DNA of 36,607 nucleotides from Sulfurospirillum sp. Its GTDB lineage: Bacteria; Campylobacterota; Campylobacteria; Campylobacterales; Sulfurospirillaceae. The stretch's first letter is position 1; each line of letters starts with the position of its first letter. The translations under genes were made by a program, and so were the position numbers. The DNA is taken from positions 1 through 36,607 of the forward strand of contig JADGDR010000017.1 of the NCBI GenBank assembly GCA_016744795.1, given 5' to 3'. Positions 1 to 36,607 of the stretch are shown one piece after another. The notes beneath the pieces were generated by a model. The model ran no database searches, had not been told where the DNA came from, and saw only the letters and a list, made by a program, of their open reading frames with translations.

Positions 1-66
1 CTTCAAACCCGATGTTTGGGCGGTTGACCGTCTGAAGGTAGGTTCGATTCCTACGCCCTCTCGCCA
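1..66 (+). tRNA. selC: tRNA-Sec (selC), 3' part, cut by the window edge
   Basis: The 5' half lies outside the window. Visible parts are the anticodon loop CTTCAAA with anticodon TCA at 3-5, the 3' strand of the anticodon stem, a long variable arm (CGGT-TGA-CCG), the T arm GTAGG-TTCGATT-CCTAC, the 8-nt 3' acceptor strand, discriminator G and an encoded CCA at 64-66. A TCA anticodon, a long variable arm and an 8-nt acceptor strand are the hallmarks of the selenocysteine tRNA. It reads UGA in the two selenoprotein genes of this window (selD, fdhA) with SelB. Identity is also supported by selA, selB and selD nearby. Confidence 0.93.
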
Positions 67-205
67 TTTTCTCCCACTTTACTTCTTTGATATCTTTTAC
101 GACACGAAAAGTCATATTTACTTTATTGCCTAGATTAGTCACATTTTTTAAAGCATTTGCAATTACTCTTCCCATTGAAAGGGAAACACCACTGCTAACA
201 AGCAT
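1..205 (-). pseudogene. Coding-like fragment reading into selC on the opposite strand
   Basis: From an ATG at 205, just after an in-frame TAA, the minus strand is open to the window edge. The first roughly 46 codons (205 down to about 67) look protein-like (MLVSSGVSLSMGRV... then ...VTNLGNKVNMTFRVV). The frame then runs into the antisense of the tRNA, so it cannot be an intact gene of normal design. I do not recognise the protein. It may be a remnant left beside the tRNA 3' end, a frequent integration site for mobile elements, or it may be chance. No ribosome binding site is convincing. Confidence 0.25.
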
Positions 206-252
206 AATGTTCTGTTATCCACTTTAAATATGTCATTTAAGTTCCTTTTTGT

Positions 253-258
253 TATAAT
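253..258 (+). promoter_or_regulatory. Predicted -10 box of the MFS gene
   Basis: TATAAT in a T/A-rich context 35 nt before the ATG at 293, with a good ribosome binding site (AAGAAGGA, 283-290). No clear -35 box, as is usual for sigma70 promoters of Campylobacterota. Confidence 0.5.
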
Positions 259-292
259 AAAATTATTATACAATTATACATAAAGAAGGATA

Positions 293-1441
293 ATGAACAA
301 TAAAAAATTTCAAAAAGCAAAAGTTTTTACTATTTCATTTGCACATTTGTCTCACGATACTTTTTCAGCTTTTTTAGCTCCCCTCTTACCTCTTTTAATT
401 GCAAAGCTAGAAATGAGCCTTTTTATGGCTGCTTTTTTAGATATTGCTCGTCGTATTCCTGCACTTTTTAACCCATTTTTGGGACTTATTGCAGAAAAAA
501 CTGGTGCAAAATATTTTGTTATACTCACTCCTGCAATAACTGCAATATGCATGACTTTAATAGGACTTACTTCATCTTATGTTGTACTGTTTATTCTCCT
601 ATTTGTAGCAGGAATCAGTGCTGCATTTTTTCATGTTCCATCTCCAACAATGATAAAAGAGTCTTCAGGTGACAAGGTTGGAACCGGTATGAGTTTTTTT
701 ATGGTAGGAGGAGAATTAGCTAGAACCATAGGTCCTTTAGTTGCAACTGCTGCTGTATCTGTTTGGGGATTAGAAGGCATATATAAACTAATGCCACTTG
801 GCATAATAGCTTCAATAATTTTATATGTAAAATTAAAAGATTTTGATACTAATAGACCCATAGGAAAACCAAAAGAAAAAGGCGATACTAAAAAATTATT
901 AAAAAAATATTTCCCATTTTTCATAGTTATAGGTAGTTTTATACTATTTCAATCTGGAATGAAAAGTGCCTTAACACTATATCTTCCAGTTTACTTAGTA
1001 AATCAAGGTGAATCTCTTTGGTATGCAGGTATTTCACTCTCTATACTTCAATCATTTGGTGTTTTAGGCACACTTGTTTCAGGTAATTTATCTGATAAAA
1101 TAGGAAGAAAACATACGCTTATTATAGCTAGCATAGGCTCAGCAATAAGTATGGGACTATTCATATATTTTGATACAATTTTCATTTTACCACTAGTGGG
1201 ATTATTTCTTTTTGCAACTGGTCCTGTCTTAATGGCAACCGTCCAAGATACAAGTTCGCATATGCCTACTTTTATGAATAGTATGTATATGTCAATTAAC
1301 TTTGGAGTCAGTTCTCTAATTGTTTTTGGAGTTGGTATTTTAGGAGATAATATTGGACTAGATTTAACCTATATTATCTGTAATATCCTTGCAATTGGAT
1401 GCATACCTATGTCATTTTTATTGACTAAATACATAAAATAA
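293..1441 (+). CDS. MFS transporter, fosmidomycin-resistance (Fsr)-like
   Basis: A 382-residue inner-membrane carrier with about 12 hydrophobic segments in two halves joined by a charged loop near residues 185-205. The N-terminus (HLSHDTFSAFLAPLLPLL) and the segment near residues 110-145 (AFFHVPSPTMIKE, then FMVGGELARTIGPL) resemble the Fsr/fosmidomycin-resistance group of the major facilitator superfamily, which are drug/proton antiporters. A second MFS signature, SGNLSDKIGRKHT, follows the start of the C-terminal half. The substrate cannot be read from the sequence. It stands alone between selC and the convergent selD, with its own promoter, and shares a bidirectional terminator with selD. 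Nothing ties it to selenium metabolism. Confidence 0.85.
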   Translation: MNNKKFQKAKVFTISFAHLSHDTFSAFLAPLLPLLIAKLEMSLFMAAFLDIARRIPALFNPFLGLIAEKTGAKYFVILTPAITAICMTLIGLTSSYVVLFILLFVAGISAAFFHVPSPTMIKESSGDKVGTGMSFFMVGGELARTIGPLVATAAVSVWGLEGIYKLMPLGIIASIILYVKLKDFDTNRPIGKPKEKGDTKKLLKKYFPFFIVIGSFILFQSGMKSALTLYLPVYLVNQGESLWYAGISLSILQSFGVLGTLVSGNLSDKIGRKHTLIIASIGSAISMGLFIYFDTIFILPLVGLFLFATGPVLMATVQDTSSHMPTFMNSMYMSINFGVSSLIVFGVGILGDNIGLDLTYIICNILAIGCIPMSFLLTKYIK

Positions 1442-1455
1442 TTTACTTTTAAAAC

Positions 1456-1486
1456 TAAAACCTAGTTCAATACTAGGCTTTTACCT
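1456..1486. terminator. Bidirectional terminator between the MFS gene and selD
   Basis: Stem CCTAG (1461-1465) / CTAGG (1473-1477) with a 7-nt loop, flanked by A-rich and T-rich runs on both sides. It can act for the plus-strand MFS gene and for minus-strand selD, whose TAG stop (1464-1462) lies in the stem. Confidence 0.6.
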
Positions 1487-2493
1487 TCAAAGTCTTTTAC
1501 TAACGCTACTATGTTGCTATATTCATAACCGATATTTTTTAATCTTTCTAAAAGCCTAGTCGCATCACCTTGACTCACCGCAATTAAAAGACCGCCAGAG
1601 GTCTGTGCATCATAGAAAAATATCTCATTTTTATGCTCTTTTTGCACCTCTACATGTAAAGATAAATAGTCTTTATTGTTGTATGTTCCTGCTGGAATTA
1701 TTCCCATGTTTGCTAATTCTATTGCTTCATCCATAATAGGTATTGCATCAAAATCAAACTCTAAGGTAAAGTTTTTAGAACTCATCTCATAAGCATGACC
1801 TGCAAGTCCAAAACCAGTTACATCAGTACAAGCACTCACATCAAACTCACGCATTACAATTGAAGCTTTATGGTTCAACTGAGCCAATATATTTGCTGTT
1901 TTTTCCACTGCCTTGTCTTTAAGCATATCTGCTTTTATAGCCGTTGTTAAAACTCCCATGCCAATTGGTTTTGTAAGAATCAAAACATCTCCAACTCTTG
2001 GAGTATTGTTTCTATATATTTTTTGAGGATGAACAAAACCGCAAACGCTAAGTCCATAGGTCATCTCAGGAGCTTCAATAGTGTGACCTCCAACAAGAAG
2101 TCCGCCACACTCTTTTACTTTTGAAAGTCCACCTTGAAGGATCTCTCCTAAAACTTCTTTAGGATGATTACAACCATCAAATCCTACAAGATTAAGTGCC
2201 GTAGTTACATCTGCACCCATAGCAAATATGTCGCTAAGAGAGTTTGCTGCTGCAATCTGACCATATACGTAAGGATCATCTACAACTGGAGTTATATAAT
2301 CAACAGTTTGCACCAATGCTTTTGTATCATCAATTCTATAAACGCTAGCATCATCACTAGACTCAATTCCTACAAGAAGATTTTCATCTTTAAATGTAAG
2401 CGTGCTAATTACTTTTGTAAGCTCTCCCGGAGCCAATTTAGCAGCTCAACCGGCAGCTTTAACGTATTTTGTTAACTTAGATTGATTATTCAT
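1462..2493 (-). CDS. selD: Selenophosphate synthase SelD, itself a selenoprotein (Sec16)
   Basis: SelD makes selenophosphate from selenide and ATP, the selenium donor for Sec-tRNA synthesis by SelA. The conventional ORF starts only at 2436, but the family's N-terminal catalytic motif lies upstream in the same frame. From ATG 2493 the protein reads MNNQSKLTKYVKAAG-U-AAKLAPGEL, with TGA at 2448-2446 as residue 16. This sits where the catalytic Cys or Sec of SelD lies in the motif G(C/U)xxK, and the Lys is present. Later family motifs are present: SDIFAMGA, GGHTIEAPE, TDVTGFGLAGH and QTSGGLL. Total 343 residues, a normal SelD length. The start overlaps the yedF stop (TAATG), so the two are translationally coupled. 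Sec-containing SelD is known in Haemophilus influenzae and other bacteria. A 5' part lost to a nonsense mutation is the alternative, but the exact motif fit and the selC/selA/selB context argue against it. Confidence 0.93.
2425..2448 (-). promoter_or_regulatory. SECIS element and Sec codon of selD
   Basis: The TGA (2448-2446) is followed by a small hairpin whose stem GCTC / GAGC encloses the loop CGGGA. It begins about 13 nt after the TGA, placing the G-rich loop at nearly the same distance (about 17 nt) as in fdhA of this window and in E. coli fdhF. Bacterial SelB binds this type of apical loop. Confidence 0.65.
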
Positions 2494-3083
2494 TATAGTG
2501 TTATTGTTCCTTCAGAATTTAACAGCGCTTCAACAGTTCCATAAGCATTTCCAACCATACCAACTTTTAAATCATCACTTAGTTTATAAAAATCTAAACA
2601 AATACCACAAGAGAATATTTCTACTCCTCTTTCTTCAAACATTTTTAAAATTCCAATTACATCAGAATCTTTATCTGCTGTTGTTAAATATACTGCTTTA
2701 TTTACACACAGTATTGTTTTGGGAAGTTTAGGAAGTTCTAATATAGTTTTTAAAAAACCAACTATTAACATACTACCTAGTTCATTATCACCAACATTAT
2801 CATCTTTTAAAAAAAGAACTTTGTTTAGTAACTTTTCATCATCAATAGGTGCTGCAACTTCACAAGCAAAACCTTTTACAACTGTTATTTTTATTGAACC
2901 ATCTTCTATGACTTCATAGCTTACGCTCAAACCTTCATTTTTTGCAAATCTAATTACATTCTCTTTTGAAGCATTTGAATTAACTAATATTTCAAGTATT
3001 GAGTCGTCTTCTAAAAGTTCTAGTGATTTTTTTGTATTTATAACTGGTTCTGGGCATGGTAAATTTCGGCAATCTATTTTCAT
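2493..3083 (-). CDS. yedF: YedF-family selenium metabolism protein (TusA-like plus DsrE-like domains)
   Basis: A 196-residue cytoplasmic protein. The N-terminal roughly 70 residues form a TusA/SirA-type sulfur-carrier domain with CPEP at 10-13 (Cys10 would carry persulfide or selenide). The C-terminal half resembles a DsrE/F-like fold with conserved-looking cysteines in ...EIFSCGICLDFY. This two-domain layout matches the selenium-associated YedF family, which co-occurs with selD. In Campylobacter jejuni a TusA-like partner (FdhU) is needed for selenium-dependent formate dehydrogenase. A role in delivering selenium to SelD is inferred from the family and from the 1-nt TAATG overlap with selD. 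A good ribosome binding site (GGAG) precedes the ATG. No yedE/fdhT-type transporter gene is seen next to it. Confidence 0.85.
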   Translation of the reverse strand: MKIDCRNLPCPEPVINTKKSLELLEDDSILEILVNSNASKENVIRFAKNEGLSVSYEVIEDGSIKITVVKGFACEVAAPIDDEKLLNKVLFLKDDNVGDNELGSMLIVGFLKTILELPKLPKTILCVNKAVYLTTADKDSDVIGILKMFEERGVEIFSCGICLDFYKLSDDLKVGMVGNAYGTVEALLNSEGTITL

Positions 3084-3169
3084 GTTATCTCCATTCTATT
3101 AATTATTTTTTATTTTAGTTATGACAGATAACTCTCTGATTAAGAGTCTTATATAGAAAATTATTGTCT

Positions 3170-3216
3170 GCTCAATCCTTGAGCCTTTACATGTAAAGGT
3201 AGTTAAAAACTACCTT
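3170..3216. repeat. Three abutting inverted repeats between the small gene and yedF
   Basis: GCTCAA-tcc-TTGAGC (3170-3184), then CCTTTACATGTAAAGG (3184-3199, a 16-nt perfect palindrome), then a perfect 9-bp stem with a 3-nt loop (AAGGTAGTT / AACTACCTT, 3196-3216). The last stem starts at the stop codon of the 60-residue gene, so it may end or pause its transcript. No clear U-tract follows, so I do not call it a standard intrinsic terminator. Confidence 0.6.
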
Positions 3217-3397
3217 ATTTCATATTATCATCAATCCATTTTATAGCAGATTCTACTGTTTCAAACTTATTTGACTTTGCAACTTGTGCAGCACCTTCAT
3301 AAAAACGAATTCTAATTCCATCTTGAACTTCATCAATCTTTACTCTTGTAATTCTATCTGTATTTAAATATACTCTATCATTTAATTTTACGAACAT
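3215..3397 (-). CDS. Small hypothetical protein upstream of yedF-selD
   Basis: A 60-residue, probably cytoplasmic protein that I do not recognise. It reads as short beta strands (MFVKLNDRVYLN, ITRVKIDEV, IRIRFYEG) followed by a helix (ETVESAIKWIDDNM), a compact fold without Cys, membrane segment or signal. It has a good ribosome binding site (AAGGATAAGAG) and a TATAAT box 30 nt upstream, so it is probably expressed. It is the first gene of a possible three-gene unit with yedF and selD, but 131 nt with strong inverted repeats separate it from yedF. A link with selenium metabolism is only positional. Confidence 0.65.
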   Translation of the reverse strand: MFVKLNDRVYLNTDRITRVKIDEVQDGIRIRFYEGAAQVAKSNKFETVESAIKWIDDNMK

Positions 3398-3426
3398 CTC
3401 TTATCCTTGAATTTAATTTGACTGTA

Positions 3427-3432
3427 ATTATA
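3427..3432 (-). promoter_or_regulatory. Predicted -10 box of the small gene / yedF-selD unit
   Basis: TATAAT on the minus strand 30 nt before the ATG at 3397. No obvious -35 box. Confidence 0.5.
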
Positions 3433-3524
3433 CCTAATTTAGGCATTTTATTTATAAATCAAAGACTTCAAAAAGAAAAAAACGACAAGCATACTAAACC
3501 CCTATAAAGACTGGCTCCTCGCAT

Positions 3525-3547
3525 AAATATGCAAATTTTACATATTT
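3525..3547. promoter_or_regulatory. Palindromic operator candidate, copy 1
   Basis: AAATATGCA, 5 nt, TACATATTT: the local ATATGCA/TGCATAT palindrome with one mismatch in the right arm. It lies between the tupB stop and the promoter of the small gene/yedF/selD unit, about 95 nt upstream of that -10 box. On the plus strand it is nearly identical over 27 nt (GCATAAATATGCAAA...) to the minus strand of copy 4 in front of fdh. The rest of 3398-3606 shows no gene. Confidence 0.55.
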
Positions 3548-3606
3548 AATACACAATTTATTAAAACATTTTTCACTTTTTAACTTAATTTACAATATTA
3601 ATTATA

Positions 3607-4374
3607 TTATTTAAGTCTATTATTTATAAATCTAACAGCTAAAAATATAAAAATTGAAATTATTATCATTATAGCAGCAACAGGAGCTGAATAAGCAAGT
3701 CCATAACTTGTAAATCTATCATAAATAAGAACAGGTGCCACCATAGGATGGTATGCCAACATAATCACAGCACCAAATTCACCAAGACCTCTTCCCCACA
3801 TCATTAATGCACCATTTATGATGTCTTTTCTTGAATTGGGAATTGAAATTCTCAAAAATACTTGCATTGGATTTGCACCAAGTGTTCGTGCAACCTTTTC
3901 CAGTTTTATATCTACTTTTTTAAAACCCTCTTTTGCTCCATTTATTAAAAATGTTGATGAAAGAAACATCATAGCAACCATAATACCCATATCAGTATCT
4001 ACAAAAGTAATTCCAATTGACTCAAATGCTTCAGAGATTGTTCCTCTTCCAAAAATCATAAGCAATGCTATACCAGCAGCAGTATGAGGTATCATAATAG
4101 GTATATCAATCATAGCTTCAATAAGCGAACGCCCAAAAAAGTTATATCTCGCGATAATATACGCTAAAGGAAGTCCCGTAACAAGTACAAAACACATAGA
4201 CCAAAGAGATACTTTCATAGTTAAATATATAGAACTTATAACATCTTTTTGTTTAAGAGTTTCAAGTAACAACGTCAAATCATTACCAAGTATCATATTA
4301 AAAAGTGGAACCGATAAGAACAAAAGTACAATAGTAGCTAAAAATATTAACCCATATAAAAACCAATTTTTCAT
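3607..4374 (-). CDS. tupB: Tungstate (molybdate) ABC transporter permease, TupB/WtpB-like
   Basis: A 255-residue inner-membrane permease with about six hydrophobic segments. The cytoplasmic coupling loop near residues 155-205 (ARTLGANPMQVFLRISIPNSR...GLGEFGAVIML) carries the EAA-type pattern of binding-protein-dependent permeases of the ModB/WtpB/TupB group. Third gene of a tupA-tupC-tupB operon; its ATG overlaps the tupC TGA by 4 nt. It forms the channel for oxyanion import energised by TupC. Tungstate rather than molybdate is inferred from the binding protein and from proximity to formate dehydrogenase, whose family in this phylum often uses W or Mo. Confidence 0.87.
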   Translation of the reverse strand: MKNWFLYGLIFLATIVLLFLSVPLFNMILGNDLTLLLETLKQKDVISSIYLTMKVSLWSMCFVLVTGLPLAYIIARYNFFGRSLIEAMIDIPIMIPHTAAGIALLMIFGRGTISEAFESIGITFVDTDMGIMVAMMFLSSTFLINGAKEGFKKVDIKLEKVARTLGANPMQVFLRISIPNSRKDIINGALMMWGRGLGEFGAVIMLAYHPMVAPVLIYDRFTSYGLAYSAPVAAIMIIISIFIFLAVRFINNRLK

Positions 4375-5351
4375 AAGTAACTCACATCCTTTTTATCAAA
4401 TCCTATAAATATGCTCTCTCCACGATCAGCATAACAACCCATGTAATCACGTTTGAGTAACTTTGCAAAAAATTGTTCTTCCCCAACTTTAACAAATATT
4501 TTATAATGATCAATAATTCCCATGCACTCTTCAAGTTTTCCTTCAAAAACATAGTCATTTTTTAGCTCATCTTTTGATATATGTATTGTATTTGGATCCA
4601 CTGAAAAAAGTCTACCGCTATCCTCATTCAACATTGAACTTGGAAGTATATTTTTAAATCCTAAAAACTTAGCCACTTCTAGATTCTCTGGGTTATTTAA
4701 AACATCACTTGCTGTACCTATTTGTCTAATCTGTCCATTCATAACTATGGCAATTCTATCAGCTAAATAACTTGCTTCTCGAAAATTATGTGTTACATGT
4801 ATAGTTGTAAGATTATATTTTCTATGAATATCTTTTAAAAACTTCATAATAGAGTTTCTAAAAGTTGGGTCAATCGCACTAAGAGGTTCATCAAGTAAAA
4901 GAATCTTTGGCTTAGAAAAAAGAGCTCTTGCAATAGCAACTCTTTGTCTCTCTCCACCTGAAAGATTGTCTATCTCTCTATTAAGCAAAGGCTCAAGTCC
5001 TAAAAAGTCAGCCAAATCATGAAGAGTCTCTTCAGGATTCTCTATTTGTTTGTACCTACCTGAAAACATTATATTTTCTCTTACATTTAGATTTGGAAAC
5101 AGTGCAAAATCTTGATATACAAACCCTACATCTCTATTTTCTGGACTAAGTTCAGATATATCTTTGCCCTCAAAATTTATCTTTCCATCGATCGAGTTAA
5201 ACCCTGCAATCGACTCTAACAATAACGTTTTTCCACTTCCACTTTGCCCAAGGAGAACAAAATATTCCCCTTGGTTTACTTTGAAGTTTATATTGTCTAG
5301 TTTGAAATCTCCCAATTTATATGAAAGATTTTCTACTTCAAATAATTTCAC
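4371..5351 (-). CDS. tupC: Tungstate (molybdate) ABC transporter ATPase, TupC/WtpC-like
   Basis: A 326-residue ABC ATPase. Walker A GQSGSGKT at 35-42, Q-loop near 80 (VYQDFALFP), signature LSGGERQ at 130-136, Walker B ILLLDEP at 150-156, and an H-loop His in IHVTHNF. A C-terminal extension of about 90 residues after 235 could be a small regulatory TOBE-like domain, as in WtpC/ModC; I see it only as a beta-rich tail. The start is GTG at 5351, 9 nt after tupA and preceded by AAAGG; the alternative later ATGs would remove Walker A. It hydrolyses ATP to drive oxyanion import through TupB. Confidence 0.9.
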   Translation of the reverse strand: MKLFEVENLSYKLGDFKLDNINFKVNQGEYFVLLGQSGSGKTLLLESIAGFNSIDGKINFEGKDISELSPENRDVGFVYQDFALFPNLNVRENIMFSGRYKQIENPEETLHDLADFLGLEPLLNREIDNLSGGERQRVAIARALFSKPKILLLDEPLSAIDPTFRNSIMKFLKDIHRKYNLTTIHVTHNFREASYLADRIAIVMNGQIRQIGTASDVLNNPENLEVAKFLGFKNILPSSMLNEDSGRLFSVDPNTIHISKDELKNDYVFEGKLEECMGIIDHYKIFVKVGEEQFFAKLLKRDYMGCYADRGESIFIGFDKKDVSYL

Positions 5352-5360
5352 TTATTACCT

Positions 5361-6308
5361 TTATTTGCCAAGTATACTAGCATCACCAGTGATTACTGGA
5401 GGGTTAATAACGCCTTGTCCATTTTTCATCATGATAGCTTGTCCTTCAGCAGAAAGTACAAAGTTTACAAAAAGTACAGCACCTTTTTTATTAACTGGTG
5501 ATTTTCCATTTTGTGCAACTGTAATACCATAAACCATTGGTCCACCTTTTTTAGTTATCCAAGTTCCTGGTTTTTTACCATTAATTTTAAATGTAACTTT
5601 TTTATAATCATTTGCAAGTTTATTGCTCTTTAAAGATACAGCTTCTGGAAGTGTTATGTATTTTAAACCATGTTGCTCTGCAACTGATTTATAGATAAAA
5701 AGATAATCATACATTCCAGCTTCAATAAGTCCAAGAAGATCAGTCTCTTTTGGTCTAACAATTATTTTTGAAGTATCTTCTTCTCCACCAGTATAACTAT
5801 CACCATAACCAAATAGTTTTTTGAAAAAATCTGGTTGTTTATAATAATCTTCTGCAAGTTGAGTAACAAGCATTGAACGGTAACCACAAGGATCCATATT
5901 TGGATTAGAATGTCCTACTTTTACTCCATCTCTTAAAAAGATTTCAGTCCAGTTTTGTGCATTGATTTCACCTGCATATTTTGATTTTGCAGTGTATGCT
6001 AATGCCATCTCATTTGTAGCAAATCTTGCATTAAATTTTGCATTCTTTGGTACCATTAAATTGTCAATTACTTTATAATCAGCACTTGCCATAACGTCTG
6101 CTGGTTTACCAATATCTGTTATTTTTCTAGCACAAGCTCTACTTCCTGCTGCTTCTCTTTTTACATCATACTGAGGATATTTTGCCTCAAATACTTTTTC
6201 AATTTCTCCAAATGGAACTGCTAAACTACCTGCGTGATATATAATTATATTCTCTTTTGCAAAACCTAATGTTGCTACTAACCCTAGTGCTAATATAGCT
6301 CTTTTCAT
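5361..6308 (-). CDS. tupA: Tungstate/molybdate-binding periplasmic protein, WtpA-like
   Basis: A 315-residue periplasmic binding protein with a cleavable signal (MKRAILALGLVATLGFAKE). The mature start HAGSLAVPF, then EAAGSRACARKITDIGKPADVMASADY, closely follows the WtpA family (tungstate/molybdate-binding proteins first described in archaea), whose Ser and Asp/Glu residues bind the oxyanion. GYRSMLV and LFIYKSVAEQHGL are further family segments. It captures tungstate (possibly also molybdate) for TupBC. A strong ribosome binding site (AAGGAG) is present, and the promoter overlaps operator copy 2. I use the tup symbol for the operon, although wtpA would fit the binding protein equally well. 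Metal preference cannot be decided from sequence. Confidence 0.88.
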   Translation of the reverse strand: MKRAILALGLVATLGFAKENIIIYHAGSLAVPFGEIEKVFEAKYPQYDVKREAAGSRACARKITDIGKPADVMASADYKVIDNLMVPKNAKFNARFATNEMALAYTAKSKYAGEINAQNWTEIFLRDGVKVGHSNPNMDPCGYRSMLVTQLAEDYYKQPDFFKKLFGYGDSYTGGEEDTSKIIVRPKETDLLGLIEAGMYDYLFIYKSVAEQHGLKYITLPEAVSLKSNKLANDYKKVTFKINGKKPGTWITKKGGPMVYGITVAQNGKSPVNKKGAVLFVNFVLSAEGQAIMMKNGQGVINPPVITGDASILGK

Positions 6309-6318
6309 TTTTTCTCCT

Positions 6319-6341
6319 TAATGTGCATTTTTTGCATATTT
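6319..6341. promoter_or_regulatory. Palindromic operator candidate, copy 2 (tupA promoter)
   Basis: TAATGTGCA, 5 nt, TGCATATTT. On the minus strand it directly follows a -10 like TATAAAT (6348-6342) and precedes the tupA ribosome binding site, so it would cover the transcription start. This position fits repression. Confidence 0.6.
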
Positions 6342-6348
6342 ATTTATA
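6342..6348 (-). promoter_or_regulatory. Predicted -10 box of the tup operon
   Basis: TATAAAT on the minus strand, 34-40 nt before the tupA ATG and abutting operator copy 2. The fdhD promoter has the same TATAAAT-operator arrangement. Confidence 0.5.
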
Positions 6349-6352
6349 GTAA

Positions 6353-6364
6353 TTTACATGTAAA
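6353..6364. repeat. TTTACATGTAAA palindrome
   Basis: Exact copy of the dispersed 12-mer, upstream of the tup promoter between tupA and the ModE-like gene. Confidence 0.85.
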
Positions 6365-6396
6365 CCACTTTTTTATTGCCTATAAAGACGACCTTT

Positions 6397-7134
6397 TTAC
6401 TTAAACTCTTTCTTATTGCGTGGTTTCAAAAATAACTCTTTAAAACGCTGATTTGCGTATATTTCTATATCTTTTTGAAGCTCTTTATAATTATTTATAA
6501 ATTCATCTGCTTTTGGTGTAAGTTTGCTACCGCCTTGGTCTCCTCCTCCTTTATGTGATTCTACTAAAACATCATCTAAATTTTTTTGTAATATTTTCAC
6601 GTGTGTCCACGCTTTTTTATAGTTCATTCCAAGTTTTTCAGCTGCTTTTGCAATTGAGCCCTCTTGTTCTATAAGTTCCAAAACTTCTGTTTTACCTTTA
6701 CCAAAAAGGAGTTCTTCATTCTCATTTTCTATCCAAGTTTTTGTCTTTAAATACAATCTTGCACGTTTTTTTTCTTTAAAACATCCTAACTCACAATAAG
6801 TAACATCTATCTTTTTCTCTTTTAATGTTCCTCTTATCTTTTTAAGTCCGACACCGCCTGCTTGGTCTCTAGCATGTTTACATGTAACGCGGTTTTTATC
6901 ATCTAAAAATGGTTTTAATTTATCTTCAGCAACTTCGCTATACTCACCAGTTCCTTTTAGTTTTCCAAACTGCCCAAGTTCACATCCAGCAATACGAATT
7001 CCAATATCTTTTGCAGTCTGCCCAACTTCACCTATAGGAGTTTTACTTTTTGCTGAGATTTTATAGGCATCCTTACAGTCAAGTTTTCCCTCTTCATTTA
7101 AATACTCTTGTATAAACTCTTTTAAACTAGACAT
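6397..7134 (-). CDS. ModE-like winged-helix regulator with a duplicated Cys-containing N-terminus
   Basis: 245 residues. The C-terminal half (about 135-215) is the LysR/ModE-type HTH: EEGSIAKAAEKLGMNYKKAW followed by the Gly-rich turn HKGGGDQGGSKLT, as in the DNA-binding domain of ModE. No molybdate-binding TOBE/Mop domain follows. Instead the N-terminal 125 residues hold two imperfect repeats, each with one Cys near the start and a CELGxF motif about 30 residues later: C20 with C51-ELGQF, and C85 with C114-ELGCF (plus C118). These could bind a metal or Fe-S cluster or act as a redox switch; that is inference. It overlaps fdhD by 8 nt and lies downstream of it, the position held by a modE-like gene in the C. 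jejuni fdh locus. It is the best local candidate to bind the four ATATGCA palindromes. Confidence 0.82.
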   Translation of the reverse strand: MSSLKEFIQEYLNEEGKLDCKDAYKISAKSKTPIGEVGQTAKDIGIRIAGCELGQFGKLKGTGEYSEVAEDKLKPFLDDKNRVTCKHARDQAGGVGLKKIRGTLKEKKIDVTYCELGCFKEKKRARLYLKTKTWIENENEELLFGKGKTEVLELIEQEGSIAKAAEKLGMNYKKAWTHVKILQKNLDDVLVESHKGGGDQGGSKLTPKADEFINNYKELQKDIEIYANQRFKELFLKPRNKKEFK

Positions 7135-7918
7135 TTATTCTCCTTGGATTACGATAAATATTCATCTTCTCTCCTCTTACAAAACCAATAAGAGTTAAAC
7201 CAAATTTATCTGCTATATTGACTCCTCTACAAGTTGAGGCTGTTCTTGAAGCTAGTATTGGTATTTGATGCATTACTGCTTTTGCTACCATTTCAGAACT
7301 AAGTCTTCCACTTACCATCAAAAAACACTTTGTTACATCAATCCCTGCAAGCCTTGCTTTTCCAATTGCCTTATCTATAGTATTGTGTTGAGCAATATCT
7401 TCACCTATAAAATAAGTCTCTTCATCAAAATATACTTTTGCAGTATGAACACACCCAGTTTGCTCATATAATGGACACTGAGTATAGAACTTACCCATCT
7501 CTTCAAAAAGAAGATTTGCATCTATACTAAAATCGTCATTCATAACAGCAGCATCAATGGCTATCTTTGATATCTGAGTGCTAATTCCTCTACCACATCC
7601 ACTTACTATAACACCTTCTAAATCTAATCTATCTATATTTGCTTCAATAACTTTTGCATCTATATGAACTTGAAATGTTTTAGTATCTACGTCAATAAGC
7701 TCTATTTTTGTTATCTCTTTTACATCTTCAATAATATCTTCACTCATAAGATAACCAACAGCCAACTCTTCAAGATCAACAGGAACTGCCATCAATGCAC
7801 CTACATTTTTCCCATTCACTATTATCTCTAATTTTATTTCACGGATTACAGTGTCTTCCATACTAAATTTTTCACCACATTTTACTTTAGTAGTCTCTAT
7901 TGTAAATATTTGATCCAT
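7127..7918 (-). CDS. fdhD: Formate dehydrogenase accessory sulfurtransferase FdhD
   Basis: 263 residues. FdhD moves sulfur from a cysteine desulfurase to the bis-MGD cofactor of formate dehydrogenase, a step required for activity. Family segments seen: EELAVGYLMSEDII, VSGCGRG, IGEDIAQHNTIDKAIGKA, SGRLSSEMV and ASRTASTCRGVNIA near the C-terminus. E. coli FdhD uses a CxxC loop (C121/C124). Here the matching segment has one Cys (C108 in SGCGRG), so sulfur relay must use a single Cys, as in some other family members. Own promoter with operator copy 3; followed by the ModE-like gene with an 8-nt overlap. It is separated from the fdh structural operon by a terminator-like hairpin. Confidence 0.93.
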   Translation of the reverse strand: MDQIFTIETTKVKCGEKFSMEDTVIREIKLEIIVNGKNVGALMAVPVDLEELAVGYLMSEDIIEDVKEITKIELIDVDTKTFQVHIDAKVIEANIDRLDLEGVIVSGCGRGISTQISKIAIDAAVMNDDFSIDANLLFEEMGKFYTQCPLYEQTGCVHTAKVYFDEETYFIGEDIAQHNTIDKAIGKARLAGIDVTKCFLMVSGRLSSEMVAKAVMHQIPILASRTASTCRGVNIADKFGLTLIGFVRGEKMNIYRNPRRINV

Positions 7919-7944
7919 CTATATAATCCTAATAATTTATTTAA

Positions 7945-7968
7945 AAATATGCATTTTTTTGCATATTT
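7945..7968. promoter_or_regulatory. Palindromic operator candidate, copy 3 (fdhD promoter)
   Basis: AAATATGCA, 6 nt (all T), TGCATATTT. Both arms are perfect; the spacer is one longer than in the other copies. On the minus strand it overlaps a TATAAAT -10 box (7974-7968) about 50 nt before the fdhD ATG. Confidence 0.62.
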
Positions 7969-8042
7969 ATAAGTAAAATGTATATTTTAAACGAATAGTA
8001 TTATATTAAACCTTAAAAAAATATTTTAATGAATATTTTAAG

Positions 8043-8072
8043 AATCTATAGTACTACTAGGTACTATAGATT
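8043..8072 (-). terminator. Hairpin at the end of the fdh operon
   Basis: Perfect 12-bp stem (AATCTATAGTAC / GTACTATAGATT) with a 6-nt loop, 10 nt after the fdhC stop. The downstream minus strand is A/T-rich (CTTAAAATATT) rather than a clean U-run, so termination is likely but not certain. It separates the fdh operon from the fdhD promoter. Confidence 0.6.
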
Positions 8073-8081
8073 ACAATAATG

Positions 8082-8996
8082 CTAAATTTTTCCCTGTTTT
8101 TTCAATTTCTTATACCAAGAGCTATGTAAATATTCGACTTCTTCTTCCTCTTTATATCCAGTAATAATACTATTAATTGCACCTTTAATTGCAAAAACTG
8201 CCATATAAATATGAACAAAGAAAAGAATAACAACTCCTAAACCAACTACTGCATGAAGTAAGGCTGATACTCTTAGTAAGTCTATCTGAGATAGTCCTGT
8301 CATTGTATTTATCATTGCAATATTAAAGTCTAAAAAGTACATTGCTGCACCTGTTAAAATCATAATCATACCACCAAGAGTTGCCATCCAATACCAAGTC
8401 TTTTGTCCGGCATTAAATTTTCCTGCTGGAACTGGTTTTTTAGTTTTTGATAAATAACCACCAACTATCATCAACCACTTTATGTCATCCCAATGTAAAA
8501 ACATATCTTTTAGCCATATTAAGAACATTGGAATCACTATAATTCCAAAAGCAATAGTTGATAAACCATGTAAATCTTTCATCATAATTACAAAACTACC
8601 ACCACCAAAAGATGAGCCAAACATCATAATAAAACCTGTAGGAATAAGCACAATAAAAGAGATGGCTGCAATTTGATGAATAATTCTACTCAATAAACTA
8701 AATGTATAAATCTTCTTTCCATCATGTGAAAAGACCTTAGGACCTAAAAATAAATAATGAAGTACAAATATTGCTGGAACTCCTACTAAAACTGCTAAAT
8801 ATACTTGAGCAAAGTAATTTGCTTGTAACATTGTAAAAAGCTGTCCTAATTTATATGAACCCTCTTGTCCATAACCTAAGATATTTTGAACTCTCATTGC
8901 ATCCCATATTTGGCTATCAGCTGCAAATGCAGCTGATGCCAAAAATAGACTTGCAATAAACAAAAATAGATACTTTTTCATCACAAATCCCTTCAT
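8082..8996 (-). CDS. fdhC: Formate dehydrogenase cytochrome b subunit (FdhC/FdnI-like)
   Basis: 304 residues. The membrane subunit takes electrons from FdhB through haem b to menaquinone. A hydrophobic N-terminus (MKKYLFLFIASLFLASAAFA) looks like a signal peptide. Four or more membrane helices follow, with His in the first core helix (SRIIHQIAAIS), near DLHGLST and in the last helices (ALLHAVVGL, FFVHIYMAVFAIKG), the expected haem ligands of the FdnI family. Starting at 8996 (TAATG overlap with fdhB) gives five extra residues; an internal ATG at 8981 places the signal peptide first and may be the real start. The extra N-terminal domain compared with E. coli FdnI is typical of Campylobacterota FdhC. 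Confidence 0.9.
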   Translation of the reverse strand: MKGFVMKKYLFLFIASLFLASAAFAADSQIWDAMRVQNILGYGQEGSYKLGQLFTMLQANYFAQVYLAVLVGVPAIFVLHYLFLGPKVFSHDGKKIYTFSLLSRIIHQIAAISFIVLIPTGFIMMFGSSFGGGSFVIMMKDLHGLSTIAFGIIVIPMFLIWLKDMFLHWDDIKWLMIVGGYLSKTKKPVPAGKFNAGQKTWYWMATLGGMIMILTGAAMYFLDFNIAMINTMTGLSQIDLLRVSALLHAVVGLGVVILFFVHIYMAVFAIKGAINSIITGYKEEEEVEYLHSSWYKKLKKQGKI

Positions 8997-9601
8997 TAAT
9001 TACCGTATGCTTTGCTCCAGCCATAAGGAGCAGATTGTACACCTTTGCCTTTAGAAGCTATGCGAGCACGATAAATATTTGCAACGTCCTGCGCATCACC
9101 AACGATAAGTGCCTTAGTAGAACACATTGCAGCACATACAGGAACTTTTCCTTCAGCTATTAGGTTTTGACCATAAAGCTCTCTCTCGTGAACTGAGTTA
9201 GTCTCTTGTGGACCACCAGCACACATAGTACATTTATCCATGGCACCTTTTGTACCAAATGCACCATCTCTTGGAAATTGAGGAGCTCCAAAAGGACAAG
9301 CATATAAACAATAACCACAACCAATACATATGTCTTTATCATGAAGAACAATTCCATCTTCTCTGATGTAAAAACAATCTACTGGGCATACTTGCTCACA
9401 TGGAGCATCCGTACAATGCATACAAGCTACTGAAGTAGAAAATTCTTTACCTTCAATACCTTCATTAAGAGTTACAACTTTTCTTCTGCTAACACCTGTT
9501 GGAAGCTCATGAGCCTCAGCACAAGCAACAGTACAACCGTCACACTCAATACATCTGTCATCATCACAATAAAATTTCATTCTTGACATTTCACTACTCA
9601 T
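8996..9601 (-). CDS. fdhB: Formate dehydrogenase iron-sulfur subunit FdhB
   Basis: 201 residues with four cysteine groups for four [4Fe-4S] clusters: CIECDGCTVAC (with C further on), CMHCTDAPCEQVCP, CIGCGYCLYACP, and CTMC pairing with CAAMC. This is the DmsB/FdnH-type layout. It relays electrons from FdhA to the FdhC haems on the periplasmic side. There is no TAT signal of its own, consistent with co-export bound to FdhA. It lies 10 nt after fdhA and overlaps fdhC by TAATG. GGTGAGAG precedes the ATG; an alternative start is Met5. Confidence 0.93.
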   Translation of the reverse strand: MSSEMSRMKFYCDDDRCIECDGCTVACAEAHELPTGVSRRKVVTLNEGIEGKEFSTSVACMHCTDAPCEQVCPVDCFYIREDGIVLHDKDICIGCGYCLYACPFGAPQFPRDGAFGTKGAMDKCTMCAGGPQETNSVHERELYGQNLIAEGKVPVCAAMCSTKALIVGDAQDVANIYRARIASKGKGVQSAPYGWSKAYGN

Positions 9602-9611
9602 CTCTCACCCC

Positions 9612-12443
9612 CTACGCTTTTTCTACGCGGCATAATCCGCCTTTAGTTTCAGGAATCTGAGTGACAATGTCATAACCATAGTTAGTAACAGTGTTTGCAC
9701 TCTCACCAACTGCATATGGTTTAGTTCCCTCTGGATACTTATGAGATAAATCTTCACCTTGAAAGTGTCCAGCATAGTGAAATGGAAGAAATACTCTATC
9801 TTCAGGAACACTAAATGAAAACTTAGCTTTAACCTTAATTTTAGTACCTTCTGGAGAATGAACCCACATCATATCGCCATTTCTGATTCCATGGTTTGCA
9901 GCAAGTCCAGGGTTAATATCACAGAACATTTCAGGAGTAAGTGCTGCAAGATACTTAGAGGCTCTATTTTCCATACCTGCACCATTTAGATTTACAAGTC
10001 TACCTGTAACTAAGTTAATTGGAAACTCTTTAGACCAATCTTTTTCAGTCTGCTTAGAAATGTACTTAGTATCAACTCTATAGTGATTTGCTTTATCTTT
10101 ATAAGATGGATACTTCTTAGCAAGATCTTGACGAGGAGAGTGAATCGGCTCTCTATGCATTGGAATTTGATCAGGAAATGTCCAAACTTTTGCTCTAGCT
10201 TTTGCATTACCATAAGGGGCTATTCCCGCTTCCATACATTTGTTAGCAATTATATGAGAAGTATCAACTTTCCAGTTTTTACCAATTCTCTTTTTCTCAT
10301 CAGTAGTTAATTTAATGCCAAGAACCTTTTCAATATTCTTAGCAGTAATTTCTGGATAACCATCTTTATTTGCAGAATCTTTTGGTGCTGAACCAGCTCC
10401 TGCAAGTAAATCTTGTCCGTCATGCTCAAGACCAAATCTATTTCTAAAACCCATACCACCTTCTTTGACAGTTCTATGAATATTATAAAGAATTGGACTA
10501 CCACCATGAGTTTCTGTCCAACATGGCCAAGGAAGTCCATAGTACTCACCTTTCATAGGCCCATGTCCTCTTAGGCTAACTTCATCAAACATATGCCAGT
10601 TGTCAGTATGATTTTTAAGTCTCTTAGAAGTCCAACCAGTTAATCCAATTGTTTTAATGATTCTTGCAATTTCATCTGTTGCATCTTCAGGAAATTTATA
10701 AGATGTTTTATTTTCCTTTATAAGCATACCTTTTGTATACTCTTTATGGAAACCTAAACGCTTAGAAAACTCAATCATAATTTCATGATCTGGTTTACTC
10801 TCATATAAAGGCTCAACAACTTGATATCTCCACTGAGCTGAACGGTTTGTTGCAGTAACTGAACCACTAGTCTCAAACTGTGTTGCAGCTGGTAAAATAA
10901 ATACATCATCTTGCTTGTCAGTCAAAATTGCTGCTTCATTTACAAATGGATCAGCAAGTACGATTAACTCTAAATTATCAAGAGCCTCTTTTACCTTCGC
11001 TTGTTGAGCAATAGAAGTAATACCATTACCCATAACAAATATAGCTTTTAGGTTAGTTCCACCATTATGAATTTTATCTTCACCTGGTTTACCTGCTAAA
11101 ACACCGGCATACCAACGTGCTAAAGTAAAACCTTTTGCACTCATCATCTTTTTATCTTTAAATCTTCCAGCTAACCACTCATAGTCAACACCCCAAGATT
11201 TTGCGAAGTATTTCCATGACCCAGCACTAAGACCATAATAACCAGGAAGAGTGTGTGAAAGACAGCACATGTCAGTAGCACCCTGAACATTGTCATGACC
11301 ACGAAGAATATTGGTTCCACCACCCTCTTCACCCATATTTCCAAGGCAAAGTTGTAAAATCGGAGCCAGACGTGTATTTGATGAACCAATTGAGTGTTGA
11401 GTAAGACCCATAGCCCAAATTAATGTTCCAGGAGTTGACTTAGCGTAAACTCTAGTGATTTGCATTAACTTTTCAACTGAAATACCTGTAACATCAGATA
11501 CCTTCTCTGGTGTCCATTTTGCAGCTTCAACTCTTATATCTTCTATCCCATAAACACGATCACTAATAAACTCTTTATCTTCCCAACCATTTTTAAAGAT
11601 AATATTAAGCATTCCATACATAAAAGGAATATCAGTACCTGGTCTAATTTGTGCATAAATATCTGCTTTTGCAGCTGTTTTTGTAAATCTAGGATCTACA
11701 ACAATAATTTGTGCATTATTTCTCTCTTTAGCTTTCAAAAAATGCTGAAAACCAACTGGGTGATTTACTGCAGGATTTGCCCCAAAGATGATAATTGCTT
11801 TTGCATTTTGGATATCTCCAAGAGAATTTGTCATAGCACCATAACCCCATGTATTCGCCACACCGGCGACTGTTGCACTATGTCAGATTCTTGCTTGATG
11901 ATCTATATTATTTGTTCCATAAAACGCTGCAAATTTTCTAAAGTAATAAGCTTGTTCAGTACTCATTTTTGCAGAACCTAAAAAGATTGTCGAATCAGGT
12001 CCACTTTTTTCTCTTAAGCTCGTAAGTTTCTTAGAGATTCTAGTGAAAGCAGTCTCCCAACTGATACGCTTCCATTGACCACCCTCTTTAACCATCGGAT
12101 ACTTAAGCCTTACCTCTGATCTGACCATATCGATCATATCAGCACCTTTACAACAGTGTCCACCTAAACTTACTGGATGGTCTTGTGCTACCTCTTGTCT
12201 AACCCAAACACCATTTTGAACCTCGGCAGTAATACCACAACCAACTGAACATGCAGTACAAATGGTTCTTACTTTTTTGCTTCCAGGAAATGGGTTCTTA
12301 ACCTCATCTTGTGTTGCTGCTCTTGTTACGTTTCGACTTGCAAATGAACTAGTTGCACCAAAGGCTCCTGCAACTGCTGCCATTTTAAGAAACGACCTTC
12401 GACCTATTTTAGTCGCTAAAGCATTTTGAGTAGTATTTGTCAT
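9612..12443 (-). CDS. fdhA: Formate dehydrogenase catalytic subunit FdhA, selenoprotein (Sec187)
   Basis: One 943-residue selenoprotein read through an in-frame TGA at 11885-11883. It oxidises formate to CO2 at a bis-MGD Mo or W centre in the periplasm. The TAT signal has RR at 15-16 (GRRSFLKMAAVAG). A [4Fe-4S] motif lies at C62, C65, C69 and C97. Sec187 sits in DHQAR-I-U-HSATVAG, the exact counterpart of NQARV-U-HGPTVA of E. coli FdnG. Then come the MGD-binding segments (KAIIIFGANPAVNHPVG, GANPA-type loops) and a C-terminal molybdopterin dinucleotide domain (NLVTGRLV...ENRASKYLAALTPEMFCDINP). An automated caller would split it into 12443-11883 and 11861-9612. RBS GGAG is well spaced; 17 nt follow the TAT mini-protein gene. 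Export on TAT needs the upstream TorD-like chaperone. Confidence 0.96.
11855..11885 (-). promoter_or_regulatory. SECIS element and Sec codon of fdhA
   Basis: TGA at 11885-11883 is followed, 13 nt later, by a perfect 5-bp stem TCGCC (11869-11865) / GGCGA (11859-11855) with loop GGTGT. The loop starts exactly 18 nt after the TGA, the same as the GGUCU loop of the E. coli fdhF SECIS. This is the SelB-binding signal for UGA recoding. Confidence 0.85.
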
Positions 12444-12460
12444 ACTAAACTTCTCCTTTT

Positions 12461-12658
12461 CTATAAAGCTGAACGATAAAAATCATCCCAAGCTTTTGTT
12501 TTCTTGTAAGTAATCTCTTTTTTGGGAGATTTCCCTACAACAACGCCATTTGAACTGTATGAGTTGGTTGTACTTGCTGTTGATGCTACTGCACCAACTG
12601 CGGCAACTGTACCAACTACTGCGGCTTTCTTTAGAAAATTTCTTCTACTTTGTGCCAT
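12461..12658 (-). CDS. Small formate dehydrogenase-region TAT-signal protein
   Basis: 65 residues. An N-terminal twin-arginine signal (SRRNFLKKAAVVG, then an Ala/Val-rich core) is followed by only about 35 residues (KSPKKEITYKKTKAWDDFYRSAL). It belongs to the short 'formate dehydrogenase region TAT target' family found in fdh loci of proteobacteria (C. jejuni has one in the same position). It may help FdhA assembly or export; the molecular role is not established. Strong ribosome binding site (AAGGAGG). Located between the TorD-like chaperone and fdhA. Confidence 0.85.
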   Translation of the reverse strand: MAQSRRNFLKKAAVVGTVAAVGAVASTASTTNSYSSNGVVVGKSPKKEITYKKTKAWDDFYRSAL

Positions 12659-12735
12659 ACAATCCTCCTTATTTAGATTTACCCCTTGTTATCAAGAAGT
12701 TTATAAAATAGACCTTATCTATTCTATAGACTTCT

Positions 12736-13515
12736 CTAAAGGTCTCCTTCTTCTTCTTTTCCTGCAAATGATTCCTCAGGAATGTCACAAGCTTTCATCA
12801 CTGAGTCTGCTGATTTTGCTTCACGATTACGCTTTCTTCTTGCTGCTTCTTCATCACTTATGAATTCACAAGGCTCTTCTTTTTTAATCACTTTTTCTTT
12901 GCTAACTGGTTTATTTACATCAAAATAAAGTCTTTCAAACTCAATAAATGCATTTAAAACTACTGCTAAAGATTTATAAATATTTGATTTGTCATTTTCA
13001 TAAAGTGCCTCTATATACTCATCTATAAACTCATTGATTATCTCTTTAAAAAGACAATGTTGTAAAGTATCATATGACTTCTCACCCCTTATAACCAGTT
13101 CAATTAACTCATGCATAAAAGTTACTAAAAATCCTACACTATCTTCACTCTCTTTAAAGTTTTTTTCATCTCTTCTAATTTTTGTCTTTGCTAAAAAATT
13201 CTTTACTTCAAGTCTCTTTTTACCACTTTCTATTTGTTCATCATAAAATGAAGCTGTATCTCTTACTACATTTGTTGTGGGATTATGAAAAATATCATCA
13301 TACTCACTAACAAGATCTTTAACTCCTCCAACTTCTAAAAACTCCTTTATCTCTTTAAGAGCTTCTGCTGAGTTCTCATCCATAGGATTTGCTATCATCA
13401 CATCTAATGCTTCTTTTATGCCATCGAATCTATTTTTATCACTTGTAAAAACAAACATTTTGCTAAAAAAACCATAATATAATGATCTTGCTCCATTTAC
13501 TGCTTCTTTATTCAT
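12736..13515 (-). CDS. TorD/DmsD-family chaperone for FdhA
   Basis: A 259-residue soluble, helix-rich protein with no cofactor motif. The N-terminus (ARSLYYGFFSKMFVF) and middle (DLVSEYDDIFHNP, VGFLVTFMHELI, FIDEYIEALYE) match the pattern of TorD-like redox-enzyme maturation proteins that hold molybdoenzymes for cofactor insertion and guard the TAT signal. A charged tail of about 50 residues (KEKVIKKEEPCEF...ARRKRNREAKSAD) extends beyond the usual length of about 200. It overlaps the preceding iron-sulfur gene by ATGA and precedes the TAT mini-protein and fdhA, as in the C. jejuni fdh locus. Confidence 0.82.
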   Translation of the reverse strand: MNKEAVNGARSLYYGFFSKMFVFTSDKNRFDGIKEALDVMIANPMDENSAEALKEIKEFLEVGGVKDLVSEYDDIFHNPTTNVVRDTASFYDEQIESGKKRLEVKNFLAKTKIRRDEKNFKESEDSVGFLVTFMHELIELVIRGEKSYDTLQHCLFKEIINEFIDEYIEALYENDKSNIYKSLAVVLNAFIEFERLYFDVNKPVSKEKVIKKEEPCEFISDEEAARRKRNREAKSADSVMKACDIPEESFAGKEEEGDL

Positions 13516-15182
13516 GCATTAATCCTTTCATCCATATGCGCTTGTAACATAACTTTAGGTTTACAATCAGCACAACAATAAAGTGTTTTGATTCTAAGCT
13601 CATCATCTCCAAAAATTGGTTTCATAATTTGTGCTATTTTTTCTACCGATTTTACAGTAGCAAAGCCCACACCACACTCTATGCACTCAAATATATCATC
13701 TGTCGCTTTTACGTTTTGTTTAAAGTAGTCTGGATTTAGATTTATTTCATCTTTTATTACTGTAAGACAATTATCTTCAGGACATATCACTTCACAGTAG
13801 GTACAATTAGTACAGATTGAGGGATTAAATCTTAGGGTATTATCTTGCGGGTGAGCAGTTAATGCTCTTACATTACATGCTCCAACACAGCTTAGACACA
13901 AGGTACATGTATCTGTATTTATAGTTATATTTCCGTAGTGAACATGTTCACCTGTTTTTACAACTCCTAAATCATCTTCACCCACTAAATGAGATAAACG
14001 AGCCGAGAATATTTCACGTTTATTCAAGCCTTCTTCGTTTATGCCATACACGCACTCTTTAATTGGAATAATGTTTAAAATAGCTTTTTTAAGTTCATTT
14101 TCATCTTTACATGTAAAGATAGCTTGTTTTCCATATTTCTTTTCAAAAATTTCATTAATGATGCGTATTACATCACCAGTTCCTTTAGAAATAAAATCTG
14201 TATAAAATATTACAGGGTTTCCGCTTGTTTGAAGAAGTGTCATAAAATGAGCTTCATGCAAGAACTTTTCACCTTCTATTGCTAGAGGTAAAACATCTTT
14301 TGGTAAGTCTACATGTAAAGACTCTAATTCCATTTTTCTTGGTATTATAAGAGCTACACTCTCTTTATAAAATGAACTCATCTCTTTAAATGCAATTCTT
14401 GGCATTTGGGAGTAGTCTAATGCACCTGATGGACACACACTTATACAGCCTCCACAACTATGGCAATCTATATGGGAAAAGTTTAGGTGCTTAGTTTCAT
14501 CTACTTTTAAAATTGCTACTGTTGGACAAACTTCTGCACATTTTCCACATATCTCTTCATTTCTTTCATGATATTGACAGATATTTGAATCATATTTTAT
14601 AAAGTTTTTATACTTGTATGAACCTTTGTTTGTTAGTGCTGAATTCAGAGCAACTTCTAAGCCTATTATATTAGGATCATAAGTACCACTTTGTTTCATT
14701 GCAAATTGCGGTGCATCATACCAAATTACTTGATCAGTTTCTAAGTCAATTAACTCTTCTTCTTTTCTGATAGTGAATATCAGTTTACCAATATGTCCAT
14801 TTACATCTACTATGTTAATTGGGTTTAATACTATACATGTAAACTCTAAATCTATTAACTCTTGTTTTAGTTCCTCTTCGTCTTTGTTTGATACTATTAA
14901 TAGTTTATTTCCTACTGGTTCTTCATAATCCATATCTTGTGCTAAATCATAGGCAGATACCCTGATATCGTATAGTTTTTTTATATTTATTATTCTTTTG
15001 CTTATATCATCTTGCGTATTTTTTATATAAAAGTTTATCTCTGGCGCATATATTTGAGCATTCTTATTTTCTACATTTGATACTATATATTCTTCTTCAT
15101 CTAATTTATTTAGCACTTCTATACACTCATCTAATGGGTATTCTAATGCTGATTGGTTACAATATATATACTCTTTATTCAT
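13512..15182 (-). CDS. Multi-cluster 4Fe-4S ferredoxin-like protein, first gene of the fdh operon
   Basis: A 556-residue soluble protein without a signal peptide, so cytoplasmic. After an N-terminal region of about 200 residues without motifs come cysteine groups: CGKCAEVCP and CHSCGGCISVCP near 215-250, then CTLCLSCVGAC and CTNCTYCEVICP near 430-470, and CIECG with CCADC near the C-terminus. Two ferredoxin pairs flank a Rossmann-like middle (ALIIPRKMELESL, NPVIFYTDFISKG). Similar proteins are found at the head of Campylobacterota fdh operons. It could be an electron carrier or an assembly factor linking cytosolic reductant with Fdh maturation; its role is not known to me. Its stop overlaps the chaperone start (ATGA). 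Confidence 0.75.
   Translation of the reverse strand: MNKEYIYCNQSALEYPLDECIEVLNKLDEEEYIVSNVENKNAQIYAPEINFYIKNTQDDISKRIINIKKLYDIRVSAYDLAQDMDYEEPVGNKLLIVSNKDEEELKQELIDLEFTCIVLNPINIVDVNGHIGKLIFTIRKEEELIDLETDQVIWYDAPQFAMKQSGTYDPNIIGLEVALNSALTNKGSYKYKNFIKYDSNICQYHERNEEICGKCAEVCPTVAILKVDETKHLNFSHIDCHSCGGCISVCPSGALDYSQMPRIAFKEMSSFYKESVALIIPRKMELESLHVDLPKDVLPLAIEGEKFLHEAHFMTLLQTSGNPVIFYTDFISKGTGDVIRIINEIFEKKYGKQAIFTCKDENELKKAILNIIPIKECVYGINEEGLNKREIFSARLSHLVGEDDLGVVKTGEHVHYGNITINTDTCTLCLSCVGACNVRALTAHPQDNTLRFNPSICTNCTYCEVICPEDNCLTVIKDEINLNPDYFKQNVKATDDIFECIECGVGFATVKSVEKIAQIMKPIFGDDELRIKTLYCCADCKPKVMLQAHMDERINA
14106..14117. repeat. TTTACATGTAAA palindrome
   Basis: Exact copy inside the ferredoxin-like gene, part of an 18-nt perfect palindrome ATCTTTACATGTAAAGAT (14103-14120). 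Confidence 0.85.
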
Positions 15183-15386
15183 AATCTACATCCCGTATTG
15201 GTCAAATCTTGTTTACCATATTGTAGATTTATTTAGTTTAAACTACTCTTAAAATAAATTAGCAAACTGACTAGCTATAGTATTTTAAAGGAGGTTTTTC
15301 ACCTATAATTTATTGATAAAAAATGGTAAAGAGAACTTTTCTACTTAGATCTTTTTTGTCACATTACCTATATTTCGTTATTATAG

Positions 15387-15409
15387 AAATATGCAAAATT
15401 TGCATATTT
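15387..15409. promoter_or_regulatory. Palindromic operator candidate, copy 4 (fdh / sensor operon)
   Basis: AAATATGCA, AAATT, TGCATATTT: the best copy, 9-5-9 with perfect arms. On the minus strand it is followed after one base by TATAAT, so it would fill the -35 region of a promoter reading towards the fdh operon with a leader of about 190 nt. That suits an activator or a repressor. It also lies about 165 nt upstream of the plus-strand promoter of the sensor operon. Confidence 0.65.
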
Positions 15410-15572
15410 ATGCTTTTTAAACTCAATAAATCATTTCTACTCTATTTAAAAAGTTCTACACCTAATTTACTAATAAATAATTTTTTACTAATTGTTACAT
15501 TTTTTCCTCTTTATATGCTCTTTTACATGTATATATTCATGTCTGTAAATTTTTATTGACCATAATTTATTG

Positions 15573-15578
15573 TATAAT
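15573..15578 (+). promoter_or_regulatory. Predicted -10 box of the sensor-selAB operon
   Basis: TATAAT 27 nt before the TTG start at 15605, with ribosome binding site AAGGAG at 15594-15599. Confidence 0.5.
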
Positions 15579-15604
15579 CAAAAATATTTATTTAAGGAGC
15601 TTTA

Positions 15605-16759
15605 TTGGTAAAGAGATTTTTTCTATTCTTTTTTTTACTCACTATGTTAATAGCTATTTTTATGTCTGTTTATTTATATAAAATTGATAATAAAAACACT
15701 ATATTACTAGGAACTTCTCTTCCTCTAACAGGAATCAACAAAGAGTTAGGAAAAGAGGTTATAGAAGGAGCCAATACATACTTTAGTCATGTTAATGCAA
15801 AGGGTGGCATAAATGGTAAATATATCAACCTTATCTTTTATGATGACAAGTATGAACCACAAAACACTCTAATAAACATAAATACTCTAATAAACAAAGA
15901 CAAAGTCTTTTCTCTTTTTAGTTTTGTTGGAACTCCAACAACAAAAAAAGTACTTCCTATAATTATAGATAAAAACATACCTTTTGTAGCTGCTTACACG
16001 GGAGCATCTTTTTTAAGAGATACTAATTTTGATAATATTGTCAATTTTAGAAACTCTTATGCTCAAGAGATTGAAGGAATAATCAACTTTTTATATAAAA
16101 CAAAACAGATTACTAAATTTGCTATTTTTTATCAAAATGATGATTATGGAGAAGAAGGATACATATCAACAATAGAAGCTCTAAAAAAAAGAGATCTAAC
16201 GTTAATAAGTGAGGGGACCTATAAAAGAAATACTCTGTCCATTAGACATGCTTTACACGAAATAAAATCAACAAAACCAGAAGCTATTATAATAATTGGT
16301 GCATACAAACCAAGTGCACGATTTATCAAAAAAGCAAGAGAGTGTTGTTTTAGAGATGTTATCTTTGCACCTATCTCTTTTGTAAATGCAAATGCCTTAA
16401 TCAATGAACTAAATGGAGATGGTGAGAATATATTATTTTCTCAAACAGTACCATCATATGATGATGACTCTTTGAAAGTTGCAAAAGAGTATTTACACCT
16501 TTTAAGTTTTTACTACCCTAAGAGCAAACCAAGTTATGCTTCTTTTGAATCATTCCTTGCAGCTAAAGTGGTTGTTAATGCTCTTAAAAATATAAAAGGA
16601 CCACTAACATACAAGAGTTTTTTATCAAACCTTAAAAATATACCAGCAGATGTATTAGGAGAAATTCCAATAAAATATCAACACACACAACTACTTAATA
16701 CTACATACCTTTCTTCCTACAATAATGGTAAATTTGAGTCAATTAAAATGGTAAAGTAA
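15605..16759 (+). CDS. Periplasmic ligand-binding protein (LivK/Peripla_BP_6 type), likely sensor partner
   Basis: 384 residues. An N-terminal hydrophobic segment (residues 5-26, FFLFFFLLTMLIAIFM) acts as signal or membrane anchor. A type I periplasmic-binding-protein fold follows: LLGTSLPLTGINKELGKEVIEGANTYF, NAKGGINGKYINLIFYDDKYEP, then FAIFYQNDDYGEEGY. It starts at TTG with a well-placed AAGGAG. No ABC permease or ATPase gene is near. Instead a histidine kinase gene follows after 1 nt and a response regulator after that, so it probably hands a ligand signal to the kinase, as TorT does with TorS. The ligand is unknown; divergence from the fdh operon suggests a formate- or respiration-related cue (inference). 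Confidence 0.82.
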   Translation: MVKRFFLFFFLLTMLIAIFMSVYLYKIDNKNTILLGTSLPLTGINKELGKEVIEGANTYFSHVNAKGGINGKYINLIFYDDKYEPQNTLININTLINKDKVFSLFSFVGTPTTKKVLPIIIDKNIPFVAAYTGASFLRDTNFDNIVNFRNSYAQEIEGIINFLYKTKQITKFAIFYQNDDYGEEGYISTIEALKKRDLTLISEGTYKRNTLSIRHALHEIKSTKPEAIIIIGAYKPSARFIKKARECCFRDVIFAPISFVNANALINELNGDGENILFSQTVPSYDDDSLKVAKEYLHLLSFYYPKSKPSYASFESFLAAKVVVNALKNIKGPLTYKSFLSNLKNIPADVLGEIPIKYQHTQLLNTTYLSSYNNGKFESIKMVK

Positions 16760-16760
16760 A

Positions 16761-18368
16761 ATGGGATTTTATAATTTGATAAACAATCTTTTGGACCGTG
16801 TAAAATTTTCAAATAAAACAAAAATTCTTATAGCAATTATCTCCTTTAGCATGATGATTATTGGTTTTTTGATGATGATTTCTATCTTTGCACTAAAATT
16901 CGACTACGAAACTCTATACCAAAAAAGGACTATTCCTCAAGTGGGACTTGAAGAGATAAAAGATATCTATACGGTAAATATCTACGATACTCTATATGAT
17001 ATTAAAGAGAATAATATAGATGTTGACAACGCAGGTGAAGTGATCTCTTTAGCAAAACAGATAATCAAAGTACAGTGGCTCAACTATCAAGATTCTGTAA
17101 ACTATAAAATAGGAGGACTACCAGAATTTGCAAGCAACTGGCTCAACTTCTTTTTGTTAAGCGAAAGTCTCCAACAAAAAAACTACTATCAAGAAGGTGT
17201 TGTCTCAAAAGTTGAAGAGAAAATGAAAAGAATTGACACTCAAAGCAATAAAATCATGAAATTGTTAAAGCAAGGTAAATCTTTTAAAGCAATTACTGCT
17301 ATCAACGAAATATTTTTAGAAATAAACTCCATCAATATATACCTTTCTAGTCTAATAACTTCTCATCTAAAAAAAGCTGTTGCAGAAAAAAACAGGAATG
17401 ATAAGATGTTTAGAACAAGTATTTACATGTTGTTTTTTCTTATCGGATTAATCTTTTTTCTTAGTATTATTATCTCTTTAATCCTAATCAACAACTTTAA
17501 AGAGTTACACGATTCTCTAGAAGTCAAAATTAATGATAAAACAAAAGAGTTAAGATCTCTAAATAATTCCCTCGAACGTCGCATAAAAGCGGAAGTAGAA
17601 AACAACCGTAAAAAAGATCAAATAATGTTTGCTCAAGCAAGACTTGCAAGTCTAGGAGAAATGCTTCAAAACATTGCACATCAATGGAGACAACCTCTTG
17701 GGGCACTTGTAATGATAATCCAAAGTTTCCAATCAAAATTTTTATCTGGCAAGTTAAACGAAGAATTCATAGAATCACGAGTAGATGATGCAGGTGTATT
17801 AGCTAAAAACATGTCTGATACACTTGAAGATTTTAGAACATTTTTTGACCCAAATAAATCTCATAAAAGTTTTAGTATAAAAAAAGTTATAGATAAATCT
17901 CTTGATTTGACAAAATACCAACTAGAAAAAGATGATATTAATGTCTTTTTTACCATGAACGAAGATATAAATATATACGGTTTTGAAAACGAACTTACTC
18001 ATGTAATTTTAAACCTGCTCAATAACTCAAAAGATGCTCTAATAGAAAAAAATATCTCTCAAAAACAGATAAGAATTATTGTAAAACCAACACACAATAG
18101 TGTAGTTATCAATGTTATAGACAATGCAGGAGGCATAAAAAGTGATATAATGGGAAAAGTTTTTGACCCATATTTTACAACAAAACATAAAAGTGTGGGA
18201 ACAGGGATAGGTCTTTATATGTCTAAACAGATGGTTGAAAAACATATGAATGGAAATATAGACTATAAAAACATGAAGCATAAAATGGGCAAAAGTGAAC
18301 TATGCAACTGTGCAATGTTCACTATAGAAATACCAAAAGAGCTAAGGGCTAATGATGACAAAACGTGA
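16761..18368 (+). CDS. Membrane sensor histidine kinase of a three-component system
   Basis: 535 residues. Two membrane helices (about 22-46 and 221-244) bracket a helical periplasmic domain of about 175 residues. A coiled coil (about 247-290) follows, then the H-box ENIAHQWRQPL-like segment QNIAHQWRQP with His307, N-box LLNNSKDAL (around 419-427), G1 DNAGG (454-458) and G2 GTGIGL (480-485). All catalytic motifs are intact. The HAHQWRQPL-type H-box is common in Campylobacterota kinases. It starts 1 nt after the binding-protein gene and its end overlaps the regulator gene by 17 nt, so the three are produced together. It should phosphorylate the regulator encoded next. Confidence 0.92.
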   Translation: MGFYNLINNLLDRVKFSNKTKILIAIISFSMMIIGFLMMISIFALKFDYETLYQKRTIPQVGLEEIKDIYTVNIYDTLYDIKENNIDVDNAGEVISLAKQIIKVQWLNYQDSVNYKIGGLPEFASNWLNFFLLSESLQQKNYYQEGVVSKVEEKMKRIDTQSNKIMKLLKQGKSFKAITAINEIFLEINSINIYLSSLITSHLKKAVAEKNRNDKMFRTSIYMLFFLIGLIFFLSIIISLILINNFKELHDSLEVKINDKTKELRSLNNSLERRIKAEVENNRKKDQIMFAQARLASLGEMLQNIAHQWRQPLGALVMIIQSFQSKFLSGKLNEEFIESRVDDAGVLAKNMSDTLEDFRTFFDPNKSHKSFSIKKVIDKSLDLTKYQLEKDDINVFFTMNEDINIYGFENELTHVILNLLNNSKDALIEKNISQKQIRIIVKPTHNSVVINVIDNAGGIKSDIMGKVFDPYFTTKHKSVGTGIGLYMSKQMVEKHMNGNIDYKNMKHKMGKSELCNCAMFTIEIPKELRANDDKT

Positions 18369-19023
18369 TTTTGATTTATTGAACGGATTTAATATCCTCT
18401 ACCTAGAAGATGAAGCTGATTTGTTAAAACACACAACAACTGTTTTAGAGGATTTTGCAAAAAATATATTTGCAGTACAAAGCTGTGGTGAAGCCTTAAA
18501 AATTCTAGAGAATAACCATGTAGACGTTATTATCTCAGATATACTTCTAAAAAATGAAAATGGCATAGAATTTTTGAGACACTTAAAAGATGAACTGGAT
18601 ATCAACATACCTGCTATCTTGACAACCGCACATACAGATACGGGACACCTTTTGGATGCCATCAAACTAAAAGTGGAAAACTACATTGTAAAACCAATCA
18701 ATATAAAAGAGCTTCTAAATGCTCTTCACGATGTACTCATGCCAAAAATACAACAAAGAGAGATAGCAAGATCATACAATATCATCAAAACTATCTCCGC
18801 AGTAACCGATGGAAAGCAGGTTGATTTAATTCGTTTTATAATAAAAAATTTAGATGATGAAAATACCTTAAACTACTCCTATACTGATATTATGGAAAAA
18901 GTAGAGGTAAGCAAACCTACAGTTATAAAACTTTTCAAATCACTAAGCGACCAAGGAATACTAACAAAAATACAAAATGGTAAATATCATTTTGATGAAA
19001 CTAAATTACCTATACCGGAGTAA
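18352..19023 (+). CDS. Response regulator with receiver and C-terminal helix-turn-helix domain
   Basis: 223 residues. Receiver domain 13-125: acidic pair ED (19-20), phospho-acceptor Asp63 in VIISDILLKNENG, Thr in LTTAHT, Lys in VKPI. The output region (about 140-215; YTDIMEKVEVSKPTVIKLFKSLSDQGIL) is a winged helix of the Crp/MarR-like kind, not OmpR or NarL. Two ATGs lie at 18352 and 18355. It overlaps the kinase gene and is followed after 3 nt by selA. Its targets may be the divergent fdh operon and its own operon; no binding site can be assigned with confidence. Confidence 0.9.
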   Translation: MMTKRDFDLLNGFNILYLEDEADLLKHTTTVLEDFAKNIFAVQSCGEALKILENNHVDVIISDILLKNENGIEFLRHLKDELDINIPAILTTAHTDTGHLLDAIKLKVENYIVKPINIKELLNALHDVLMPKIQQREIARSYNIIKTISAVTDGKQVDLIRFIIKNLDDENTLNYSYTDIMEKVEVSKPTVIKLFKSLSDQGILTKIQNGKYHFDETKLPIPE

Positions 19024-19026
19024 ATT

Positions 19027-20361
19027 TTGAACCTTCTAAGAAAACTACCAAAAATTGATAAAATTGTAATAAATCCACTTTTCAAAGGATTAAACCCATC
19101 TCGTTTAGCCCAAATTGCTAGAGAAAAGATAGATAAGCTAAGAGCAAATATACTTGCTAAAAATATAGAAAACTTTGATAATGAAGATTTACTAAAAGAT
19201 ATAAAATATAGCTACGATAAACTTTTTGAGCCATCTTTAAAACCTCTCATAAATGCAACAGGTGTAATCTTACACACAAATATGGGAAGAAGTTTGATAA
19301 GCGAACACATACTAGGTGAATCTTCAAAAATCATCACAAACTACTCAAACTTAGAATATAATCAAGAAAAAGGGTGTCGTGGTGAGAGATATGAACACGT
19401 TAGCAAACACCTCAAAAACCTTTTACATGTAGAAGATGTTTTAGTAGTGAATAACAATGCAAGTGCAGTTTTTTTAATACTAAATACCTTTGCTAAAAAC
19501 AAAGAAGTCATTGTATCTCGTGGAGAATTGGTTGAAATTGGTGGTAGTTTTCGTATACCTGAAGTAATGAGCCAAAGTGGAGCTTTACTTCATGAGGTAG
19601 GAGCAACAAACAAAACAAACAAAAATGACTATAAAAATGCCATTAATGAAAACTCAGCAATGCTAATGAAAGTACATCAATCTAATTTTAGTATTGAAGG
19701 TTTTAGTGACGATACAAACTATGCAGATATAAAAACCCTTTGTGTAGATAACAATTTAATTGATTATTATGACTTAGGAAGTGGCTACATACCAGAGCTC
19801 CCTTATAACCTAGGAAAAAATGAACCCTCTTTACAAACGATTTTAAAAGACGATCCATCACTAATAAGCTTTAGTGGAGATAAGCTTTTTGGAAGTGTTC
19901 AAGCTGGAATAATTGCTGGTAAAAAAGAGCTAATAGACAAACTCAAAAAAAATCAACTACTTCGCATGTTAAGAGTAGATAAAATCACACTTAGCATACT
20001 AGAAGAAACCATCAAAGCTTACCTAAAAGAGGACTACAAATCTATCCCAACCTTATGGATGCTTTTTCAAAGTGAAGAGTCTTTACATATAAGGGTAAGT
20101 AACATACAAAAAGAAGTTGGTGAGTCTACATGTAACGTTATAAAAAGTAAAACTGTTATGGGTGGAGGCACTCTACCAAACAGAGAATTCCCAACAGTAG
20201 CTCTACATGTAAAGGGAAAAGCAACCACATTAGAAAGAAGTTTTAGAAAAAACAATATCATAGGACGCATAGAAAATGATATGTTTTTAATAGACTTTAG
20301 AAGTATACTGCCAGAGTTTGAAAAACAAATAATAAATACAATAAAAGAGATAATTAAATGA
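19027..20361 (+). CDS. selA: L-seryl-tRNA(Sec) selenium transferase SelA
   Basis: A 444-residue PLP enzyme that converts Ser-tRNA(Sec) to Sec-tRNA(Sec) with selenophosphate from SelD. Family segments: INATGVILHTNMGRSLIS (76-92), YSNLEYNQEKGCRGERYEH, VNNNASAVFL, and SFSGDKLFGSVQAGII with the PLP lysine K286. Length is normal for SelA. The start is TTG at 19027, only 3 nt after the regulator stop; no ATG is available nearby and the N-terminus (LLRKLPKIDKIV) matches the family. The transcript is shared with the sensor genes upstream and with selB, which overlaps by ATGA. Confidence 0.96.
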   Translation: MNLLRKLPKIDKIVINPLFKGLNPSRLAQIAREKIDKLRANILAKNIENFDNEDLLKDIKYSYDKLFEPSLKPLINATGVILHTNMGRSLISEHILGESSKIITNYSNLEYNQEKGCRGERYEHVSKHLKNLLHVEDVLVVNNNASAVFLILNTFAKNKEVIVSRGELVEIGGSFRIPEVMSQSGALLHEVGATNKTNKNDYKNAINENSAMLMKVHQSNFSIEGFSDDTNYADIKTLCVDNNLIDYYDLGSGYIPELPYNLGKNEPSLQTILKDDPSLISFSGDKLFGSVQAGIIAGKKELIDKLKKNQLLRMLRVDKITLSILEETIKAYLKEDYKSIPTLWMLFQSEESLHIRVSNIQKEVGESTCNVIKSKTVMGGGTLPNREFPTVALHVKGKATTLERSFRKNNIIGRIENDMFLIDFRSILPEFEKQIINTIKEIIK

Positions 20362-22190
20362 AACACATAATAATAGGAACTGCAGGTCATGTTGACCATG
20401 GAAAAACGGCTTTAATAGAAGCTTTAACAGGTTTTGCAGGAGATACACTAGAAGAAGAGAAAAAAAGAGGAATTACAATTAACCTAAGTTTTTCTAACTT
20501 ACAAAATGAAAATACAAATGTAGCTTTTATTGATGTTCCTGGACATGAAAAGCTTTTAAAAAATATGATTGCAGGTGCTTTTGGATTTGATGCTTGTATG
20601 GTTGTGATTGATGCAAATGAAGGAGTTATGCCCCAAACTAACGAGCATTTGGAGATTTTAAATCTTTTACATGTAAAGAGTATAATCATTGCTTTAACTA
20701 AGAGTGACTTAGTAAGCAAAGATAAGATAACACAAAGAGAACAAGAGATAAAAGAGTACTTTAATACATTTTCTCATCTTGAACTAAAATCAATTATTCC
20801 TGTTAGTATATATGAGCCAGATTCAATCCAAAACTTAAGAGAGGAACTTTTTTCTATACCTATCATAGAAAAACCAAGCAATGGACTTTTTAGATACTAC
20901 ATTGACCGCTCTTTTTCACTCGCTGGGGTTGGAACTGTTGTAACTGGAACAGTTCTTGATGGAGCTATTAAAGTAGGTGAAAAAGTTTTTGCACCAGAAC
21001 TAGGAAAAGAAATTGTAGTAAAAAACTTACAAGTTCATGAAAAAGATGAAGAAGTAGCACTAAGTTCCCAAAGAACAGCGATAAACCTACAAAATGCAAA
21101 AGTAGCTTTAAAAAAAGGAACTTTACTTTGTAAAAAAGGCTTTATTCGTGGTTTTGAAAGTGTTGATGTTTGGGTTGAGGGAATCTCTAATCAAAAAGTA
21201 AAACATAACTCACAAGTAATTCTATTTATAGGAACTAAACAAATAGAAACAAAAGTCCTTTTATATGGAAATGATACTGAAACATCAAGTGGTTTTGCAA
21301 AACTACAATTTGATAAAAAAATCTTTTTAGTTCATAATGAACCATTTATCATTTGTTCTAGTGGTAGAACTATTGGTGGAGGGCGAATACTTAACCCAAT
21401 TAATGACCCAATAAAGAAAAAAATAAAAATGACACTCTTAGAAGCTTTAAAAAATGATGATTTTAAAGCTGCATTTGAAATACTTGTTAATGCACATAAA
21501 AGAGGTTTTGGTATCATCTCATCAAATCAAAGATTTGGATTAAATCACAATGAAGCTCTCAAAATTGCTCATGAAATACAAAATATTTTTGTAGATGTAA
21601 AAGGTTTAGTTCTTTACCCAATAGATATCAAAAATGAATTAAAAGATAAAATAAATGCTATCTATAAAAAGAATGAATATGCCCTACTCTCTGCAAACTC
21701 TCTTGCACTTAAAATCAAATGGGCAAGCGAAACTCTTTTAAATGATGTTTTAAAAGATATTGTAAAAAGTGGAAATCTTGAATTTAAAGATGGAATCTAT
21801 AAAAATCCAAATATAGATGTAAATAATATAGATAAGGTAATAGAAGAAAAAATGCACTCTATACTTCAAGATGAAGGGTTTATGCCAACAGCACCATATA
21901 ACATCTATGATGAACTAGACATCGATAGAAAGATGGGAGATGATGCCCTTAAACGTCTTACAAGAGCTAAAAAAGTAGTTCGTTTAGCACACAATCTTTT
22001 TGTTACAAGTGAAAATCTAAGTACTATAATTACACGTCTTCGTGAGATTATGAAAACAAATGGTTTTGTAGATATAGCCTCTTTTCGAGAACACTACGAC
22101 ATGAGTAGAAAATATCTAGTGGCTTATCTTGATCATTTAGATATGTATGATGATGTTAAAAAAGATGGTATGAAAAGGGTTATGCTTTAG
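20358..22190 (+). CDS. selB: Selenocysteine-specific elongation factor SelB
   Basis: 610 residues. SelB brings Sec-tRNA to ribosomes at UGA codons by binding the SECIS hairpin. The N-terminal GTPase has G1 GHVDHGKT (10-17), the G2 region RGITINLSF, G3 DVPGH (59-63) and G4 TKSD (114-117). EF-Tu-like beta domains follow to about 340, then winged-helix domains to the end (about 370-610) that bind the SECIS RNA. It overlaps selA by 4 nt. It ends convergently with the EAL-HDOD gene, the two coding ends overlapping by 11 nt inside a hairpin. Targets in this window are fdhA and selD. Confidence 0.96.
   Translation: MKHIIIGTAGHVDHGKTALIEALTGFAGDTLEEEKKRGITINLSFSNLQNENTNVAFIDVPGHEKLLKNMIAGAFGFDACMVVIDANEGVMPQTNEHLEILNLLHVKSIIIALTKSDLVSKDKITQREQEIKEYFNTFSHLELKSIIPVSIYEPDSIQNLREELFSIPIIEKPSNGLFRYYIDRSFSLAGVGTVVTGTVLDGAIKVGEKVFAPELGKEIVVKNLQVHEKDEEVALSSQRTAINLQNAKVALKKGTLLCKKGFIRGFESVDVWVEGISNQKVKHNSQVILFIGTKQIETKVLLYGNDTETSSGFAKLQFDKKIFLVHNEPFIICSSGRTIGGGRILNPINDPIKKKIKMTLLEALKNDDFKAAFEILVNAHKRGFGIISSNQRFGLNHNEALKIAHEIQNIFVDVKGLVLYPIDIKNELKDKINAIYKKNEYALLSANSLALKIKWASETLLNDVLKDIVKSGNLEFKDGIYKNPNIDVNNIDKVIEEKMHSILQDEGFMPTAPYNIYDELDIDRKMGDDALKRLTRAKKVVRLAHNLFVTSENLSTIITRLREIMKTNGFVDIASFREHYDMSRKYLVAYLDHLDMYDDVKKDGMKRVML
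20666..20677. repeat. TTTACATGTAAA palindrome
   Basis: Exact copy inside selB, where it encodes part of LLHVKS. Confidence 0.85.
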
Positions 22191-22196
22191 CATAAC
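22179..22196. terminator. Hairpin at the overlapping ends of selB and the EAL-HDOD gene
   Basis: GTTATGC-TTTA-GCATAAC, a perfect 7-bp stem with a tetraloop that contains both stop codons. On the plus strand TCTTTTGT follows; on the minus strand CCCTTTTC follows. Likely a bidirectional terminator. Confidence 0.6.
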
Positions 22197-23412
22197 TCTT
22201 TTGTAAAATTTCACTAAGTTCAACATTACTTAGGTTAAATTCATCCAATATAGTATCTACCTTAACCATATCAAATTTTTCAATTGCAATAACCAAGTCT
22301 AAAAGTTTTCCTAACTCTCCATTTCTATTAAGTAATGCTTTTTTGACATTAATATCTACATTTATTTCATCTAAAATTATATTGATAGGGACACTCAAAA
22401 GAGCATCTACTAAAGATAAAATTCCAACAAAAGAGGCTTCATGACTATCATATTCTCTACTTTGTATCTTTTTAGCAAGTTCTGCCATAATTTTAGAGCG
22501 ATTCTGAGCAAGTTCTAGCATAGGATTTTTTGTCATCTTAACTTCTCCATCCATGGACTTAGAAAAGGCTATCAAAAGTAACCACTGTTTGAGTGGTTTT
22601 TTACCAAGCATCATGACAACTTGTAGTACCGATTTTACATCTTGCTGAAGTCCCATATAACTAGAATTTATAAATCTCAAAAGTTGTATAGTTAATTCTA
22701 CTTCCATCTCTAATTCAGTTACTACTTGATTCATATCCACAGTATCGTTATCTAAAAGATTAATCAACTGAAATATCTTTTTATATGCTGGGTCAATCGA
22801 CTTTTTTTGTACAATGCTAGGTTTTGCAAAAAAATAACCTTGAAAAAGTTCACATCCATAGGCTTTATATTTTTCAAAATCTTCTTTTGTTTCCACTTTT
22901 TTTGCTAACATTTTAAAATTATATTTTTTAAAATTTTCTAGATGTTTTTCTAAAGTATTCTCTTTTATTAAAGATAGATCAAGTTTCAATATATCAATAT
23001 ATGCAAATATAGGAGTAAATCTTTCCATAAAAGAATCACTACAGTGAGCATTGTCAAGTGCCAAACTGTAACCCATATCTTTTAGTTCTTTTATACGCTT
23101 TATCATTTTTTAGCATATGATAGTATTTTCTAGTATTTCCAAAACAAAACGCTCTTTAGGAATACTAAATACAATAGGGTCTAAAAGGAATTCTTGGTCA
23201 ATATTTATAAAGGCTAAATTATCATCAACTAAAGTGTGTATACCAAAATGATTTAATGCATTTACTAAAACTTTTGCTGTTGCTAAAAGCTCATCTTCAA
23301 AAACGGTCTTAAGTGTACCACAATCTAATGCCCTAAAAAGTAATTCATATCCATGAATTTCATTGTTTAAATCAACAATAGTTTGTTTTGCTATATAATA
23401 ATCTTGTCCCAT
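22180..23412 (-). pseudogene. EAL-HDOD signalling protein interrupted by an in-frame TAA
   Basis: Two same-frame open segments, 23412-23110 (100 residues) and 23106-22180 (308 residues), are separated only by TAA AAA. Joined they give the usual roughly 410-residue EAL-HDOD protein. The EAL part starts IAKQTIVDLNNEIHGYELLFRA and continues FVLEILENTIIC-stop-KMIKRIKELKDMGYSLALDN, the stop falling inside a conserved helix. The EAL motif is degenerate (ELL), so c-di-GMP hydrolysis is unlikely even in an intact form. The HDOD part (about 200-400) has the family pattern (FINSSYMG, VVMMLGKKPLKQWLLLIAFS). Either a recent nonsense mutation, a base error, or two separately translated pieces; the second has an ATG but no strong ribosome binding site. 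Codon use shows no decay, so any break is recent. Confidence 0.75.
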
Positions 23413-23476
23413 ATCATTCCTAATTAATTATCCTTACATTATCTCATAAATAATCTAAAAGTATAATCATTTTTTA

Positions 23477-23671
23477 TTATTTACATAACTCTTGAAACCA
23501 CTCTTCATTTTGTTCACTTCTTGTCTCTTTTGATTTATAAAGGTTTTTCAAAACAGATATTAAATCTTCTTCACTTAGAAACTCTAATACAGTAGGCTCC
23601 ATTGGTGTTGCACTAGGATCAGATTCCATCAGTTTTGCTATCTCTGTTATAAGCTCATTTTTATCTACCAT
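23477..23671 (-). CDS. Small acidic hypothetical protein
   Basis: A 64-residue, helix-rich, acidic cytoplasmic protein (ELITEIAKLMESDPSATPMEP, FLSEEDLISVLKNLYKSKE, NEEWFQELCK). I do not recognise the family. A possible -10 TACAAT (minus, 23712-23707) overlaps the TATAAT of the divergent DsbC-like gene. It stands between that gene and the EAL-HDOD gene, 64 nt from the latter, and may share its transcript. Confidence 0.6.
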   Translation of the reverse strand: MVDKNELITEIAKLMESDPSATPMEPTVLEFLSEEDLISVLKNLYKSKETRSEQNEEWFQELCK

Positions 23672-23710
23672 TTGACTCTTTCGTTTAAAAAATATTTGGA
23701 AAATGTATTG

Positions 23711-23716
23711 TATAAT
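23711..23716 (+). promoter_or_regulatory. Predicted -10 box of the DsbC-like gene
   Basis: TATAAT 37 nt before the ATG at 23753. An ATTACATGTAAA palindrome variant (23733-23744) lies between them and its last bases form the ribosome binding site (AAAGG). Confidence 0.5.
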
Positions 23717-23752
23717 ATTTTTATTAAATTTAATTACATGTAAAGGCCCATT

Positions 23753-24463
23753 ATGACAAAGAGACTTATTTTAGCGACTATTATTCTTAGTACATCAATG
23801 TTTGCAGCAACCAATGCTCAAATAATAAAGTACTTCAAATCACAAATCCCAGCTCCCACTGTACAAGTAGAGGTAACTTCAAGAGTGTCAATAGACAATT
23901 TAAAAGGTATGGATTATGTCTCACTAAGTGTTAGTAATGGAACTCGTGTTCAAAAAATATCAGTTTTTACACAAGGTGATCTCATTTTTCCAGATGTTAT
24001 TAACGTCAATAGTGGTAGCATAAAAGACAAATTAGACAAACAAAAACTAATTAAAGAGCTTTCAAGCCTTTATAAAAATGAGGACAAGCAAAATATTTTA
24101 GTATTAGGAAATGACTCTAAAAAAGAAACTTTAATCAAATTCACCGACCCAGAATGTCCATTTTGTCGTAGAGAAGTAGCACAAATAGAAGAGAAACTAA
24201 AAACATATAATCTAAAATATATTTTTACTCCAGTTCACGGTAAAACTTCACTAGAAAAATCAATCCTTATCTATAAACAAGCAAAAAAAGCAAAAACACT
24301 TGATGAAAAAATTAAAATTGTTAAAAAATATTTTACTGGTAACGTAGATGCAAATGTGACCGATAAAGAAGTAGCAAGAGTAGAAGCAACAAGAAAAAAA
24401 TACTTTGCTGCAGGTCTTAAAGGTGTACCATTTTATATAAATGAAAAAGAGTTATTAAACTAA
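23753..24463 (+). CDS. Periplasmic thioredoxin-fold disulfide protein (DsbC/DsbG-like)
   Basis: 236 residues with a signal peptide (MTKRLILATIILSTSMFAAT). After an N-terminal beta domain (about 25-110) comes a thioredoxin fold with active site CPFC (C135/C138) in LIKFTDPECPFCRREV and a cis-Pro loop KGVPFYI (P226). This matches the thiol:disulfide isomerase or interchange proteins of the DsbC/DsbG kind, which repair wrong disulfides in the periplasm. Monocistronic, divergent from the small acidic protein gene. Whether it acts as an oxidant or an isomerase cannot be seen. Confidence 0.85.
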   Translation: MTKRLILATIILSTSMFAATNAQIIKYFKSQIPAPTVQVEVTSRVSIDNLKGMDYVSLSVSNGTRVQKISVFTQGDLIFPDVINVNSGSIKDKLDKQKLIKELSSLYKNEDKQNILVLGNDSKKETLIKFTDPECPFCRREVAQIEEKLKTYNLKYIFTPVHGKTSLEKSILIYKQAKKAKTLDEKIKIVKKYFTGNVDANVTDKEVARVEATRKKYFAAGLKGVPFYINEKELLN

Positions 24464-24476
24464 ACTCTAAAAATGA

Positions 24477-24482
24477 TATAAT
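24477..24482 (+). promoter_or_regulatory. Predicted -10 box of the diguanylate cyclase gene
   Basis: TATAAT 27 nt before the ATG at 24510, with AAGGAG at 24499-24504. Confidence 0.45.
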
Positions 24483-24509
24483 AAGCATTATATTTTTCAA
24501 GGAGTATCA

Positions 24510-26522
24510 ATGCTGGGACCAGAGAATATTGTCTTGCTTATTATATCGTTTGTTTTGCTTGTCTTAGTTCTACTAAAATCAAGAAAAATCAAAGAACTCA
24601 CTACTGCATGTGAAGAAAAAACTCTTTACTTAGACTCCATAAACCTACCTATTTTTTATAAAAACAAAAATGGAAAATATACAGGTTGTAATAAAGCTTT
24701 TGATAAAAATTTTAAAGATTTTAAGACAAAAACCATTGATGAACTTAAAGAGTTTAGAACAACCTGTGAAAAAGAGTGTGAACTAACATATGATAACGAT
24801 ATAAAAAAACCTACCTTAATAAACTTTACAAACTTTCTTAATGGCTCCGTAGGAATATTGCTTGACATAAGCCAACTAAAAGAGAACAATGCAATTCTAC
24901 GAAAGAAAAAAGAGAATTTAGAACTTGTTTTAAAAGGTTCACGTGAAGGATACTGGGAATGGGATATAAAAACAGATGCGCTTAAACTATCAAAACGGGC
25001 AAAAGAGATTTTAGGATATAAAGAGAATGAAAAAGCACCTGAAAATATAACTGATTGGATGAATATAGTAGAGTCTTATGATATATCAAGAACAAATGAA
25101 GCTCTATCAAAACATATAAGAGGAGAAAGTGCGTTTATAGATATAGAACATCGTCTTAGAACTTCACTTCAAGAATTATGGGTAAACTTTAGAGGAAAAG
25201 GTATATATAACTCTAGAAATGAAATAATAAAAGTATATGGAACCTTAAGAGATATAAGCACACAAAGAATTGAGATAGCAAAACTCACACAGCAAAAAGA
25301 CCTATTTATGACTTTCATGGATAATCTACCAGCTTTAAGTTTTATTAAAGACAAACAAGGTAATTACATCTATATAAATAGTTACTACCAAAAAATATTA
25401 GGTTTCAAAGAATGGAAGGACAAAAATACTAGAGAAATTTTTGATAAAGAGACAAGTAAAAATATTATTGAGAATGATAGAGAAGCTTTTTACGAGGGTA
25501 AACATAAACATGAAGAGTATATTCCAAATGAAGAAGGAATAACAAAACTTTTTGAAACATACAAGTTCCCAATAGAAAATGAAAATGAAAAAGTTTTATG
25601 TGGCTTTGGTTTAGATATCACTCAAGAAAAACTATATAAAAATAAAATAGAACTTTTTTCTAAAATATTTGATAATACTAGTGAAGCTATAATGTTGACA
25701 GATAAAAAAGGAATAATTATTGCCATAAATAATGCTTTTAAAAATGTTACAAAATTCATTGGCAAAGATGTTATAGGTAAAAACCCAAATATAAGGAAGT
25801 CAGGAAAACATAGCAAAGAATTTTATACAAAAATGTGGAAAGAACTAATGACAAAAGGTTCATGGTCAGGGGAAATGTTTAATAGACACAAAAATGGAAT
25901 AATTTATCCAGAATTAATGAACATAAGTACAATAAAAAATGACAAAGGTAAAATAACAAACTTTGTAGGTATTTTTCAAAGCATAGAACGCCAAAAACTA
26001 ATGGAAGCTCAACTAAAAAGAAGAGCACACTATGATATTTTAACAAATTTACCTAATAGAACTCTCTTTTATGATAGGCTTGAACAAGCAATGCAAAGAG
26101 CACATAGAGATAAGAGTATGATGGGTATCATATTTATAGATTTGGATGATTTTAAGATTATAAACGATACTAAAGGACATGGTGCTGGTGATATTGTGTT
26201 AAATAACATTGCTAAAAAATTAACTAAGGTAATAAGAGATAGTGATACTGTAGCAAGATTAGGTGGTGATGAATTTGTTATCATTTTAGAAAAAATAGGT
26301 CTCTTATCAGATATATCATATGTAGCCGATAAAATTATCTCTGAAGTGAAAATTCCTATACCAATCAGCAATACGCAAACATGTAACATAGGAGTAAGTC
26401 TAGGTATAAGCGTCTATCCAAACCAAACTACAAATAAAAAAGAGCTACTAGAGTTTGCAGATAAAGCTATGTACGAAGCAAAAAATAGCGGTAAAAACTG
26501 TTATAAGATGTATGTTAATTAA
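24510..26522 (+). CDS. PAS-domain diguanylate cyclase with intact GGDEF and inhibitory site
   Basis: 670 residues. One N-terminal membrane segment (about 6-22, IVLLIISFVLLVLVLL). A short PAS-like region (about 40-95) follows, then PAS/PAC units near 120-240 (GSREGYWEWDIKTDALKLS), 265-370 (DNLPALSFIKDKQGNYIYIN) and 380-495 (DNTSEAIMLTDKKG...FVGIFQSIE). The GGDEF domain (about 500-670) has GGDEF at 585-589 and a product-inhibition RxxD (RDSD, 576-579) five residues before it. It should make c-di-GMP in response to cytoplasmic cues. The second PAS (WEW, PAC) resembles energy or redox sensors, but no cofactor residue is certain. No EAL domain. Single gene, with the OmpR-type regulator gene 34 nt downstream. 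Confidence 0.9.
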   Translation: MLGPENIVLLIISFVLLVLVLLKSRKIKELTTACEEKTLYLDSINLPIFYKNKNGKYTGCNKAFDKNFKDFKTKTIDELKEFRTTCEKECELTYDNDIKKPTLINFTNFLNGSVGILLDISQLKENNAILRKKKENLELVLKGSREGYWEWDIKTDALKLSKRAKEILGYKENEKAPENITDWMNIVESYDISRTNEALSKHIRGESAFIDIEHRLRTSLQELWVNFRGKGIYNSRNEIIKVYGTLRDISTQRIEIAKLTQQKDLFMTFMDNLPALSFIKDKQGNYIYINSYYQKILGFKEWKDKNTREIFDKETSKNIIENDREAFYEGKHKHEEYIPNEEGITKLFETYKFPIENENEKVLCGFGLDITQEKLYKNKIELFSKIFDNTSEAIMLTDKKGIIIAINNAFKNVTKFIGKDVIGKNPNIRKSGKHSKEFYTKMWKELMTKGSWSGEMFNRHKNGIIYPELMNISTIKNDKGKITNFVGIFQSIERQKLMEAQLKRRAHYDILTNLPNRTLFYDRLEQAMQRAHRDKSMMGIIFIDLDDFKIINDTKGHGAGDIVLNNIAKKLTKVIRDSDTVARLGGDEFVIILEKIGLLSDISYVADKIISEVKIPIPISNTQTCNIGVSLGISVYPNQTTNKKELLEFADKAMYEAKNSGKNCYKMYVN

Positions 26523-26556
26523 CAAACCATTTATATAAAAGGGTTAAGATACAATT

Positions 26557-27237
26557 ATGAATCCAAATATAATAATGATAGAAGACGATACAGAATTAGC
26601 ACAAATATTAACAGACTTTCTTAAAAGATACAATGTTACAGTAGAAAACTACGAGGATCCTTATCTTGGTATTAGTGCATTAAGTTTAAAACAATATGAT
26701 CTACTTATACTTGACCTTTCACTTCCTGGTATGGATGGGCTAGATATATGCAAAGAAATAAGAACTAAAAGCGATATACCAATCATAATTTCATCTGCAA
26801 GAAGTGATGTAGATGATAAGATAGTAGGACTAGAACTTGGAGCTGATGACTATTTGCCAAAACCATATGAACCAAAAGAACTATATGCTAGAATTATGAG
26901 CGTTTTAAGGCGATCTAAACGAACTTCAAATCCTACTAAAAATGAGAAAAATAGTGATTTAAAACTAAGCAAAAATAATGATATTATACTCTTTCATGAA
27001 AATGAAATTTCACTTACAAGAGCTGAGTTTGAAGTACTATCTTACATGATAAAAAAAGACAACTGTGTAATTCCAAGAAGTGAACTTATAGGAAATGCCC
27101 CATCTCTCAATAGTCAAAGTGATAGCCGAAGCCTTGATGTTCTCATAAGTAGAATAAGATCTAAACTAGGAGAGAGTTCAAAGGAACAAAAACATATAAT
27201 CTCTATACGTGGTATAGGTTATAGACTTCAATTATGA
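26557..27237 (+). CDS. OmpR/PhoB-family response regulator
   Basis: 226 residues. Receiver domain with acidic EDD (9-11), Asp53 in LLILDLSLPGMDG, Ser/Thr switch in IIISSARS, and Lys in LPKPYEP. C-terminal winged helix (about 135-226: ISLTRAEFEVLSYMI, SRSLDVLISRIRSKLGE, IISIRGIGYRL). This is the classic PhoB/OmpR output. It overlaps the kinase gene by 4 nt, so the two form one two-component system. The pair resembles the ArsRS-type systems of Campylobacterota. It may control the efflux operon that follows, but that is only positional. Confidence 0.92.
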   Translation: MNPNIIMIEDDTELAQILTDFLKRYNVTVENYEDPYLGISALSLKQYDLLILDLSLPGMDGLDICKEIRTKSDIPIIISSARSDVDDKIVGLELGADDYLPKPYEPKELYARIMSVLRRSKRTSNPTKNEKNSDLKLSKNNDIILFHENEISLTRAEFEVLSYMIKKDNCVIPRSELIGNAPSLNSQSDSRSLDVLISRIRSKLGESSKEQKHIISIRGIGYRLQL

Positions 27238-28457
27238 AGTGGTATAACTCACTTATAACCAAAATAACTCTCATATTTACACTAGCTCTTATAGGAGTAG
27301 TGGCTGTTTTATATATCATCCATATACAAATAAAAGAGATTGAAACTGAGAATATACAACGATTTGCAAAAGTAATTTTACAAAATTCCTATCAAAATAA
27401 TAAAATTGATATAAAAGCACTTCAAGAAGCTGGTTTTACATTAGTTAAAGACAGTTCTTTAAAACAGATTATTCTAGAAAATAAAAGATTCACTCCACCT
27501 ATAAGGCATATGAGAAATCAATATAACAATCAAAAAAGCAGATTTAAAGTTATAGAGCATAATAGAGATTTTTTTCTCTCAATAGGAAGGAATTTAGTTT
27601 TTCGCACTCCTCATGAAAAAGATATATTTCCTAAAATAATTTTCCCCATCAGTGCTGTTTTATTTATAATTTTTTTGTATATTGCCACAATAAGAAGCAT
27701 CTTGCCTCTTTATGATCTAAGACAAAAAGTCAAAGAATTTGCAGATGGCAACTACAATATAGATTGTAAAAGTAATAAAAAAGATGAAATTGGAATCCTC
27801 TCAAATGAGTTTGATAAAAGTGTAAAAAAAATAAAAAAACTAAGAGATTCAAGACAACTGTTTTTGCGAAACATCATGCATGAACTTAAAACCCCTATAA
27901 CAAAAGGGAAATTATCCTGCGAAATGATTGAAGAATCAAATTATCAAAATATACTAAAAAATGTATTTAGAAGGCAAGAAACTCTCTTAAATGAATTTGC
28001 TAGAATAGAAAAATTAAGTGCAAATGAGCTTAATATAAACACTCAAGAATACTCACTTCAAGATATAGTAGACTTCTCTTTTGATATTTTAAATCACGAA
28101 AAAGAAAATGTTACATGTAAACTAACCCCTATGACAATACAAGCTGACTTTGAGCTTTTTGCAACTGCTCTTAAAAATCTACTAGATAACGGCATAAATT
28201 ACTCTGATGATAAACATGTGACTATGGAATCAAATACAAAACAAATTATAATATCAAATAGTGGTAAAGAGTTAGAATTTCCACTACAAAACTATGCGGA
28301 ACCATACTTTCTAGATTCTAAAAAAGCAAAAAGTTCACGAGGGCTTGGTTTTGGACTTTTTATAACTTTAAATATCTTCAGATTACACAATGTAAACATA
28401 CAATACAAAAGACAGAAGAATAAAAATTTATTTATTATTAATCTAAATAAAAATTAA
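27234..28457 (+). CDS. ArsS-type sensor histidine kinase
   Basis: 407 residues. Two membrane helices (about 8-29 and 133-152) enclose a periplasmic domain of about 100 residues. A HAMP-like linker (PLYDLRQKVKEFADGNY) follows, then H-box RNIMHELKTPITKGKL with His216, N-box LKNLLDNGINYS and G-box SRGLGFGLF. The H-box and following stretch (QETLLNEFARIEKLSA) are typical of the ArsS family of Campylobacterota, named for acid-responsive signalling in Helicobacter. The classical DxGxG box is replaced by a short NSGKE segment, usual for this family. The signal it senses here is unknown. Confidence 0.9.
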   Translation: MKWYNSLITKITLIFTLALIGVVAVLYIIHIQIKEIETENIQRFAKVILQNSYQNNKIDIKALQEAGFTLVKDSSLKQIILENKRFTPPIRHMRNQYNNQKSRFKVIEHNRDFFLSIGRNLVFRTPHEKDIFPKIIFPISAVLFIIFLYIATIRSILPLYDLRQKVKEFADGNYNIDCKSNKKDEIGILSNEFDKSVKKIKKLRDSRQLFLRNIMHELKTPITKGKLSCEMIEESNYQNILKNVFRRQETLLNEFARIEKLSANELNINTQEYSLQDIVDFSFDILNHEKENVTCKLTPMTIQADFELFATALKNLLDNGINYSDDKHVTMESNTKQIIISNSGKELEFPLQNYAEPYFLDSKKAKSSRGLGFGLFITLNIFRLHNVNIQYKRQKNKNLFIINLNKN

Positions 28458-28504
28458 TTTGTATTAAAACTGTTAATTTAATAACTATCTTATAAAAAAA
28501 GGGC

Positions 28505-28510
28505 TACAAT
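28505..28510 (+). promoter_or_regulatory. Predicted -10 box of the efflux operon
   Basis: TACAAT just before the TetR-type palindrome at 28518-28530, giving a leader of about 240 nt. Confidence 0.4.
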
Positions 28511-28517
28511 TCAAATG

Positions 28518-28530
28518 ACTGACAGTCAGT
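28518..28530. promoter_or_regulatory. TetR-type operator candidate
   Basis: ACTGAC-A-GTCAGT, a perfect 13-nt palindrome with outer bases partly symmetric. It sits at the likely transcription start of the efflux operon, whose last neighbour is a TetR repressor gene. The placement fits direct repression. Confidence 0.65.
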
Positions 28531-28670
28531 TATATGGGAGAAAATAATTTATCAATCAATAAATTAATTAAATTATATGCTATGAACTTAGATATAATTT
28601 TAAATTCTACAAATTATAAACTTCAATAAATTTTTAACAATACACTAGATGAAATATACAAAGAGTAAAC

Positions 28671-28766
28671 ATGATAATAACCGAAAAAAGAAAAAAGAAA
28701 AAAATTAAATTACACAAACAAATTGAAACTTTGATGCAATTGCTAAAGAAAAATAATGAATATTAA
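28671..28766 (+). CDS. Possible 31-residue basic leader ORF overlapping tolC
   Basis: ATG at 28671 opens a 31-codon frame, MIITEKRKKKK then IKLHKQIETLMQLLKKNNEY, ending inside the start of the TolC-like gene. It is very Lys-rich with an amphipathic helix at the end. A weak ribosome binding site (AAGAG) precedes it, and tolC itself has almost none. Translation of this ORF could therefore couple to tolC. It might equally be chance in A-rich DNA. The rest of 28458-28755 holds only the promoter and operator. Confidence 0.35.
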   Translation: MIITEKRKKKKIKLHKQIETLMQLLKKNNEY

Positions 28767-29988
28767 ATATATATTGTGCCTTTTTCCACTCATATTAAAC
28801 GCTAATCCACTTTTAAATTTAGTTGAAAAAAGTCTTCAAAATGAACAAGAAATATCTGCTAACTTCCAAATACAAGAAGCAGATTCTCAATTAAATGCTA
28901 TAAAAAATTCTTATCTACCCTCCCTTAGTGTAGGAGCAAATTATATAAATACTTCTGAAACAAGATTACTAAATGATCCAAAAGACACTTTAGCCCCATA
29001 TGCTAAAATTACCTATAGTATCTATGATGGTGGTAAAAAAACTGCTCTAATCAAACAAGTTCAAAATATTAAAAAATCAAAGGAATATTCTTTAAAAAAT
29101 ATAAAAAATTTACTCACTTTAAATACCGTTAAAATTTACTATAATATTTTAAGCATTAAATCTTCAATCAAAGCAAAACAATTACAAATCGAACAATTGC
29201 AAGCAGATGTAAAAAGGCTAGAAAAGTTTTTATTTGCAGGTATGATTTCAAATGATAAACTAGAAAGGATCAGAGCTAAACTAGCTCTTAGTAGTACTCA
29301 AAAATCAGAATTATTGTTAAGATTTCAAAGTTTAAAATTTGATTTAGAAGAGCTAACAGGTGTTGTTTCTTCTGCAAAAAGTGGTTCTTTTTTAAAAAAT
29401 CCTAAAAACATGAAAAAGATGGAAAGAGATGACATAAAAGCATATGAAAAATATTCCCTCTCCTTGAAAGAAGAAGCTAACTCTAAAAAATCAGAAGCTT
29501 ATCCTCAATTGATTTTAGAAAATACTTATACAAATTACGATTTAAATTTTAAATCAAACCCAATGAATATTCCATCAAATCATTCACAAAATAAATTACT
29601 TTTGCATGTACAATGGAAAATTTTTGATTTTGGAGCAACAACAAACAAATACGAAGCGTCTTTACTAAAATTCAAACGAAGTCAAAACGAGCTAAGTTTA
29701 GAAAAAAGAAAAGCTAATATACGTTACAAACATAGCATTAAAGCTCTAAAATTAGCAAAACTAAAAATCAATTCTGAAAAAGCAAGATTAAAATCTTCAA
29801 ATCTAACATTTGATGCAATTTTGAAAAAATTTAAAGTTGGACTAGTTAATAATGTAACATATCTCGATGCATTAAGTGCAAAATATAGCTCATTTGCTGG
29901 TTTAGAAAAAGCAAAAAATGACTACGAAATACAAAAAGCAGAATTTTATTATTTTGCAGGAATATCTATCAAGGAACAAATACAATGA
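28756..29988 (+). CDS. TolC-family outer-membrane efflux protein
   Basis: 410 residues with a signal peptide (MNIKYILCLFPLILNANP). Two repeats of long coiled-coil helices and short beta stretches (YLPSLSVGANYI, PYAKITYSIYDGGKK; later YPQLILENTYTNYDL, VQWKIFDFGATTNKYEAS) are the usual outer-membrane-factor pattern, including the YDGG/FDFG turns. It forms the channel through the outer membrane for the RND pump. It overlaps the adaptor gene by ATGA. The substrate of the pump is not evident. Confidence 0.9.
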   Translation: MNIKYILCLFPLILNANPLLNLVEKSLQNEQEISANFQIQEADSQLNAIKNSYLPSLSVGANYINTSETRLLNDPKDTLAPYAKITYSIYDGGKKTALIKQVQNIKKSKEYSLKNIKNLLTLNTVKIYYNILSIKSSIKAKQLQIEQLQADVKRLEKFLFAGMISNDKLERIRAKLALSSTQKSELLLRFQSLKFDLEELTGVVSSAKSGSFLKNPKNMKKMERDDIKAYEKYSLSLKEEANSKKSEAYPQLILENTYTNYDLNFKSNPMNIPSNHSQNKLLLHVQWKIFDFGATTNKYEASLLKFKRSQNELSLEKRKANIRYKHSIKALKLAKLKINSEKARLKSSNLTFDAILKKFKVGLVNNVTYLDALSAKYSSFAGLEKAKNDYEIQKAEFYYFAGISIKEQIQ

Positions 29989-30725
29989 TTAAAAAAGCTC
30001 TCTTTAGTTTACTTCTTCCTCTTAGCATTTATGCTAATGAGGTTTATGCCACATTTAATGTTGAAGCATTGCAAGAGGCTAAACTCTCTTTATCCCTACC
30101 AGGTATTGTTAGATCTTTACATGTAAAGATAGGTGACATTGTTAAAAAAGGTGATTTACTTCTAGAATTAGAAAATTCAACAGAATTAGCAAATATACAA
30201 TTGGCAAAAAATGAAATTGAACTTGCACATATTGCAACAAATCATTCAAAAAATGATTTACTAAGATATGCAAAAATAAAAGACGTTATAGATGAAGAAT
30301 TATATGAAAAAATAGAATATTCATATAAAAAAACAGCCCTATTAGAACAAAGAGCTATAAAAGCTTATGATTTACAAAAAGTTATACTTGCAAAAAAACT
30401 TTTAAAAGCACCATATAATGGTATTATTAGTAATAAATTTGTTGAAGTTGGAGATGGAATTACAGGAGCCAATAAAGTTTTATTGACTCTAGTTAATTTA
30501 AAACATGTAAAATTAATACTAGAGTTTGATGAAAAATACTGGAATAATGTAAATGTTGGTCAAACGTTTACTTACAAAGTAGATGGTTTAAACAAAACAC
30601 TTCAAGGAAAAATATCTAAAGTTTACCCAACAGTAAATTCAAAAAGCAGAAAACTAAAAGCTGAAGTATTAACTTCTAATATATTGCCAGGTTTATTTGG
30701 TGATGGTCAAATTACAGTAAAATAA
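29985..30725 (+). CDS. RND efflux periplasmic adaptor (membrane fusion protein)
   Basis: 246 residues, short for the family (usually 330-400). Signal peptide MIKKALFSLLLPLSIYANE. The lipoyl half-motifs LPGIVRSLHVKIGDIVKKGDLLLELEN and LLKAPYNGIISNKFVEVGDGI flank a short helical hairpin (about 65-125). A beta barrel follows (KLILEFDEKYWNNVNVGQTF), and the protein ends with GLFGDGQITV, so the membrane-proximal domain is missing or very reduced. It links the RND pump to the TolC-like channel. The RND gene starts 10 nt downstream. Confidence 0.9.
   Translation: MIKKALFSLLLPLSIYANEVYATFNVEALQEAKLSLSLPGIVRSLHVKIGDIVKKGDLLLELENSTELANIQLAKNEIELAHIATNHSKNDLLRYAKIKDVIDEELYEKIEYSYKKTALLEQRAIKAYDLQKVILAKKLLKAPYNGIISNKFVEVGDGITGANKVLLTLVNLKHVKLILEFDEKYWNNVNVGQTFTYKVDGLNKTLQGKISKVYPTVNSKSRKLKAEVLTSNILPGLFGDGQITVK
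30116..30127. repeat. TTTACATGTAAA palindrome
   Basis: Exact copy inside the adaptor gene, part of ATCTTTACATGTAAAGAT (30113-30130), encoding part of SLHVKI. Confidence 0.85.
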
Positions 30726-30735
30726 ATGGAAACTA

Positions 30736-33700
30736 ATGTATAAATTTGCTATAAACAAACCAATAGCTACGCTTATGATGGTAATGTCTTTTTTAGTATT
30801 TGGATTAATTTCATATAAGACAATGCCTGTAAACCTTTTTCCTAATGTTGAATTTCCAATCATAACAATACAAACCGCATACTATGGAGAAGATCCTCAA
30901 AGTGTTGAGTCAAAAGTTACAGATAAAATAGAAGAAGCAATTTCTGGAATTGATGGCATAGATAAGATTCTTTCAACAAGTTATGAAGGATTAAGTGTTG
31001 TAACTGTAGTTTTCGATTTAGAAAGAGACATAACAGAAGCAGCAAATGATGTAAGAGATAAAATAGGTGGGATTGTTTTAGCAAGAGAGGTAGAAAAGCC
31101 TAGTGTAAAAAAAGTTTCAGGTACAAGTGGAGCCGTAATCAACCTTTTTATAGCCACTAAAAATGGTAATTTAAAAGGACTTATGCGTTTAGCTGATGAA
31201 AAAATAAAAGCTAAGTTGCAAAGAATTCGTGGTGTAGGTGAAATAAATATCATTGGATATAGAGATAGAGAAGTACGTATTTTTGTAGACCCATTTTTAT
31301 TAAATAAATATAATTTAACAGCACAAGATTTACAAAACATCATAAGAACGGAGAACATACGCAAAGGTGGGGGAAAACTTATTGGTAAAAATAGCGAATA
31401 TACACTAAAAGCAAAAGCTGATGCTTCCAGCATTGAAGACATGAAAAATCTTCGTATTCTTCCAGGAATAAAACTAAAAGATATTGCAAAAGTACAAGAC
31501 GGTTTATCAGATGCTAAAAGTTTTTCATCCTTTAATGGAAAACAAGGAATAATGATTGAAGTAAAAAAAATTGCAGGAACAAATACTCTTAACATTATTA
31601 AAGGTGTAAAAGATATTATGCCTGAACTAAAAATTATTGCAGGCTCAAATTACGAATTAAAACTTCTAAAAGATCAATCTGATAAAATTATGCAAAGTAT
31701 TAATCAAGTAACATTTGATTTAATATTTGGAGCCTTACTCGCAATTATTATTGTGTTTTTCTTTTTAAGAAATTTTACAGCAACCTTTGTTTCAGCCCTT
31801 GCCATCCCAATTTCAATCATAGGTACATTTGCTGTTATCGATTGGCTTGGTTATGATTTAAACAGACTAACTCTCATAGGTCTTACCTTGGCAATTGGTA
31901 TTTTTATTGATGATGCTATTGTTGTAATTGAAAATATAACTAAAAAAATGGAAAAAGGAATAAAACCTTTTCAAGCATCATTTGAAGGAATTAAAGAAAT
32001 TTCTTTCTCAATTTTAGCAATTTCAGCAATGTTATTGGCTGTTTTTATTCCTGTTGCTTTCATGGATGGAATAGTAGGAAAGTTTTTTAACTCGTTTGCC
32101 ATTACAATTGCCTCAGGTGTTGTAATCTCTTATATTGTGGCAATTATGTTTATTCCAATGGTTGGAGCAAGAGTTTTAAGTGAGAAACAGAGTAAATTCT
32201 TTCATTTAACCGAGCCTTTTTTTGTAAAAATTGATAAAATTTATTGTTCTATTTTAAAACCACTAATAAAATTTAAAACTCTAACAATTATTGCATCTAT
32301 GCTCATATTACTTGCTTCAGGAACACTTCTTAAAAAAATAGGAGGAGATTTTGTTCCTATGGAAGACAACAGTGAAATGAGAATTATTGTTAAAGCTCCT
32401 ATCGGCATTAATCTTGAAACAATGAAAAAAAGGATGTTGCCTATTACTAAAGAATTGGCAAAAGATAAAAAAATTGAATATACTCTTCTTTCAATTGGAT
32501 ACACAGCATCGAAAGAGATTCATAAAGCAAAACTATATGTAAAACTTGTTCCTGTTGAGCAAAGAAAGCTAAGACAAGAAGAGATTGTTGATGAATACAG
32601 AAAAAAGCTATCCCATATAAACGGTTTAAAAATCTCCGTTGAAGAAGTTCCTACAATGGATACTGGTTTAGAAAATGCAAAAATTCAAATTGTATTAAGA
32701 GGTCCAAATTTAGATATTTTAGAAAAAAAATCTCTTATTATCTCAAAAAAACTTGCTTCAATTAATGGTCCTGTTGATGTTGATACTGACTATGAAAAAG
32801 GTAAACCTGAAATTAAAATAACAATAAAAAGAGAAAATGCAAAAAGATGGGGAGTCAGTGCTCAAGAAATTGCTGGTATTTTAGGAGCAACATTTTCTAG
32901 TGATTTATCTATTAGTAATTATGAAGAAAATGGTAAACAATTTAATGTAACACTTCGTTTTTCCGATGCCAATAGAAAAACAATAAATGATTTAAAAAAA
33001 TTACAAATAAGAACATCTTCAGGAAATTTTATTCCTCTTGAAGGATTAATTAATTTTGAAGAAGACTTATGTGCAGTAGCTATTAACAGATTTGACAGAG
33101 AAAGAAAAATTCTTGTAAAAGCAAATCTATCAGGAGCTCCACTTAACAGCATTGTAGAAAATATGAATCAAAAACTAAATAAAGTTTTAAAAGATGGTTA
33201 TACATTTAAGTTTACTGGTGATATTCAAAGGATGAAAGACACAGCAACTGCTTTTGCTATGGCTGTTGGTTTAGCAGTAATTTTAATCTACCTGATTCTT
33301 GCCGCACTATATGAATCATTAATTCAACCACTAATAATTATGGTTGCAATGCCTCTATCTTTTACAGGTGTTCTTCTTGGACTTTACTTAGCAAATATGC
33401 CTTTTAGTCTTTTTGTTATGCTTGGAGTTATCTTACTCCTAGGTATGGTTGGAAAAAATGCAATTCTTGTAGTTGATTTTGCCAATAATGCAATTAAAAA
33501 AGGGAAAAATATAGATGAAGCACTTTTAGAAGCTGGAGAAAAAAGACTTCGTCCCATTTTGATGACAACCTTTGCAATGATAGGAGCTATGATGCCTCTT
33601 GCTTTTGGAACAGGAGCTGGTCATGAAGGAAATGCACCAATGGCTATTTCAATTATTGGTGGGCTTATAAGCTCAACCATATTAACTCTTTTAGTAGTAC

Positions 33701-33774
33701 CAGCAATCTATAAATTCATGTATCCACTAGATAGATGGTTAAGAAAATTTTATGAAAAAGATTTTGTAGAGTAA
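30736..33774 (+). CDS. RND efflux pump, HAE1/AcrB-like inner-membrane transporter
   Basis: 1012 residues with 12 predicted helices and two large periplasmic loops. Start INKPIATLMMVMSFLVFGLISYKTMPVNLFPNVEFP is the family N-terminus. The TM4 proton-relay aspartates are D392/D393 in GIFIDDAIVVIEN, and the second-half signature GMVGKNAILVVDFANN is near residues 895-915. It uses the proton gradient to expel hydrophobic compounds (drugs, bile-like compounds, solvents) through the adaptor and TolC partner. It belongs to the hydrophobe-amphiphile group, not the metal (CusA) group, because the metal-cluster Met/Glu signature is not seen. Third gene of the operon. Confidence 0.93.
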   Translation: MYKFAINKPIATLMMVMSFLVFGLISYKTMPVNLFPNVEFPIITIQTAYYGEDPQSVESKVTDKIEEAISGIDGIDKILSTSYEGLSVVTVVFDLERDITEAANDVRDKIGGIVLAREVEKPSVKKVSGTSGAVINLFIATKNGNLKGLMRLADEKIKAKLQRIRGVGEINIIGYRDREVRIFVDPFLLNKYNLTAQDLQNIIRTENIRKGGGKLIGKNSEYTLKAKADASSIEDMKNLRILPGIKLKDIAKVQDGLSDAKSFSSFNGKQGIMIEVKKIAGTNTLNIIKGVKDIMPELKIIAGSNYELKLLKDQSDKIMQSINQVTFDLIFGALLAIIIVFFFLRNFTATFVSALAIPISIIGTFAVIDWLGYDLNRLTLIGLTLAIGIFIDDAIVVIENITKKMEKGIKPFQASFEGIKEISFSILAISAMLLAVFIPVAFMDGIVGKFFNSFAITIASGVVISYIVAIMFIPMVGARVLSEKQSKFFHLTEPFFVKIDKIYCSILKPLIKFKTLTIIASMLILLASGTLLKKIGGDFVPMEDNSEMRIIVKAPIGINLETMKKRMLPITKELAKDKKIEYTLLSIGYTASKEIHKAKLYVKLVPVEQRKLRQEEIVDEYRKKLSHINGLKISVEEVPTMDTGLENAKIQIVLRGPNLDILEKKSLIISKKLASINGPVDVDTDYEKGKPEIKITIKRENAKRWGVSAQEIAGILGATFSSDLSISNYEENGKQFNVTLRFSDANRKTINDLKKLQIRTSSGNFIPLEGLINFEEDLCAVAINRFDRERKILVKANLSGAPLNSIVENMNQKLNKVLKDGYTFKFTGDIQRMKDTATAFAMAVGLAVILIYLILAALYESLIQPLIIMVAMPLSFTGVLLGLYLANMPFSLFVMLGVILLLGMVGKNAILVVDFANNAIKKGKNIDEALLEAGEKRLRPILMTTFAMIGAMMPLAFGTGAGHEGNAPMAISIIGGLISSTILTLLVVPAIYKFMYPLDRWLRKFYEKDFVE

Positions 33775-33799
33775 CTAATATAACTTTATAAAAATATTG

Positions 33800-33805
33800 T
33801 ATAAT
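33800..33805 (+). promoter_or_regulatory. Predicted -10 box of the TetR gene
   Basis: TATAAT 30 nt before the ATG at 33835, so the regulator gene has its own promoter besides read-through from the RND gene. Confidence 0.45.
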
Positions 33806-33834
33806 ACAAAAAAAATGGAATGTGCCTATAATAA

Positions 33835-34440
33835 ATGTTAAGAAAATCAGAAAAAAATGAAAAAAAAAGAGCTATAGCATTAGCAGCAATACCACTGTTT
33901 GCAAACTTAGGTTTGACAAAAACTTCAGTAGAAGCAATAGCAAAAAATGCGAATATTGCAAAAGGGACAGTTTATCTATACTTTAAAACAAAAGAAGAGA
34001 TAATCTTAGAAATCTGGAATTATGCTAATGAATTACTAGATAAAAAAAGAGCAGAAAACTTTACTAAAGGTTCCTCAGCTAGTGAAAAAATTAACCACTA
34101 TTTTGACTTTTCAGTTTTAGAAGAAAATCACACAATGGATATACTTCTAAAACTTTTAGCTATGAATATGTCAACTATCCTAAACTTTTCTCACGATGGA
34201 TTAGTCAAACATTTTAAACAAGAGAGAATAAAAGAGACAGATACTCTTGAAAAAATACTAAGAGAAGGTATAAATAGTGGTGAATTTAAAAACATAGATA
34301 TAAGCTTAACTGCAAATCTTCTTGCCAATAGTTTTCATGGATCACTTCTAAATTCCATTGCAATAGGCAAAAAAATAGATGAGATTAGGTCTACAATACA
34401 CCCTCAAATAGACTTTCTTATTGCTTCAATAAAGTCTTAA
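33835..34440 (+). CDS. TetR-family repressor of the efflux operon
   Basis: 201 residues. The N-terminal HTH (about 8-55) reads AIALAAIPLFANLGLTKTSVEAIAKNANIAKGTVYLYFKTKEEI, a clear TetR/AcrR signature. The C-terminal helical domain (about 70-200) should bind the inducing ligand, probably a pump substrate. It lies 60 nt after the RND gene. The palindrome ACTGAC-A-GTCAGT ahead of the operon is a probable target, by analogy with repressors of RND operons such as AcrR and CmeR. No second copy of that palindrome is seen before its own gene. Confidence 0.9.
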   Translation: MLRKSEKNEKKRAIALAAIPLFANLGLTKTSVEAIAKNANIAKGTVYLYFKTKEEIILEIWNYANELLDKKRAENFTKGSSASEKINHYFDFSVLEENHTMDILLKLLAMNMSTILNFSHDGLVKHFKQERIKETDTLEKILREGINSGEFKNIDISLTANLLANSFHGSLLNSIAIGKKIDEIRSTIHPQIDFLIASIKS

Positions 34441-34456
34441 GTAAACTTTAGGTAAA

Positions 34457-34531
34457 ATGCGGTCAAATTCAAGACTTCATTTAAAAGTTCTAAACTTACT
34501 CAAGACTGACAAACGACTCTCAGCAAGCTAG
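34457..34531 (+). CDS. Possible 24-codon leader ORF upstream of the helicase
   Basis: ATG at 34457 opens a 24-residue frame (MRSNSRLHLKVLNLLKTDK then RLSAS) ending in TAG inside the 5' arm of the first leader hairpin. Its ribosome binding site is weak (AGG 4-6 nt upstream), and the ATG overlaps the best -10 candidate (TAAAAT, 34453-34458), so it may not be in the transcript. Recorded because a stop codon within a hairpin is the layout of an attenuator. Confidence 0.2.
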   Translation: MRSNSRLHLKVLNLLKTDKRLSAS

Positions 34532-34650
34532 TAGGTTTTTGCATACTAGTTGCTAAGTTTATCAAACACATTTGAAAACTCACTAAATTTTATGTAGTAG
34601 GATACTTTCCTACGCTCACTTCACACTCGAAGTTTTGAACAAATCAAAAC
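34522..34650 (+). promoter_or_regulatory. Structured 5' leader of the DEAD-box helicase gene
   Basis: Three hairpins in a leader of about 200 nt: 34522-34554 (AGCAA-g-CTAGTA / TACTAG-TTGCT, 11 bp with a bulged G), 34597-34613 (GTAGGA / TCCTAC, 6 bp) and 34632-34650 (GTTTTGA / TCAAAAC, 7 bp). The last stands just before the ribosome binding site (CAGGA). Long structured leaders are common for cold-shock-type RNA helicases and may allow autoregulation (inference). Confidence 0.55.
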
Positions 34651-34663
34651 ACAGGAAAAAACA

Positions 34664-36244
34664 ATGGCAGTAACATTTGAATCATTTGGATTAAGCGAAA
34701 ATATCATGAAGGCAATCAAGGATGCTGGTTTTAAAGAGCCAAGCCCAGTTCAAGAAGAGGCAATCCCTTTAGTTCTTCAAGGTCATGATATAGTAGCACA
34801 AGCGCAAACAGGAACAGGAAAAACAGCAGCATTTGGGCTACCTGCAATGAGCATGATAGATACTCGTTCAAACAAAGTTGAAATTTTAGTAGTAACTCCA
34901 ACAAGAGAGCTTGCAACTCAAGTTAGTGATGAGCTTTTCACACTTGGACGTGAAGCAGGAATTAGAACAGTAACAGTGTATGGTGGTAGTTCATACTCAC
35001 GTCAAATAGGTCTTATAGAAAAAGGTGCTTCTGTTGTTGTAGCAACTCCAGGACGTCTAATAGATCTTCTAAAAAACAATAGATTAAGAGACTTCGCTCC
35101 AAAAATCATTGTTCTTGATGAAGCAGATGAAATGTTAGATATGGGATTCCTTGAAGATATTGAGCAAATTTTTTCATACATGCCTGAAAATAGACAAACA
35201 CTTCTTTTCTCAGCAACTATGCCTGAGCCTATCAAAAAACTTGCAAAGAAAATTTTAAAAGATCCAAAATATGTAAGTGTAACACCAAAAGACCATACAA
35301 CAAATGAAGATATTGATCAACAATACTATGTAATCAATGAGTACGAAAGAGATACTGCTATGGTTAGACTATTAGATGCTACTGACCCAATTAAATCAAT
35401 CGTATTTTGTAGAACAAAAAAAGAAGTTGACCGTCTTTCAAACCATCTTATGGCAATGGGTTATACAGCTAAAGGACTTCATGGAGATATGGAGCAAAAT
35501 CAAAGAGAAACAACAATTAAAGCATTTAGAAGTTCTCAACTTGAAATCCTAGTTGCAACTGACGTTGCTGCTCGTGGACTTAATGTTACAGATATTTCTC
35601 ATGTTTTTAACTTCCATATGCCTTTTGACCCAGAGAGTTATGTTCACCGTATTGGTAGAACAGGACGAGCGGGGAGAAAAGGAACTGCGATTACTTTAGT
35701 AACTCCAAACGAATACCACTCAATGCAAAGAATTGGTAAAAAAGTTGGTTCAAATTTAAATCAAAAACTTGTTCCTACTTTGCTAGATGTAAACAAAAGT
35801 AGATTAGAAAAAATGGCACATGATATAACTCATGCAAATTTAGATGACAATGCACAAGAGCTTTTAAATATTCTTAGTGAAAAAATGGATATGGCTCAAA
35901 TAGCTCTAAAACTTATAAGTGTTATGATGGAGAAAAACTCTCCACAAGGACCTGATAAAATTGGATTTGATAAAAACTCATTAAGTGGAATTATCAAAAG
36001 ACTTGCAGAAAAAGAGAGAAGCAAAGGTAATAGAAGATACGGAAGAAATTCAAGAGGCGGCAATGGTGGCGGTGGTTACCGTGGTGGTCGTGGTGGAAGT
36101 GGCGGTGGAAGCCGTAGTGGAAACAGAGACGGTGGTGGAAGCCGTGGAAGCCGTGACGGTGGCGGTAGCAGAGATGGCGGTGGAAGCCGTGGTAAAAGTA
36201 GTGATAGCAGAGGCGATCGCAACTCAAGAAGAAGACGCGACTAG
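34664..36244 (+). CDS. DEAD-box ATP-dependent RNA helicase with Gly/Arg/Ser-rich tail
   Basis: 526 residues. RNA helicase core: Q-motif FESFGL...PSPVQEEAIP (5-34), motif I AQTGTGKT (47-54), PTRELA (79-84), TPGR (128-131), DEAD (152-155), SAT (183-185), then ARGLNV and HRIGRTGRAGR near 310-335. All catalytic motifs are intact. A linker helix region (about 370-450) is followed by a 65-residue tail of GGGSR/RDGGGSR/GGYRGG repeats that should bind RNA non-specifically and could promote condensates or degradosome contact. It resembles DeaD/RhlE/CshA. It may unwind structured RNA in ribosome assembly, mRNA decay and cold adaptation. Single gene with a long leader, ending at the 36-bp palindrome. 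Confidence 0.92.
   Translation: MAVTFESFGLSENIMKAIKDAGFKEPSPVQEEAIPLVLQGHDIVAQAQTGTGKTAAFGLPAMSMIDTRSNKVEILVVTPTRELATQVSDELFTLGREAGIRTVTVYGGSSYSRQIGLIEKGASVVVATPGRLIDLLKNNRLRDFAPKIIVLDEADEMLDMGFLEDIEQIFSYMPENRQTLLFSATMPEPIKKLAKKILKDPKYVSVTPKDHTTNEDIDQQYYVINEYERDTAMVRLLDATDPIKSIVFCRTKKEVDRLSNHLMAMGYTAKGLHGDMEQNQRETTIKAFRSSQLEILVATDVAARGLNVTDISHVFNFHMPFDPESYVHRIGRTGRAGRKGTAITLVTPNEYHSMQRIGKKVGSNLNQKLVPTLLDVNKSRLEKMAHDITHANLDDNAQELLNILSEKMDMAQIALKLISVMMEKNSPQGPDKIGFDKNSLSGIIKRLAEKERSKGNRRYGRNSRGGNGGGGYRGGRGGSGGGSRSGNRDGGGSRGSRDGGGSRDGGGSRGKSSDSRGDRNSRRRRD
36050..36200 (+). repeat. Gly/Ser/Arg-encoding repeats in the helicase tail
   Basis: Imperfect tandem copies of GGTGGAAGCCGTGG-like units encode GGGSR and RDGGGSR. 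They are far richer in G+C than the rest of the window and use GGT/GGC Gly and CGT Arg codons where the neighbourhood uses AGA. Such repeats are prone to length change. Confidence 0.75.
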
Positions 36245-36252
36245 TCATTATC

Positions 36253-36288
36253 TTTACATGTAAAGGGGAATTCCCCTTTACATGTAAA
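36253..36288. terminator. 36-bp perfect palindrome, likely bidirectional terminator
   Basis: TTTACATGTAAAGGGG-AATT-CCCCTTTACATGTAAA, symmetric over its whole length: two exact TTTACATGTAAA units in inverted order around GGGGAATTCCCC. It lies between the convergent helicase gene and the DUF4405-like gene, 8 nt after one stop and 1 nt from the other. As RNA it gives a 16-bp stem with a 4-nt loop. No long U-tract follows on either strand. Confidence 0.7.
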
Positions 36289-36289
36289 C

Positions 36290-36607
36290 TCACAATTTAG
36301 TTAAAAGTGTATAAATATCCGTAGGTGTCAACTCTAAGGCATTAGCAATATCTCTTATTCTCATATTTGAATCAATATTATGTAAATTTTTTACTTGTAA
36401 AATTTTTATTGCTTTTTCTAAATCTATATTTCCCATATTACTTAAATCTAACAAAGTCTTTTTACCTAATTGCTCTGGTGGTGGCTTGATATTTATTTGC
36501 ATTTTATCTAAGTTTGATGGAGCATCAATAACAATAGATTTTTCTCCCCAATAATTTTTTAAATTTTCACCTAAATCTATAAAACCCTTAAATGGTTGAG
36601 TCAAGCT
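36290..36607 (-). CDS. Probable DUF4405-type membrane protein, C-terminal part only
   Basis: The gene runs off the right edge; the frame stays open through 36607, so the TTG at 36604 is probably not its start. The visible roughly 105 residues are soluble: a hydrophilic stretch (WGEKSIVIDAPSNLDKMQINIKPPPEQLGKKTL), then two small helical motifs, one GNIDLEKAIKILQVKNLHN and one MRIRDIANALELTPTDIYTLLTK. This tail, with 'R-IA...L.P.DIY..L', resembles the end of DUF4405 cytochrome-like membrane proteins of Campylobacterota, whose haem-binding membrane helices would lie outside the window. I am moderately sure of the family and do not know its function. Confidence 0.55.
   Translation of the reverse strand, partial: SLTQPFKGFIDLGENLKNYWGEKSIVIDAPSNLDKMQINIKPPPEQLGKKTLLDLSNMGNIDLEKAIKILQVKNLHNIDSNMRIRDIANALELTPTDIYTLLTKL

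Follow-up and report, generated by a model that had tools for sequence, protein, structure and literature searches.

A three-component sensor, encoded divergently from the formate dehydrogenase (fdh) operon in a member of Sulfurospirillaceae, probably controls fdh through the operator GGTAAA-N6-TTTACC, with a regulon that reaches the selenocysteine (Sec) machinery across Campylobacterota. Gene order and its conservation, the putative operator, the co-occurrence of sensor and operator, as well as the appearance of the operator at sel genes, are the elements of this reading that the sequence itself shows, with a comparison that took in hundreds of related bacteria. The window described here, 36,607 bp long, is the whole of contig C1; the genome, of 2.68 Mb, is placed near Sulfurospirillum arcachonense, with L071 and L075 as its nearest named relatives.

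Organization of the sensor–sel and fdh operons

The window carries every Sec gene but selC, the tRNA-Sec gene, which is located on another contig (C10:12010-12103). With selA, selB, selC, selD, and a UGA-containing selenoprotein, Sec-fdhA, the Sec-decoding trait of the genome is complete. The genes of a periplasmic binding protein (SBP), a histidine kinase (HK), and a response regulator (RR), a three-component arrangement in which the gene of the binding protein adjoins the other two, are followed by selA and selB, and all five run divergent from the Sec fdh operon (Table 1). The start codon of SBP is TTG, preceded by AAGGAG. The in-frame TGA of FdhA is found at the expected place and a TAT signal is present in the fdh operon, marking the latter as a genuine Sec-fdh.

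Table 1. Features of the window discussed in the text.
Feature	Position	Strand	Remarks
selD, selenoprotein	ATG 2493, in-frame TGA 2446-2448, stop 1462	-	
yedF-like gene	2493-3083	-	
Tungstate/molybdate uptake (Wtp-type): WtpA, ABC ATPase, permease	3607..6308	-	
ModE-domain protein	6397-7134	-	
FdhD	7127-7918	-	
FdhC	8082-8996	-	from operon position and conserved synteny
FdhB	8996-9601	-	from operon position and conserved synteny
FdhA, selenoprotein	9612..12443	-	in-frame TGA at 11883-11885
TorD-like chaperone	12736..13515	-	
Fer556, 556-aa 4Fe-4S protein	13512..15182	-	first gene of the fdh operon
Putative operator palindrome GGTCAAATCTTGTTTACC (GGTAAA-N6-TTTACC)	15200..15217	.	over the inferred fdh start site
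fdh -10 box TACAAT (inferred)	15220..15225	-	
TTTAAG-N5-TTTAAA box in the fdh promoter	15237..15253	-	matches the published HP1043 consensus (PMC8345958)
One-mismatch operator match near the SBP promoter	15544..15561	.	private to the source genome, not conserved in sisters
TATAAT	15573..15578	+	likely -10 of the SBP-HK-RR-selA-selB operon
SBP, periplasmic binding protein (Peripla_BP_6)	15605..16759	+	ORF and Pfam 4.8e-41; N-terminal membrane anchor
HK, sensor histidine kinase	16761..18368	+	Pfam HATPase_c; HQWRQPLG phospho-acceptor box
RR, response regulator	18352..19023	+	Pfam Response_reg; RepL-type winged-helix output
selA, selenocysteine synthase	19027..20361	+	Pfam SelA 3e-132
selB, Sec-specific elongation factor	20358..22190	+	Pfam SelB

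According to the ORF coordinates, the spacings between the five genes are +1, -17, +3, and -4 nt, exactly as given in the first-pass annotation, and its view that these genes form one operon placed back to back with fdh is upheld by the spacings, by the gene order kept in relatives, and by a + strand that shows no terminator-like site from 15605 to 22190. Promoter-like sites are present at the shuffled level (65 found vs 59.4 expected), and this RpoD-type promoter scan was set aside, its result being at chance level. Downstream of selB, an EAL-HDOD gene (22180-23412) is read as two ORFs of 308 and 100 aa positioned 3 nt apart, which possibly reflects a frameshift or an assembly error.

All 20 Sulfurospirillaceae loci fetched share, within the reach of their contigs, the order Fer556, SBP, HK, RR, selA, with or without selB, in which Fer556 is divergent from the remaining genes; in a few loci, gaps of up to ~0.8 kb separate the RR, selA, and selB genes. 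Conservation of the neighborhood, proposed earlier as a check, thus indicates that the arrangement is not due to chance.

A palindrome that accompanies the sensor at fdh promoters

The palindrome GGTCAAATCTTGTTTACC is the sole perfect match to GGTMAA-N6-TTKACC in the 2.68-Mb genome, and family genomes with the locus mostly have one such site at it, with a background of ~1 elsewhere. The palindrome is present at the fdh promoter in 51/53 sensor-bearing loci (31/31 family-like and 20/22 other), a count that leaves out the six f16 loci, none of which has the palindrome (0/6) though the sensor is present; the f16 regulator is ~50% identical. It was found in 0/24 genomes lacking the sensor, for which 24 regions were scanned whole, and in none of the 16 sensor-lacking genomes with mapped Fer556 starts. 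The association of the palindrome with the sensor gives a Fisher p = 6e-18, a value that overstates the case, since the genomes are related and not independent. A contrast within one family points in the same direction: two genomes with the sensor, a Cys-FdhA, and no detected selA (G357 and G267) keep the palindrome, whereas in G216, with a Sec-FdhA and selAB and lacking the sensor, it was not found in 19.9 kb.

Promoters that contain the palindrome also have an adjacent TTTAAG-N5-TTTAAG box and a -10 box of the TACAAT type. This repeat was considered as the site of RR and set aside, since it equals the HP1043 consensus (PMC8345958). In the fdh promoters of Arcobacteraceae, two palindromes located ~53-55 bp apart flank the promoter.

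In turn, the sensor-selAB promoter in the family of the window has its TATAAT box, and no conserved operator was found there, so that control of selAB in these bacteria may proceed by co-transcription only. Perfect palindromes located within the SBP coding region (f16 genomes and G109) were not taken as operators, as they encode a conserved V-K-x-I-L-P stretch. Additionally, a segment of ~240 bp between Fer556 and SBP (15258-15500) is absent from the sister genomes. At about 15323, it includes the start of SBP for a second time, in decayed form (ATGGTAAAGAGAACTTTT), and looks as it would after a partial tandem duplication.

Probable extension of the regulon to selenocysteine genes

The wider comparison comprised 80 named loci found with an SBP profile. 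In the loci of Arcobacteraceae, as well as in the Sulfurimonas-like and Sulfurovum-like ones, SBP-HK-RR stays divergent from Fer556-TorD-FdhA, and selAB is often not adjacent (L105, L106, L115, L116, L128, L129, L137, L141). The sensor is also found beside the Cys-FdhA of G357 and G267. Since it remains divergent from fdh in the absence of selAB, and even with Cys-FdhA, fdh is its core partner. Conversely, in G216 and in Campylobacter (G283, G358), all of which lack the sensor, selA is the immediate divergent neighbor of Fer556, and the Fer556-selAB neighborhood therefore exists independently of the sensor.

In Arcobacteraceae, where the parts of the system are located in separate operons, each of these carries the operator. 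G206, G166, and G377 have it at two or three fdh isozyme operons, of both the Sec and the Cys type; in G042 it is found at a remote fdh operon, and G022 probably has another such operon. Some of the extra fdh operons are on other contigs. In some loci of the Arcobacteraceae type, a Cys-FdhA lies under the GGTAAA-N6-TTTACC operator (L208 656-3496, L109, L115, L287, L288), and some of the genomes with such a locus also carry a Sec-FdhA operon beside it.

The operator is also found at selD of Arcobacteraceae, and a composite operator is located 201-480 bp upstream of selA. A whole-genome search of 44 genomes with the composite pattern yielded 111 distinct sites. Upstream of Fer556, 24 genomes have a total of 24 sites at a distance of up to 200 bp; upstream of selA, 12 genomes have 12 sites at up to 520 bp. 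Together with 29 further sites in the fdh-sel cluster, the cluster total is 65/111, and the remaining 46 sites are elsewhere. In seven Campylobacter genomes, the same pattern occurs twice, and neither site is near fdh or sel. The composite operators at fdh and sel constitute the main evidence that the Sec genes belong to the fdh regulon.

Whether selC is included is less clear-cut. A palindrome overlapping the ATG of selA in Arcobacteraceae, located also 47-71 bp upstream of tRNA-Sec, was not counted as evidence for selA, half of it being coding (M-x-L-L). In the source genome, a near-palindrome, GGTAAGCTCTTCTTTACC (G000:C10:12134-12151), is found 31-48 bp upstream of tRNA-Sec, and similar ones lie 5' of tRNA-Sec in some relatives (L283, L286, L258, L262, L263); in most of genus g4, a palindrome at selC is absent. 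These sites are suggestive only, and selC may be a further operator target.

Other genes are also associated with operator-like sequences. An Arcobacteraceae operon carrying the operator encodes a TAT-exported transglutaminase-like protein, a MerT-like membrane protein, and an HMA (MerP-like) protein (L207 1730-4692, L213 6143-9113, L204 11854-13549); it is divergent from selD in L207 and L213, and possibly serves the uptake of selenium or a metal. In five Sulfurospirillaceae loci (L224, L225, L226, L228, L231), operator half-sites with different spacers are positioned 5' of a gene pair encoding a 2-hydroxyglutaryl-CoA dehydratase-like protein and a BcrAD-type activator (440 and 253 aa), possibly as another target or as a terminator hairpin.

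It is unlikely, if still worth serious consideration, that the sensor regulates fdh only, with selA-selB carried along at constant expression and no regulated Sec capacity. Fer556 and selAB would then be old neighbors, between which the sensor was inserted, or from which it was lost elsewhere. The direct Fer556-selA divergence in sensor-free Campylobacter and G216, retention of the sensor beside Cys-FdhA where selA is undetected, and the family's SBP-selAB promoter with no conserved operator are all consistent with such a history; however, neighborhood alone does not predict that selA and selD of Arcobacteraceae should have composite operators of their own. The earlier proposal that sel genes are co-controlled with fdh is supported by relatives in which selA and selD carry the fdh operator; in the family of the window, selAB may be co-transcribed only.

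An assignment of the palindrome to another transcription factor, with the sensor acting elsewhere, seems to us improbable. It would agree with the presence of the sensor and not of the palindrome in the f16 genomes (6/6), with the HP1043/CemR-like box in the promoters, and with the ModE-domain protein encoded in the fdh operon, but the palindrome follows the presence or absence of the sensor even inside one family, and the sensor-lacking G216, in which ModE-domain homologues are retained, does not have it. Even harder to accept is the proposal that SBP senses a selenium compound and that the system is a gauge matching Fdh to the selenium supply. Sec genes are indeed among the candidate targets, yedF and selD are present in the window, and Sec and Cys Fdh occur side by side under the operator in Arcobacteraceae, yet both sensor and operator persist in G357 and G267 with Cys-FdhA and no detected selA, which makes selenium sensing less likely.

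The sensor, its candidate signal, and comparison with known systems

The AlphaFold2 model of SBP (pLDDT 91) has the fold of the LIV/amide receptors, with 4kv7 as the best fold match in the PDB and AmiC within the top 50. In proteins of the LivJ type, a Glu is the acidic residue that binds the α-amino group of the ligand. In the alignment with LivJ (4gnr), all members of the SBP family have Ser or Thr at this site, and the acidic residue typical of Leu/Ile/Val-binding proteins is thus missing in SBP; this substitution argues against an amino acid ligand, and nothing more. In HK, two transmembrane helices flank an all-helical periplasmic region. The phosphotransfer residues, His307 of HK (HQWRQPLG) and Asp63 of the RR receiver, are invariant in the alignments. 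The structure model of HK (pLDDT 75, pTM 0.41) has PDB matches that cover kinase cores only. In Pelagibius, the gene of an SBP homologue, 36-39% identical, precedes one for a chemoreceptor that has a TorS sensor domain (L134), a pairing that supports a role of the SBP family in signaling and not in transport. A paralogous SBP-HK-RR set is present in the source genome (G000:C22:67054-70481; L151 7046-10481), with HK 41% identical, an adjacent cyclophilin-type isomerase gene, and a divergent methyltransferase gene.

The proposed ligand is formate or a related small acid, with formate itself being a guess, and an amide may be considered as well. In S. multivorans, Fdh2 was called constitutive and is abundant on pyruvate, although its level is higher on formate (9.1-9.3 vs 8.0-8.9), and Fdh1 and Fdh3 were quantified only with formate and fumarate (PMC4585668). 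If Fdh2 is the sensor-linked enzyme, as we infer, these data fit a response to formate, with no proof of it. Of the initial suggestion that an external signal, possibly formate or an electron acceptor, raises both Fdh and Sec capacity, the sensor as a candidate regulator of fdh is retained, with formate or an electron acceptor as no more than a possible signal.

According to the proposed mechanism, binding of a ligand in the periplasm by the membrane-anchored binding protein would alter the activity of the helical sensor kinase, and the winged-helix RR would in turn bind to the palindrome beside the TTTAAG-N5-TTTAAG promoter box. By position, the operator of the window, placed over the inferred fdh start, is repressor-like, whereas those at sel promoters, upstream of -35, are activator-like; control could thus be of either sign, and only co-regulation is put forward. 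The net effect of the signal would presumably be positive, raising Fdh together with the capacity to insert Sec into it. In Arcobacteraceae, selA and selD would be controlled directly through the fdh-type operator, while in Sulfurospirillaceae selA-selB would be coupled by co-transcription with the sensor; in the window, RR may act on fdh alone, with selAB supplied by the sensor operon. A broader version, in which one extracellular ligand sets the fdh isozymes and selA, selB, selD, and possibly selC through one operator across the phylum, we would place slightly short of an even chance.

Insertion of Sec is commonly regarded as housekeeping, and to our knowledge few bacterial transcriptional regulators of selA, selB, or selD are known or predicted, control by an outside signal being rarely known. 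A regulator with a defined operator, linking the genes for Sec insertion with the enzyme that is their main client, would allow testing whether UGA recoding follows demand, and, if the phylum-wide regulon is true, expansion of the genetic code would be an environmentally controlled trait. The system also offers a target for ligand screening and a candidate regulator of formate respiration in Campylobacterota, for the host-associated members of which a 2019 review noted little substrate-specific regulation (PMC6682613).

The open-access literature yielded no account of this sensor, its operator, or the regulon, which is weak evidence of absence; the nearest published ideas are the predicted LysR_Se (PMC5322559) and TorT/S/R. 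HP1043/HsrA/CemR, whose TTTAAG-N5-TTTAAG box is present in these fdh promoters, is an orphan global regulator that accounts for the -35 box and not for the palindrome (PMC8345958, PMC11334517). FdhTU of Campylobacter jejuni, from the same phylum, also links selenium handling to Fdh; these are post-transcriptional accessory proteins (cited in PMC6682613), whereas the system of the window is a candidate transcriptional sensor. LysR_Se, a predicted selenium regulator found beside selA/B/D, is similarly tied to Sec biosynthesis genes, and a related LysR-type regulator is reported to affect Sec and Cys isogenes (PMC5322559); LysR_Se is, however, one-component and intracellular, unlike the transmembrane three-component sensor described here, and its operator is different. 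TorT-TorS-TorR, which senses TMAO in E. coli, shares the combination of binding protein, kinase, and regulator that controls a respiratory molybdoenzyme. Unlike TorT, the binding protein of the window belongs to Peripla_BP_6; unlike TorS, its HK is not hybrid, with neither a TorS domain nor a receiver by Pfam and an HMM match to TorS that spans the kinase core only. The output domain of RR is RepL-like, with no Trans_reg_C match, whereas TorR is of the OmpR type, and the candidate targets here are fdh and the Sec genes.
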